64,000 nucleotides of DNA, from positions 8,187,001 through 8,251,000 of the forward strand of contig JAZBRS010000013.1 of the NCBI GenBank assembly GCA_037176725.1, written 5' to 3'. This DNA is from Posidonia oceanica. Its lineage: Eukaryota > Streptophyta > Magnoliopsida > Alismatales > Posidoniaceae. The notes below the pieces were generated by a model. It was given only the letters and a program-made list of their open reading frames with translations. It did no database searches and was not told the origin of the DNA. Made by a program: the position numbers and the translations under genes. Every line of letters starts with the position of its first letter. The stretch's first letter is position 1. Positions 1 through 64,000 of this stretch are shown piece after piece.

Positions 1-1
1 G

Positions 2-1330
2 GCAAACTTTGACATGAGCCGGTTCCCCCCATTTAGATTACCTCCAGGTTTCAAGTACTTGAAGACTCCCAAGTTCAATGGAACCACCAACCCACTCAGT
101 CACCTGTTGCGGTTCCAAATGGAGTCAGCCCCCTATTTCCATGATTTGGGGCTCGTGGTACACCTGTTCTTTTACTCACTCGAGGGAGAGCCCATGGACT
201 GGTTTCTCACTCTCTCCAAGGAAGACCTCAGTAGCTTTGATAAAATCAGAGAGAGCTTCCTCACAAAGTACCAGCACAAGATAGACTCCAAGCCAACCTT
301 CCATGACCTAAGCAAGGAGGTCATGAAGTAAGGCGAAAGCTGGGTAACAATCGCCAATAGATGGCGGGAAATGGCGGCCAGATCAGGGCTGACCATTCCA
401 GAGAGACAAGTCATCCAGACCCTCATTGCAAACACAACTGGACCAATGAAGAAGGGGCTAGTGAATGCCTATTGCCCCAATGTTATGGCTTTGTATGAAG
501 TAGCGGCCTCCGTTAAAGAAAACTTGCATGAATTCATGGAGGAGCCAAAGAAAAACCGGAAAACACAGGTGGTAGAGGGAGTGACCGGAGTCGTCAACGA
601 GATGAGCCCCGCCCCCAGGCCATTCGATCAAAGGGCTATACTGGCTTCGCAGTAACCACCATGGAGCCACCCTCCTCCTCAGCAGCAGCCAACATGGAGC
701 CACCCTCCTCCTCAACAACAGCAAGCTTGGAGCCGCCCTCCTCAGCAGCAGTAGGCATGGAATAATCCTCCTCCTCAGCAACAGATCCGCCCAATGTAGA
801 ATACTCCCCGGCCACAATGGACTAGGGGTAATCAAAATGGCCAGGCCAACAACCGAAATCCCCCCAACAACACTGGGAATGGGAGCGGTTATCATAATGT
901 TCCCCCTTCATTGCCACGCAAAAAGGGAAGAAGAGACCATTACCCTCCTCTACCAGTCACGCTGGCCGACATGTTCATAGAACTAGAGGAAGCAAAAGCA
1001 CTCGAATTCCCACCAGCTAGGCCTGAATTGCCAAATTGTGACCGGAACAAATACTGCCCGTTCCATAGAATGCATGGTCACAACATCAATGACTGCTTGA
1101 CTTTCAGGGACATAGTCTATGACATGGTGGAGGCAGATGTGTTTGAATGGGATGTCCTAGTCAAAAGAGCCAAACAAAGAAAGCAGACAGGGACGTCCCA
1201 ACAGGTCTACAGCGACCCTCTCCCCAAGCATCAAGTCATGGCATTACAGGACGAGCAGCTCCCTAATCCATCAAAGGACTGGGACAGCCATGTTGAACTA
1301 GAAGAGGACTGGGATAGTCAAGCTGAATAA
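2..1330 (+). pseudogene. gag: gag of element A, broken by stops
   Basis: Encodes the capsid/nucleocapsid precursor that packages element RNA. One reading frame runs from the window edge, with in-frame stops at 329-331, 653-655, about 752, about 797 and 1328-1330. The capsid-type domain covers about 14-650 (motifs FPPFRLPPGFKY and EPMDWF). A Gln/Pro-rich stretch of repeated WSHPPPQQQ-like units lies at 656-800. A zinc-knuckle-like C-x2-H-x4-H-x4-C motif (CPFHRMHGHNINDC) lies at about 1054-1096, matching the Tat pattern rather than the classic CCHC. B has sense codons at the same places (for example Gln for the stop at 329), so the stops are decay. The frame continues into the proteases. Confidence 0.85.
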
Positions 1331-1384
1331 TGGGGAATAATCTCAGATGACGACTGGGACAGTGAGGTAGACAAGGGACTAACA

Positions 1385-1891
1385 GTGAAGGAGCTTTTTA
1401 ACCAGTTCAACCTCATAGCAGTAGTGGGGGAGCCACAAGAAGACATAGAGGAAGAAAGCCAAGTTCAAAAAGCCAATCAGCAATTTGAACGGGAAAATAT
1501 AGTCTTTAAAGATTCAGAGCTTCCACCCCCACATAAGCAAGAGCTACCACTCGTCATCACAGTGGGCATAAATGATAATGTGCTGCAAGGAGTATTGGTT
1601 GACACTGGAGCAAGCCGAAGCCTCAGTTCTCTCTCCACACTCTGGAGCTTGGGGCTAAATGAGGGCGAGCTGGATAGGACTCCCTTTATGTGCACTGGGT
1701 TTGATCAGAAAGAGAAGTTGGCACTAGGGACCATGCTCATGGAAATCACAGTCGGTCCTTTGACCAGTATCACTTCGGTGATCATTATGAAGGAGGAAGT
1801 CCTGGAGCCACTCATCCTAGGGAGGTCTTGGCTAGCAGAGGTCGGGGCTGTAGCATCTTCAATTTATCAAATGCTAAAATTCAAATACTAA
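1385..1891 (+). pseudogene. First retropepsin-like protease domain (PR1), element A
   Basis: Aspartic protease fold in the same frame as gag. The catalytic motif DTGA is at 1601-1612 and the downstream ILGRSW motif (hydrophobic pair plus G, typical of retropepsins) at about 1814-1831. It ends at a TAA (1889-1891) where B reads Gln. A second DTGA domain follows about 1 kb downstream in the same frame, so the element has two tandem protease domains. The role of PR1 is not known: it could be an active half of a covalent dimer or a structural partner. The corresponding motif in B has mutated to DTRA. Confidence 0.75.
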
Positions 1892-1945
1892 GGAGCGGTT
1901 GTTAGCATTCCAGCCAACCGACTAGGGATTCTATGCACATTCAAG

Positions 1946-3153
1946 ATGCCAGAGCTACAGATTGCAACCCTTTGGGAAGAGGAGGAGTCACAACGTCTGC
2001 CATGGAGAAAATCACCGCTATGGGAGCCCAAGTTGCTGTCACCACCAGTCTCCCCAATCTTCAGAGCAGTAAGGCCACCATCAGGACAATTGCCGACCCT
2101 CAGCACTTCGGTACTTTGGAGCACTACTAATCCATCATCCCCAATCTTTCGAGTACCAACAGAGCAGTGGGCTAAAGCCACAAAGCCACCAGAGCTCGAC
2201 GGATCTATACGGAAGGAGTCCATCTTCGCCTGGCCGCTCAAGAAGGGAACATCTAAACGAAATGAGGCTACTGCACCCATTACTAGAGGAGGGAGGTTGT
2301 CAAATCGAATCATGCCACTAGCAGAGCAAGCAGAGCCGGTCAGACCTGAAGTAGGACCCGGGTCGGCAGAATATGACATCCTAGAGCAATTAAAGAAGAT
2401 GTAGTCCAGGATCTCAATCTATGACCTCAAAAACAGCTCAAATGAACACCGGAAAGCTCTGCTAGAAGTGCTAGAGAAGGCCCAGGTTGCCCTAGACATG
2501 CCTGCGGAGGAACTCCATATCATAGCTACAGCAGCCTTTGTAGAGCCAATCATTACTTTTGCTGATAGCGAGTTGGCACCAATAGAGAGGAGAAAAGCTC
2601 CATTGAATGAAACCATTTCTATAAACAATCACTTAATTTCTGAAGTGCTCATAGATACTGGTGCATCAATGAACATCTGCTCGTTGAATACAATACGGGC
2701 CTTAGGCGTCAATGAGGCCTCCTTAACCCCCATTGACATGACGATTGCCGGGTATGATGACAGCAAAAGGAAAGCACATGGCAAGTGGACCACAAAGATA
2801 GGGATAGGACCAGCTCAGGTTCTAACCCAACTAATCGTCATAGATGTCAATGTCCCATATCAGATCATCCTAGGGAGACAATGGCTAGACAATCTAAAAG
2901 GAGTATCATCTCCTCGGCACCAATGCCTGAAATTCCCACACGATGGGAAAATCAACAAGATAGCAAGAGACATACCAGGCCAAGAAGCAAAGGCAAATGT
3001 GATATACCTGCCGCACCAGTTCAGTGTGCGAGAAAAGTTGACCTGTGCCGAAAAAGGCAAGAATGTCGTATCTATGGTCGAGCTGAGGGACAAGTGGGCC
3101 AAGCCTAGGCTATTTCACAAGAAGAAGGAATCCTCCAAAAGCAAAAGACCGTC
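1946..3153 (+). pseudogene. Second retropepsin-like protease domain (PR2) with N-terminal spacer, element A
   Basis: Same frame as gag and PR1. A spacer of about 150 codons (1946-2404, ending in a TAG where B has Gln) leads to a helical stretch and then the protease. DTGA lies at 2654-2665 and ILGRQW at about 2867-2884. The domain ends with a conserved block (SSPRHQCLKFP) also present in B and D. It probably cleaves the Gag-Pol polyprotein; retropepsins act as dimers. Conservation of the catalytic triplet in A, B and D makes PR2 the likelier enzyme. Confidence 0.8.
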
Positions 3154-3154
3154 C

Positions 3155-3303
3155 ATGAATGTGGGATGGGTAATCATGTGGAGAATTGGCTACAAGAAAG
3201 GCCAAGGCTTAGGCCGAGAAGGAAAGGGAATGAAGGAGCCAGTGAAGGTCTGTGACAGAGAAGGAAGGGGAGGACTCGGTTTCGACCAGTTCCCCGATGG
3301 ATG
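3155..3303 (+). pseudogene. G-patch domain after PR2, element A
   Basis: A stretch of about 45 residues with the glycine spacing of a G-patch: an aromatic start (VGW), IGYKKGQGLG, then GKGMKEPV and a terminal GLGF. G-patches bind RNA or activate DEAH helicases. Betaretroviruses carry one at the C-terminus of protease. It sits in frame right after PR2 and before a stop (3302-3304 region, CGA in B changed to TGA here). B (from 32484 down) and D (from 59835 down) carry the same domain; in B the GQGLG core has decayed to GHSLS. The family call is from glycine and aromatic pattern only. Confidence 0.75.
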
Positions 3304-3988
3304 ACCATTACAGTGGAATCTACAAGGACATTTTACCAGCGTAGGGATATTCGATCCGAATTCATCCCCCCTGGCAAATATTATTTTGGCGCAATCAACC
3401 TAACACACTCTCCAAAGTGTAGAGGACACAGCCGACGTAAACATTTCCGGCTTATTCCAAACACTTGAATTACCAGCAGAACCTCATGAAGGTCAAACTA
3501 CAAGGGAGTTGACAGCAGAGCCACATGAAGGCCAGACTGTAGTAGCAAAACCTCACGAAGGTCAGACTACAAAAGAGTTGCCAGTACAACCTCACGAAGG
3601 TCAGACTGCAACATCGCCGCCACCACTATTAGGCGCACCAGCCCCCGAACCTCCAGATCGGCCACCTCTTTCTTCTTCGCCTTCTTCTCTAGGCGCACCG
3701 GCCCCCGAACCTCCAGATCGGCCACCTCTTCCTTCTTCTCCCTCTTCTTCTGGCATCGCCGCTTCCAAGCCTCTGCCTCCTCCAGGTCCGGACATCTTTT
3801 CCTCCTTTGAGCAAAGGCCGGGGCAAATTCTACGCAAGTCACAACGACTCGTAGACAAGGTCCGCCGCCTCACGGCTGATCTCTTTGAAGGTCTGCAACC
3901 TCAGAGACCTGAAGTTGACCCCGATCCAGGGGCCGACTATGAGCTTCTCGTAGATGATGGGAATGTCAATCCTGACGAGCCCGCCTAA
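3304..3988 (+). pseudogene. Repeat-bearing proline-rich linker closing the gag-pro frame, element A
   Basis: Continues the gag-pro frame to a TAA at 3986-3988. It contains about four copies of a 12-13 codon unit with the core EPHEGQT (about 3480-3605), then two 20-codon units with GAPAPEPPDRPPL (about 3628-3750), then a basic stretch and an acidic tail. B has the same organisation (32484-31711). D has an unrelated repeat at this place (two to three 26-codon units, 59440-59620). The linker is therefore variable in sequence but fixed in position. No enzymatic function is visible. Confidence 0.7.
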
Positions 3989-5930
3989 GGAGGCTCCTAC
4001 CTCTACTGATGGAGGTAACTCTAGGGGCATCCCCCAAGATACTGTAAATAAAACTTTGTTTAATTCTGCATTGTTTTCATTTCCTAGGAATAAAGGTAAT
4101 TTACTTTCTGTTTTCAATAAAGGAGAGGATCACCATGTTAGTTCTAGCAGCTCGCGGTCAACTTCGGCCACCGCTTCCAAAACTGTGCACGTGTGTCAAT
4201 ACATGGAGGCATTGCCTCAGGAGCTGGCTACTGCTAACATGGTCTTCCTAGTAGAAGAATTTGATCGGTTTGGAAAGTGTGCAGGAATGGAGGCGTATGA
4301 GCTAGTTAGCTGTAGTGAGGAGGAACAAGATCAAAAGGCAGACTCAGACCTCCTTAAGCATCTCATGGATAAATATGATGAGGAAACCAAGGAAGCTGAA
4401 GAGGATACTATGGAGGTCAACCTGGGAACCACCAAAGAGCCAAAACCAATACTCATAAGTGCAAGCCTAAGCCCAGAAGAGCGGGGGTAAATGGTCCAAA
4501 TCTTGAAGGAATTTGTGGATGTGCTGGCCTTCAAATACAAGGATATGCCTGGACTGCAATCAGCCCTAGTGGAACACCTGCTTCCACTAAACTCTGGAAC
4601 CAAGCCTGTCAAGCAGAAGCTGAGGCGACTAAGGCCGGAACTCGCCCTCAAAGTCAAAGAAGAAATTGATAAGCTCCACAAAGCAGAATTCATCAGAGTG
4701 GTTGTGTACCCCAGCTGGGTCTCAAATATAGTACCAGTGGCCAAAAAGGACAGGAAAGTTCGGGTTTGCATTGACTATCGCAACCTCAACGCCGCCTGTC
4801 CCAAGGACGACTTCCCTTTGCTGCATATTGACTTGCTAGTAGACAATACAGCAGGATTTGAGATGCTGTCTTTCATGGATGGTTTCTCCGGTTACAACCA
4901 AATTAAGCTAGCAGAGGACGACTAAGAGAAGACGTCGTTCATCACAGCATGGGGGACGTACTGCTACGTAGTCATGCCATTCGGCCTCAAGAACGCCGGT
5001 GCAACATATCAGAGAGCAATGATGGCCATCTTCCATGACATGATGCACGATTGCATGGAAGTGTATGTTGACGATGTCTTGGTCAAATCAAGAACAAGGG
5101 AGGCACACTTTGAGGCATTAAGAAGGGTACTGAGCAGAGCAAGGCAATATCAGCTGAAAATGAACCCAAAGAAATGTGTGTTTGGGGTAACTGCTGGGAA
5201 GCTACTGGGATTCATCATCAGCAAGAGAGGAATCGAGCTGGACCCGTAGAAGGCCAGAGCAATAGCACAGATGCCTCCACCCCGAAACATTAAGGAACTC
5301 AGAGGACTTATTGGCCACTTACAATTCATCAGGAGATTCATCTCACAGCATGTAGATCGATGTAAGCCATTTTATGAGTTACTGAAGGGAGGAAGGGAAT
5401 TCACCTGGGATGAGAAATGCCAGAAAGCTTTTGATGAACTCAAAGCATATCTCATGGCTCCCCTAGTCTTGTCAGCACCTGTGCCAGGGAAGCCTTTGCT
5501 ACTCTATGTAGCAGCCACTGCATCGTCAATAGGGGTAGTGTTAGCTCAACATGATGAGGATGGGAAGAAGGAAAAAGCTATCTACTATCTGAGTAGAACT
5601 TTCCTGGGTTATGAAGAGAAGTATACGGCCATAGAAAAGCACTGCTTGGCCTTAGTATGGGCATCTCAAAAGTTGAGACACTACTTCCTAGCCCATAAAG
5701 TCTGTTACATTGCCAAAATGGACCAAATCAAGTATATGTTCGAGAAGCCAGTCCTCTCTGGAAGGTTGGCAAGGTGGCAACTCCTCCTCACTGAATTCGA
5801 CTTACAATATGTGTCCCAGAAGGCAGTCAAGGGGCAGGCCATTGCAGATCACCTAGCAGAACTACCAATAGAAGATTATCAACCGGTCCGAACAGACTTC
5901 TCCGATGAGGAGATACTGGAAATAGAAGCC
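3954..5930 (+). pseudogene. pol: Reverse transcriptase and first RNase H (RH1), element A pol
   Basis: Copies element RNA into DNA. The frame is open from about 3954 with stops at 4488-4490, 4923-4925 and 5247-5249. RT motifs: RVCIDYRNLNAACPKDDFPL (about 4758-4817), MPFGLKNAGATYQRAM, and the catalytic YVDD at 5064-5075. RH1 follows (about 5490-5760), but where gypsy RNase H has a catalytic Asp the element reads YVAATASSIG, so the first Asp is absent. In D the site is VTDNSMG. This fits a degenerate RH1 kept as a structural connection, as known for Tat elements with a second RNase H. The stops at 4923 and 5247 correspond to Gln codons in B. Confidence 0.9.
3986..4036 (+). promoter_or_regulatory. 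Conserved stop codon followed by two hairpins at the gag-pro/pol boundary
   Basis: The gag-pro stop (TAA) is followed 9 bases later by a hairpin with stem TACCTC/GAGGTA (3998-4003 and 4012-4017) and then a second hairpin CTAGGGG-CAT-CCCC (4021-4034). In B the second hairpin is a perfect CTAGGGG/CCCCTAG. C has GCCTC/GAGGC and D has GCTTCC/GGAAGC in place of the first stem. Position and pairing are kept while bases change, which argues for an RNA structure. In A and B pol lies in the +1 frame relative to gag-pro; in D it is in the same frame after the stop. Confidence 0.6.
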
Positions 5931-6400
5931 ACCGAGTCTCCCACTCAGCAATGGACTCTCTACTTTGATGGAGCACTCAACAGACAAGGGGCAGGCATCG
6001 GAGTAGCACTTCTCACTCCGGAAGAAGTTCTCATTCCTCAAGCTATACAGCTAAACTTCGCCACAAATACCAATAATGTTGCAGAATACGAGGCCTTGAT
6101 CCTCGGACTACGCCTAGCACTGGAGCTAGGGGCAAAGCGGTTGAAACTCATCAGAGACTCCCAATTGGTTCTAAGACAAATTCTGAACAAATATAGAACC
6201 CTAAACCCAAGGCTAGAAGAATACAAAGGCATTGCACGCCTCCTATTGGCATGGTTTCAGCAAGTGGTGTACGTCCACACCCTCCGGAGTCATAACCTAC
6301 TAGCGGATGCTCTTGCTTCGCTGGCTTCCTCAATCGAATTCCCCATCAATGTCCGGGAGCAAACAATAACGGTACGCGGCATGGGATACCTGCCATTGAC
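5931..6400 (+). pseudogene. Second (archaeal-type) RNase H domain, element A
   Basis: Removes RNA from RNA-DNA hybrids during reverse transcription. All four expected acidic positions are visible: YFDGAL, AEYEAL, RDSQLV and LADALASLAS. This domain between RH1 and integrase is a hallmark of the Tat lineage. A one-base deletion near 6373-6380 (compared with B) shifts the frame, so the following 6419-6730 segment reads in another phase. Confidence 0.88.
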
Positions 6401-6418
6401 TCAACTGAGCCGTGGGCC

Positions 6419-7748
6419 GTGGAGCTTAGACAAAAAATTGGGGAATCAAGAGTAGGCATGTTTGAAGTTTGTTACAACATAGAGGATGACGGGAACCCAT
6501 GGTTCTTTGACTTCCAGAACTACATTCAAGACGGGATCTTCCTCGACTACGCAACTTCACAAGACAAGGAGGCAGTTCGGAGGATGGCTACAAGATACTT
6601 CATGAGAGCCGAGGTCCTTTTCAAAAGGTCCTTCAGCGGAATAGAGCTGTGCTGTGTCACGTATGAGGAGGTTGAAGTTATCATCAGAGAAATGCATGAA
6701 GGCATATGTGGAGGACACATCAGTTCTTAATTCATGGCAAAAATGATGTTGCGCAGAGGGTACTACTAGCCCACAATGGTGCGCAGAGGGTACTACTTGC
6801 GCAAATAAGGTGAGAAGGTGCAAACTGTGCCAGATCCATGCAGACAGAATACATGCACCAGCATCAGAGTTGAATTCGACTCAAGCAGTGTGGCCCTTCT
6901 CTATGTGGGCATTTGATGTCGTGGGACCATTCGACACTGAAAAGCAGAATAGGTTCATCCTCACAGCCACTGAGTACTTCACCAAATGGGCTGAAGCGGA
7001 AGCGTTCACTGAAATCAAAGCTTCAAATCTTTGCAAGTTCGTGCAGAAGAATATCATCTCAAGGTTCGGGATCCCAAAGAAACTGGTAGTAGACAATGGC
7101 GCAATCTTCGTATCCCAAGACTTCAAAAAGCTCCGTAAGAAGTTTAAGATCGATTTGCATCATTCAGTGCCATATTACCTGCAAGGTAATGGGCAAGCTG
7201 AAGCTACTAATAAAACATTAATCCGAATCCTTAAGAAAACGGTAGAAGGAGCCATGGGACATGACTGGACAGATAAGCTAATTGATACCTTGTGGGCCTA
7301 TCGAACCTCCATAAGAACGCCTACGGGCCAAACCCCGTTTGCGCTTACTTATGGTATGGAGACGGTAGTTCCATTTGAGGTCATGGTCCCCTCATCCAGG
7401 ATACAACTCGACAATGACATAACTACCAAGGATAAGAGGCAATTATTAAATCAACAATTGGATTTGCTAGATGAGAAGCGGTTGCAAGCAGCTGAGCATG
7501 CACGCCTCTACCAAGAACGACTTGCAAGAGCATATAAGAAGAAAGTAATTGAACGTAAATTCAATATCGGTGAATGGGTGCTTAAAGAAATCCTTCCTCC
7601 AAAGTATGGGAAACTGAGACCAAATTGGGAAGGACCATACTTGGTGGTTGAGGCATATCCAGGCAATGCCTATTGTTTGGCCAGAGAGGATGGCACTAGG
7701 TTTGAATATCCCTGGAATGCACTGCACCTCAAAAGGTACTACCCTTGA
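6419..7748 (+). pseudogene. Integrase, element A
   Basis: Inserts the cDNA into the genome. The N-terminal HHCC zinc domain spans about 6690-6830 (HEGICGGH, then CKLC). The catalytic core has Asp at 6915, Asp at 7092 (DNG) and Glu at 7200 (GQAEAT): 35 residues lie between the second Asp and the Glu, a DD35E core. The C-terminal GPY-type motif (WEGPYLV) is near 7627-7650. The stop is at 7746-7748. The frame is broken between 6730 and 6810, where a 17-base block (6747-6763) is repeated at 6781-6797 and replaces about 10 bases present in B. The stop in GYY*PT (about 6768) is TGG in B. Confidence 0.9.
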
Positions 7749-8138
7749 TATGCACACTGAGCCATTAGACTACCCATGCTCAAGGGCCCTCTGCTGTTGA
7801 AGCCTAGGAATTTTGCCTTAGCCTCACCCCACAAACACCTGGTGGGAGAAGGAAAGGAAATGGTCCCACACTAAGATAGAGGCAAATCATAAGGAGTCCC
7901 CTCCCAGTTCATGAATAACTAGTCCACACACATCCCTCGAGTTAGACGCGTTACCCTAGTACAAATTGGGTAGGCATCTAAGGCCAAAACCTAGAAGCGC
8001 AGAAAAGAGTGGAGTGTATCAAATGAAAGAGTGTCTTAGTTCGTCAAAGAACAAGTATCTATTGACCGAGCACTCAGAAGGGGTGAGACTACTTGCCAAA
8101 GTACCTAGAAAAGAAAGAAAAAAAGGGTCAGAAAAGAA

Positions 8139-8210
8139 GGCAGCAAAGAAGCTGTCCATGTGCAAGGAAAAAGAAAGAGAGTGGAAAAGACGGCAGTAAA
8201 AAAGCTGTCC
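8139..8210 (+). repeat. Hairpin array after pol, element A
   Basis: Two short hairpins, GGCAGC-AAAGAA-GCTGTC at 8139-8157 and a weaker copy at 8192-8210. B (27506-27524, 27557-27575), C (41451-41469, 41489-41507, 41541-41559) and D (55037-55055, 55066-55085, 55108-55126, 55144-55160) have two to four such hairpins at the equivalent place, with a loop of about 6 bases. In D one copy has changed both arms (GACAGT/ACTGTC) and so keeps pairing. Confidence 0.6.
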
Positions 8211-9022
8211 GAGAGTCAAAACTGAAAAACTAGGGAATACTATGCGCAGTAGGAATCAACCTTGAACTAGGAGGGGTTTAGGCTTCAAATCTTCAGCCAA
8301 CATCTTAGGATAGGGCATGGACTTTCCTTTAACCACATCCTGCACTGTACACTAAGAGGCAAGGGGCAGAGGCCTAGGTCTAGGAGCAATTAGGTGCCAA
8401 AGCAAGCCCGTGGTATTTTCTGACTCTAAGATACACAAGGGACCAAACTGCCAAGGTTTTCCAACCATGAGGTCTCAAGTTTCCCAACTTCCCGGAGGAT
8501 TCTTCATCTCCCATAAAATCAAAAATCCAAAAAAAATCAAAAATAAAAAATCCAAAAAAATCAAAAATTAAAAATCCAAAAAAAAATGATAAAGTCAAAA
8601 ATCCAAAAAAATGATAAAATAAAAAATCCAAAAAATAGTGAATAGGGTAAAATTTACCCAACCAACATCATCTCATGAAACTGATAACAAGTAAAGGCCA
8701 GTGATGCGAAATCTAGGACATTTTGCGACTCCGCGTCGTACTTGACCCCTCCTATTCAGGACGGTCGCTTGGTATTCGCCTACGAGATAAGACTGGGATC
8801 TCAAGAAGAGACAGTCCCTCGTTTGGCATATCATCTTTAGACAATAAAGCTGAGGCCAATACTTGTTATTCAAAACCTATGTTTCTCCATTGCATTAAGA
8901 CTTCTTTCCCATTCATAGCATTAGGTTTGCTTAAAGTATGCATTGTATATAGGTTGTTACCAAGTGTTTTGTGACCATGTTGATTTCACAGTGTTAAAGA
9001 TGTTTCCAGAAGGCACTTTGGA

Positions 9023-9044
9023 CTAGGGGCAATCATACCCCTAG
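9023..9044. other. Perfect inverted repeat CTAGGGG/CCCCTAG between convergent transcription units
   Basis: Seven-base perfect arms with an 8-base loop, lying between the 3' end of pol and the 3' end of the antisense alpha gene. The same G4/C4 hairpin type occurs at the gag-pro/pol boundary, at the 3' end of antisense beta (11550-11561) and inside LTRs (20128-20148, 25966-25988, 38338-38358). A 3'-end processing or termination role is possible but not shown. Confidence 0.5.
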
Positions 9045-9108
9045 AGGGACTAACAAATTTGCTAAGGTAATGCAGGAAAACAATTCAGGGGCGTTAAACG
9101 GGCAAAAG

Positions 9109-9222
9109 TCAGCGTCCAACGTTGGACGCGTTATCTGAAGCGTATAACGATCAACAGAGGGATGTTGGACGCCTGATTTTCTGCGTCTTACGTTATAAGT
9201 GCCAGTTTGAACGTCTTACGTT
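9109..9222. promoter_or_regulatory. Cluster of GCGTNNAACGTT-type motifs with an 18-base palindrome
   Basis: GCGTCCAACGTTGGACGC at 9112-9129 is a perfect 18-base palindrome. It is followed by GCGTATAACG and two (G/A)CGTCTTACGTT copies. The same palindrome is conserved in B (26555-26572). This cluster lies 3' of both pol and alpha, unlike the promoter-linked clusters. Confidence 0.6.
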
Positions 9223-9406
9223 TTAATTGTGACTTAAACTGTAGATTTTTGGACAGAGGGCCCTTGATCAAATATCAAAGCCACTAGGGAGTATTTCTAA
9301 ACTCAGAACAATCCAAAACACATGAACAAGGATGAAAAATGAAATATATATATTAATTCCCTTGAAAAGATACATGGTCTCCAAAAATAAAAATTACAAT
9401 GATTGC

Positions 9407-10746
9407 CTATCTAACCATCTTCATCCTTTTCCTGCGCAGCACGCCCGTCGCCTCAACCCACTCCTCGGGCTTGGGCAGTAGCTTTGAATTCCACTTCCAG
9501 TGTGCATCCTCCCATGGTAGGCAGCAAGGAGCAGTTGATGGCCCCTCTGAATCACCATGGCGGTCCAAAGACGACCAGAGAGCCCGAATGTAGTACACCA
9601 TTACTGCATCAGATGGAAGACTGCACTCCCGGACCCGAATACGAGGAATAAAGCTCAGCCGAGGTGGCACCCCCTTCTTCTGTCCCACCATCTCGAAGCA
9701 GCGATGGGAGTTGTACACTACAAAGTGGGTGGGCCCTATCAGCTCCAACTCAACTGAAGAACCTCACGCCTGGTGCTTATGAGAAAGGGACGTGGAAGGC
9801 GCAGAAATGTCAATAGGAGTAGTGGACAAAGAGCAAACCCTTTCCTCAATCAAATCTGTCTTCACGGGCCCGAGCCTCGGGAAATGGACCTGCAGCCACT
9901 TGGAAAGAAGGAAAGGAGAGCCTACAAAATCCCCTCCGGTGGAAACGCTGGTCAGGCCAAGATATGTGGCAACAAGAATGGCCACTGAAGGAGAGCTCCA
10001 GAAATGCTCAGTAAGGCCTATCAAGAACTCAGTATGATAGACATCCAAGGAGAAATCCTTGGTGACAAATAAAGTAAGGCCTCCAATCAGTAAATGCAGA
10101 CACACCAGCAGCTGGTCCTGAGAGGCAGAGTCCTCAATCCGTCGGAAGCTGAAGTACAAATGCACCAAGTTGAGTCTGCGACCTCTTATCACTGGGAAGG
10201 TAGGCGGAAGGGTGAAGATACGGTCTATATATGTTTGCATATTTGCTGTTCCATGCGGCAATGGGAAGTCAATATCTGGCCGGGCCGCTCCAATCTGAGT
10301 TACACCAAGCAGGCTGTGAACATCCTCTACTAGGATTGTCGCCTCACAACCCCCAAAGAAGAAAGTATGAGTCTCAGGACTCCAGAAGGCGCATGAGGCA
10401 TGAAGCAGGGGCCAGTCCAAGTTGGTGCCCAACAAATCCAGAAGTTCATCAAAGCACATACGGGCCAAAACAGATTTCCTCTCTCGAGGCTAGAGCACAA
10501 AATCCTTCACCCAAGTGGAGTAGTAGGGGAAGTCATTGTCAAAGCAAGGTGTCTTGGTAAAATTGAGGAGTTCCTACAAAGAAATTCAGAGGCATGAGGA
10601 ACAAAGGAATGTGGGGGGACCAGTGAAGAGGATCATACCTTCTCCGTCTTAATAAGGGACATCATATGCCCTTCAATCTCTTCCAAAGGTTTTACGACCC
10701 CCTTCTTGTTATGCATGAAGACATTGGGGACTGAGCTAGAAGCCAT
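9407..10746 (-). pseudogene. Antisense gene alpha of element A (PMD-like, two exons)
   Basis: Two exons read on the minus strand: 10746-10639 (36 codons from ATG) and 10573-9407 (389 codons with stop), joined by a GT-AG intron in phase 0. The product is about 424 residues. The N-terminal half has the plant-mobile-domain style block WSPETHTFFF ... ATILVEDVHSLLG; the middle is hydrophobic (LLVCLHLLIGGLTLF); the C-terminal third is shared with alpha copies at 15246-16504 and 47773-49088 (FVVYNSHRCF). In-frame stops occur near 10530 and 9758, so this copy is decayed. A TATA-like TATAAAAG lies at 10851-10844, about 100 bases upstream of the ATG. PMD proteins of plants act in silencing and genome stability; the role here is unknown. 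Confidence 0.65.
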
Positions 10747-11110
10747 GAAAGCAAAAGAGAGGGAAGGAAGAAGCACAAATCAGGAAGAAATCAGTAGAGA
10801 GAAAAATGAGCAAGTATGCATGAAAATCAAAAGGGTGGCCAAGCTTTTATAAGCACAGGAGGATCGTCGGAAATCTTTCACGCAGGCATTGAGAAAATTT
10901 CGCAAGCATTCCGAAAGATTAGACAAGAACAGAAAAGGAAAGAAAAGTTTCTGGGCTTGCTTCGTTGTACGCAAGGCGGTGCGCGTCCAACGTTAGCCAC
11001 GCCATTTGACGCGTATAACGTTTAGAGCAGCTACCGGCATTGGACGCAGACATTCAAGCGGATAACGTTGGCCGCAGCAGATGAGGCGTATAACGTTTTA
11101 TCAGTGACTT
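10747..11110 (-). promoter_or_regulatory. Promoter region of antisense alpha, element A
   Basis: Reading toward alpha: a motif cluster at about 11101-10981 with four or five copies of GCGTCCAACGTT, GCGTATAACGTT and GCGGATAACGTT types, then TATAAAAG at 10851-10844, then the ATG at 10746. The same arrangement (motif cluster, TATA, start) is seen at 14774-15045 and 16504-16785 and in the LTR. Confidence 0.55.
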
Positions 11111-11574
11111 AAGTTACTGAACTTGGCTGGATTGCCCCCTGATCCGTGATTGAGTTGCATGCGCTTGTTTTGCCCATTCCAGAGGTTTAACTAAGTTGAA
11201 ATACACGTGTGAGCGTTGGTTTCATATTTTTTGGACATCCGGGCCAGTCAGAATCTCTGGTTGCTCGTTTCATCAAGTAAATGGCTCGCTAAGGTGTCGA
11301 CGACTTCAAAATTCAATTCTTAAGCTTCCAGGTGAAATCTTTCCTTATAACTATGTCATTTACATATTATTTCACTTGAATATGCTGGTTTCAAGTTAAT
11401 TTGGATTAAGGGCCATTATTTTGCCATATTGGTGGCTTAGGCTCACTTTAGCTTTGAGAAAGGTAATTTAAAAGAAGTATTTGACAAGTTTACCAAGTGT
11501 GCAGAAATCTATATCTTTTCAAAATATACAATTGTTCTACAAGGTCACCGGGGCATACCCCTGAAGTACAAAAG
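11111..11574. other. Spacer between antisense alpha and beta, element A
   Basis: AT-rich, no supported reading frame. The only structure I see is the hairpin GGGG-CATA-CCCC at 11550-11561, about 13 bases past the beta stop codon in beta's direction. Confidence 0.5.
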
Positions 11575-14500
11575 CTAGGGAGCACTCTCTCCCTCACCCT
11601 CAGGAATTGAAGCAGGAGCTGAAGTAGGGGCCGGAGAAGGGGTAGTAGGGGGATGAGGCGACTGTCGAACCGAAACGCCTAACGAGGCCCTGGAAACAGA
11701 CCGAGAATGGTAGCTACCCGACTAGCTACTCGGTATAGAAGGAAGACGCTCCCCGAGCCTGGCACCAGCTGAAAAAGCAAACCTTCGGTAGTGCCCAAGC
11801 TCAAGCTCGAGCTGGGAGATAACGCTCGCCGTGCCCTGAGAAGAGAAGCAGCCAAAAATATCATATATAAGCAAGGACATGGAAGACATAAAGAAGCGCT
11901 GAATTAAATCATACCACCTGAGATCGGGCAATCTCAGTGTCCCTATCAGCCACTTGCTGCTCTAGCTCCCTGATCCGAGCACTGCTAGCAGCGACTGTCC
12001 CCTCCAGCTCCTCTAACCTCCCAATAGAGCTGGCAGCTATGAAGTCACTAGCCCGCTCCCTTAGCTCGCCCTCTAGATAAGCAACCTACAAGCAATGGCG
12101 TCAGGACCAAGGGAACTTCAAAAGCAGAAACAAAATGAAAGCATATTTACCTTCTCCTGAAGATGGGAGATCTCCTCTGAGCGGTTCGGAGGAGGAGCGC
12201 TGCTAGTCAAAGGCTGAAAAGGAAGATTCAAGTCAGTGGCAATTCATAACCAGACTATAAAAGCTACTTGTGAAAATACCTGAGAGGTAGAGGCCCGTAG
12301 ACGGTCAATCTCCCCGGTCAGAATGGAGAGCTGCTGGGTCAAATGGCGCTCCTGCTGAGCCCGCTCATTGGCCGCCTTGAGCTGCAAAAGAAAGAAAGCA
12401 AGTTAGCCAAAATGAATTAACAGCCTACAAAATGAAATTCAGAAGCTCACTGCTATCTCCAGCTGGGCTCTAGAAGACTGAACCTCCTCCAACAGGGCCG
12501 CATGGGAAACCACCACCTCCCCGGGATCTGTGTCCCCCAAAGGAAGGTTCCCACACCCAAGGAAGTGGGACCGGTGGAAGATCATCAGAGAGAAAAACTC
12601 CTGGTCTATCCACTCAGCCCACTCCGCCTTGTCCTCCTCTGTAGCATCCGTCGGAGCGGGGGCACCACGACGGGCCCAGTCCAGGAGCTGTGGGCCGTAG
12701 ACGTTCACCCAGTGGCGAGCACGGCTGCCCCCGCCACGTGTCTCTCGCCAAACTCGGTGAGGAGGAGGTGAAGGCTGAACCTACCGGCACCCTAGCTGTC
12801 GTAGTGCCCTGCCAATCTGCTGGAAGTGGCAGTGGTTCCAGCAGTGGATTCATACGTCCCGGTTGAAAATGGTCCGATCACGGGCAATCTCGGGGACGTC
12901 CGCATGCTCCCCCTCAGTGTAGGAATGCCAAACCACCTGAAAAGAGCAATACATGTCAGCGAGCAGCATAAACAAATAAACAGAAGTCGAAATTAAAAGA
13001 AGCAAGTTACCTGAGTCGGGACAAGAATCTCGAAAAGCAGACGACCGACATAGCGGTTGTCATCTGCTGGCTCGAGGGCCTGCTCAGCAACAGTCCAAAA
13101 TAGTCCCCGAGGAAAGGGGACATCGGTAGGAAGAACCGGAGGAGGGGCAGGGCGCAGAAAGGTGAAGTGGTCCCATGCCCACATCTGCACGCAAAACAAG
13201 GAAGCTGTTAGTAAGAATATAATATCCAATACAAGCTTAAATATGCAGATTTACCTGAAGGAAGGGCAGGTTCCTGCCCAGCTGGCGAGAACTACCATCG
13301 GTGAAGCGGAATAGGGTGGAGTACAGGTGCGCTAAGCTCGCCGCACCCCAGGTGTACTCTCCCACACGCTCCAGGTCCGCCAGAAGAGGAAGGAACCACA
13401 CCGGGAGTTTTGAGGAGGAGTGCGAGAAGAGCACCTCCCTGAACAGCACCAAGAGGAAGGTCAACAGCAGCTGGTCAGCCTCCACGCCCGATCCATCAAC
13501 TGTCTCCGCCAGCTCACTCACCCGGCGAACCGCGGAAGTGATCACCACGAGCTGCTCCCCGCTCATGGCTAACTGGTGTTCAACAAGCTCCTGCGCCAAA
13601 ACCGAGTAGCTCGGGTGCACCCTCCCTGTCACCGGTCTGCTCGTGACCCGGAGACCAATCAGCCGCGCCATGTCCTCAAGGGAGAGGATAAACTCACCCG
13701 CCCGCATAACGATCGAACTCGTCCGAAAGCTCCACCGCTCAGCAACCGCCTCCAGAAACATTGGACGGAGGGGAAAGTCCGGGATGGACAAGAAATGCCC
13801 AAATCCCATCCGATCCAGACTCTCCTGCTAGAAAGAAGCCAACAAAGCGTAGGACCAGCGGACCTGACCCCAGTAGCAGCGGGTCACGGCCGGTGCTTGA
13901 CTCTACAAGCAAGCAGGAGAACTATCAGTCAGGATGAAATAATTGAACAAAATAAAGAGAAAAGAATGAAAAATGTATACCTGCCCCTAGAAGCCAGTGT
14001 GGCAGTGGCGTACTCTGATCGGGACGCGTCCCTACGTGGTCGCAACGCCTGCACCTCGTCTTTGGGGATCTGCTCCCGCCAGTAGTTCGGGGGATCCCTC
14101 GCGACGCCCTCCGCCTCCCGTCAGACGATGTCAACCATGTTCTGCCACCAGCCATCGTCCTCGCCAAACTGTGCAAGGAATGGGTCGACTGGCCTCGCCT
14201 CGGGCACCTCCGAGGGCCCCGCCTCGTCTAGGCTGACCTCAGGCCTTGCCTCTGAGACTGTCTCCCCTGAATCCTCCAAACTTAAGGAAGTGCTGGAATC
14301 AGAGACCGCCTCCGCCGTCGTCTCGACGGCCTCCCCGGAACCAGAGCCCTCCCCCACGATGGCCTCACTAGCGGTCGCCTCCGCCTCCACGGCGTCGTCA
14401 CCAACCACCACCTCGGCCTCCACGGAACCACCCACGGCAGCCCCCGTCTTCGCTCCCGCAGCCTTGGCATCACCACCGGATGTCGCCTCGGGCATCGCCA

Positions 14501-14774
14501 CGGCACCACTAGCCTCCACCACGTCTGCCACACTCTCCTCGGCCTCCACGGCCACCCCAGCAGCCGGCCCCGTCACCATAGCCACCGGACTCGCTGCCAC
14601 AGCCTCATCGCCGCCTGCCACGACCTCGCCGGCACCTCCTGCCGCCCTCGCCGCCGCATCCCGCGCCGCAGCAGCCACAGCCGCCACCTCCACCGCCGTT
14701 GCGCCGAAAGGGGTGGGGCCGGTCCGAGCTCGCTTGGCCGCCCTCGTGTAAAACTGAGATATGTGCCTCTCCAT
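11575..14774 (-). pseudogene. Antisense gene beta of element A (PMD-like core and coiled coil, eight exons)
   Basis: Minus-strand exons 14774-13981, 13900-13255, 13184-13011, 12936-12451, 12381-12280, 12213-12151, 12085-11918 and 11835-11575. All borders are GT-AG and phases match throughout, giving about 897 codons. Exon 1 encodes an Ala/Val/Glu-rich region after MERHISQFYTRAAKRAR. Exon 2 has a PMD-like block (MGFGHFLSIP ... GEFILSLEDMARLIGL). Exon 3 gives MWAWDHFTFLRP and exon 4 starts VVWHSY and contains IFHRSHF. Exons 5-7 are Glu/Gln/Leu-rich coiled coil. Stops lie in exon 1 (TGA, 14123-14121), exon 2 (TAG), exon 4 (TGA, TAG) and exon 8 (TAG). TATAAAA lies at 14879-14873. D carries the homologous gene at 49823-54116. 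Confidence 0.7.
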
Positions 14775-15245
14775 GTTCGCTGGATTGGGGAAGAAGGTCA
14801 CCGGAGTGGTCGCTGTCGCCGGAGAAGAAGAAGGGAAGAAACCAGATGGCCACCCGCGGCGTAGGACGAGGGTTTTATACCTTTTAACGCTGTACGCGTG
14901 AATCCCAGCGTCCAACGCCTCGAGAAGAAAGGATGTTATACGCGTCCTATTACGCGTTCAACGTTTTGCGAGTTAAAACGTTAGCCGCTGGCTTTTCAGC
15001 GTATAACATTAGACGCTCCATTTTGAGCATACAACGTTTTAAGTTCAGGGAAGTGTTCTGAATTCTGATATTCTCATTCAACTCATACAAATTCATTCAA
15101 AAGGGACCAAAGAGACGAAATAAATTTTATTGATGATAAGTGATACATTTCTAACTACATCTTTTGTCTTTTTGAAGGAAATTCAATAAACAATTTAGGA
15201 CGCACGCCCTCGTACCAAGCGTCATAAGTTGCAAGAGAAATGGCT
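14775..15245 (-). promoter_or_regulatory. Promoter region of antisense beta and spacer to alpha', element A
   Basis: TATAAAA at 14879-14873, about 100 bases before the beta ATG. Upstream in beta's direction, 14886-15045 holds about seven copies of the motif in several spellings (GCGTCCAACG, GCGTTCAACGTT, GCGTATAACA, TACAACGTTTT), several in opposite orientation. 15046-15245 is AT-rich, with no feature seen. Confidence 0.55.
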
Positions 15246-16504
15246 TCACGGTCCGCATTCGAGTTCTCCCATGCAGAAAGGACTCGGTTTCCCCTTCCCG
15301 TCCCAAGTACCAGCCTGATAGAAGAGCTGGATGATGTCCCCAGGAGTGTCCCTCAAGCGTAGGAGAATCATATCAGAGAAGCACGGCAAGGGAGGTATAG
15401 CCCGAGGAGTACCCAGCATTGAGAAGCAGCACTGAGGGTTGTACCTCACAAACTCGGTCGCCCTAATCAGCGTCAAGAAATACTCCGGGTCAGACACTGT
15501 TCTAAAAGATGAGGGGGGACTGAAGGAATCCATCTGGGATTTGACCTCGCAGGCGCATAAGCGGCGAATGAGCTCCTCCAAGGGAAGGCTAGCATCAAAA
15601 GTAGGCAGAAGAAAGTGCTCCTCCAGCTAGCGCAGAACTAGGAATGGTGAGCCAAAGAATGGCCCCCCGAGGCAGGCACTGGATAAGCCCCGGATGGTAA
15701 AAACCAAAACAGACTGACTCAAACACTTCTCCGGGTTACGCACGCAGATGCACATGAGCTCGGCATGGTAGGCACTAATAGTCAGAGCTTCATTTGGGAA
15801 GAGCACCAGTCCCCCGATCAGAATGAAGACGCATTCCAAGCAAGAAGCCTCAGAGCGGATGTTGTCGCGCTGTTTCCAGAAAAATTTCCACAAAGAGGAG
15901 AGTTTGATACAGCCATCTAGCACCAGGTCCTCCGGCACAACAATAGAGCCGAAGATGCGCTTTAAGAGAGAGAAAGAACCTACCACCCCGATTGGCAAAA
16001 GGTAGGCATCCCTGCAGTAAATGGATGGGTCGGCATGTCGAGTACCTAGGAGGGTGCTCACCTCCTCCAAGAGAATGGTCAATTCCCTCGAAGAAGAAAA
16101 GAACATGTGAGTCAAGGGATTCCACAGCCCACAAAGGCCGAAGAGCGCCTTCCAGTCAACAGGCTGCCGCAGCTGGCGAAGGGCCTGACAGAGACCAGCC
16201 TCCTCCAAGCATTCCTGGTACTTCTTCAAAGCCCAAGAGTGGAATTGTTGAACCCAGTCCAACTGATAGGCTTTCGAGTCCCGGTCGTTGTTGGCAGAAG
16301 ATAGGGACTATAAAGTAAAGAAAAATCAGCAGAAATACGAGAATGGGAGTATGCGGAAAAGATGAAAACAGGGAGTACCTTCTCATGCACCAACAGGTTC
16401 GCCAAATGGTTGGGTATGGCCTCCAGCCGGAGTTGCACCATGTCAGAAGGAGCGGAGAAGACGGCCACCTGGAAAGCATGACGTGGGATATCACTCAAAT
16501 CCAT
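15246..16504 (-). pseudogene. Antisense gene alpha' of element A (PMD-like, two exons)
   Basis: Exon 1 16504-16379 (42 codons from ATG, starting MDLSDIPRHAF) and exon 2 16307-15246 (354 codons with stop), GT-AG intron of about 70 bases in phase 0; about 395 residues. It contains CGLWNPLTHMFF ... LTILLEEVSTLLG, then LECVFILIGGLVLFPNEALT and FFGSPF. One in-frame TAG at 15629-15627; the frame is otherwise open. It is clearly homologous to alpha (9407-10746) but distant, and very close to the Y copy at 20600-21878. A TATATTAG box lies at 16598-16591, 94 bases before the ATG. Confidence 0.7.
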
Positions 16505-16875
16505 GAGGAGAAGCACAAGCCCTAGCAAGCAAAAATAATAAGGGAAGGAAGATAAATGTTTGAACTACAAGATTCAAGCCAAGAGGAGGTCTAATATAGG
16601 CCGTGGAGCCTTCATCAGAATGGAAACCCAAAGAAAATTGGGAATTTACTGCCAAAACGGCGGTGCCCGAACAAGGAAGACACCAGCCTGTCTCGCGACG
16701 TTATACATGGCCGTAATGCCGTCCAACGTTAGCCGCGGTTCTTCAAGCGTCCAACGTTAAACGCTAACAATCAAGCGTCCAACGAGTCAAAGCAGAATTG
16801 AGAGCAGAACAGCAAGAACCTGGAGCACAACCGGGTCAACAAAGCAAGCTAAGCCAAAAAAAAAAGTATCCTTTT
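16505..16875 (-). promoter_or_regulatory. Promoter region of antisense alpha', element A
   Basis: TATATTAG at 16598-16591, and a motif cluster at 16697-16785 with GCCGTCCAACGTTAGCC, GCGTCCAACGTTAAACGC and GCGTCCAACG. Y keeps the same arrangement at 21879-22165. 16790-16875 is the start of the 3' UTR. Confidence 0.5.
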
Positions 16876-17700
16876 CGACTCCCTTGGGTCTTCCTCTAGG
16901 CACGTCATGCTTTTACTTTCGACTCCCTTGGGTCTTTCCCTAGGCACATCATGCTTTTACTTTCGACTCCCTTGGGTCTTCCCCTAGGCACGTCATGTTT
17001 TTTTATTTTCGACTCCCTTGGGTCTTCCCCTAGGCACGTCATGTTTTTTATTTTCGACTCCCTTGGGTCTTCCACTAGGCACGTCATGCTTTTACTTTCG
17101 ACTCCCTTGGGTCTTTCCCTAGGCACATCATGCTTTTACTTTCGACTCCCTTGGGTCTTCCCCTAGGCACGTCATGTTTTTTTATTTTCGACTCCCTTGG
17201 GTCTTCCCCTAGGCACGTCATGTTTTTTATTTTCGACTCCCTTGGGTCTTCCACTAGGCACGTCATGCTTTTACTTTCGACTCCCTTGGGTCTTCCTTTA
17301 GGCACGTCATGTTTTTACTTTCGACTCCCTTGGGTCTTCCCTTAGGCACGTCATGCTTTTATTTTCGACTCCCTTGGGCCATCCCCTAGGCATGTCATGT
17401 TTTTTATTTTCGACTCCCTTGGGTCTTCCCCTAAGCACGTCATGCTTTTATTTTCGACTCCCTTGGGCCATCCCCTAGGCATGTCATGTTTTTTATTTTT
17501 GACTCCCTCGGGTCTTCCCCAAGGCATGCCATGTTTTTTATTTTCGACTCCCTCGGGTCTTCCCCTAGGCACGTCATGCTTTTATTTTCTACTCCCTTGG
17601 GCCATCCCCTAGGCATGTCATGTTTTTGTTTTTGACTCCCTTGGGCCATCCCCTAGGCATGTCATGTTTTTTTATTTCCGCCTCCCTTGGGTAATCCCCT
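16876..17700 (+). repeat. 3' UTR minisatellite, 44-46 base unit, about 18 copies
   Basis: Tandem units beginning CGACTCCCTTGGGTCTTCCC and ending CGTCATGTTTTTATTTT. Units differ by a few bases. The block 16905-17100 recurs almost exactly 179 bases later (17084-17279), a higher-order repeat of four units. Open frames over the array are a by-product of the repeat. Minisatellites in the 3' UTR next to the polypurine tract are known from Ogre/Tat elements. Confidence 0.9.
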
Positions 17701-18180
17701 CGGCAAACCAATCTCAAAGAACCCCGGAGCATAACTGGGATAACAAAGCAAACCAATCAAGGAAAGATCCCCAGAGCACAACCGGGATAACAAAGCAAAC
17801 CAATCTCAAAAATCCCTGGAGCATAACTGGGACACCAAAGTAAAGAACCCCGGAGCATAACAGGGATACCAAAGCAAAGATCCCCGGAGCATAACCGGGA
17901 CATCAAAGCAAAGATCCCCGGAGCATAACCAGGTTAACAAAGCAAGCCCCAATCTCAAAGATCCCCGGAGCATAACTGGGACATCAAAGCAAACCCCAGA
18001 GCACAACCGGACAAACAAAGCAAGCCAATCAAAATTAGGTACCCTGGAGCACAATCGGACAACAAAGCAAACCCCGGAGCATGACCGGACAAACAAAGCA
18101 ACCCCGGAGCACAACTGGACAAACAAAGCAAAACCAATCAGCAGAAAGATCCCCGGAGCACAACCGGGTCAACAAATCAA
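17701..18180 (+). repeat. 3' UTR minisatellite, about 35 base unit with internal hairpin, about 13 copies
   Basis: Unit of the type GATCCCCGGAGCATAACCGG followed by GATAACAAAGCAAA. Each unit contains CCCGG-AGCATAN-CCGGG, a five-base stem with a 7-base loop. The Y copy at 23108-24015 has about 26 units. Confidence 0.88.
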
Positions 18181-18780
18181 AGCCAACAGTATTAGTGAAT
18201 CCCCTGTTCACTAACTCCTGGATCAGAAGATGATGGTCCCCATCGAGAATGTAGGCGGCATTCAATGAAAGGACACTTGATTCTGACGAATAACGCCAAT
18301 GGTATCGATGGACTCATCGTTCCTCGATTCCGGGTCACGAGATGACGGTCTCTGTCGAGAATGTAAGCAACATTCAATGAAAGGACACCTAATTGTGACA
18401 AATAGAGCCAACGTGGCTAGCAGAGAAGAGATCATTTCCCCTTTTGCCTGGGAGCATCATGGACCTCTCGCTCACCAACCCGCGTATCATGAGACGACGG
18501 TCCCTTGGGAGAGTGTAGGCTACACTCGAGGAAAGGGGCACCTGATCATGACAAATTGCATTCACGCATGTGTCAGTCCACCTTGGGTGGTGAGAAAAAT
18601 TCCTGAGCCAACCTGGTATACAAATTAAAGCCGGCGATGATGGAGGAACCTCATTAACTAGGGTCATGCATTGCATATCATGACCCTTTTTGCATTCCCG
18701 TCAGCACGCATCCATGCATAGTGCATTATACTGCATTCGCATTGTACTGCATTCGCATTGAGTGGTCGTCGGAATCATTA
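18181..18780 (+). other. Unique 3' UTR spacer, element A
   Basis: No reading frame supported. It contains a dispersed block of about 100 bases repeated two to three times in degraded form (core: ATGATGGTCCCCATCGAGAA, then a CATTCAATGAAAGGACAC block). Homologous to Y 24016-24620 and, inverted, to C 40000-40280. Confidence 0.6.
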
Positions 18781-19030
18781 GCTATCCATCCTGTTAGTTT
18801 GAGTCTTGCAGGCAATCCCCGTAGCATGTCTTTTAGTTTGACCCCTGCGGGCAATCCCCCTAGCATGTCTTTTAGTTTGACCCCCATGGGCAATCCCTGT
18901 GGCTTGTCTTTTAGTTTGACCCCCGCGGGCCATCCCCGCAGCAGCATCCTTTAGTTTGACCCCCACAGGCCATCTCCGTGGCATGTCGTTAGTTTGTTCC
19001 CCTTGGACAATCCCCTTGGCCGTGTTTCTT
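18781..19030 (+). repeat. 3' UTR minisatellite, about 41 base unit, about 6 copies
   Basis: Units of the type TTAGTTTGACCCCCGCGGGC followed by CATCCCCGTGGCATGTC. The Y counterpart is at 24625-24860, and C has about 11 inverted copies at 39302-39780. The G/C-rich middle can pair with itself within the unit. Confidence 0.85.
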
Positions 19031-19160
19031 TAGCCGACCCTCTTTATGTCCCGTCCAAGTTTGGTGGCAGCAGGCATTGGATTTCATTTAGGACCCCCAG
19101 GTAGCGCCACACGGGGGTATCATCTTGCCTTGTAGATAGCTTCGTGCCGAAGCCATCTCC

Positions 19161-19174
19161 AAGGAAGGGCAATC
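19161..19174 (+). promoter_or_regulatory. Polypurine tract of element A
   Basis: AAGGAAGGGCAATC immediately before the LTR start TGTAGATACC. It primes plus-strand DNA synthesis. Equivalents are AAGGAGGGGCAATC at 24995-25008 (Y) and AAGGAGGGGCATC before the D LTR. Confidence 0.8.
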
Positions 19175-20576
19175 TGTAGATACCCCGTTTTGGCACTCCC
19201 TTCATGTTAGGATAGTCTCTTGCATTAGGTCGCTCTTAGAAGCCTTCCACCCATTTCTGAATCTCACTTGAGCCAAATGTTCCTCTCAAGTCCAAAATGC
19301 TATACCTTTCTAAGCCCCAAATGTTGGCAACCTGAGTGTTCTTCACGTCCTGACCAAATTTGGAAGTTAAACTGATTAAGGGTGTTGTCTGCTGGCTTCT
19401 CAGCGTACAACATTGGCCGCTGGTTTTCCAGCAGCTAACATTTGCTGCTGGCTTTCCAGTGTCCAACGTGGCAACCCAGTCAGCCAAAGCTTTCTTTATT
19501 TGGCCTAATCTAAAAATCATGTTTTTGCCTTCTTTGGAACCTGTTGACTGGTCAAAGCCATCAAAGCCGAGTTTAATCACACTTAAAGACTCCTTAATTG
19601 GAGAATCTTTTCTTATCCTAGTAGTTATGCCTCGTAGGTCGTTATACGTGAGTTCTCTCGCTTATAACGCTATACGCTGGTTTTCCAGCGTATAACACTT
19701 CTGAAATAGGAAACTCTGCTGACTTGGCATTTGTGTCCTTTTTTGTTCCTCCCTTCCTTCTATAAAAACAAGGGTACCCCCACTAAGTTCAAGGCCGGAA
19801 TTTTGAGAGAAAAAAGGAGTGAAGAAACTTTTGGAACTCACATGCTCTTGAGATTGAAAATCTTAGAGAAGTAAGGTCCTTAAGAATTGAAAGAGAGAAG
19901 AGAGTTTTTGAAAGAAGGAGAGTCTTAGAAAAAGCTTGAGGATCCTTTTGTCGTTGTTGGCTTCATGCCAACATAGTTTGCACCTTGAGCATAGACAGAG
20001 GAGACTCTATTTCATTCATTTCTTTTTTTTATTTCTGATATTACATGTTTAATTCCGTAGTATAATCAAGCATTTTTATTTCAAGTTCATATATTTTTAA
20101 CTAGGCATACATCTCTTTTAGTTGCAACCGGGGGGATCAAACCCCTCGGGTACGTATCTCACTATGCTTTCTTTATTTTCTTTTCTACTAACTCTGGATA
20201 GATTACTACACATATTGATCCATCTTTATATTATTTTGTTTGTTTTGCTTTGCTAACGTTTGTCATACAAGGAGGAAGAAGGAAGAAAGAGCTTACCAAG
20301 CACGGGCACCCTTGGGCAACGTTGGCGTTGTCCCAAGGTAGCTGAACCTGCAACCAAACTACATCTCCCCAAAGGCGTCTCGAGGGCTGGCGAAAGCGAA
20401 TCGAGAGTGGCTATCACACCGATTCCATCACACGTGGAGTGACGGAGTCGGATACAAAGAAGGGGGACCTCGAGAAAGAGAAGATAGAGCGAGCAAAAGA
20501 GGGAGCCAAAAGAAGCCTTCTTCTTCCCCAAACCTCCATCATCATCTTCTTCTTCTCCTCCAAAACCCCATATCCA
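19175..20576 (+). mobile_element. 3' LTR of element A (about 1.40 kb)
   Basis: Starts TGTAGATACCCCGTTTTGG and ends CCCCATATCCA. The terminal TG...CA borders are supported by the polypurine tract on the left and by comparison with LTRs at 25009 and 39187. TATAAAAA at 19761-19768. Motif clusters (GCGTACAACATTGG, GCGTATAAC) at 19384-19480 and 19638-19697 lie upstream of the TATA box. A perfect inverted repeat TATACGCTGG/CCAGCGTATA occupies 19671-19694. A G/C hairpin (CCGGGGGG ... CCCCTCGG) sits at 20128-20148 in the transcribed part. Confidence 0.85.
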
Positions 20577-20599
20577 CACCAAGCGTCATAAGTAGCAAG

Positions 20600-21878
20600 A
20601 GAGATGACTTCGCGGTCCGCGTTCGAGTTCTCTCATGCAGAAAGGACTCGGTTTCGCCCCTTCCCGTCCCAAGTGCCAGCCTGATAGAAAACCTGAATGT
20701 TGTCCCCAGGGGTGTCTCTCAAGCACGGGAGAATAATGTCAGAGAAGCGAGGCAAGGGAGGTATAGCCCGAGGAGTACCCAGCATCGAGAAGCATCGCTG
20801 AGTGTTGTACCTCACAAACTCGGTCGCCTCAATCAACGTCAAGAAGTACTCTGGGTCAGACACTGTCTTGAAAGACGAGGGGGGACTAAAGGAGTCCATC
20901 TAGGGCTTGACCTCACAAGCACATAAACGGCGAATATACTCCTCCAGGGGAAGGCTAGCATCAAGAGCAGGCAGAAGAAAATGCTCCTCTAACCAGTGCA
21001 GAATTAGAAAGGCGAGCCGAAGAATGGTCCCCCGAGGCAGGCACTAGATAAGCCCCAAATAGTGAAAGCCAAAACAGACTGACTCAAACATTTCTCCGGA
21101 TTGCGAACGCAGATACTCATGAGCTCGGCATGGTAGGCGCTAACGGTCAGGGCTTCATTTGGGAAGAGTACCAGTCCCCCGATCAGAATGAAGACACATT
21201 CCAAGCAGGAAGCCTCGGAGCGGATGCTGTCGCGCTGTTTCTAGAAAAATTTCCACAAGGAGGAGAGTTTGATATAGCCATCTAGCACCAGGTCCTTCGG
21301 CACAACAACAGAGCCAAAAATGCGCTTTAAGAGAGAAAAAGAGCCTACCACCCCGATTGGCAAAAGGTAGGCATCACTGCAGTAAATGGACGGGTCAGCT
21401 TGTCGAGTACCTAAAAGGGCGCTCATCTCCTCCAAAAGAATGGTCAATTCCCCTGAAGAGGAAAAGAACGTGTGAGTCAAAGGATTCCACAGCCCGCAAA
21501 GGCCGAAAAGCACCGTCCAGTCAACAGGCTGCCGCAACTGGCGAAGAGCTTGACAAAGACTAGCCTCTTCCAAGCGCTCCCAATACCTCTTCAAAGTCCA
21601 AGAGCGGAATTGTTGAACCCAGTTCAACTGGTAGGCTTTTGAATCGCGGTTGTTATTGGCAGAGAATAGGGGCTACGAAGTAAGAAAAAAATCAGCGAAG
21701 ATAAAGGAATACGAGAATGGGAGTATGGGGTAGTAATGAAAACAGAAAGTACCTTCTCATGTACCAAAAGGTTCGCCAAATGATTAGGTATAGCCTCTAG
21801 CCAAAGTTGCACCATGTCGGAAGGAGAGGAAAAGACGACTACTTGGAAAGCATGGCGCGGGATATCACTCAAATCCAT
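20600..21878 (-). pseudogene. Antisense gene alpha'' of element Y (decayed)
   Basis: Copy of alpha'. Exon 1 is 21878-21753 (42 codons from ATG) and exon 2 starts at 21672, with the same phase-0 GT-AG intron. It keeps CGLWNPLTHTFF, LEEMSALLG and FILIGGLVLFPNEALT. Broken by stops near 21241 and 21002 and by a frameshift between about 21004 and 20899; the C-terminal part (20899-20633) reads in another phase. The last exon reaches near the Y/A junction. Confidence 0.65.
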
Positions 21879-22244
21879 GAGGAGAAGCACAATTCCGAGC
21901 AAGTAAAAAAAAAAACGATAGAGAAAGGAAGATCGATGTTTGAATTGCGAGATCCATGCCAAGATGGGGTCTAATATAGGCCGTGGAGCCTTCATCAGAA
22001 TGGCAACCCAAAGAAAATCGGAGATTTACTGCCAAAACGGTGGTGCCCGAATAGGAAAGACAGTAGCCTGTCTCGCGACGTTATACACAGCCGTCTTGCC
22101 GTCCAACGTTAGCCGCGGTGTTTTACCCGTCCAACGTTGAACGCTAAAAATCCAGCGTCCAACAAATCAAAGTAGAATTGAGAGCAAATCAAAGATCCCC
22201 GGAGCACAACCAGGCCAACAAAGCAAGCAAAGCTAAAGAAGTAT
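21879..22244 (-). promoter_or_regulatory. Promoter region of antisense alpha'', element Y
   Basis: TATATTAG near 21980-21973 and a motif cluster at 22079-22162 (GCCGTCCAACGTTAGCC, CGTCCAACGTTGAACGC), matching A 16505-16785. Confidence 0.5.
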
Positions 22245-23107
22245 CCTTTTCAACCCCCTTGGGCAATCCCCTTGGCATGTCGTGTTATCCTTTCGACCCC
22301 TTTGGGCAATCCCCTTCGCACGTCATGTTTTTATTTTCGACCCCCTTGGGCAATCCCCTTCGCACGTCATGTTTTTATTTTCGACCCCCTTGGGCAATCC
22401 CCTTGCCACGTCATGTTTTTAATTTCGACCCCCTTGGGCAATCCCCTTGGCACGTCATGTTTTTATTCTCGACCCCCTTGGGCAATCCCCTTGGCACGTC
22501 ATGTTTTTATTCTCGACCCCCTTGGGCAATCCCCTTGGCACGTCATGTTTTTATTTTCGACCCCCTTGGGCAATCCCCTTGGCACGTCATGTTCTTATTT
22601 TCGACCCGCTTGGGCAATCCCCTTGGCACGCCATGTTTTTATTTTCGACCCCCTCAGGCAATCCCCTTGGCACGTCATGTTTTTATTCTCGACCCCCTTG
22701 GGCAATCCCCTTGGCACGTCATGTTTTTATTTTCGACCCCCTTCGGCAATCCCCTTGGCACGTCATGTTTTTATTTTCGACCCCCTTGGGCAATCCCCTT
22801 GGCACGTCTTGTTCTTATTTTTGACCCCCTTGGGCAATCCCCTTGGCACGTCATGTTATCCTTTCAACCCCCTTGGGCAATCCCCTTGGCACGTCATGTT
22901 TTTATTTTCGACCCCCTTGGGCAATCCCCTTGGCACGTCATGTTTTTCACCCCCTCGGGCAATCCCCTTGGCACGTCATGTTTTTATTTTCGACCCCCTT
23001 AGGCAATCCCCTTGGCATGCCATGTTCTTGTTTTCGACCCCCTTGGGCAATTCCCTTAGCACGTCATGTTTTGTTTTCGACCCCCTTGGACAATCCCCTC
23101 GGCAAGT
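22245..23107 (+). repeat. 3' UTR minisatellite of element Y, 44 base unit, about 19 copies
   Basis: Units of the type CGACCCCCTTGGGCAATCCC followed by CTTGGCACGTCATG and a T-rich end, 44 bases apart. It occupies the place of the A array at 16876-17700, but the unit has drifted (GGGCAATCCCC in place of GGGTCTTCCCC) and is uniform within Y, which indicates separate homogenisation. Long open frames over it are repeat by-products. Confidence 0.9.
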
Positions 23108-24015
23108 TTGTAAAGAACCCTGGAGCACAACCAGACAAAAAAAGCAAACCCAATCAAAGCAAGGATCCCCGGAGCATGACCGGGATAACAAAGCAAACCA
23201 TCCAAAAACAAGCCCGGAGCACAACCGGATAAACAAAGCAAACCCAATCCAAGCAAGGATCCCCAGAGCATAACTGGGACATCAAAGCAAAGATTCCCGG
23301 AGCATAGCCGGGATACCAAAGTAAAAGATCCCCGGAGCATAGCCGGGATACCAAAGCAAGGATCCCCGGAGCATAACAGGGACACCAAAGCAAAGATCCC
23401 CGGAGCATAGCCGATATACGAAAGCAAAAGATTCCCGAAGCATAACTGGGACACTAAAGCAAAGAACCCCGAAGCATAGCCGGGATACGAAAGCAAAAGA
23501 TCCTCGGAGCATAGCCGGGATACCAAAGCATGGATTCTCGGAGCATAGCCGGAATACCAAAGCAAAAGATTCCCGGAGCATAGCCGGGATACCAAAGCAA
23601 AGATCCCCGGAGCATAACTAGGATACCAAAGCAAAAGATCCCCGGAGCATAGCTGGGATACCAAAGCAAAAGATCTCTGGAGCATAGCCGGGATACCAAA
23701 GCAAAAGATCCCTGGAGCATAGTCGGGATACCAAAGCAAAAAATCTCCGGAGCATAGCCGGGATACCAAAGCAAAAGATCCCCGGAGCATAATCGGGATA
23801 CCAATCAACAAAAGATCCCCGGAGCATAACCGGGATACCAAAGCAAACCCCGGAGCATAACTTGATAAACAAAGCAAATCCCGGAGCACAACCAGATAAA
23901 CAAAGCAAGCCCCGGAGCACAATCGGATAAACAAAGCAAACCCCAGAGCACAACCGGACAAACAAAGCAAACCAATCAACAGCAGGTACCCCGGAGCACA
24001 ACTGGATTAACAAAG
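23108..24015 (+). repeat. 3' UTR minisatellite of element Y, about 35 base unit, about 26 copies
   Basis: Units of GATCCCCGGAGCATAGCCGG then GATACCAAAGCAAAA. Same family as A 17701-18180 but roughly twice as many copies. Each unit can form a CCCGG/CCGGG hairpin. Confidence 0.9.
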
Positions 24016-25008
24016 TAAAGCCAACGGTATTAGTGAACCCATGCTCACTAACTCCCGGGTCAGAAGATGATGGTCCCCGTCGAGAATGTAGGCAACATTC
24101 AATGAAATGACACTTGATTCTGACAAATGAAGCCAACGGTATTGATGGACTCATTGTTCATTAATTTCGAGTCACGAGACGATGGTCTCTATCGAGAATG
24201 TAGGCAACATTCAATGAAAGGACACGTAATTGTGACAAATAGAGCCAACATGGCCGGCAGAGAAGAGATTATTTCCCCTTTTGCCTGGGAGCATCATAGA
24301 CCTCTCGCTCACCAACCCGCGTATCATGAGACGATGGTCCCCTTAGAGAGTGTAGGCTATGCTCGAGGAAAGGGCACCTGATCATGACAAATTGCATTCA
24401 CGCATGTGTCAGTCCGCCTTGGGTGGTGAGAAAAATTCCTGAGCCAACCTGGTATACAAATTAAAGCCGACGATGATGGAGGAACCTCATTACCTAAGGT
24501 CATGCACTACATATCATGACCCCCTCTTTCGCATTCCTGTCAGCACGCATCCATGCATAGTGCATTGTATTGTATTTGCATTGTATTGCATTCGCATTAA
24601 GTGGTCGTTGAAAACATTAGCTATCCATCTTTTAGTTTGACCCCCACGGGCAATCCTCGTGGCATGTCGTTAGTTTGACCCCCGCGGGCAATCCCCATGT
24701 CATGTCATTAGTTTGATCCCCGCGGGCAATCCCCATGGCATGTCGTTTAGTTTGACCCCCACAGGTAATCCCTGTGGCATGTCGTTAGTTTGACTCCCGT
24801 GGGCAATCCCCGTGGCATGTCTTTAGTTTGTTCCCCATGGGCAATCCCCTTGGCCGTGTTTCTTTAGCCGACCCTCTTTGTGTTTCGTTTAAGTCTGGTG
24901 GTAGCAGGCATTGGTTTTCATTTATGATCTCTAGGTAGCACCACATGGGGGTATCATCTTGCCTTGTAGATAGCTTCGTGCCGAAGCCATCTTCAAGGAG
25001 GGGCAATC
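24016..25008 (+). other. 3' UTR spacer, 41 base minisatellite and polypurine tract of element Y
   Basis: 24016-24620 matches A 18181-18780. 24625-24860 holds about six 41-base units (TTAGTTTGACCCCCGCGGGC type). 24861-24990 is a conserved spacer. The polypurine tract AAGGAGGGGCAATC at 24995-25008 touches the LTR. Confidence 0.75.
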
Positions 25009-26419
25009 TGTAGATACCCCATTTTGACACTCACTTCATGTTAGTATAGTCTCTTGCATTAGGTCGCTCTTAGAAGCCTTCTGCCCAATCCAGAATGTCT
25101 CACTCGAGCCAAATGTTTTCTCTCAAGTACAAAATGTTATCCTTATCTAAGCCCCAAGTGTCGGCAACTTAAGTGTTCTTCATGTCCTGACCAAATTTGG
25201 AATTTGAACTGACTGAGGGTGTTGTACGCTGGCTCCTTAGCATACAACGTTGGCTACTGGTTTTCCAGCGGCTAACATTGGCCGCTGGTTTTCCAGCGTC
25301 TAACGTGGCAACCCAGTCAGCCCAAAGCTTTCCTTATTTGCCCAAATCCAAAAATCATTTTTTTGCCTTCTTTGGAACCTATTGACCGGTCAAAGCTATC
25401 AAAGCTGAGTTTAAACACACTTAATGACTCCTTAATTGGGGAATCTTCTCTTATTCTGGCAGTTATGTCTCGGAGGTCGTTATACGCTGGGAGTCTCGCT
25501 TATAACGTTATACGTTAGTTTTTCAGCGTATAACACTTCTAAAACAGGAAACTCTACTGACTTGGCATTTGTGTCCTTTTTTGCTCCTCCCCTACTTCTA
25601 TAAAAGCAGGGGTACCCCTACTGGAAGAAAAGAGAATGGATCTGGGAGAGATTTAGGCTGGATTTTTGGAACTCACATGTTTTCTTGAGATTGAAAGATT
25701 TCTAGAAAAAAATGAAGTCCTTGAGAATTGAAAGAGTGAAAGAGAGATTTTGAAAGGCAGAAAGTCTTTGAAAAAGCTTGAGTGTCCCTTTGTCGTTGTT
25801 GGCATCATGTCAACGTATTTTGCACTCTGTGCATAGATAAAGGGGACTCTATTTTATTGTTTTCTTTTCTTTTCTCATATCACATGTTTAATTCCAAAGC
25901 ATAATCAAGCTTTTTTTTGAGTTCATATATTGTTGTAGCTAAGCATACATCTTTATTAGTTGCAACCGAGGGGATCAAACCCCTCAGGTACGTATTTCAT
26001 TATGTTTCTCCATCTTCTTTTCTATTTATTCTGGATGAGTTACTACACATATTGATCCATCTTTGCACTGTTTTTGTTTGTTTTGCTAACATTTGTCATA
26101 TGAGGAAGAAGAAAGAAGAAGAAGCTCACCAAGCACGAGCACCCTTGGGCAACGCTGGCGTTGTCCCAAGGTAGCTGAACCAGCAACCATATCACATCTC
26201 CCCAAGGCGTCTCGAGGGTCAGTGAAAGCAAACCGAGAGTGGCAATCACACCGGCTTCAACACATGTGGAGTGAAGAAGTCGGATACAACAAAAAGGGGA
26301 TCCCAAGAAGGAGCAAGCAGCAACAAAAGCAAGGGAGAGACGGAGAAGCCACACACACCCCACTTCTCCTCCCCGAAGATCCCTTCCTCCTCCCACTCCT
26401 CTCCAAAACCCCATATCCA
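25009..26419 (+). mobile_element. 3' LTR of element Y (about 1.41 kb)
   Basis: Starts TGTAGATACCCCATTTTG and ends CCCCATATCCA. TATA-like TATAAAAG at 25599-25606. Motif clusters at 25222-25312 and 25477-25540. It is collinear with the A LTR, with many substitutions. The base after the LTR begins the inverted 3' region of element B, so Y appears to have inserted into B. Confidence 0.83.
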
Positions 26420-27961
26420 CAGGGCCCTTTGTCCAAATTCTGCAGTTTAAGTCACAGTTAAAACGTAAGACGCTCAAACTAGCACTTATAACGTAAGACG
26501 CGTGATATCATGCGTCCAATATCCCTCTGTTGGTTGTTATACGCTTCAGATAGTGCGTCCAACGTTGGACGCCGATATTTGCTCGTTTAATGCCCCTGAG
26601 CTGTTCTCCTACACAACCTCAGCAAATTTGTTAATCCATCTAGGAGTATTATTGCGCCTAGTCCAAAGTGACCTCTAGAAACTCAGAAACATCCTTAACA
26701 CTATGAAATCAAAATGGTTACAGAACACTTGGTAACAGTCTATGTACAATGCATACTTTAAGCAAGCCTAATGCTATGAAAGAAAAAGATCTTAATGCAA
26801 TGAAAAGTTAAGGGAAACTTAGGTTTTGATTAACAAGTATTGGCCTCAGCTTTGTTGTCTAAAGATGATATGCCAGACGAGGGACTGTCTCTTCTCGAGA
26901 TCCCAGTCTTAACTCGTAGGCGAATACCAAGTGACCGTCCTGAATAGGAGGGGTCAAGTATGACGCAGAGTCGTAAACTGTCTTAAATTTTTGCATCACT
27001 AGCCTTACCTGTTATCTGTTTCATGAGGTGATGTTGGTTGGGTAGATTTTACCCTACTCACTATTTTTGGATTTTATCATTTTTTTGGATTTTTGGTTTT
27101 ATTATCTTTTTGGATTTTTGATTTTATCATCTTTTTGGATTTTATCTTTTTTTGGATTTTTGGTTTCATCATTTTTTTGGATTTTTGATTTTTGGTTTTA
27201 GGGGAGACGAAGAATCCTCCGGGAAGTTGGGAAACTGGAGACCTCATGGTTGGAAAACCTTGACAGTTTGATCCCTTTTGCATCTCAGAGTCAGAAGATA
27301 CCTCGGGCTTGCTTTGGCACCTAACTGCCCCTAGACCTAGGCTTCTGCCCCTTGCCTCTAATGTGTACGGTGCAGGATGTGGGTGGAAGGAAAGTCCATG
27401 TCCTACCCTAAGATGTTGGCTGAAGATTTGAAGCCTAAACCCCTCCTAGTTCAAGGTTGATTCCTACTACGCTTAGTATTCCCCAGCTTTTCAGTTTTGA
27501 CTCTTGGGCAGCTTCTTTGCTGCCTTCTTTTCCATTCTCTTTCTTTTCTTGCACATGGACAGCTTCTTTGCTGCCTTCTTTTCTTCCCCTTTTTTTTTCT
27601 CTGGGTATTTTGGCAAGTAGTCTCACCCCATTTGAGTGCTCGGCCAATGGATACTTGTTCTTTGATAGACCAAGACACTCTTCTATTTGGTGCACTCCCC
27701 TCTTTTCTGCACTTCTAAGTTTTGGCCTTAGACACTTACCCGATTTGTACTAGGGTAACGTGTCTGACTCAAGGGATGTGTGTGGACTTGTTGTTCATGA
27801 ACTAGGAGGGGGCTCCTTATGGTTTCGCCTCTATCTCAGTGTTGGACCATTTTCTTTCCTTCTCCTAAGAAATGTTTGTGGGGTGAGGCTGAGGCATGAT
27901 TCCTAAGCTTCAACAGTAGTAGGCCTTTAAGCATGGGTAGTCTAATGGCTCAGTGTGCATA
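26420..27961 (-). other. Conserved noncoding region after pol, element B
   Basis: Mirror of A 7749-9250: hairpins at 27506-27524 (perfect GGCAGC/GCTGCC stem) and 27557-27575, the TTTTTTGGATTTT array at 27060-27200, the inverted repeat GGGTAGATTTTACCC near 27040, the conserved block at 26840-26990, and the motif cluster at 26450-26590 with the 18-base palindrome at 26555-26572. No reading frame supported. Confidence 0.7.
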
Positions 27962-30900
27962 TCAAGGGTAGTACCTCTTGAGGTGCAGTGCATTCGAGGG
28001 ATACTCAAGCCTAGTGCCATCCTTTCTGGCCAAACAATAGGCATTGCCCAGATATGCCTCAACCACCAAGTATGGTCCTTCCCAATTCGGTCTCAGTTTC
28101 CCATGCTTGCGAGGAAGGATTTCTTTAAGCACCCATTCACCAACATTGAATTTACGTTCAATTACTTTCTTCTTATATGCTCTTGCAAGTCGTTCTTGGT
28201 AAAGGCGTGCATGCTCAACTGCTTGCAACCGCTTCTCATCTAGCAAATCCAACTATAGACTTAATAATTGCCTCTTATCCTTGGTAGTTATCTCATCGTT
28301 GAGTTGTACCCTAGATGAGGGGACCATGACCTCAAATGGGACTACCATCTCCATACCATATGTAAGCGCAAATGGGGTTTGGCCCGTAGGGGTTCTTATG
28401 GAGGTTCGATAGGCCCATAAGGTATCAATTAGCTTATCTGTCCAGTCATGTCCCTTGGCTCCTCCTACAGTTTTCTTGAGGATTCGGATTAACGTTTTAT
28501 TAGTAGCTTCAGCTTGTCCATGACCCTGGGGGTAATATGGCGATGAATGATGCAATTCAATCTTAAACTTCTTATAGAGCTTTTTGAAGTCTTGGGACAC
28601 GAAGATTGCGCCATTGTCTGCTACTAATTTCTTTGGGATCCCAAACCTTAAGAGGATATTTTTCCGCACGAAGTTGCAAAGATTTGAAGCTTTGATTTCG
28701 GTGAACACTTCTACTTCAGTCCATTTAGTGAAGTATTCAATGGCTGTGAGTATGAACCGATTCTACTTTTCAGTGTCGAATGGTCCTACGACATCAAATG
28801 CCCACATAGAGAAGGGCCACACCGTTTGAGTCAGATTCAACTCTGATGCTGGTGCACGTATTCTATATGCATGGATCTGGCACTGCCTGCACCTTCTCAC
28901 CTTGTTTGCGCAATCTGCCTCCATTGTGGGCCAGTAGTACCCTCTGCGCAGTATCATTTTTGCCATGAATTGAGAGCTGATGTGTCCTCCACATATGCCT
29001 TCATGCCTTTCCCCGATGATAACTTCAACCTCCTCATAAGTGACATAGCGCAGCTCTATTCCTCTGAAAGACCTTCTGAAAAGGACCCCGGCTCTCATGA
29101 AGTATCTTGTGGCCATCCTCCGAACTGCCTCTTTGTCTTGTGAAGTTGCATAGTCGGGGAAGATCCTGTCTTGAATGTAGTTCTGGATGTCAAAAAACCA
29201 TGGGTTCCCATCATCCTCTATGTTGTAGCAAACTTCAAACATGGCCACCTTTGATTCTCCAGCTTTCTGTCTAAACTCCATGGCCCATGGCTCAGTTGAG
29301 TCAATGGCAGGTATCCCGTGTTGTTGTACCATTATTGTTTGCTCCCGGACATCGATGGGAACTCAATTGAGGAAGCCAGCGAAGCAAGAGCATCTACTAG
29401 AAGGTTATGACTCCGGAGGGTGTGGACATACACCACTTGCTGAAACCGCGCCAATAGGAGGCGAGCAATGCCTTTGTACTCTTCTAGCCTTGGGTTGAGG
29501 GTTCTATACTTGTTTAGAATTAGTCTTAGAACCAATTGGGAGTCTCTGATGAGTTTCAACTGCTTTGCCCCTAGCTCCAGTGCTAGGCGTAATCCGAGGA
29601 TCAAGGCCTCGTATTCTGCAACATTGTTGGTATTTGTGGTGAAGTTTAGCTGTACAGCTCGAGGAATGAGGACTCCTTCTGGAGTGAGAAGTGCTACTCC
29701 AATGCTTGCCCTTTGTCTATTGAGTGCTCCATCAAAGTAGAGAGTCCATTGTCGAGTGGGAGACTTGGTAGCCTGTATTTCTAGTATTTCCTCATCGGGG
29801 AAGTCTGTTCGGACCGGTTGATAATCTTCGATTGGTAATTCTGCCAAGTGATCCGCAATGGCTTGCCCCTTGATCGCTTTTTGGGATACATATTGCAGGT
29901 CGAATTCAGTGAGGAGTTGCCACCTTGCTAATCTTCCAGAGAGGGCTGGCTTCTCGAACATATATTTGATTGGGTCCATCTTGGCGATGTAACAAACTTT
30001 ATGGGCTAGGAAGTAGTGTCTCAGCTTTTGAGATGCCCATACCAAGGCCAAGCAGTGCTTTTCTATGGCTATATACTTCCCTTCTTATAACCCAGGAAAG
30101 TTCTACTCAGGTAGTAGATGTCTTTTTCCTTCTTTCCATCCTCATCATGTTGAGCTAGCACTACCCCTATTGATGATGCGGTGACTGCCACATAGAGTAG
30201 CGAAGGCTTCCGTGACATCGATGCTGACAAGACTAGGGGGTTCATGAGGTATGTTTTGAGCTCATCAAACACTTTCTGGCATTTCTTATCCTAGGTAAAT
30301 TCCCTTTCTCCTTTCAATAACTCATAAAACGGCTTACATCGATCTGCGTGTTGTGAGATAAATCTTCTGATGAACTGTAAGCGGCCGATAAGTCCTCCGA
30401 GTTCCTTGATATTTCGGGGTGGAGGCATCTGTGCTATTGCTCTAGCCTACTGTGGGTCCACCTCGATTCCTCTCTTGCTGATGATGAAGCCCAGTAGCTT
30501 CCCGACAGTTACCCCAAGCACGCACTTCTTTGGATTCATTTTTAGCTGATATTGCCTCGCCCTACTCAGTACTCTTCTTAGCACCTCAAAGTGTGCCTCC
30601 CTTATTCTTGATTTGACCAAGATATCGTCAACGTACACTTCCATGCAATCGTGCATCATGTCATGGAAGATGGCCATCATTGCTCTCTGATATGTTGCAC
30701 CGGCGTTCTTGAGGCCGAATGGCATGACTACATAGCAGTATGTCCCCCATGGTGTGATGAATGACGTCTTCTCTTGGTCCTCCTCTACTAGCTTAATCTG
30801 GTTGTAACCGGAGAAGCCATCCAGGAAAGATAGCATCTCAAATCCTATTGTATTGTCCACTAGCAAGTCAATATGTGACAAAGGGAAGTCATCTTTGGGA

Positions 30901-31784
30901 CAGGCAGCGTTGAGGTTGCGATAGTGAATGCAAACCCGAACCTTCTCGTCCTTTTTGGCCACTGGTACTATATTTGAGACCCAACTGGGGTATACCACCA
31001 CCCTGATGAACTTCGCTTTATGGAGCTTGTCAATTTCCTCTTTAACTTTGAGGGCGAGTTCTGGCCTTAGTCGCCTTAACTTCTGCCTGACGGGTTTGGT
31101 TCCAGAGTTTAGCAGAAGCAGGTGTTCCACTAGAGCTGATTGTAGACCAGGCATATCCTCGTACTTGAAGGCCAGCACATCCACAAATTCTTTCAAGATT
31201 TGGACCATTTCCTCCCGTTCTTTTGGGCTCAAGTTTGCACTTATGAGTATTGGTTTTGGCTCTTCAACGGTTCCCAGGTTGACCTCGATGGTCTCTTCTT
31301 CTGTTGCCTTGGTTTGCTCATCATATTTGTCCATGAGGTGCTTAAGGAGGTCTGAGTCAGCCTCTTGATCTTCTTCCTCATCACTACAGCTAACCAGCTC
31401 ATATGCCTCTATTCCTGCACACTTCCCAAACTGGTCAAATTCTTCTACTAGGAAGACCATGTTAGCAGTAGCCAACTCCTGAGGCAATGCCTCCATGTAT
31501 TGACACACGCGCACAGTTTTGGAAGCGGTGGTCGATGTTGACTGCGAGCTGCTAGAACTAACATGGTGATCCTCTCCCTTATTGAAAATAGAAAGTAAAT
31601 TACTCTTATTCCTAGGAAATGAAAACAATGCAGAATTAAACAAAGTTTTATTTACAGCATCTAGGGGGATGCCCCTAGAGTTACCTCCATCAGTAGAGGT
31701 AGGAGCCTTTCTAGGCGGACTCGTCATGGTCGACGTTCCCATCATCTTCGAGAAGCTCATGGTTTGCCCCAGGATTAGAGTCAA
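27962..31784 (-). pseudogene. pol: pol of element B: RT, RH1, second RNase H, integrase
   Basis: RT frame 31784-30447 (445 codons) with YVDD at about 30641-30621. RH1 is broken by frameshifts at about 30446-30273 and 30069-30051. The second RNase H lies at 30051-29332 with YFDGAL, AEYEAL, RDSQLV and LVDALASLAS. Integrase spans 29332-27962 with HEGICGGH/CRQC, FDVVGPF, ADNGAIF, GQAEAT and WEGPYLV; stops at about 28762-28760 (Gln codon in A) and 28255-28253. RH1 lacks the first Asp (VAVTASSIG). RT overlaps the end of gag-pro in the +1 frame as in A. End codon TGA at 27964-27962. Confidence 0.9.
31661..31716 (-). promoter_or_regulatory. gag-pro stop and two hairpins, element B
   Basis: Stop TAG at the end of the linker frame (31713-31711), then the TACCTC/GAGGTA hairpin (31701-31682) and the perfect CTAGGGG/CCCCTAG hairpin (31678-31661). 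Same spacing as A 3986-4036. Confidence 0.6.
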
Positions 31785-32484
31785 CTTTAGGTCTTTGAGG
31801 CTGCAGACCTTCAGAGAGATCAGCCGTGAGGCGGAGAACCCTGTCTACGAGCCGTTGTGACTTGCGTAGAGTTTGCCCTAGCCTTTGCTCCAAAGAGGAA
31901 GATATGTCTGGAGCTGGAAGAGGTGGAGGCTTGGAAGTGGCGGTGCCAGAAGAAGAGGGAGAAGAAGAAAGAGGTGGCCGATCCTGAGGTTTGGGGGCCG
32001 GTGCGCCTAACAGTGGTGGCGGTGATGTTGCAGTCTGACCTACGTGAGGCTCTGCTGGCAACTCTTCTGCAGTCTGACCTTCGTGAGGCTCTGCTGCTAC
32101 AGTCTGGCCTTCGGGAGGCTCTGCTGTCAACTTCCTTGCAGTCTGACCTTCGTGAGGCTCTGCTAGCAATTCAAGTGTTTGGAATAAGCCGGAAATGTTT
32201 ACGTCAGCTGTGTCCTCTGCACTTTGGAGAGTGTGTTTGGTTGATTGCGCCAAAATAATATTTCCCAGGGGGGATGAGTTCGGATCAAAGATCCCTACAT
32301 TGGTAGAATGTCCTTGTAGATTTGACTGTAATGGTCGTCCGTCTGGGAACTGGTCGAAACCGAGTCCTCCCCATCCTTCTCTGTCGCAGGCCTTTACTGG
32401 CTCCTTCATTCGCTTTCCTTTTGGACTTAAGCTGTGGCCTTCCTTGTAACCAATTCTCCTCATGATCTCCCAGCCCACATTCAT
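31711..32484 (-). pseudogene. G-patch and proline-rich linker, element B
   Basis: Starts MNVGWEIMRRIGYKEG. The G-patch second glycine block has decayed (GHSLS for GQGLG) but the end GGLGFDQFP is kept. The linker has four EPHEGQT-type units and a single GAPAPKPQDRPPL unit (A has two), then the acidic tail. It is in the +1 frame relative to the PR2 reading frame at 33407-32481, so an indel lies near 32484. Confidence 0.7.
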
Positions 32485-33407
32485 GGAGGGTCTTTTGCTT
32501 TTGAGGGTTCCTTATTCTTGTGAAATAGCCTAGGCTTGGCCCACTTGTCTCTTAGCTCGACCATAGATACTACGTTCTTGCCCTTTTCAGCGCTGGTTGG
32601 CTTTTCTCGCACATTGAACTGGTGTGGCAGGTATATCACATGTGCCTCTGCCTCTTGGCCTGGTATGTCCCCTGCTATCTTGATGATTTTTCCATTGTAA
32701 GGGAATTTCAAGCATTGGTGCCGAGGAGATGATACTCCTTTTAAATTGTCCAGCCATTGTCTCCCCAGGATGATCTGATATGGGACATTTATGTCTATGA
32801 CGATCAGTTGGGTTAGAACCTGGGCTGGTCCTATCCCTATCTTTGTGATCCACTTGCCATGTGCTTTCCTTTTGCTGTCATCATACCCAGCAATCGTCAT
32901 ATCAATGGGGGTTAAGGAAGCCTCATTTATGCCCAAGGCTCGTTTGGTATTTAACGAGCAAATGTTCATTGATGCACCAGTATCTATGAATACTTCAGAA
33001 ATTAAGTGATTGTTTATAGAAATGGTTACATTCAATGGTGCTTTTCTCCTCTCTACCGGTGCTAACTCGCTATCAGCAAATGTAATGATAGGCTTTACAA
33101 AGGCCACTGTAGCTATAACGTGGAGTTCCACTGCTGGCATATCTGGAGCAACTTGGGCCTTCTTTAGCACTTCTTGCCGAGCTTTCCGGTGTTGATTTGA
33201 GCTATTTATGAGGTCATAGATTGAGATCCTGGCCTGTGTCTTCTTTAATTGCTCTAGGATGTCATATTCTACTGACCCGGGTCCTTCTTGAGGTCTGACC
33301 GACTCTATTTGCTCTGCTAGTGGTATGATTCGGTTTGACAGCCTCCCTCCTTTGGTGATGGGCGCAGCAACCTCATTTCCTCTGCACGGGTCGCTGGATG
33401 CCTCCAT
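32481..33407 (-). pseudogene. Second protease domain (PR2), element B
   Basis: Contains DTGASMNICSLNT and IILGRQWLDNL, then SSPRHQCLKFP. Open over 308 codons. It is nearly identical to A 2300-3150 and shows that the TAG at A 2402-2404 was a Gln codon. Confidence 0.82.
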
Positions 33408-33474
33408 CTTGAGCAGTCAGGCGAAGATGGACTCCCTCCGTATAGGTCTACCAAGCTCTGGTGGCTTTGTGGCC

Positions 33475-34417
33475 CTAGCTAGCTGCTTTGTTGGCACTCG
33501 AAAGATTGGGGATGACGGAGTAGTAGTGCTCCGGAATACTGAAGTGTTGAGGGCTGCAACTGACTTGACGGTGGCCTAGCTGCTCTGAAGATTGGGGAGA
33601 TCGGTGGCGACAGCGGCTTGGAAGCCCACAGTGATGATTTTCTCCACGGCAGATGTCGTGACTCCTCTTCTTCCTGAAGGGTTGCAATCTGTGGCTCAGG
33701 CATCTTGAATGTGCATAGAATCCTCGGTCGATTAGCAGGAATGCTAATGATCACTCCTTGGTATTTGAATTTTAGAATTTGATGAATTGAACATGCTACG
33801 GCCCCGACCTCTGCTAGCCAAGACCTCCCTAGGATGAGTGGCTCCAGGACTTTTTCCTTCATAATGATCACCGAAGTGATACTGGTCACAGGACCGACTG
33901 TGATTTCCATGGGCATTGTCCCTAGTGCCAATTTCTCCTTCTGATCAAACCCGGTGCATGTAAAGGGGGTTCTATCTAGCTCATGTTCATTTAGCCCTAA
34001 GCTCCGGAGTGTGAAGAGAGAACTGAGGCTTCGGTTCGCTCTAGTGTCAACTAATACTCCTTGCAGCACATGGTCATTGATGCCTACTGTGATGACAAGC
34101 GGCAGCTCTTGCTTATGTGGGGGCGGAAGCTCCGAATCTTTGAAGATTATATTTTCTCGTTCAAATCGCTGATTAGCCTTTTGAACTTGGCTTTCTTCCT
34201 TCATATCCTCTTGTGGTCCCTCCACTACTGCTGTGAGGTTGAACTGGCTAAGAAGATCTTGCATTGTTAGCCCTTCGTCCGCCTCACTGTTCCAATCATC
34301 ATCTGAGATTATTCCCCAATGCTCAACTTGGCTGTCCCAGTTCACTTCTGGTATGGCATGGTTGCCCCAGTCTTTTGATGTTAGTGGATTAGGGAGTTGT
34401 TCATCCTGGAATGCCAT
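33475..34417 (-). pseudogene. First protease domain (PR1), element B
   Basis: 313-codon open stretch. The protease motif is DTRANRSLSS, so the catalytic DTG has become DTR; ILGRSWLAEVGAVA is intact. It reads through the place of A's stop 1889-1891 (Gln here). A frameshift separates it from PR2. Confidence 0.75.
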
Positions 34418-34468
34418 GACTTGGTGCTTGGGGAGAGGATCACTGTAGACCTGTTGAAACGTCCCAGT

Positions 34469-36360
34469 CTACTTTCTCTGTTTGGCTCTTTTCACCAGGA
34501 CGTCCCATTCAAACACATCTGCCTCTACCATGTCATAGACTATGTCTCTGAAAGTCCAACAGTCATTGATGTTGTGACCATGTACTCTATGGAACGGGCA
34601 GTATTTTCTTTGGTCACAATTTGGCAATTCAGGCCTGGCTGACGAGAGTTCAATTGCTTTTGCCTCCTCTAGCTCTATGAACATATCTGCCAGTGTGACT
34701 GGTAGAGGAGGGTAATGGTCTCTTCTTCCCCTTTTGCATGGCAATAGATGTGGAGGGGGAACATTGTGATAACCGCCCCTGTTCCCATTGTTGTTGGGGG
34801 GATTTCTGTTGTTGGCCTGGCTATTTTGATTGCCCCTAGTCCATTACTACTGGGGAGCATTCCACATAGGACGGATTTGCTGCTGAGGGGGAGGGTTAAT
34901 CTATGCCTGCTGTTGCTGAGGAGGGCGGCTCCATGCTTGCTATTGCTGGGGAGGAGGGTGGCTCCATGCTTGTTGCTGCTGAGGAAGAGGATGGCTCCAT
35001 GCTTGTTGCTGCTGGGGAGGGGGGTGGCTCTAGTTTCGCTGTTGTGAAGCTAGTATAGCCCTTTGTTCGAATGGCCTGGGTGCGGAGCCCATCTTGTTGA
35101 CGACTCCGGTCATGCCCTCTACTACCTGCGTTTTCCGACTCTTCTTGGGCTCCTCCATGAATTCATGTAGATTTTCTTTAACAAAGGTTGCCACTTCATA
35201 CAGGGCCGTCACATTGGGATAGTAGGCATTCATGAGTCCCTTTTTATCGGTCCAGTGGTGTTTGCAATGAGGGTTTGGACCACTTGTCTCTCCAGAATGG
35301 TCAGTCCTGATCTGGCCGCCATTTCCCGCCATCTGTTGGCGAATATTACCCAGCTTTCACCTTGCTTCATGAACTCCTTGCTTAGGTCATGGAAGGTTGG
35401 CTTGGGGTCTATCTTGTGCTGGTATTTTGTGAGGAAGCTCTCTCTGATTTTATTGAAGCTGCTGAGGTCTTCCTTGGAGAGAGTGAGAAACCAATCCATG
35501 GGCTCTCATTCAAGTGAGTAGAAGAACAAGTGTACAACAAGCCCCAAATCATGAAAGTAGGGGGCTGACTCCATTTGGAATCGCACTAGGTGACTGAGCG
35601 GGTTAGTGGTTCCGTTGAACTTGGGAGTCTTCGGGTACTTGAAGCCCGGAGGTAATCTGAATGGGGGAAACCAACTCATATCATAGTTTGCCGGAGCTTG
35701 GGTATGTACCCCTAATGCACTGAGCATTTTTCTCATCTCATCCAAATTTGCTATCCTGGTTGATGGGGTCGGGACATGTGAGTTGAAGGACTGATAGTTC
35801 TGCTGCAGATGAAAGTAGCTGTTGCAGAAGTGTTGAGGTATGACCTGCTCATATCGCGGGGGAGATGCATGGTGGTAGTGATGATCTGGCTGAGGCTGAT
35901 TGCCTGCCATAGGTGGTTGGAGATGATGTCTTGGGTGCCCGTGGGGCGGGTAGACTCCTTCCTTGTACTCGCCATGTGGCATGTAATTTTGTTCTTGAAT
36001 CAAGGGGTTGGCCCTTGAGTTATAAGCTCCGTTGAGTACTGTACCGTGACCTGGGTGGTTTGTGTCCAGTGGTGGGTTGCCATTTTGTCCCTGGTATAGA
36101 TCGTCAGGGGTATGGTCCGCAACTGACCTTCATTGTCCTTCACCGAGGTGGGGTGGCTGCTGGAGGTTGTTCTGACATGGCCCCCTAGGGGTTGATGTCT
36201 CTTCATTTAAGAACTGGTACATGGCTTTATACTGGATCGAGTCTAGATCCAAGGCTTCTCTAGTGATCGAATGGTAGATTGTGGGCTCCTCTCCCGAGGT
36301 ACTTACTGAGTCTGACCTTTCTCTTTCTAGCTATTCAGCTTCGAAGACTTAGTTCATCAT
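34469..36360 (-). pseudogene. gag: gag of element B
   Basis: Most complete Gag in the window. The probable start is ATG at 36360. Two TAG codons follow early in the frame, then SIQYKAMYQFL, a Pro/His/Gln-rich region, MLSALGVHTQAPANYDM, the capsid-type core (FPPFRLPPGFKY, LSHLVRFQMES, EPMDWFLTLSKEDLSSF) and the zinc-knuckle-like CPFHRVHGHNINDC near 34600. Breaks: stop at 35508-35506 and a one-base frameshift near 35240; the Gln/Pro repeat region is at about 34760-35030. Confidence 0.82.
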
Positions 36361-37902
36361 TGCAGCAACTTTTGATAATGAGATGGAATTGACTTCAGGG
36401 CGCAATACGCCTCAGAATGCGGCGTATAACGTTGGATGCAGTAAACTGCGCGTTCAACGATCCCAGTTGTATTTCCTCCTGTCTTCTTTGCTTTTCTCTC
36501 TGTTTTTTTTCTTCTGCTTTTCTGATTTTCCTTTCTTTCTTTCTTTCCTTTTTTTGGTCCTTTTTTCTTTTTTCTTTTCTTTTTTTCTTCTTTTTTTTCT
36601 TCTTTTTTTTTCTTTATAAAGGATTACAAGTGCTTATAAAAAAAAGAGGAAATTACAAGAGCTTGGGAAATTTAATACAGGTTCCTAAAAAAAGGTAAAA
36701 ATAGAATAGAACTGCCCCTGGCTGACATTGTCACTATTTTGGGTTTTTCAAATGCCTTCCCCTGCCAAACAATCACACAGATGAGCTAAATATAAACAAC
36801 CACACAGAGAATGCGTTAGCTGCGGGACCTGCTGCATACAACGTTAAATGCAGATATCCGAGTGGCTAACACCCTGTTCACAGAAAACTGCACAGAAACA
36901 CTTTCAGACAACGATTAAAGTTTAAGCTTTTGTTGTCGCTTTGAAATTAGTGTTTTGAACCTGCTGTAGCTCTCTGGGTTCCTTAAGGCTTAGGTATGGC
37001 TTATTTTCCAGGATTTCTATGGCTCCTCACAAAATAGGTGAATATGTTTTTGGTACTGCCCCCTACCTCAACTCCTAAGGATGCTAGGGGAAGCCCGAAT
37101 ACACTTAGGTCCCTACCCCGTAGAAGTAGAGCCCAGCGTACTCAGGATTGATCGGGTCACTCACGTATCAACACACTAAGCACAATCAAACCACCGAAAG
37201 GGGGAGGGAGGAATACAAGTCAAAGCTTGAGGTTCTAATTATCTTTCACAAAAAGCCAAGGAAGAAGAAGGGCCCCCTGTGAAAGACAATGACAATACAA
37301 GTACCTTTCCTAAGCCCTTTGCAACAGAGGTGCTTGGGACCTAGATAGTTACTTATATAACTCAAGAAATGACACAAACAATTAGTTCCCAATGAGGGCC
37401 ATGCAAGTCATTTAGAAAAAATCGATTTTTTTGTTTTGTTTTTTTTTTGCAAAGCACCCGAGGAAACTGAGATTCCAGTCCCTACGGCAAACCCAATCAC
37501 CTCACACCTCAGTCTTTGGGCCAGTTATAAAAAGAAAGCTAAGAAAAAATTTAAAACAGAAAGGTCTCTGTTCAGTGGTCGTTAGACGCGGTGAATGGGG
37601 CGTCCAATGTTGGACGCGCCAGGTCACGCGTATAATGTACTGACAGAGTTTTTTTCAAAAAAATAGTAATTTTTGCAGATCACCTCCACGCCCGAGAATC
37701 CAGAGAGAAGGGGGAGGTGATTTCAGTTATTCAGACGTAGAAAACAAACAAAAAAGATTACGATGCCTCAAAACACTATGAGGAATTTCGCCACTTCTTT
37801 AAAACATATGAGAAATTAAGAAACTAAAACTAAACTAAGAATGTCAATGATGAGGAAGAAGAAAGAAGGACTTACTCACCTTGCACGGGGGCACTTTTAG
37901 CC
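36361..37902 (-). other. 5' leader of element B
   Basis: No long frame supported. It contains motif clusters at about 37640-37580 (including GGCGTCCAATGTTGGACGC) and 36460-36410 (GCGTATAACGTTGGATGC), and an A-rich tract on the element strand (T-rich on +) at 36480-36640. Shortly after the PBS there is a splice-donor-like AAG|GTGAGT near 37880; no acceptor was established. Confidence 0.6.
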
Positions 37903-37920
37903 GTCCCACCGTGATCGCCA
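37903..37920 (-). promoter_or_regulatory. Primer binding site of element B
   Basis: TGGCGATCACGGTGGGAC begins 5 bases after the LTR end (CATATCCA, spacer TAGTC). A TGG start is expected for pairing with a tRNA 3' CCA end. The tRNA species is not assigned. Confidence 0.65.
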
Positions 37921-37925
37921 GACTA

Positions 37926-39187
37926 TGGATATGGGGTTTTGGGTGAGGAGGAGGAGGAATTTTCGGGGAGGAGAAGGGGGCTTCGCCTCTCCCTTCTTTG
38001 TTGCTATTCGCTCCTTCTTCGGGGTCCCCTTCTTGTTGTATCCGACTTCCTCACTCCACGTGTGTTGAAGTCAGTGTGATCGCCACTCTTGGTTTGCTTT
38101 CGCTGGCCATCGAGACGCCTTAGGGAGATGTGATATGGTTGCGGGTTCAGCTACCTTGGGACAACACCAGCGTTGCCCAAGGGTGCCCGTGCTTGGTGAG
38201 TTTCTTCTTCTTTCTTCTTCCTCGTATGACAAATGTTAGCAAAACAAACAAAAACAATGCAAAGATGGATCAATATGGTGTAGTAACTTATTCAGAATAA
38301 ATAGAAAGAATGGAGAAACGTAATGAAATACGTACCCGAGGGGTTTGATCCCCCCGGTTGCAACTAAAAAAATGTATGCTTAGCTACAACAATATATGAA
38401 CTCAAAATGCTTGATTATGCTATGGAATTAAATATGTGGTATGAAAAAAAGAAAAGAAAACAATGAAATAAAGTCCCCTTTCGAAGACTTTCCGCCTTTC
38501 AAAATCTCTCTTTCTCTTTCAATTCTCAAGGACCTCACTTCTCTCTAAAAATCTTTTAATCTCAAAAAAAACACATGAGCTCCAAAAATTCGGCCCTGAA
38601 CCCTGTGAGGGTACCCTTGCTTTTATAGAAGCAGGGGAGGAGCAAAAGAGGACACAAAGGCCAAGTCAGCAGAATTTCCTGTTTCAGAAGTGTTATACGT
38701 TGGAAACATAGCGTATAATGTTATAAGCGAAAGTTTCAGCGTATAACGACCTCTGAGGCATAACTACTAGGATAAAGGAAGATTCTCCAATTAAGGAGTC
38801 ATTAAGTGTGTTTAACTCAGCTTTGATGGCTTTGACCGGTCAACATGATCCAAAGAAGGCAAAAAAATGATTTTTGGATTTGGCCAAATAAAGAAAGTTT
38901 TGGGCTAACTGGGTTGCCATGTTAGACGCTGGAAAACCAGTGGCCAACGTTGTATGCTGAGAAGCCGGCGTACAACACCCTCAGTCAGTTCAAATTCCAA
39001 ATTTGGGTAAGACATGAAGAACAATCAAGTTGCTGACACTTGGGGCTTAGATAGGATAACATTTTGGACTGGAGAGAAGACGTTTGGCTTGAGTAAGACT
39101 TTCTGGATTGGGCAGAGGGCTTCTAAGAACGACCTAATGCAATAGACTATACTAACATGAAGGGAGTGCCAAAACGGGGTATCTACA
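37926..39187 (-). mobile_element. 5' LTR of element B (about 1.26 kb)
   Basis: Starts TGTAGATACCCCGTTTTGG at 39187 and ends ATATCCA at 37926. TATA-like box TATAAAAG at 38627-38620. Motif clusters at 38990-38925 and 38760-38690 lie upstream of it, and the G/C hairpin is at 38358-38338. The sequence beyond 39187 is a different LTR fragment, so B was inserted there. The 5-base target site should begin GCGAT. Confidence 0.83.
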
Positions 39188-39301
39188 GCGATCACATCGA
39201 CCTCATTACCCGTGGAGTGGCAAGATCGAATACAAATAGAAGGGGACGCTGAGAAAGCAACAAACACAAAAACGCTTTTCTCCTCCGAAACCCCATATCC
39301 A
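39188..39301 (+). mobile_element. Fragment G: last 114 bases of another LTR
   Basis: Collinear with the ends of the A and Y LTRs (ATCACATCGACC ... CCCCATATCCA), + orientation, followed at 39302 by the inverted 3' UTR of element C. It is read as the end of a + element inserted in C and then split by B. The remainder should lie left of the window. Confidence 0.7.
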
Positions 39302-39880
39302 CAGGGGCATTGCGCGAGGGGGTCAAAAAAGGAATGAAAAGACACGACCAAGGGTGTTGCCCAAGGGGGTCAAGCTAGAAGGCACGACTTTGGATGTTGA
39401 CCAAAGGAAAACAAGCTAAAGAGACACGGCCAAGGGCGTTGCCCGAGGGGGTCAAGCTAAAAGACATGGCTAGAGGCATTGCCGAGGGGGTTAAGCTAAA
39501 AGACACGGCCAGGGGCGTTGCCCGAGGGGGTCAAACAAGGAATGAAAAGACACGGCCAGGGGCGTTTCCTGAGGGAGTCAAACTAAAAGACAAGGCCGGG
39601 GGCGTTACCCGAGGGGGTCAAGCTAAAAGACACGGCCAGGAGCGTTGCCCGAGGGAGTCAAGCTAAAAGACAAGGCTAGGGGCGTTGCCCGAAGGGGTCA
39701 AGCTAAAAGACACGGCTAGGGGCGTTGCCCAAGGGGGTCAAACATGGAATGAAAAGACACGGCCAGGGGCATTGTATGAGGGGATCAAAAGAGGATTTGA
39801 AAAAGACAACCGGCACTGGGGCGAGGAAGTCAAAAGAGGATTGAAAGGATGACCGGAACTGGGGCAAGGAAGTCTAAAGA
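39302..39880 (-). repeat. 3' UTR minisatellite of element C, about 41 base unit, about 11 copies
   Basis: On the + strand, units read GACACGGCCAGGGGCGTTGC then CCGAGGGGGTCAAGCTAAAA; inverted they match the A array at 18781-19030. Copies near 39540 and 39740 carry a longer variant (CAAACAAGGAATGAAAAGAC). Its right end and the spacer to 40280 match A 18181-18780 inverted. Confidence 0.82.
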
Positions 39881-42260
39881 GGATTGTTGGAATGGATGGG
39901 AGATAAATGACTCCGACAACCACTCACGATGCAATATGTTGTATTTTTGCATGGATGCATGCTAGCGGAAATGTAAGGGAGGTGGTCGTGATATGCAATG
40001 CATGACCCTAGATAATGAGGTTCCTCCATCATTGCCGACTTTGATTTGTATACCAAGATGGCTCAGAAATTTGTCTCACTATCTGGAGTGGACTGACGCA
40101 TGCATGAATGCGATTCGTCATAGTCAGGTGCCCCTTCACCGAGTGCAGCCTACACTCTCCGCGGTGATCGTCATCCTATGACACATAAGTTAGTGAGCGA
40201 GAGGTCCGTGATGCTCCCGGGTGTCGGGCAAAGGGGGTTGACCTCTTCTCTGCTAGTTACGTTGGCTTTATTTCTCCGGTTGTGTACGGGAGATTCTGGA
40301 TTGCCTAGGGGCCCAAAAATTGTGAAACCAGCGCCTGCATGTGTATTTTGACTTGTAGAAGCCTCTGGAATTGATAGAAAATTGATTTGGAGCTTGCTTG
40401 ATGATTTGGGGGCTTTTCCTAGAAATTCAACAACTTAAGTTGCTGAGAAGTGTAAGACGTAGAGATTCACGCGTCTAACGTAAGATGCTGAGAATTCTGT
40501 GTCTTACGGCCCAGGTATTCTTTTCCTTGGTGTTGAGCGTAGTGTTTCCTGCGTACAACATAGAACGTGCGGTACATGGTGTTCAACACTTCAGATTGGT
40601 TCCTGCACATCTTTGACAAAACTGTTATTCCTTCTAGGGTGCTCCTTGCCCCTAGTCTAAAAGATAATAAATGAATAAATATAAATTGCATGAAATAAAC
40701 TTAGGTGGAGGATAATAAGCCTGGCCTCAAATTTGTTGTCTAAATGAAAATGGTATGCCTAGCGAGGGGCTGTCTCTTCTCGAGATCCCAGCATTGGTTC
40801 GTAAGTGAATACCAAGTGACCCTCCTGAATAGGAGAGATCAAAATGCGACACAGAGTCGCTAATGCCCTAGATTTTTGTATCATAGGCCAAACTAATTAT
40901 CAATTTTATGAGGTGATTTTGGTTGGGTAGATTTTACCCTATTTTTTCTTTTTCTTTTGGATTTTCCATTTTTTGGATTTTCAAGTTTTCCATTTTTTTG
41001 GATTTTCTAGTTTTCCATTTTTTGGATTGAGCTTTTCTGGTTTTTGGTTTTTCTATTTTTTGAATTTTCAAGCTTTTCTATATCTAGTTTTTTGGCTTTT
41101 CTTCTTTTTCTTTTTTTCTTTTTTTGATTTTTGAGCTTCTATTTTTTTTTTTTCAAGAAGGAAAATCTTTCCTGAAGTTGGGAACTAAAACTTTGTGGGT
41201 GGAAACCTTGACAATTGAATCCCTTGTGCATTCTCGAGCCGGAAGATGCTTCAGGCTTGCCTTGGTACTTAACTGCCCCTGGTCCTAGGTTCCTGTCCCT
41301 TGCCTCTAAGTGTGCAGTGCTGGGTGTGGGGAAGGAGGGTCAATGTCCTATCCTGAGACTTCAGCTAAAGATTTGGAGCTTATACCCCTCCCAGTTCAAG
41401 GTCGAGTCCGACTGTGCTTGGTAATTCCTCATTTTTCTGTTTTGACTCTTGGGCAGCTTCTTTGCTGCCTTCTTTTGATTTTTCTTTTGGATAACTTCTT
41501 TGCTGCCATCTTTTCCCCTCTCTTTCTTTTGTCTTTTGATGGACAACTTCTTTGCTGTCTTCTTTTCTTCTCTTTTTATTTTCTTTGATATTTTGGCAAG
41601 CGTCAGTGGTCTCACCTTTGTTTGAGTGCTCGGTCAACAGATATTTATGGATCGGAACACTCATTTATTTTGGTGCATTCCCCTCTTTTTGCGCTTCTTG
41701 GTTTTGGCCTAGGACATCTATCCAATCACAAATCATGCTAGGGTAGCGTGCCCGACTCAAGGGTAGTGTGTGGACTTATTATTCATGGATTGGGGGAACT
41801 CTTGAAGATTTGCCTCCGTCTCAGGGTTGGATCATTGCTATACTCCCTTCCCACAAAGTGTTTGTGAGATGAGGCTAAGGGCATGGTTCCTAAGTCTTGG
41901 GGAACAACCAGTTCACAAGCTCAGGCAGTCTATTAGGCTCAGCATGCGGGTCAAGGGTAGCATCTTTTGCAATGCATTCCAGGGTTGTTCAAGCCTTGTG
42001 CCATCCTCATAGGGGTTGCCCGGATATGCCTCAATCGTCAAGTATGGTCATTCCCAATTTGGTTTCAGATTTCCATGCTTGTGTGGTAGAATTTCCTTCT
42101 CATTACACTTATATTTTTATTACGTGGAGGGATGTGTTTTATTTATGTATTTTTCATGCTCAAACAAGATAAAAGAAAAATGGGAAAATAAAGATGAAGT
42201 CTATTTATAATAATTAGGGGGGGATGCCCCTAGTGTAGCCTCCGTCAGTAGAGGCCTCTC
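39881..42260 (-). other. 3' noncoding region and integrase remnant of element C
   Basis: From high to low: integrase C-terminal remnant (about 42100-41940, same place as WEGPYLV in A), hairpins at 41451-41469, 41489-41507 and 41541-41559, the T-rich GGATTTT array at 40940-41130, GGGTAGATTTTACCC near 40930, the conserved block at 40750-40870, the motif cluster at 40450-40590, then the 3' UTR spacer. The hairpin CTAGGGG-type at 42214-42233 and GCCTC/GAGGC at 42238-42255 mark the old gag-pro/pol boundary. No intact frame. Confidence 0.65.
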
Positions 42261-42272
42261 GCTTTTGGCTCC

Positions 42273-44447
42273 CTAACCAGTGTCAAATGCATAATCTGTG
42301 CCTCGTCCTGAGAGAGGAGGGCAGCCTGATGGTTGAGCGCGGCGTTCTGCCCCTTGTGTCGCAAGCCACATTAGTTGGAGTATTCTTCTGAACTTTGGCT
42401 TGCGAGCATGGTTGACCCTGTTGATGCACGGAATCCGCTTCTTTGGCATGTGCTTCCCCAGGTAACATTTCATGGCAGGGATAACCTTTCCATTGGTTGA
42501 TATATCGGGAGGCCTAGGTGGATGAGGCAGCAGTTCCTTGATGTAGGAAAATACAGTAAGCTCATTTTCTGCCCCTTGCTCAATTGGAACAATATCTGAG
42601 TTGGATGCTCTTGGGGTTATTAACGGCAGCACTGACATCATCTCTTGGACGGGCTCGGGTACTGGCTCTGGCATGGGCGTGGGCTCTGGCACGGGCATTG
42701 CCGTTAGCTCTAGCTCAGGTGCTGGCTCTGGCTCTAGCACAGGCATTGACATTGATCTTTGCACTTGCTCCGATGCTAGCTCTGGCATTGGCTCTGGCTT
42801 TGGCACGGGCATTGGCAATGATTTTTGCACTTGCACGGGTGCTAGCTCTGGCTCTGGCACGGGCATTAGCAATGGTTCTTGCTCTAGCTCGGGTGCTGGC
42901 TCTGGCATTGGCTCTGGCGCTGGCACAGGCATTGGCATTGATTGTTGCTCTAGCTCGGGTGCTGGCTCTGGCATTGGCTCTAGCACTGGCATGGGCATTG
43001 GCATTGATTGTTGCTCTAGCTCGGGTGCTGGCTCTGGCTCTGGCACGGGCGTTGGCATTGGCTTATTTTTCTTGGAAATGCCCCACATATTTCAACTACC
43101 TTGCAAGAGTGGTATCTTAACCTCCTCTGTATATTTTATTAGCTTGCTTGAGCTTGTTAGAAGTTGCTGCCTCAATGTTGGTTGAGCTTGTTGTATCCTT
43201 AGCACCTGTGTAGTCACTGGCTCTTGATGTAGTGCTGGCTCTGGCACTTGGTGCAGTGCTGGCTGGACTGGAGCTTGCCACAGACATGAGATAGGTTGTG
43301 GTTGCCTCCATTGTTGCCTTTTATTACCATAATAGTTGTTGCATCTTCCTTGAATCTGATTGACAGTGATTTGATTGATGTCATCAATATCATCTTCAAG
43401 CAATTGTGGTTCTTCCATCTCGAATTCATGGATATTTTCCTTAATTGATGCTACTACCTCATATAATGCTGAGATAGATGGGCAATAGGCATTAGCAAGG
43501 CCTTTCTTCATTGGCCCTGTGGTATTTGCTATTAGCTATTGGACCATTTGTCTCTCTAGGATTTCTAGGCCTGATCTTGCAGCGATGTCTCTCCACCGAT
43601 TGGCATAAGTGAACTAGTCTTCGCTAGGTTCCATCATTTCCTTTGCCAAGTCGAGGAAGGTTGGCTTGGGCTCCACCTTATACTAGTACTTAAGCAGGAA
43701 GTTTTCTTGAACTTGCTTAAAGCTGCTTAATTCTTCCTTGCTCGGTGATATGAACCACTCCATGGGCTCCCCTTCGAGGAAATAGAAGAATAGGTAGATA
43801 AGGAGCCCTAAGTCATGACAGTAAGGCATGGCCTCCATTTGGAACCTCATAATGTGGCTTTGTGGATTTGTGGTTCCATCAAATTTGGACATCTTTGGAT
43901 ATTTGAAGCCCGAAGGTAGCTGAAAAGGAGGGAACTTGTCCATATCGAAAGAAGGCAGAGCTTAAGTGTGTACTCCCAGTGCACTGAGCATCTTCCTTAT
44001 TTCTGCCAAGTCGGTGCTGCCTATCTGAGCTGCTTGAGCATTTGAATTTGAAACCTGAGGGAACCATTCCGGTTGACTGGAGAATAGTGGATTGACTCTT
44101 CCTTTATACTGGCTGTGTGGCAGCTGCTGTGGTTGCTCAAAGAACAAAGGATGGCCCCATGTTCAGAATCTTCCATTGGGGTCGTTTCTCTTCCCCTGGT
44201 GTTCAGTGTCCGGTGGTGCATTTCCGAGCTGTCCCTGGTATAGACCTTCAGGGATGTGGTTTGCGACGGGCTTTCGTAGTCCTTCACCAGGGAGGTATTG
44301 ACCATGATGGAGATCATCATCTTGTAGATTTGATATGCCCGTTGGGCCAGGTTGGTTGTTGTCACTGTAAAGGAAGCGACACACGGTTTGATATTGGATC
44401 GAGTCGGGATCCATTTCTTCTCCAGTGGTTGGATGGTATATCTTCAT
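42273..44447 (-). pseudogene. gag: gag with Pro/Glu repeat tail, element C
   Basis: One frame of about 725 codons from 44447 (MKIYHPTTGEEMDPDSIQYQ) to the stop at 42275-42273, with stops near 44163, 43962, 43683-43681 and 43092. The capsid-type part (FPPFQLPSGFKYPKMSKFDG, EPMEWF) is roughly two-thirds like A/B by eye. The zinc knuckle and proteases are missing; instead there are 66-base repeats (42640-43075) of Pro, Met, Glu, Leu and Gln (units such as APELEQQSMPMP), then a basic tail (CYLGKHMPKKRIPCINRVNH). The tail has no counterpart in A, B or D. Confidence 0.7.
42640..43075 (-). repeat. In-frame 66 base tandem repeat in element C gag
   Basis: On +, GCTCTAGCTCGGGTGCTGGC recurs at 42881, 42947 and 43013, i.e. 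every 66 bases (22 codons), with further degenerate GGCTCTGGCATT sub-repeats. The minus frame stays open across the whole array. On + it gives Gly/Ser or Ala/Leu runs, which I take as artefacts. Confidence 0.8.
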
Positions 44448-45235
44448 ACTGGGTTCCTCCGTATCTCAGGGATTTCTGAAGTGCTCAGGGTGTCTAATCT
44501 CGGCTTCAGGCAAGCATTTTCATTCTTAATCTAACTTAAGTCACTGTAAAACGTAAGACGCGCCAGAATCTAGCGTCTAACGTAAGACACGCAGAATCTA
44601 GTGTCTAACACTTCTGTGTTGGTTTTGCTGCTCCAAGGCTAAATTGGTCGATGCAAACACTGTCCAGTATTTTTATTCAATCCTCACAGACTTTTGGTAC
44701 ATCATTCTTGTCCTTTGACTGACTGGAACATCCAAACTTGGCAAATAGCAAGCAAAAATATACTGATTGGAGCTACAATGATCAGGCAAACACTTCAGTG
44801 TTGGACGCTGAAACAATAGCGTCCAACGTTAGACGCTAATACTAATGTGTCTAACACTTATGGATGGAAATCTGGTGTGTTGAACGCTGACCCTCTAGTG
44901 TTCAACGTTAGACGCTCTCCAGACTACGTCTAACACTTTAAGTTCCTGACAGCAATTTTCCCACTGATTTGGTGGGAGATTGCTTAATGAATGCAAATAC
45001 CAACCTTTTCAAAGGCATTTACAGACTCTATACTATCAGAGATCAAGGAATCACAATAATTTCCTTCTTCTTTTTTTTTGGATTTTTTTTTACTCTTTTT
45101 CTTTTGACTCTTTTTTTTCCACTAATAAAGGGAAAAGATTACAAGGTCTATGTAGATGTGGATTTGGGAGGTGTTTATGAAGATCACTGTGCTTCCACGT
45201 ACGTTGTCAACTTTGTTGTTATCGCCACTTATCAA
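44448..45235 (-). other. 5' leader of element C
   Basis: Contains motif clusters at 44940-44800 (with the near-palindrome AGCGTCCAACGTTAGACGCT at 44818-44837) and 44605-44545, and the A-rich tract (T-rich on +, 45060-45140) that corresponds to B 36480-36640. The leader is much shorter than in B, probably because D is inserted in it. TGGCGATAAC at 45227-45218, 8 bases from the D LTR end, could be a PBS but also aligns with B leader sequence near 36735. Confidence 0.55.
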
Positions 45236-46747
45236 TGGACGGACAAGGTGTCTGGGGAGATGATGATGATGTGGGTAGTCGGCTCACTGGATCGACGGCA
45301 GGGTGTCGTCCAGCGGCTTCCTCGTATTACGTGAGCGGATTCCTTTTCCTTCAAAACAACAAGTAATAGAAGATCTGGATGAGTTCATGTGTAGTAAATC
45401 GATCAAATAAGTAAGAAATAACATGAATAAATGCAACTAATACTAACCGGGGGTTGTTCCCCGCATGCATATGCCATGAATCTAATCTAAAGAATGCAAT
45501 AATGAAAATAAAGAGAATGGAAGATGATACTCCCTTCACCCTTGTGCTGTATGCAATGGGATGAGGAAGCGGAGGCACGGTTGGAGCTCCGGGAATCCTT
45601 GAGATCTCTGAGATTCAAGGTGGGATACAGTGATCTAGGGTTTCTGGATTGAAGGTGGAGGCTAGGGTTTCTCTCTTGGAAGATACTCTTTTGATAATGA
45701 ATTTTGCCTCCTTTTTTCGATAATGAATTTCAATCCCCGAGCACTGACTCACGGAGCCTTTTTATAGGTTCATGGGGCACGGGTGGCTTAGACCTAAGAA
45801 GGTTCTAGCAACTTCTAGAAGGAAACTGATATTTAGGACTAGTCGCCGCCTAGGCAGGCGACTAGCGTAAATATCTTCCAAAAAGATCATGGAAATGCTA
45901 GGGAAACACCGCGTGACCAGGTTAGCAGGGAGTCCACGTCAGACAGTCGCCTGTAACACAGGCGGCTAACTGTAGCACTAATCTAGCAACTAAAAGATTT
46001 GTTTCTGATTTCTAGGAGATAAATCCTGGATTGGTTTTTGATTTTTAGGAAGATAAATCACCGATTGAAAAATGTGTTTGAGAAAGATCTAAGTCTTAAT
46101 TTGGAAGCCACCTAGGATTTTCTAGATTTATTCCTTTCCTTAATTGATTATATGATTTTTATATGATATATCATATATTAAATACTTGAAGATCATGGAA
46201 ATATTGATAATGTAGAAAAAGCGTTATAATAATTTATAAAGCCTCCCCATGTATTATATTAATGTCTAGGATATTAATTATCAAGCTAGAGAGAGAGAGA
46301 GAAATTGCTAGTCGCCTGTCTCAAAGGTGCCTACACATTCCAGTCGTCCCTTTAAAAGGTGCCTGGACGTGTCGTTGCTATGGGAGGCAAGTAGCTAGGT
46401 CTTTTGCGTTTTTAGCCCTATCTTTTAAGTTAATCCAGAGAAACATGATAAAAGCCTGGAAAACCTCAGAAATCTCATGAAATCGTAAAAACATCTTCTT
46501 TAACTCAAATCTGCCATTGATCTGAGTAGGAAAAAGGGTACTCAAGGTACTCGGACTTGTCACGAGTCTGAGTACGCTAGCTATGCCACAGCTAACAGCC
46601 TTGAGTCAAGTAAAATCAAGCGATGCTTTAAACAAATCACGGAAAATCTGGAAAATGTGTTATTAAGCCTTAGTTGAGTGATATGGGGCACCTAGCTGGT
46701 TCCTATCCTCTAAGAACTCTCAAAAATGTGAAAATGGGATATCTACA
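45236..46747 (-). mobile_element. 3' LTR of element D (about 1.51 kb)
   Basis: Starts TGTAGATATCCCATTTTC at 46747, directly after the polypurine tract, and ends with CCA at about 45236 (end less certain). TATAAAAA box at 45766-45759. Upstream of it are AGTCGCC/GGCGACT motifs at 46306-46375, 45937-45975 and the 9-base-arm inverted repeat at 45839-45865 (centre CCTAGG). The hairpin CGGGG-AACAA-CCCCG is near 45450. No sequence similarity to the A/B LTR apart from the ends and general plan. Confidence 0.75.
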
Positions 46748-47643
46748 GATGCCCCTCCTTGGAGCTGATCTTGGAGCAAGATCGGTTCCAAGGTAAGAAC
46801 GATGTCCTATTGAGCATTTCCTGAAAAGGGGAGCTCTGTCTCAAACAATTTGCCGGTTGGGTAGCCAAAGGAAAGATAAAAAGAGGTTTAAACTGCCATC
46901 ATATTGGAGACTCAGGCATCGAGGGGTCAAGTCGGTTTCGGAACATGTGTCGCAGCCGATGTCAAGACCAGGTCAACCATGCAAGGGTGCTCTAACGGGG
47001 CAGGAACTAAGGAGGAAATCGTGGGGTTTTATCCCGACACGATCGAAAAGGAGTTTGGCATCTTGTTTGAGACTTCACTTGGATTGGAATTGATAAAAGG
47101 ATAGGTAGGAAGTAGGTTAGCTCTAGGAGAATCACATGTCCTAAGGATTTCTAACACTCTTGAAGGTTATTTGGCTCCATCCGTGCTCCACTTCCAATGA
47201 TATGAGAAAATGTATGGCTACATGATTCAAGCAAACAATGATAATGCAAGGTCAACGTATGATGCAATGAATGGTCCATATGCTAGGTTAGGCCGGCGGG
47301 GTACGGTTGGTCCCAAACCATAAGGACATATGCAAAATGAATGAATGCAATTTGTTGTGGTCAAGTGTTTTCTGTCCTCGAGTGTGACCGGTACTCTCAG
47401 GAAAGGATTGTCGTCCCTCAACTCGATTTGGCAAGTACAGAGGTTCTATGCATAGAGAACCGGGTGAGGGAGTGAACCCTTCACCTGCCAAACTGATGTT
47501 TCGTCTTTAGTCGCAGCAGTGGTGTCAGTGGACACAGTGTGAGCTTTGGGGTAGGGGCTCGTCCCTCGTCTTCGCTCTTCAGTTCGCAGTTAGGCAGAAT
47601 CATCCTTTATGAAGGGGACAAAGGATGGTCTGTCCTAATGTTC
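46748..47643 (-). other. Polypurine tract and 3' UTR of element D
   Basis: CCAAGGAGGGGCATC at 46762-46748 touches the LTR. The rest (46763-47643) has no minisatellite and no supported reading frame. Confidence 0.65.
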
Positions 47644-47772
47644 CAGTCGCCGCTAAGCTAGGTGCCCAGAATAGTCGCCTGTTGTAGGGGCGACGTGCAA
47701 TCTTCTAGCTAATTTGTCTCAAAATCCGATTTATCCTCCATTTTTCTCGATAGGAGGGGATAAAAGGAGGTC
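47644..47772 (+). promoter_or_regulatory. Promoter region of antisense alpha, element D
   Basis: AGTCGCCGCTAAGC, AGTCGCCTGTTG and GGGGCGACG at 47644-47692, followed by a weak TATA-like GATAAAAGG near 47758. Same arrangement as the A promoters but with the D motif. Confidence 0.45.
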
Positions 47773-49088
47773 GTGCTTGTCTTCCAGAGGTTATTCTGCA
47801 AAATTAATCCCCTCCCTTTGACCTTGAAGCTTCCTTCTTTCTCTTCTTCAACCTTTACCGTGGAGAGGGTGGTTGATATCCCCAACCACTTGATGCAAGC
47901 CATTCATAGAGATCAGGTATGTTTTCTCCTTCTCTTCTTTGTCCTTGTATGCTTTGCTTGTTTGTGGTCTTGTCCTTGAGTGTTTACTTGTGATAGGTTG
48001 TAGTAAACGTTACCGGATGTCCGAATTTCCATAACTCGTCCTGGTACTCTCTGCCTTGGGTATCTAGCATGATTGGCCAAGCAGAAAGCAATAAGCATCT
48101 CTTTGAATCCAATGGTTTCAACAAACTTTTGGATTTGATGCATGCCCCTCTACCTTGGCCCTTGTTGCATGCTTTGATGGCCTTTTGGAATGGCTCCTCT
48201 AACACCTTCAACTTTCCTCATGAGGAGACATTGATTTCTTGTGAGGAGGCTACTTCTTTACTTGGACTTGCGGCAGAATCTATTGAAACACCAGAAGATC
48301 GCTTCGCCATATCTGTGGAGACAGTAGATTCCCAGAAGATAGGTCGGTATTTGGCGAAGGATCAGGATGCTAGCAAGGCATTGGTGCATTCAAGGAGGCT
48401 GTTTCTTCAAGGCTTGTGGGAGATACTTAGCACTTGGCAACTTGCTGAAAACGAACTGAAGATGTGCTTGTTTGTAGCAGTTGGTGGCCTTGCACTGTTT
48501 GCTGATGAAAATTTCACATTGGATCTTCATCATGTGGACCTTCTCATGCTCATAGCGGCTCAGCCAGACTTGTATCTGACTCCTGCTGTGCTAGCATACA
48601 CCATGGAGGGGCTCTCGAGTGCATCTTGCTCAGGGAAGTTCTTTGGCTCTCCCATACTGCTGCACAGATGGTTCATGTCCCATTGTCGGTGCTATGCTGA
48701 TTTTGTCGGGTTGCCTTTTTATGACTGCGTATTCCACCTTGACTCTTTGTCCTTGCAGGATTTTGACTTCGTGCCAAAGCTGCCTGAGGCTTAAAAGGCA
48801 CGAGTGATGAATGCAGTTCACAGTTATCTCAAACTAGTCTTGGTGGGAGCCAAGGCCTTCGTGTTGTATCCAATTCAGCGTTGCCCTCGCCTATTAAAGC
48901 AAGAGCTTTCTGTTCAGCCTGGTTCAGTGCTATCTCCCCCAATCCATGCTCATTGAGAGGATGGCGACCGGGATGAGAGAATGGCTCTGGAGTACATCGT
49001 CCGTTGGGTCCACATTGGCAGGCGAGTGTCCCTGAGTGCGCCTCGTCTATCTGAAGCCTCTCAGGAGTACAGGAGTCAAGGTACCTGA
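47773..49088 (+). pseudogene. Antisense gene alpha of element D (PMD-like, two exons)
   Basis: Exon 1 ends at 47916 (GT donor) and exon 2 starts at 47997, phase 0 as in A and Y. The first in-frame ATG is 47893, but homology to alpha' (VERVVDIPNHL) extends upstream to about 47840, so the original start may be lost. Core features: PLPWPLLHALMAFWNGSSNTF, LISCEEATSLLGL, CLFVAVGGLALFADENFTLD and FFGSPILL. Stops at 48792-48794 and about 48957; the end is taken at the TGA 49086-49088. It lies on + while D's gag-pol is on -, between beta and the polypurine tract. Confidence 0.65.
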
Positions 49089-49822
49089 AGTGGTATGCCC
49101 GACTTCGCCCCACTCCCCGGAAGTACACCGAAGATAGGCTAGAGTTTCTGAAGATGCTTGGCCTTAGTCACATGAGCATAGCAATGTATGGTTGAGTTTA
49201 TTTTATAGTGTAATGGTTATGTTATGTTTTGGACATGAGTTAATAATGACATTTTTATTTTAAGTTTGGTTAAATTGGTTGTGCTTACTGTTGTGTTGGT
49301 GGGTTATTGGTGTCTGTATTAATGGTGGATAATTTGTTTTTAAATAAATAAGAAGAAAGAAAGAAAAAAGGGTTTGTCTGTTCTAGTCGCCGCTATTAGG
49401 GACGTCTAGCTCAGAGGCGGTTCGAATGAAGCGGGAAAGTTGTGCCTAATTTTACGGTGTTTATTATTATTGCTAATTTTGGATGGTTGTCGCCGCCATT
49501 CACGGTGGCAGATGCTGACGTGGCCTCCACCAGGGCGGTTCAAACTGAGGCGGGAAGTTGGCTTCCTGAGAAAGCCAAAGGGTTAGTCGTCGCATATCAC
49601 GGCGTCTAAACCGGTCGCTTCCATATTTGGCGACCAGGGCGCGAGTTCAGTAATAAAACCGAACCGTTGCCCCCCCTTTTGGCCTCAGACTCCTCTTCCT
49701 CCCTCTTTCTTCAGTGCCCGCGTCCTCCACCTTCCTCTCCGGCGTCTCGACAGTGGTCTCCAGCGTGGTGCGGCGATCTCCGGCGTGGTGAGCAGTGCAC
49801 TTGTTCTTTCTCCACATCCCCG
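49089..49822 (+). promoter_or_regulatory. Spacer and promoter region of antisense beta, element D
   Basis: 49089-49383 is AT-rich without features. 49384-49646 carries many AGTCGCC/GTCGCCGCC/GGCGACC motifs together with GGCGGTTC(A/G)AA repeats. A TATA-like AATAAAACC lies near 49651, then a C/T-rich leader to the ATG at 49823. Confidence 0.45.
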
Positions 49823-52800
49823 ATGGTTAGCGGCGGCAATGAGGGCGTCGCAGACGGCAGTGGCTCGGACGGCAGCAGTGGCTCATCTCGTTGGAGAAGG
49901 AGGTATTCTCCTCCTCTCCTCCTTGCTTCCTTTGCCCTGTGTGGTGTGGCCGGCGGTAGATGGCCGGAGAGGGAGGACGGCTGCAGTCAGTGGACGGTTT
50001 TTGTGAATGATTTTTGTTGGTTTTGAATGAAAAATTTCTTTTAAGGTTGTTGATTTGTTAGTTTTTTTCGTGAATGACAAATAAATCAGGGGACCAAATG
50101 AATTTTTTTGTGAATGATAGGAATGTGTGGAATGAATTCTTGCTGTGAATGAATGATAAAGGATATTTGTGTTTGAGTCTTATTGAATGAAGGAGAATAT
50201 TTCTGTGAATTTTTCTTGTAGGAAAAGAATTTTTATTGTTGAAATTTAAGGGGGGGTTATGTGAAAATTTTTCAGAAATTAGCAGATTTATTTTATTTAT
50301 TAATGATGGAATATGTGGAATTTATGGGATAATGGGTTAATAATAAAACTTGAGGGACTTTTATTATCATTTTATGCACATTTATTATTTCTGTATTTTT
50401 GTGAATTAGTTTGGGAATGGACGGAAATAATTAATTTTAGAATATTTTTGCTAATAATGCATAAGTAAATAACGTTGTGTAATTTTGGAGAATTGAATTC
50501 TCACCTAAATTTTAACTGAGAGAATTTAATTGTTAAATAAAAAGATGCTTAATGGATTAATGGGTGAATTAAATTTAGGAAAGAAAACTTGAATTATTAA
50601 TGATTATTAGGATAAATTCCTTAGAGAAGAATTAACTCATTAATTGAAGATTAAAGGACAAGTTCGCTTAAGGAAAATTGATTATTAGGATTGGTTGGTG
50701 GATTAATTAATGCAAGCTAAATAGTCGAATTTTTAAGATGGATTGGTGAAAAGAATTTCCTTAGTGTGGTATTTTCCCTCTTGTGGGTTGGTGGGGCCAT
50801 GAAAATTAGTGTTTGTAAAGTTTAATTAATTTCCTTCAATGTCGTATTTAATGGTTTACGTGCTTTTAATAGAGTTGGATATTTTAAGTGATATTTGAGG
50901 CAATGTTGTGAGTATTTAGTAGATAATTCAGAAAGGTTTAAGAGTTTTAAGTGTCTGAAGTGATTAATGGCTAGGTGTTTGATTAATGTTTTAAAGTGAT
51001 TAATTAATGTTTGAAAAGATTAATTAATGTTTGAGATGATTAATTAAAGTTTTGAAATGGTTAATTACTGTTTGGAATGATTAAGGTTTGAAATGTTTAA
51101 TTAATATTCGCGATGACTAATTAGGGTTTGAAATGGTTAATTAATGTTTGGAATGATTAATGAATATTCGAGATGGTTAATGTTTGAGATGATTTAATGT
51201 TTTGGAATGATCAAAGACCAATTAATGTTTATTTTGGCATGGACTAACCAAACTCTACTCGTGCCGTTGTTCCAGGGTCTCCGATGAGGAGGTTGAGACT
51301 GGGAGGGACGAGGCCGGTCCTTCTAATCCGGGGGCGAGCTCCTCTCGTCCTCGCAAGTTTCGGACGAGGCGTCCACGTGCACCGTCTCCTGCTAGGCGTC
51401 CACGTGCACCGTCTCCTGCTAGGACGGAGACGAGTGGCAGTGACGATAGCAGTCTCAGTCTGGGCGAGGTCCCTTGCTATCCTCCTCCTAGGAGAGCTAG
51501 GACAGCAATTGAGCTTGCGGAGCTAGGCTAGGTGAGATTAAGTTTATGTGTTTTAGTCCTTTATTAAGTTATTTTGCTTGTTTAAGGAGTTATTAATGTT
51601 ATTTTTCTATGTCAGATGCCATTGCCTAGCCGGGCTCGCTCCAGTTAGGAGGATCTTCATGAGACGTACACCCGTCTTCCAGACTTTCAGTGTGAGAGAT
51701 TGCCTCAGATGGGCTTTGGCCACTTTCTGGAGATCGTGTCTTTTGAGATCCATCTGGGATTGCTGGTCTCTTTTGCTGAGCGGTTCCACAGCGCTTCTGG
51801 CAGCTTCATCCTCCGTGTGGGTGAGATGATGATCACCCTGGTGGATGTGGTTAGGCTGGTAGGCCAAAGGGTAGACAGCAAGCCCGTGGTAGCTATGTGG
51901 CAGCATTGCTACGGCGCTGAGCTGGAGTCTTGCTCTGGGGTGCGACCTCCGCGCTCCGACCGTTACCACACTCGTGTCAACATCAGGTGGTTGAAGGAGC
52001 GTCTCGATGACCTCCTACTTGCTGATGTGGCGGCTCCAGGCGTAGCTGATCAGCAGCTGCGCATCTTCCTCTCCATCCTGCTCCACCGGCTGTTCTTTGG
52101 CACCTCCTCTCAGATGCTTCACGCCGATTTTGCCCTTCTCCTTCTTGATGTGGAGAGGATCGGTACGTACTCCTGGGGCTCGGCCGTGCTGGCCTACCTT
52201 ATCTCCTGCTTGGAGGCATTTTCCGCAGAACAGACCCGCTCTCTCTCTGGCTGCTTGCCCCTTTTCCAGGTTTGTGTTTAATTTGCTGTCTGTCTTTTCT
52301 GTTCACTTGCCTGTTTCTGATTAGAAACTGCTTCTTTACGTGACAGACTTGGATCTTTGAGCACTTTTTGTACCTGAGGCCTGGTGTTCCCGGGGATGGT
52401 CCCATCGAGTTCCCTCGAGCCAGACGGTGGATGGATGTGCAGCTGGCTCCTAAGAGACTCCGACCTGTTAGGCACTTAGGCCACTTTCTGTTGGAGGTCC
52501 TCCCCGAGGAGTGGGTAAGGTACTTAGTCTTTTCTTTTCTGTACAGTTTCTTGCTTGTATTTTGACTAAGCTGTGCTGCAGGTTGTCTGGAGACCCTATG
52601 CCGACGGTGGGCATGCTACTGACGAGCCCGTTGCACGTGGTTCCCTCCTGTTTCTTCGAGTGTGCTGGCTCTTCAACCTCTTCCTGTGCCGCTTTAGTCA
52701 GGTGGGCCGTGTTTTGAGGCAGTTCGGCCTCCGTCAGCTCATCCCGAGGTTTGGTCCTATAGCTCGTCCCCTTGGGTCGTCCAAAGGGGGTCAGCCTGAC

Positions 52801-54116
52801 ACTCCTCAGCTGTTTGCTACTCAGCTTGAGGATTGGCGCTCTGGTGGTACTGCTCCTCCTTCTGACGACTCAGCAGAGACCAAGGTGGCGTGGAGGACTT
52901 GGTTTGACACTACCTTTGCTCAGTTGATCGTCTTCCACCGCTCTCTCTTCTACAGCGAGTCCAACGTGCTGATGGGCATTGGCTTTCGTGCGAGCAGTAG
53001 TGTCAGTTCACTGCAGCGGGAGCTGGCGGCTGCCCATGGTAGTATCCAGGAGCTGGTAAGTAATTCTTTTGAGCTTTTCTTTTATTTATTGTTCCTTTGC
53101 TTATATGTCTTTCTTTGCTTGCACAGATGGCTACCTCTGAGGGTATGACGGAGGCAGTTAGGACTCAAGAGCAGCAGCATACTTCTAGGGTTGAGGAGCT
53201 GGTACGGGAGAGAGACGAGCTATTGTCCCGACTAATACGAGTGACCTTTGCCCATTTCTTTTACTTATTTACCTCTGTTCTTGCTATTTAACTGATACTA
53301 TCTACTTTAGTGTAGGCTGAGGGTGCCTCGACTAGTGCAGAGCCTCCTCCTCCTCCTGCTACGGAGCCGGCTGCTTCTCGCTTTGGGGGCATGCTCACTG
53401 AGGACGCTCGGGCTCGCGAATCGGAGGTACCTCTGTCTCTTTTCTAGCTTTAAGTATATGTCTTGTTAGCTTATTTAATTCTTCCTTGCAGATCCAAGCC
53501 ATGATGGACATGATTCACACCCCTCCTTCCACTAGGCCCACGCAGAGTAAGCTTGATGACGCTTTGGGGCGTGCTGATGAGTTGCAGGAGCGCCTTAGTC
53601 AGTTGGAGCGAGAGTGTGAGAGCCGCAATCAGGAGTTTGAGGCTCGTGTTGCTATATCTGAGATGGAGATAGCCAGGGCACGTCTTGAGGCAGACTCCAC
53701 AAGAAGGGTAACTCCTTTTCTAATGGAGCACATTTGATTACTGCTAGCCTTCTTACTTAGTTATTCTAACTCTAGGACTGTTGTCTTCTTTACTGCAGCT
53801 GAGCGTTGGTCGTAGCCAGCGGATATAGGAGTTGGAGGCACAGTTGGCGCAGACTCAGGCGACAGTTGATGCGGTTCTTCCTGACATTGACATTCCTGGT
53901 CTGGTTGGTGCAGCCCCGTCAGTGTCAGTGCACTCTAGAGTTCTGTCAGTTGAGCAGATTGCGAGAGCGCAGTCCTCCCCTCATCTTGGGCTACTGCGTT
54001 CTCTACTGAGGGGGTCTCGGGAGAGGAGCCAGAGTGAGGCAACATCTTCAGTTGCACAACCTACGTCGAGGCCTCCAGATGGTGGACGTGAGGGTAGCGG
54101 CGAGTCTGGTCGCTGA
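49823..54116 (+). pseudogene. Antisense gene beta of element D (PMD-like core and coiled coil, nine exons)
   Basis: Exons 49823-49902, 51276-51531, 51616-52269, 52347-52514, 52582-53055, 53127-53240, 53316-53426, 53492-53707 and 53799-54116; all GT-AG, phases agree, about 797 codons. From exon 3 on, every exon is a multiple of three. Exons 1-2: Gly/Ser then an Arg/Pro region with a duplicated 27-base unit. Exon 3: MGFGHFLEIV ... GEMMITLVDVVRLVGQ, PMD-like. Exon 4: IFEHFLYLRP. Exon 5: VVWRPYADGG and LIVFHRSLF. Exons 6-9: coiled coil and a Ser/Arg tail. In-frame TAG at 51529-51531, 51646-51648 and 53826-53828. Exon-by-exon homologue of A 11575-14774. Confidence 0.72.
50940..51240 (+). repeat. 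AT-rich short tandem repeat in intron 1 of beta, element D
   Basis: About a dozen degenerate units of roughly 20-25 bases with the core GATTAATTAATGTTTGAAAT. It lies in the 1,373-base intron 49903-51275; the rest of that intron is AT-rich without recognised features. Confidence 0.7.
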
Positions 54117-55381
54117 GCTTGTTCTTTTTTGTTTCTAGCAGAATATGTCAATGTAAAGTGAAAACATTTATATGATGAAATGTTTCTTTTGTTTAACTGC
54201 ACACTCTTGCATTTTTGTTAATAATCAAAAGACATACCTTTCTTGACAAAAGGAATTGGCTAAGTTATTTTATTTTAAAGAAAGACATTGCAATGCATGT
54301 TGATGAATGATAGTTTTTAAATGCATGTTACTGGTTTGAAATTGGATGGAGGGAATTAATTTCTGACCTCAGCTAAAGAGATGGAAAATCAGAGCCTAGT
54401 GGACGTCGATTGTGAGTCATCCGTGGATGTTCTAAAGATTGTTGCCTAAGCAATGTCTTTGTTGAGAGAACGCACTCAAGCCGTGAGATACACTTGAGTA
54501 GGACGTTAACTCCGAATCTGGGTGAGTTGATTGTTGCATCATTGGCCAGATTAATTCCAGTTTTCCTACTTACTAGGTTTTCACTTGTATGTAGGGTGAA
54601 TGGTTTTCTTTGGTTTTCTAATTTTTTTGGATTTTGGGTTTTCTAATTTTTTTGGATTTTTAATTTCTCTAATGGGGAAAGATGAGTACCTACTCTAAGT
54701 GTTTGCCTTGGGGTCTGTTTTAACCAAATGAGTGGGCCCTACATTCGTGGGCATGTCTCTTGTGCCATGCCTGCACCTTTTAGAGACTTTGGTCCACACA
54801 TTAGTCCTTATTTGGGTTGCTATTCCCTTGGCCTTTTCAGTCCTTGATTATCCAGGGTTGCTTACTCCTTGCCTGTCAGTGGGAATGGGATGGGGGAGGT
54901 TTCGAGATGTAGTAAACTCTCGGTGTTGGCTTAGGTCTTGGATTCCACTTGCCTTTCTTTGGTCCTTAATGCGTCTTTCTAAGATTTATGCTTTAGACAT
55001 ATAGACAGCTTTTGCCATGTTCCTTTTCAGCTCTTTGGACAGCTCTTTGCTGACCTCTTTCAATTGGACAGTTTCTCTTACTGTCTCATTTCATTTGTTC
55101 CTCACTTGGACAGCTTCTTTGCTGCCTTCTTTCCCTTTTGTTTGGGCAGTTTTTGCTACCATCTTTTCTGGATGCTTTCTAAGTTATTTGGCGAGCGGTT
55201 CGTACCATAAGCCTCTACTCTGAGCCTACCTTTCCCTTACCTCTCCGTGCAGTGTGTATGTGGAGACAAGTCAAGGCATGGGTCCCCCCAGCTGTTCCTC
55301 TTCTTATTGGCTTTGGGAATCTCTCCCCTTTTCCAGCTTGATGTTAGGCCCTAGGTCTTTTCAATGACATAAGCATGCTAG
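54117..55381 (-). other. Conserved noncoding region after pol, element D
   Basis: Four hairpins at 55160-55037, a T-rich GGATTTT array at 54605-54670, and a diverged form of the conserved block at 54380-54500. No supported frame. Convergent ends of pol (55382) and beta (54116) flank it. Confidence 0.6.
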
Positions 55382-58300
55382 TCAAGGGTAGTACCTTTTC
55401 AGGTGCATTGCATTCCAGGGGTCAGGAAGATCTGTCCCGTTCTGGGACAACCAATAGGCATTCCCCGGATATGCAGCAACCACTATGTAGGGCCCTTCCC
55501 AATTTGGCTTTAACTTTCCCTTAGGATGGGGCATATTGTAAGGCAACTCCTCTTTGAGCACTAGATCTCCAATTTTAAATTTGCGTTCGATTACTTTCTT
55601 TTGATAAGCCTTAGTTAACCTTTGTTGGTAGACACGCGTATGCTCGACGGCTGCCAGCCATTCTCATCAAGAAGTTCTAAGTGAAGGAGTAAGGCCTGCC
55701 TCTTCTCTTCGGCGGACATTCCTCTATCAATTTGAATTCTTAATGAAGGGATCAAGATCTCATATGGGACTACTGCCTCCATTCCAAAGGCCAAGGCATA
55801 GGGTGTTTGACCCATTGCCATCCTTACAGTGGTGCAGTATGCCCATAATGCATTTACGAGCTTATCTGACCAATCTGATCCTTTAGCGTCTTCTACCGTT
55901 TTCTTGATGATTTTTATTAAGGTTTTATTAGTAGCTTCAGCCTATCCATTCCCTTGCGGGTAATATGGGGAGGAGTGGTGTAGAGTGATACCGAATTTCT
56001 GGCATAACTGCTTGTACTCCTCTGAGATGAAGATTGGCTCTTTGTCTGCTACTAAGGCTTTAGGCACCCCGAACCTTGCGATGATATTGCGTTGTACAAA
56101 TCTGCACAGGGTTGTGGCCTTGATGTTCACGAACGCTTCTGCCTCTGCCCATTTGGTGAAGAACTCCATTGCTGTAAGAATAAAGGTGTTGCCCTTGCCT
56201 TGATGGATGGGTCCTACCACATCGAAGGCCCACATGGAGAAGGGCCATGGCGCTGACAAAGCGTGAAGTGTTGAAGCTGGAGCATGAATCTTGTTGGCAT
56301 GTAGTTGGCAACTCTTGCACCGCTTGACTTTGCTTGCACAGTCAGCTTCCATGGTAGGCCAGCAATACCCCCTTCTGATAATCACTTTGGCCATGAACTA
56401 GGAGTTGATGTGGCCCCTGCAGACTCCCTCATGTGTTTCCTTGAGGATTTCGGCTAATTCTGAAGCGTCCACACATCGGAGTTCAATCCCTAGGGGTGTC
56501 CTCCAAAAGAGTGTGTTGGCTCTGATGTAGTACCTTGTAGCCATTCTCCTCAGTGCCTCTCTGTCCCTAGGAGTTGCATAGGTCGGGAAGGTGCCATCCT
56601 GTACATAGTTCCATATGTCATAGTACCACGGGTTGCCATCATTGTTTATCTCTGTAGCTCCTTGATAACAGACCTCTACATGTATCATGTTTTCCTGGTT
56701 TGGTTCCTCTCTGAACTCCTGTATCCATTCTACAGCAGACTCCACTGTTGGTGTGTTGATCTTCCGCACCGTGATGGATTGCTTGTCTGAACTGAAGGGG
56801 AACGAGGACGCCAGTGAGGCCAGTGAATCGGCCAGGATGTTGTTGCTTCTGAGCGTATGCACATACACTACTCTGTCAAACTTCTTCAATAAAGCTTTGG
56901 CTAAATTGCGGTATTCCTGCAGCTTTGGTGAGAGGGTCTTGTATTTGTTGAGGACTTGTCGGATGACAAGCTATGAGTCCCCAATTACCTTTAGCCTTCT
57001 TGCCCCTAGATCGAGAGCCATTCGTAGCCCTAGGATGAGTGCCTCATATTCTGCAATATTATTACTTGCTGAGAAGAGTAGTTGGGCTGCGGCAGGGAGA
57101 ACAATACCCTCTGGAGTGAGGAGTGTTGCCCCTATCTCAACGCCCTACGAGTTCAGTGCTCCATCGAAATGGAGAGTCCATTCTTTGACAATTGGCATGA
57201 CACTATTGATCGCCAGTATTTCCTCGTCTGGAAAGTCTATTGATACTGGCTGATATTCTGACACAGGTAGCCTGGCAAGTTGATCCGCGATAGCCTGCCC
57301 CTTGACCGCCTTCTGAGTGACAAACTGCAGGTCAAATTCAGTGAGGAGCATTTGCCATCGTGCTAGCCTTCCGGACAGTACAGGTTTCTCGAACATGTAC
57401 TTGATAGGGTCTATCTTGGCTACATAGTAGACTTTGTGTGCCAGAAAGTAGTGTTTGAGCCTTTGTGAGGCCCACACTAAGGCTAGGCAGTGTCTCTTGA
57501 TCTGGGAGTACTTTCTCTCGTACTCAATGAATGTTCTGCTGAGATAATAAACCGCTTTCTCCTTCCTCCCAGCTTCATCATGTTGTGCTAGGACAACTCC
57601 CATCGAGTTATCAGTGACGACCAAGTAAAGTAGCAATGGCCTCTCGGGGACTGGAGCAGTCAATACTGGAGGATTGAGGAGGTATAGCTTTAGCTCATCA
57701 AAAGCCTTTTGACAGGTATGATCCCACTTGAACTCTGTACCGCCTTTTAAAAGCTCATAAAATGGTCTACACTTCTCCGCATGCTGAGAGATGAATTTGC
57801 GGATGAACTGTAGTCTCCCTATGAGTCCTCTGAGTTCCTTGATATTCTTTGGCGGCGGCATGGCCATTATGGCTTTAGCCTTTGTGGGATCTACTTCGAT
57901 GCCCCTTTTACTCACTATGAAGCCGAGTAGCTTTCCGGCGGTGACCCTGAAGACACACTTCATGGGGTTCATCTTGAGGTTGTACTAATCTGCTCTCCGG
58001 AGTACTCTTTCTAGCGCTTCAAAGTGTCCCTCTCTTGTCTTTGATTTTACTAACAGGTCATCCACATAGCATTCCATGCAATTGTGCATCATGTCGTGGA
58101 AGATTGCCATCATAGTCCTCTGATAGGTGGCTCCAGCATTCTTTAGTCCGAACAGCATAACTACATAACAATAGGTCCCCCATGGAGTGGTAAACGAGGT
58201 CTTCTCCTAATCTTCCTTTGCGAGTTTGATCTGGTTGTAACCTGAGAAACCATCCATGAACGAGAGCATTTCATGGCCTGCAGTGTTGTCTATGAGGATG

Positions 58301-59223
58301 TCTATATGTGGGAGAGGGAAATCGTCTTTTGGACATGCTTCATTGAGGTTCCTGTAGTCAATGCACACGTGCACTTTGCCATCTTTCTTCATCACTGGAA
58401 CAATGTTGGCAATCCACTCTGGATACACCACAACTCTGATGAACTTTGCCTTATGCAGTTTGTCTATCTCTTCTTTGACTTTTAAGGCAAGGTCTGGATG
58501 TAGATGCCGGAGCTTCTGTTTCACGCTCTTTGCACTTGGCTTGAGAGGGAGTCTATGCTCCACCAATAGTGATTTAAGCCTGGGCATTTCTCCATAGGAG
58601 AAAGCCAGTACCTTCGCATATCTTCTGAGTAGCTTTGTCATTCTGGTTCGTTCATCTAAGTTGAAGGCAGAGCTTATCCAAACTAGCCTTGGATCATCTT
58701 CAGTCCCCAGATTGATTTCTTCTGTTTCTTCAGTGGTAGCCTTGGTCTGCACATCATATTTTTTCATCATTTCTTCAAAGATGGCAGGGTCTACCGATTC
58801 TTCATCATCTAGGTCTTCTTCTGTAACCACCAGTTCGTAGACTTCATAGTTTCCAATGTTCTTGCCGGTCGTGTTTGACACTTCTTCGACCAGAAAGATG
58901 GCATGTGACGTGGCTAGCTCCTGTGGTAGCGCCGTGGTGTAATGACATACTTGGACTGTCTGGGTGACTGGCCCCTTCCTGTTCTGACCTATACGCTCAG
59001 CAGATGGATTAGATACCTTTTGGGAGGACATGGTGGCGGTTAGGCCGTCCCTGCCATGCCCTTGGCTACTTTCCCCACTATTATTAGCTAAACTAGGAAG
59101 TAGATTACTGGAAAGTAAATTGTGCGAAAATAAAATGCAGTAATTAAAAGCAGGAAAGAAATTGTTCACAAGGCTAGGGGGATTGCCCTTAGGTTTGCTT
59201 CCGTGGTGGAAGCAGCATGCCAT
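55382..59223 (-). pseudogene. pol: pol of element D: RT, RH1, second RNase H, integrase
   Basis: A single frame from about 59223 to about 55615 with only nonsense codons (for example near 58205, 57973, 57144, 56970, 56398 and 55941), then a frameshift before the end at 55384-55382. RT: CIDYRNLNEACPKDDFPL and YVDD at about 58069-58058. RH1: LVVTDNSMGVVLAQ. Second RNase H: HFDGAL, AEYEAL, GDS, LADSLASLAS. Integrase: HEGVCRGH/CKSC, FDVVGP, VADKEPIF (DN changed to DK), then GPYIVV and RYYP at the end. More divergent from A than B is. Confidence 0.88.
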
Positions 59224-59232
59224 TGGGTGTTA
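59197..59232 (-). promoter_or_regulatory. gag-pro stop and hairpins, element D
   Basis: TAA at 59232-59230, then the hairpin GCTTCC/GGAAGC (59213-59197) and a near-perfect CTAAGGG/CCCCTAG hairpin (59192-59174). Pol continues in the same frame, unlike A and B. Confidence 0.55.
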
Positions 59233-59838
59233 GTCTATGGCCCTAGCCCCTTCTTGCTTAGAAGGGCAAGGCCGTAGATCACTGAAGAGGCTGGTGAGTT
59301 CACAGAGGGGATCAGTGTCCTCTGTTTCAGCATCTTCGGAGGAGATGCTGGGGGAGTCAGTTGCTGAGACGTCCGGAGGCAGGGAAATCTTTAGAGAAGA
59401 GGGGAGGATGATGCCAAGGACCTCTTTTGTGCAGGGGGAAGAGGTTGGTGCTTTTGTCTCGGGATCCGTCAGGATGTCGAGGATGATCGTGTCAGGAACT
59501 TCTTTAGAGTGGGGGGAAGAGGTTGGCGCTTTTGTCTCGGGATCCGTTAGGATGTCGAGGATGAACGTGTCAGGAACTTCTTCAGAGTGGGGGGAAGAAG
59601 TTGGTGCTGCTGTTGTTGAATCTGTCGGGATATTGGGAATTGTATCTGCCTCTCGTTTATCGTGTATCTACAATCTGATTGATATAAAATGATTTGATAA
59701 GGACCATGCCAAGGGCTTGCTCAGACTTGAATGCCCAAGGTACCCTAACCCTGTGCTACCACACTCTTCGGGGGTTCCAAGCGCATCTTGGCGACCAAGT
59801 CCCTTCCCAGGGGTGTACCCTATTTTGAGAAGGATCTC
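59230..59838 (-). pseudogene. G-patch and repeat linker, element D
   Basis: From 59835 down: IGYTPGKGLG ... GTPEECGSTGLGYLG, a G-patch in frame with PR2 behind one TGA (59841-59839; the codon was probably CGA). The linker then has two full and one partial 78-base unit (26 codons, core ILDILTDPETKAPTSSP) at about 59620-59440 and ends at the TAA 59232-59230. Confidence 0.65.
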
Positions 59839-60620
59839 TCACGGCCTCTTCATGTGATCCAGGAAGTGGTACTGGTTCATATCAATGCTCCGAGAGGTGA
59901 AAATCTGTTTTACATTGTTTACGACCTCGGTTGCAGAGTCCCTAGTCGATGGTGCCGGTGTGGTGGTTGGGATTGTTACTAGATTTGCCTCTGCTTCCAT
60001 TGGCTCATCTCCCAGCACTTTGATTATCTTCCCTTGGTGAGGGAATTTCATACATTGATGGCGTGGGGAGGTGACAGCCTTGATTTCTTCAATCCATTGG
60101 CGCCCTAGAATGAGTCGATATGAGATTGGTGCATCGACTATGATTAATTCTGTGTCTATTTGATGGGGACCAATGGTGACTCTGACGGTGATTTTCTCCA
60201 GAGCCAATTTTTTATTTTTATCATACTCTGATACAGTTAGAGCTACCAGGCATAAATGAGACCTTGTTAGCCCAATTAGCTGTAGAGTATCCAGGGAGCA
60301 TACATTCAGGGTTGCCCCTGTGTCAACTAGTACACCACAGAGTTTATAATTGTTTATCACAACTGTAATGCTTAGAGGCAAGGTCCTCCTTTCAAGAGGG
60401 ACCAATTCAGAGTTGGTGAAAAATAAAATAGGCTATATGAATACAGCGGCTGCAACGGCCGCCAAAGTCTCGGCAGGTATGTCTTCTGGTACCTGAGCTT
60501 TCTTCAGCACCTCCATCAGAATGTCTCGGTGTTTTTCAGAGGCTTTGATTAGCTCAAAGACCGAGATCTTTGCCTGCGTTTTCTTGAGCTGCTGTAAGAC
60601 ATCAAACTCACCCTCCACTC
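59839..60620 (-). pseudogene. Second protease domain (PR2), element D
   Basis: Helical spacer 60618-60433 (DVLQQLKKTQAKISVFELIK), a TAG at about 60435-60433, then the protease with DTGATLNVCSLDT, LILGRQWIEEI and TSPRHQCMKFP. The catalytic DTG is intact. Confidence 0.8.
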
Positions 60621-61247
60621 TTCTGGAAATATGGAATTCTTGGTGTGGCGGAGATGTGGCTTGCTCTATATTGGGCGGAGGCGGCTCGACCTGATTGGAA
60701 ATTCTCCTTGTCCTAGTGATGGGGGCCTGTTAAGCCTGATGATGCCCTCCTCCAGCCACAGCAGATTTAAGCAGTGATGTGGGCCTTCTAAGCAAAGACT
60801 GCCCCTGATTTACAAGCAGAAGAAAAGAGTTCGGCTGTGTAGGTCTTTGGATCTGAGCATATCCCTGGGTAACCTGACCGCTTGCGAGATGCTGAAATCC
60901 CTAAATGCTTGTGGCCTCATCGTCCCAATACTCGCCAATCGGCAATGTGCCACTTTTGTATGGCGATGGTTCTTGGAATTCATTGGGGTATGGCATCCAG
61001 ATCATCACTAGGTTTGTCTCGTGATCTGCTTTGACAGTGATCACTCCCCCTTGGAACTTGAATTTGATGCATTGGTGTGCTAGGGACGCAATGGCGCAAA
61101 TTTCTGCCAACCAGGATCTTCCCAGGATCAGTGGTTCTGAAAAATCATGCTCCATCACCACGATGGTGGTAATGCTGGTGAGGGGGCCAACGGTGAGTGC
61201 TAGCTGAACTGTCCCCAGTGCCTCTATTCTGTTGTTGTCATAGTCCT
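60621..61247 (-). pseudogene. First protease domain (PR1), C-terminal part, and PR1-PR2 spacer, element D
   Basis: 61161-60901 carries LILGRSWLAEICAIASLAHQ, the end of PR1. Its DTG half is missing because another LTR begins at 61250. The spacer to PR2 is Gln/Pro-rich, with stops near 60903-60901 and 60731. Confidence 0.7.
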
Positions 61248-61249
61248 AG

Positions 61250-64000
61250 TGTAGACACCCCATTTTGATAGGCTGAATTGGTGGAATCTCTCTCTCTAGT
61301 GGCTTCTGGACCAAACCTTAACCCAAACCCAAAATCACACTCTTCTTTTCTAACCCAAAAACCATCCAAAAACAAACCTAGAACTACACCCATTTTCTAA
61401 CCTAGAAAACCCTCCAAAAACCCTTAGGATCTCCCACCAAAACTACTCCCAAAAACTCTAGAAAACCAAGGTAAAACCACCCTTTTTCTAGACCCAAAAA
61501 CCCTTCCAAAAACCTTCCAAAACTCCACTCCAAATCCTAGGTTAAACCATAGAAACCCTAGGTCACACACTCACCCAATCCCACTCCAAATCCAAGCCTT
61601 TATCCTTCTCATCTCTCCAAATTATCCTTTTCTCTCTCCAAATTATTCTTTTCTCTCTCCTCTTTATCCTCCTTCTCATTCTCCTTCTTTTCCTTTCCTT
61701 CCTTCTCCTTTTCTTGCTCTCCAGTGGGCCCACCTTATGCCTCTTTCTTCCCTTTATTTTATCTTTATTTTTATTTCATTTTATTCTATCCCATGTTATT
61801 TAATCTTTAATTTCTTTCCTCCCCTCCCTTTCTTTCTTTCTTTCTCCCTTTCTCTCTTTCTTTCTTTCCTTCTTCCTCTCCTTTTTTCTTTTCCTTTCTT
61901 CCACATTAAACCCCTAAAACTCCAAATAAAAAGGAAAACACAAGAAGAAACAAATCAAAGCCTAAAGAAATAATTAAAAAACTTGGACAAACAATTAAAA
62001 GAAAAATCCAGCTAAAAAGCAACTAAAAAAACTAAGAATGCAATCCAAAAATATAAAACAAACAAGAGGAAAATGCTATTAAAAAACAAACAAAAGAAAA
62101 ATATAATCCAAACAAACAAAAAGAAAGAACCCTTTTAAAAGTAATAACAATCAAAAGCAAATCCTAGGAAAGAAGAAACAATCAAAGAACCTAGAATGAG
62201 TAATTAAAAATCAACAGCAAATAATTAACAAATCTAAAGAAACAATTAAAAACACAAACTTAAAACAATTTAAAAGGCTTAATTAAAAAGAAAAAAGAGG
62301 AAAAACTTGATAAGTAAAACTTAACTTAAAGATAACTAAAAAACCTAACAAACATTTAAAATAAACTTAAAAAACAATTTAAAGAAAAACTTAAGAAAAA
62401 TTATAAAAACTTAAACCAGAACCCCGCTTAACCCAAATTTAAAAAATTAAAAACAATCCTTTAAACCCTAACTAAAAATCTTAACTTAAAAATAACTACT
62501 CTAAAATATTTCCAAATCCCTCTTTTTATTTCAATCTTTCTTCTTCTTTTTTTTCTCTCTCCCAATTTCCCCATCTCCTTTCTTTTTCTTTCTTCTTTTT
62601 CTTTTCTTTTCTTTTAATCCGGCCCGGCCCACTGCGTCCTCTCCCTCCTTTCCTTCTTTTTCCTTTCTTTTTTCCTTTTTTTTCCCACAACCCAGCCCAC
62701 CTGCAGCCCGCACCTCCTCCTTCCCTTCTCTTCCTTTCTTCTTCTTCTTCCTTCTCTTCTCTCCTGCGAGCGGCAGCAACAACCCATCTTCCCCCCGTTT
62801 TCGAATCCAAATTTTTCCCCTCCACCTGCATCAGCCTCCTGCCACCTCTGCTCTCACGCCCTCTCTCAGCCCTCCCATCCTTGGCAGCTCACCCCTTCGG
62901 CGGCATTTACTCGTGCGTCGCCTCGCCGGTCAGCACTCCCCTCAGCTGCAGTTGCCCCGCGTCTGTGGATTCAAATCCACCGCTCGCGCTCAACTCCCCA
63001 GCCTCCTGATAAAACCAGCATCCACTCTTCTCCTCCTTCACCTATGGCCAATTGAGAGAATGAGAGAGAGAGCATAAGAGCCAGAATCCACCCTCCTTCT
63101 TCCTCTGAAAAAATCCAATCTCCCTTCTCCCAGCCATCAGACCTCCAAACTCTCCCGAATCCTTCCCCAATCCTCGCCCAATCATCCAGCATCAACCTCC
63201 ACTCCTTCTACGCCCAGCCTTCTCCCAGAATCACCCCAAACACCCCAGCCTCCATTCACAGAACCCATCTCCCTCCACCTCCAAATTCCCCACACCACAG
63301 ACCACAGAATCCCCTCCAAATCATCCCCAGAACTGACCCAACCACCACCTTCCCAGACCATCCGCTACTTCGCCTTCAGACGCACCACAGCCCAAACACT
63401 CCACAACAAACTCCTGCATCCGTTTCTGCCCAAAATCCACCAAATCTGCAAACACCCAGCACAGCCTCCACCAGCCCAATTCGAAGCCTCCTTCACCTTC
63501 ACCAAGCCTCCAGCAACTCACCGGAAGGCTCCACCCAGCCCAGGGAGCGAAAGAACACCACCCCCACCTCCGGCTGAACCAGCAACACCCAAAAAGTCAT
63601 TCTCCTTCCTCCAGCCCGCGAGCTTGCTTCTGTGCAGCCTCTGAGCTCCGGAGGACCTCCAAGAGTCGAACCGGATCGCCACGTGCCACCGGGAGTGCCG
63701 GCAGCAGCTGCACCAACGCCGGCGTCTTCTGCTCAACCCACCGACGTCGGGGGAGCACACTAGCCGCAGAAAAAGGTAACTCTCACTGCCATTAGCTTAG
63801 TTTCTTCCCCCTCTTGCTTCCCAACCCATTAGAGTTAGGTTCCGCCCCCTGTCGCCGCCGTTGACCCTTCTTCTCCGGTGAGCTCTCTGCGCGGACGTCC
63901 GCATGCTTCGCCGATCGTCCTCCGAGCATCGTGGAGGTTCCAGGAACCTCACCCTGCCCTCCGCTTCTGCCGAGAACGCCTCCAACTCCGGGCCCGACTC
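61250..64000 (+). mobile_element. Element F: start of a long LTR, inserted in D
   Basis: Begins TGTAGACACCCCATTTTG, a Tat/Ogre style LTR start, right after PR1 of D, with no polypurine tract before it, so it is a 5' LTR (or a solo LTR). The candidate target site is CCTAG at 61245-61249. 61250-62520 is A/T-rich with a CT microsatellite at about 61826-61900. 62520-64000 is C-rich with GA/CT-rich stretches. No CA end or PBS was found before 64000, so the LTR is probably over 2.7 kb. No coding frame I would support. Confidence 0.6.

Follow-up and report, generated by a model that had tools for sequence, protein, structure and literature searches.

Several described systems resemble parts of the arrangement reported here. 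In the sections of the Arabidopsis VANDAL/VANC literature used for comparison, a short motif is concentrated in the noncoding DNA of the element itself and stacked in tandem, whole units are gained or lost between copies, a related family uses a different motif, and the element carries a gene that is not for transposition (PMC5735166, PMC10398659); the VANC21 motifs lie in the same orientation (PMC5735166). Among LTR retrotransposons, the Tat elements Retand, Grande and Ogre have extra antisense ORFs, and the PMD domain is found in 57% of Ogre elements. The portions of this literature that were compared propose a regulatory role for the antisense proteins without going further, and describe no cis-motif common to LTR and antisense promoters (PMC6317226, PMC7264820, PMC11963269). 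Tnt1 is known for short BII boxes in U3, near the promoter, which bind defence-induced host DNA-binding factors; the part of that report used here mentions neither boxes at antisense genes nor an inverted repeat with a 28-bp pitch (PMC3316501). Host PMD proteins are represented by MAIN and MAIL1 (PMD-C), which according to the excerpts cited are required for silencing (PMC5418596, PMC7156037) and are connected with a motif (DOWN) in the promoters of PMD-dependent genes (PMC7156037, PMC9899485). Direct, indirect or no DNA binding by the host PMD complex are all left open in the excerpt concerned (PMC9899485), and no demonstration of DNA binding by the PMD domain was found in the parts of the PMD literature consulted.

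We analysed a window of 64,000 nt from Posidonia oceanica (contig JAZBRS010000013.1), to which all site counts are confined. The array-bearing elements in this window are Tat/Ogre-like LTR retrotransposons. In element A the domains follow in the order RT_RNaseH, RVT_3 and rve, with an additional RNase H before the integrase; the second, diverged element F (45-64 kb) has RT_RNaseH, RVT_3 (8.5e-5) and rve. A preliminary description of this DNA had reported five clusters of GCGTNNAACGTT-type sites in element A, each upstream of a TATA-like box. All five are real, and the signal is stronger than first described: allowing up to two mismatches on both strands, GCGTNNAACGTT has 98 matches in the window compared with 27.9 expected, and none of 100 shuffles contained as many.

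The GCGTNNAACGTT site arises where one copy of a 28-bp inverted repeat, GTTRKACGC-N10-GCGTMYAAC, directly adjoins the next. Since this diverging geometry is the commonest (46 pairs, against 26 palindromic ones), the palindrome GCGTMYAAC-GTTRKACGC was dropped as the basic unit. Counted as a fixed pattern at 12 or more of 14 letters, the 18-bp palindrome has 22 matches versus 0.0 in 20 Markov sequences. The window contains 51 units of 28 bp that score at least 9 bits, where 0.5 (Markov-1) or 0.4 (Markov-3) are expected, a somewhat optimistic null, since this window also supplied the training sites of the matrix. Both the A-type and the F-type matrices scored the sites on which they had been trained, which makes their nulls optimistic, whereas the GCGTNNAACGTT shuffles, the 18-bp palindrome count and a count of the F repeat used fixed patterns. 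The motif-free search is the sole count independent of the choice of motif; in A it gave 4 copies versus a maximum of 3 in shuffles, a margin no better than that of the F pol control.

All 51 units lie in noncoding DNA, with coding intervals drawn manually on the basis of ORFs, Pfam hits and splice signals, and therefore the density of the motif is not equal in coding and noncoding parts. The pitch is exactly 28 bp in 26 of the 33 neighbour pairs that are at most 60 bp apart. Spacers differ in 48 of the 51 units, and likeness between regions is 0.71 for arms and 0.31 for spacers (31 of the 51 units, seven regions, 410 pairs), a comparison in which the arms were chosen by score and the spacers were not. 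Spacers are repeated inside LTRs (TGGTTTTCCA), and TRF detects 28-bp arrays at 19391-19467, 25246-25304 and 44550-44609. Conservation of the sites between copies is favoured by two regions and not by the LTR, where sites are no better conserved than their flanks (0.152/0.144/0.068 versus 0.118/0.129/0.107).

Four units in element A (9093-9219; spacing 28, 43 and 28 bp) lie between pol and the 3' end of the antisense gene alpha, and four more (10964-11094; 28, 47 and 28 bp) lie upstream of alpha, with a TATA box at 10846 (-); these two arrays around alpha were aligned without a null. The five units upstream of antisense beta (14861-15035) are accompanied by a TATA box at 14874 (-), which is overlapped by the first unit (14861), a weak one of 10.8 bits. 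Upstream of antisense gamma, three abutting units (16700-16783) are found together with the TATA-like CTATATTA at 16592 (-). The U3 of the 3' LTR (19174-20576, +) contains three abutting units at 19384-19467 and two at 19641-19696, the TATA box being located at 19761 (+).

The motif family had been assigned to element A; it is present there but not confined to it, as copies C, D and E carry arrays too. Copy C has three units upstream of gamma (22080-22163; TATA-like box at 21972, -) and, in the LTR U3, three units at 25221-25304 and two at 25479-25534, with a TATA box at 25599 (+). Copy D has a post-pol array of four units (26465-26591; 28, 43 and 28 bp), five units at three places of the 5' leader (36431-37636; at 36431, at 36815 and 36843, and at 37581 and 37609), and two plus two units in the LTR U3 (38692-38976; TATA box at 38622, -). 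This LTR (37926-39188), named D LTR here, could alternatively be the 3' LTR of E; compared with the A and C LTRs it has exactly one 28-bp unit fewer. Copy E has no PMD genes in the interval from pol to the LTR and retains its arrays, with four units at 40452-40587 (28, 52 and 28 bp) and five in the leader (44582-44934).

A TATA-like box is present on the expected strand, 6-109 bp from the cluster edge, at 7/7 promoters of A, C and D (alpha, beta, gamma, C-gamma and the LTRs of A, C and D), in a scan whose strings included variants already noticed at two promoters, those of gamma and F gene 1. The statement that each cluster precedes a TATA box thus holds for these promoters, but not for the 22 of 51 units outside LTR and antisense promoters, which form the post-pol and 5' leader arrays and show no consistent TATA box. 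The proposal of a cis-module common to sense and antisense promoters is supported by the positions of arrays and TATA boxes.

The antisense genes were compared with the PMD family (PF10536; Pfam cut-off 34.9 bits). Alpha (9407-10746, approximate limits, -) matches at 1.1e-7 (31.8 bits), just below the cut-off. For beta (11575-14774, -) we assembled an 8-exon model of about 897 residues, with exon joins picked by eye from GT-AG signals and five internal stops in the A copy; it matches PMD above the cut-off (6.7e-37, 127.9 bits). Its layout is an acidic N-terminus (38 acidic versus 6 basic residues between 25 and 215), the PMD and a C-terminal part with weak coiled-coil matches, of which the top Pfam match is 8.5e-4 and every one is below cut-off; a crude heptad count reaches a maximum of 0.34. 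Gamma (15214-16503, -) is PMD-like, with PMD at 0.12 (11.9 bits) and DUF7745 at 0.04 in the A copy, and PMD at 3e-5 (23.8 bits, below cut-off) in the C copy. Differences between the two gamma copies by codon position (0.08/0.05/0.21) show a third-position excess, and this pattern shows gamma to be under apparent purifying selection. Of the pieces compared, those from beta-type genes alone exceed the PMD cut-off, the alpha and gamma models being incomplete. DUF1985 matches in beta (0.035 to 0.2) are below cut-off, and for this reason homology of PMD and DUF1985 was rejected; DUF1985 is absent from the match lists of F beta, and no DUF287 match was listed in the Pfam search of the PMD-type genes. 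No protein relative at E <=0.01 was found among 7996 candidates scored, in a database in which plant proteins are apparently scarce. A PDB sequence search returned a single match (E 0.68), and AlphaFold gave a poor model for the PMD exon (pLDDT 57.8), with no Foldseek match (best E 1.9).

Element F has its own antisense PMD genes and no A-type units; exact GCGTMYAAC occurs 37 times in 1-45 kb and 0 times in 45-64 kb. In matching places F carries a different inverted repeat, AGTCGCC-N9-GGCGACT, with 9 units in 45-50 kb at 11 or more of 14 letters versus 0.05 expected, a count whose half-site was itself read from k-mers of the F region. The motif-free search recovered the same motif, with 9 copies versus a maximum of 5 in 100 shuffles. 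With 20 shuffles each, it gave 5 versus a maximum of 4 for the F pol control, 19 versus a maximum of 4 in 50000-55400 (AT-rich tandem repeats, F beta intron), and 6 in 60400-64000, where the null also reached 6. A full palindrome, AGGCGACTAGTCGCCT, was tried as F motif and has 0 matches, the F unit having a 9-bp spacer; a 12-bp spacer ties with 9 at 10/14 letters (10 each) and loses at 11/14 (3 versus 9).

F units are located in the LTR at 45839 and 45943 (45839-45969; TATA box at 45761, -) and at 46308 and 46340 (46308-46392), which are 32 bp apart and followed by a weak unit (9/14 letters) at 46370. A doublet with 28-bp pitch (47643-47697) lies upstream of F gene 1 (47997-48791, +, antisense to F; PMD 2e-4, 21.1 bits, and DUF7745 0.008, both below cut-off), with the TATA-like GATAAAAG at 47759 (+). 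F beta (49823-54116, approximate limits, +, antisense to F) has a PMD match of 6.1e-26 (91.9 bits) and a weak coiled-coil match close to its C-terminus; the units upstream of it (49383-49637) are a single one at 49383 and a doublet at 49583 and 49611, again with 28-bp pitch, which is thus seen in two of the three close pairs of F. In F, the TATA scan found boxes at the LTR and at gene 1 and none upstream of F beta, where TAATAAAAC at 49651 was noticed by eye only. Past 50 kb, the F-type scan gave a tenth unit at 53842, inside the F beta coding region; one F-type unit also lies at 4790 in A pol, with 1.25 expected in 1-45 kb.

The arrays can be read as sites set aside for a dimeric DNA-binding protein, likeliest the element's own PMD protein beta, which would couple LTR and PMD promoters in a positive loop; we give this reading almost an even chance. 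Each unit would be a candidate two-fold symmetric site, in which a 10-bp spacer separates two outward-facing 9-bp half-sites, and units would be stacked two or three together at the LTR promoter, the antisense PMD promoters, the 5' leader and the post-pol position. The reader would be a PMD protein of the element, with beta favoured most. This protein would activate the LTR and PMD promoters together and keep them unsilenced, giving a retrotransposon a positive loop like that of VANC. What we infer is that a factor binds, that it does so as a dimer, which protein it is, and that its effect is to activate or to counter silencing. A PMD protein, already suggested earlier, is a plausible candidate for the cognate factor.

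The likeness to VANDAL elements seen in the preliminary description stands as regards confinement to noncoding DNA, tandem stacking, units gained or lost (the D LTR) and the changed motif of F, although the window contains a single F-like element, so that a changed motif accompanied by a changed protein is seen in one case; it does not extend to protein family and orientation. The arrays here consist of inverted half-sites, mostly at 28-bp pitch, unlike the same-orientation motifs of VANC21; the elements are LTR retrotransposons with RT, RNase H, integrase and LTRs, not MULE-type DNA transposons, and the protein is PMD, not DUF1985/DUF287. The arrangement is VANDAL/VANC-like in layout and is not a member of that system.

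A host transcription factor exploited by the element, with antisense promoters copied or evolved under the same factor, is a possible but less likely reader. The BII boxes of Tnt1 are a precedent, the units at promoters sit 6-109 bp from TATA boxes in an enhancer-like manner, and E retains units although it has no PMD gene of its own. A shared factor predicts shared arms, whereas F, which shares the window and the promoter layout, has different arms and no A-type units; units are also present in leader and post-pol positions. Alternatively, the arrays might be a repressor site or boundary at which the PMD product, as an autorepressor, reduces sense and antisense transcription or keeps the two in balance. 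This shares its reader with the PMD-driven positive loop, so that the probabilities overlap, and we consider it unlikely: a protein bound to the beta array, whose weak unit overlaps beta's own TATA box, could block initiation, and MAIN and MAIL1 are needed for silencing, but other arrays are 56-109 bp upstream and the strongly acidic N-terminus of beta fits an activator better than a repressor. That the reader is encoded by the element and is alpha, gamma or a Gag/Pol product rather than beta is decidedly unlikely in our estimate; A has three PMD-type genes, F at least two, and gamma shows the codon-position pattern described above, but only beta-type genes exceed the PMD cut-off, a weak point given the incomplete alpha and gamma models. 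Functionless, neutral tandem duplication of 28-bp stretches would account for the repeated LTR spacers and the TRF arrays and is highly improbable, in view of the differing spacers, the better agreement of arms between regions, the lack of units in coding DNA and the retention of the layout with other arms in F.

More generally, the PMD proteins of retrotransposons (PMD-A) may be sequence-specific, self-directed regulators, a VANC counterpart from another protein family with a family-matched code of symmetric half-sites at 28-bp pitch on sense and antisense promoters; we put this forward as a tentative generalisation, below even probability. If true, self-directed control of elements would not be limited to VANDALs, and very large plant retrotransposons would come equipped with a matched switch for turning themselves on, which a self-encoded protein may read. 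PMD, also required for host silencing, would gain a molecular role, and host MAIN/MAIL proteins would derive from, or share, a DNA-reading domain.

The MAIN/MAIL1 DOWN system concerns host genes and not elements, and neither half-site shows similarity to the DOWN motif, taken in the form printed for MORC1 (CATGCAGTTT; p 0.73 to 0.90). The half-site has no significant similarity to the VANC21 motif; its likeness to the VANC6 motif (p 0.0025 to 0.008) is suggestive only, this being one of six uncorrected comparisons. The exact palindrome was also seen in 43 stretches of viral contigs, which we take as chance.

The preliminary description had proposed one short motif family upstream of every TATA box in element A, one of the copies (A, C, D and E) of a Tat/Ogre-like LTR retrotransposon family. 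The GCGTNNAACGTT-type motif is indeed present in the five clusters between 10981 and 19697, far above chance: with up to two mismatches on both strands, 98 matches were found where 27.9 were expected, and 0 of 100 shuffles reached this number. Counting palindromic 18-mers that matched 12 or more of 14 letters gave 22, versus 0.0 in 20 Markov sequences. Half-site geometry was tallied for positions 1-45000 at 6.5 bits (88 forward and 100 reverse half-sites). The dominant geometry was a reverse half-site followed by a forward one 19 bp on (46 pairs), which defines a 28 bp unit, GTTRKACGC-N10-GCGTMYAAC; next in number came half-sites pointing the same way 28 bp apart (26 and 24 pairs) and the palindromic arrangement (26). 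The AACGTT described earlier results from abutting units, where the AAC that closes one unit meets the GTT that opens the next. A matrix trained on this same window and applied to the 18 arm positions yielded 51 A-type units of at least 9 bits, compared to a mean of 0.5 (maximum 3) in 50 Markov-1 sequences and of 0.4 (maximum 2) in 50 Markov-3 sequences. Neighbours at most 60 bp apart were found 33 times, 26 of them with a pitch of exactly 28 bp.

All 51 units are noncoding according to coding intervals set by us (31855 bp coding, 32145 bp noncoding). Promoters contain 29 units, located at the antisense PMD-type genes of A (alpha 4, beta 5, gamma 3), at gamma of C (3) and in the U3 regions of A (5), C (5) and D (4). 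The remaining 22 are found in post-pol arrays of A, D and E (4 each) and in the leaders of D and E (5 each). All seven A, C and D promoters have a TATA-like box on the correct strand at a distance of 6-109 bp from the edge of the cluster; over the 64 kb the simple scan detected 31 strings on the plus strand and 37 on the minus strand, and its strings included variants already seen at gamma and at gene 1 of element F. In the same scan TATA-like boxes were absent or inconsistent at the post-pol and leader arrays. Clusters thus lie upstream of TATA boxes at the promoters, as had been proposed, but the arrays extend beyond promoters.

Element F (45-64 kb, minus strand) is a diverged relative, with a pol about 68% identical at the DNA level and an LTR start 88% identical over 42 bp. 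It carries antisense PMD genes of its own, gene 1 (PMD match 2e-4, under the cut-off) and F beta (6.1e-26). The same half-site and unit scans detected no A-type units in F. A second unit, AGTCGCC-N9-GGCGACT, was derived from over-represented k-mers of F and is present nine times between 45 and 50 kb (at least 11 of 14 letters; 0.05 expected from 20 Markov sequences), in the U3 upstream of the F TATA box and also upstream of both gene 1 and F beta. Scanning to 64 kb added one unit at 53842, in the F beta coding sequence (10 versus 0.2), and 1-45 kb contains one versus 1.25 expected. Close F-type pairs are 28 bp apart in two of three cases and 32 bp in one; an extra 28-bp pair includes a weak 9/14-letter site at 46370. 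Motif-free discovery recovered the repeat in F (9 copies, maximum 5 in 100 shuffles) and, in two A promoter stretches, TGTACGC-N10-GCGTCCA (4 copies, maximum 3 in 20 shuffles); the excess in A does not surpass that of the F pol control (5 versus maximum 4). Stretches of gag-pol from A and D yielded 3 copies, inside the nulls. Aligned at the dyad, both unit types read CGC-N10or11-GCG, and the arm similarity of A to F has an uncorrected p of 0.027.

That symmetric units are stacked at the promoters of the element, mostly with a single pitch, would be explained most simply by a single dimeric reader. The main rival is that this reader is a host factor. Since the F arms differ while the pitch is similar, the reader appears to change with the element, which argues for an element-encoded protein. 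Of these proteins beta would be the best candidate because of its PMD match (6.7e-37, profile 2-301 of 347). In A, beta has eight exons, about 897 residues and five internal stops, so that this copy is dead. Residues 25-215 contain 38 acidic and 6 basic residues; this acidic N-terminus and the analogy to VANC, the anti-silencing proteins of VANDAL DNA transposons, suggest that a reader would act by activation or anti-silencing. Several coiled-coil models matched the beta C-terminus weakly (best 8.5e-4, none above cut-off), and a crude heptad count of 0.34 did not strengthen the coiled-coil case. F beta, 36% identical to A beta in exon 2, likewise has a weak coiled-coil type match in its C-terminal part.

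Between A and C, codon positions 1, 2 and 3 of gamma differ by 0.080, 0.053 and 0.213 in the main exon; the corresponding values for the 3' part are 0.127, 0.040 and 0.208. For three pieces of pol, A and D differ by 0.122-0.184 at third positions and 0.053-0.088 at first or second positions. Gamma has therefore been preserved at the protein level with a strictness similar to that of pol. The PMD genes (9407-16503, 47997-54116) fall into two subtypes, one beta-like with strong PF10536 and one like alpha, gamma and F gene 1 with weak PF10536 and weak DUF7745; identity of the latter to exon 2 of F beta is 14-19%.

Mean information per column was 1.26 bits in arms and 0.21 in spacers, and 48 of the 51 units have distinct spacers. 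When units from different regions were compared (31 of 51 units, seven regions, 410 pairs), identity was 0.71 in arms, which were picked by score, and 0.31 in the unscored spacers, a contrast that disfavours plain duplication as the origin of the units. Inside the LTRs local duplication contributes, as spacers repeat there; the D LTR is without exactly one 28-bp unit present in the A and C LTRs. Comparison between copies shows fewer differences in sites than in flanks for the gamma promoter (0.114 versus 0.216) and post-pol (0.054 versus 0.168); LTR sites are not better kept (0.152, 0.144 and 0.068 versus 0.118, 0.129 and 0.107). In six promoter stretches, half-sites occupy 489 of 2758 bp and hold 69 of 109 CpGs, an enrichment that is to some extent built in by the CpG of the motif itself. 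This concentration makes it possible that the array is a methylation sensor.

Self-comparison is consistent with members of one family inserted into one another, a probable arrangement whose left ends and target duplications fall outside the window. A (plus strand) comprises gag-pol from 1 to about 7748, the three antisense genes, tandem repeats and a 3' LTR (19174-20576). It would interrupt the gamma gene of C (20578-26421), which itself would lie within D (minus strand, gag-pol 35692 to 26422; 87% identical to A over 9370 columns). The LTR from 39188 to 37926, named D LTR, may alternatively be the 3' LTR of E. The pol domain order is RNase H, RVT_3, integrase, as described for angiosperm Tat elements (PMC6317226). 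From pol end to LTR, E matches A 9017-9078, next carries a 4-unit array, and matches A again at 11176-11257 and from 18397 onward; alpha, beta and gamma are absent there, and no PMD match was obtained for three more open frames of E. Arrays are retained by E in this interval and in its leader. The post-pol and alpha-promoter arrays of A align along their length (no null was run), both with spacing 28, 43 or 47, 28. Alpha lies between two similar arrays, as if acquired as a cassette, and PMD genes look as if they come and go as array-bounded cassettes. The 4-unit arrays flanking alpha are at A 9093-11260; E has one array at the fused position (40276-40661).

According to PMC5735166, VANC21 binds YAGTATTAY and VANC6 targets AGTTGTCC and AGTTGTAC; VANC targets are arranged as tandem repeats within noncoding DNA, VANC21 motifs have a single orientation, and VANC domains are DUF1985 and DUF287. 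The VANDAL likeness suggested beforehand applies to layout (noncoding units, tandem stacking), not to membership. Overall, the original observation stands in sharper form, and its interpretation gains partial support. Of the motifs compared, that of VANC6 is similar to the A half-site, with GTTGTAC in common (p 0.0025 to 0.008, uncorrected, one of six comparisons); motif comparison found no resemblance to the VANC21 motif or to DOWN, the motif of host PMD-dependent genes. Antisense genes with a promoter of their own, for which a regulatory function is proposed, have been described in Retand and Grande (PMC7264820, PMC11963269), and earlier work suggests that captured or TE-encoded PMD may counteract silencing (PMC5418596, PMC8616336). 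In the accessible portions of open-licence PMC papers we found no report of a cis-array common to LTR and antisense promoters.

The first intron of F beta (50980-51211) contains AT-rich tandem repeats of the ATTAATGTTTGAAATG type with a period of 16-20; tandem repeats also occur in an intron of VANC21 (PMC5735166). Both A (16872-17705) and C (22247-23104) carry 44-bp tandem arrays of about 19 copies between gamma and the LTR; arrays of 34-35 bp and of 38-39 bp repeats come next, and none of these tracts contains a unit. At 2405-3301, a G-patch domain (1.7e-9) immediately follows an aspartic protease match; G-patch and PMD are among the commonest extra domains of plant Gypsy elements (PMC9289625). 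In E, a repetitive stretch of GCTCTG/GCACGGGCATTG units (42644-43061) lies in an open frame past the gag-like part.
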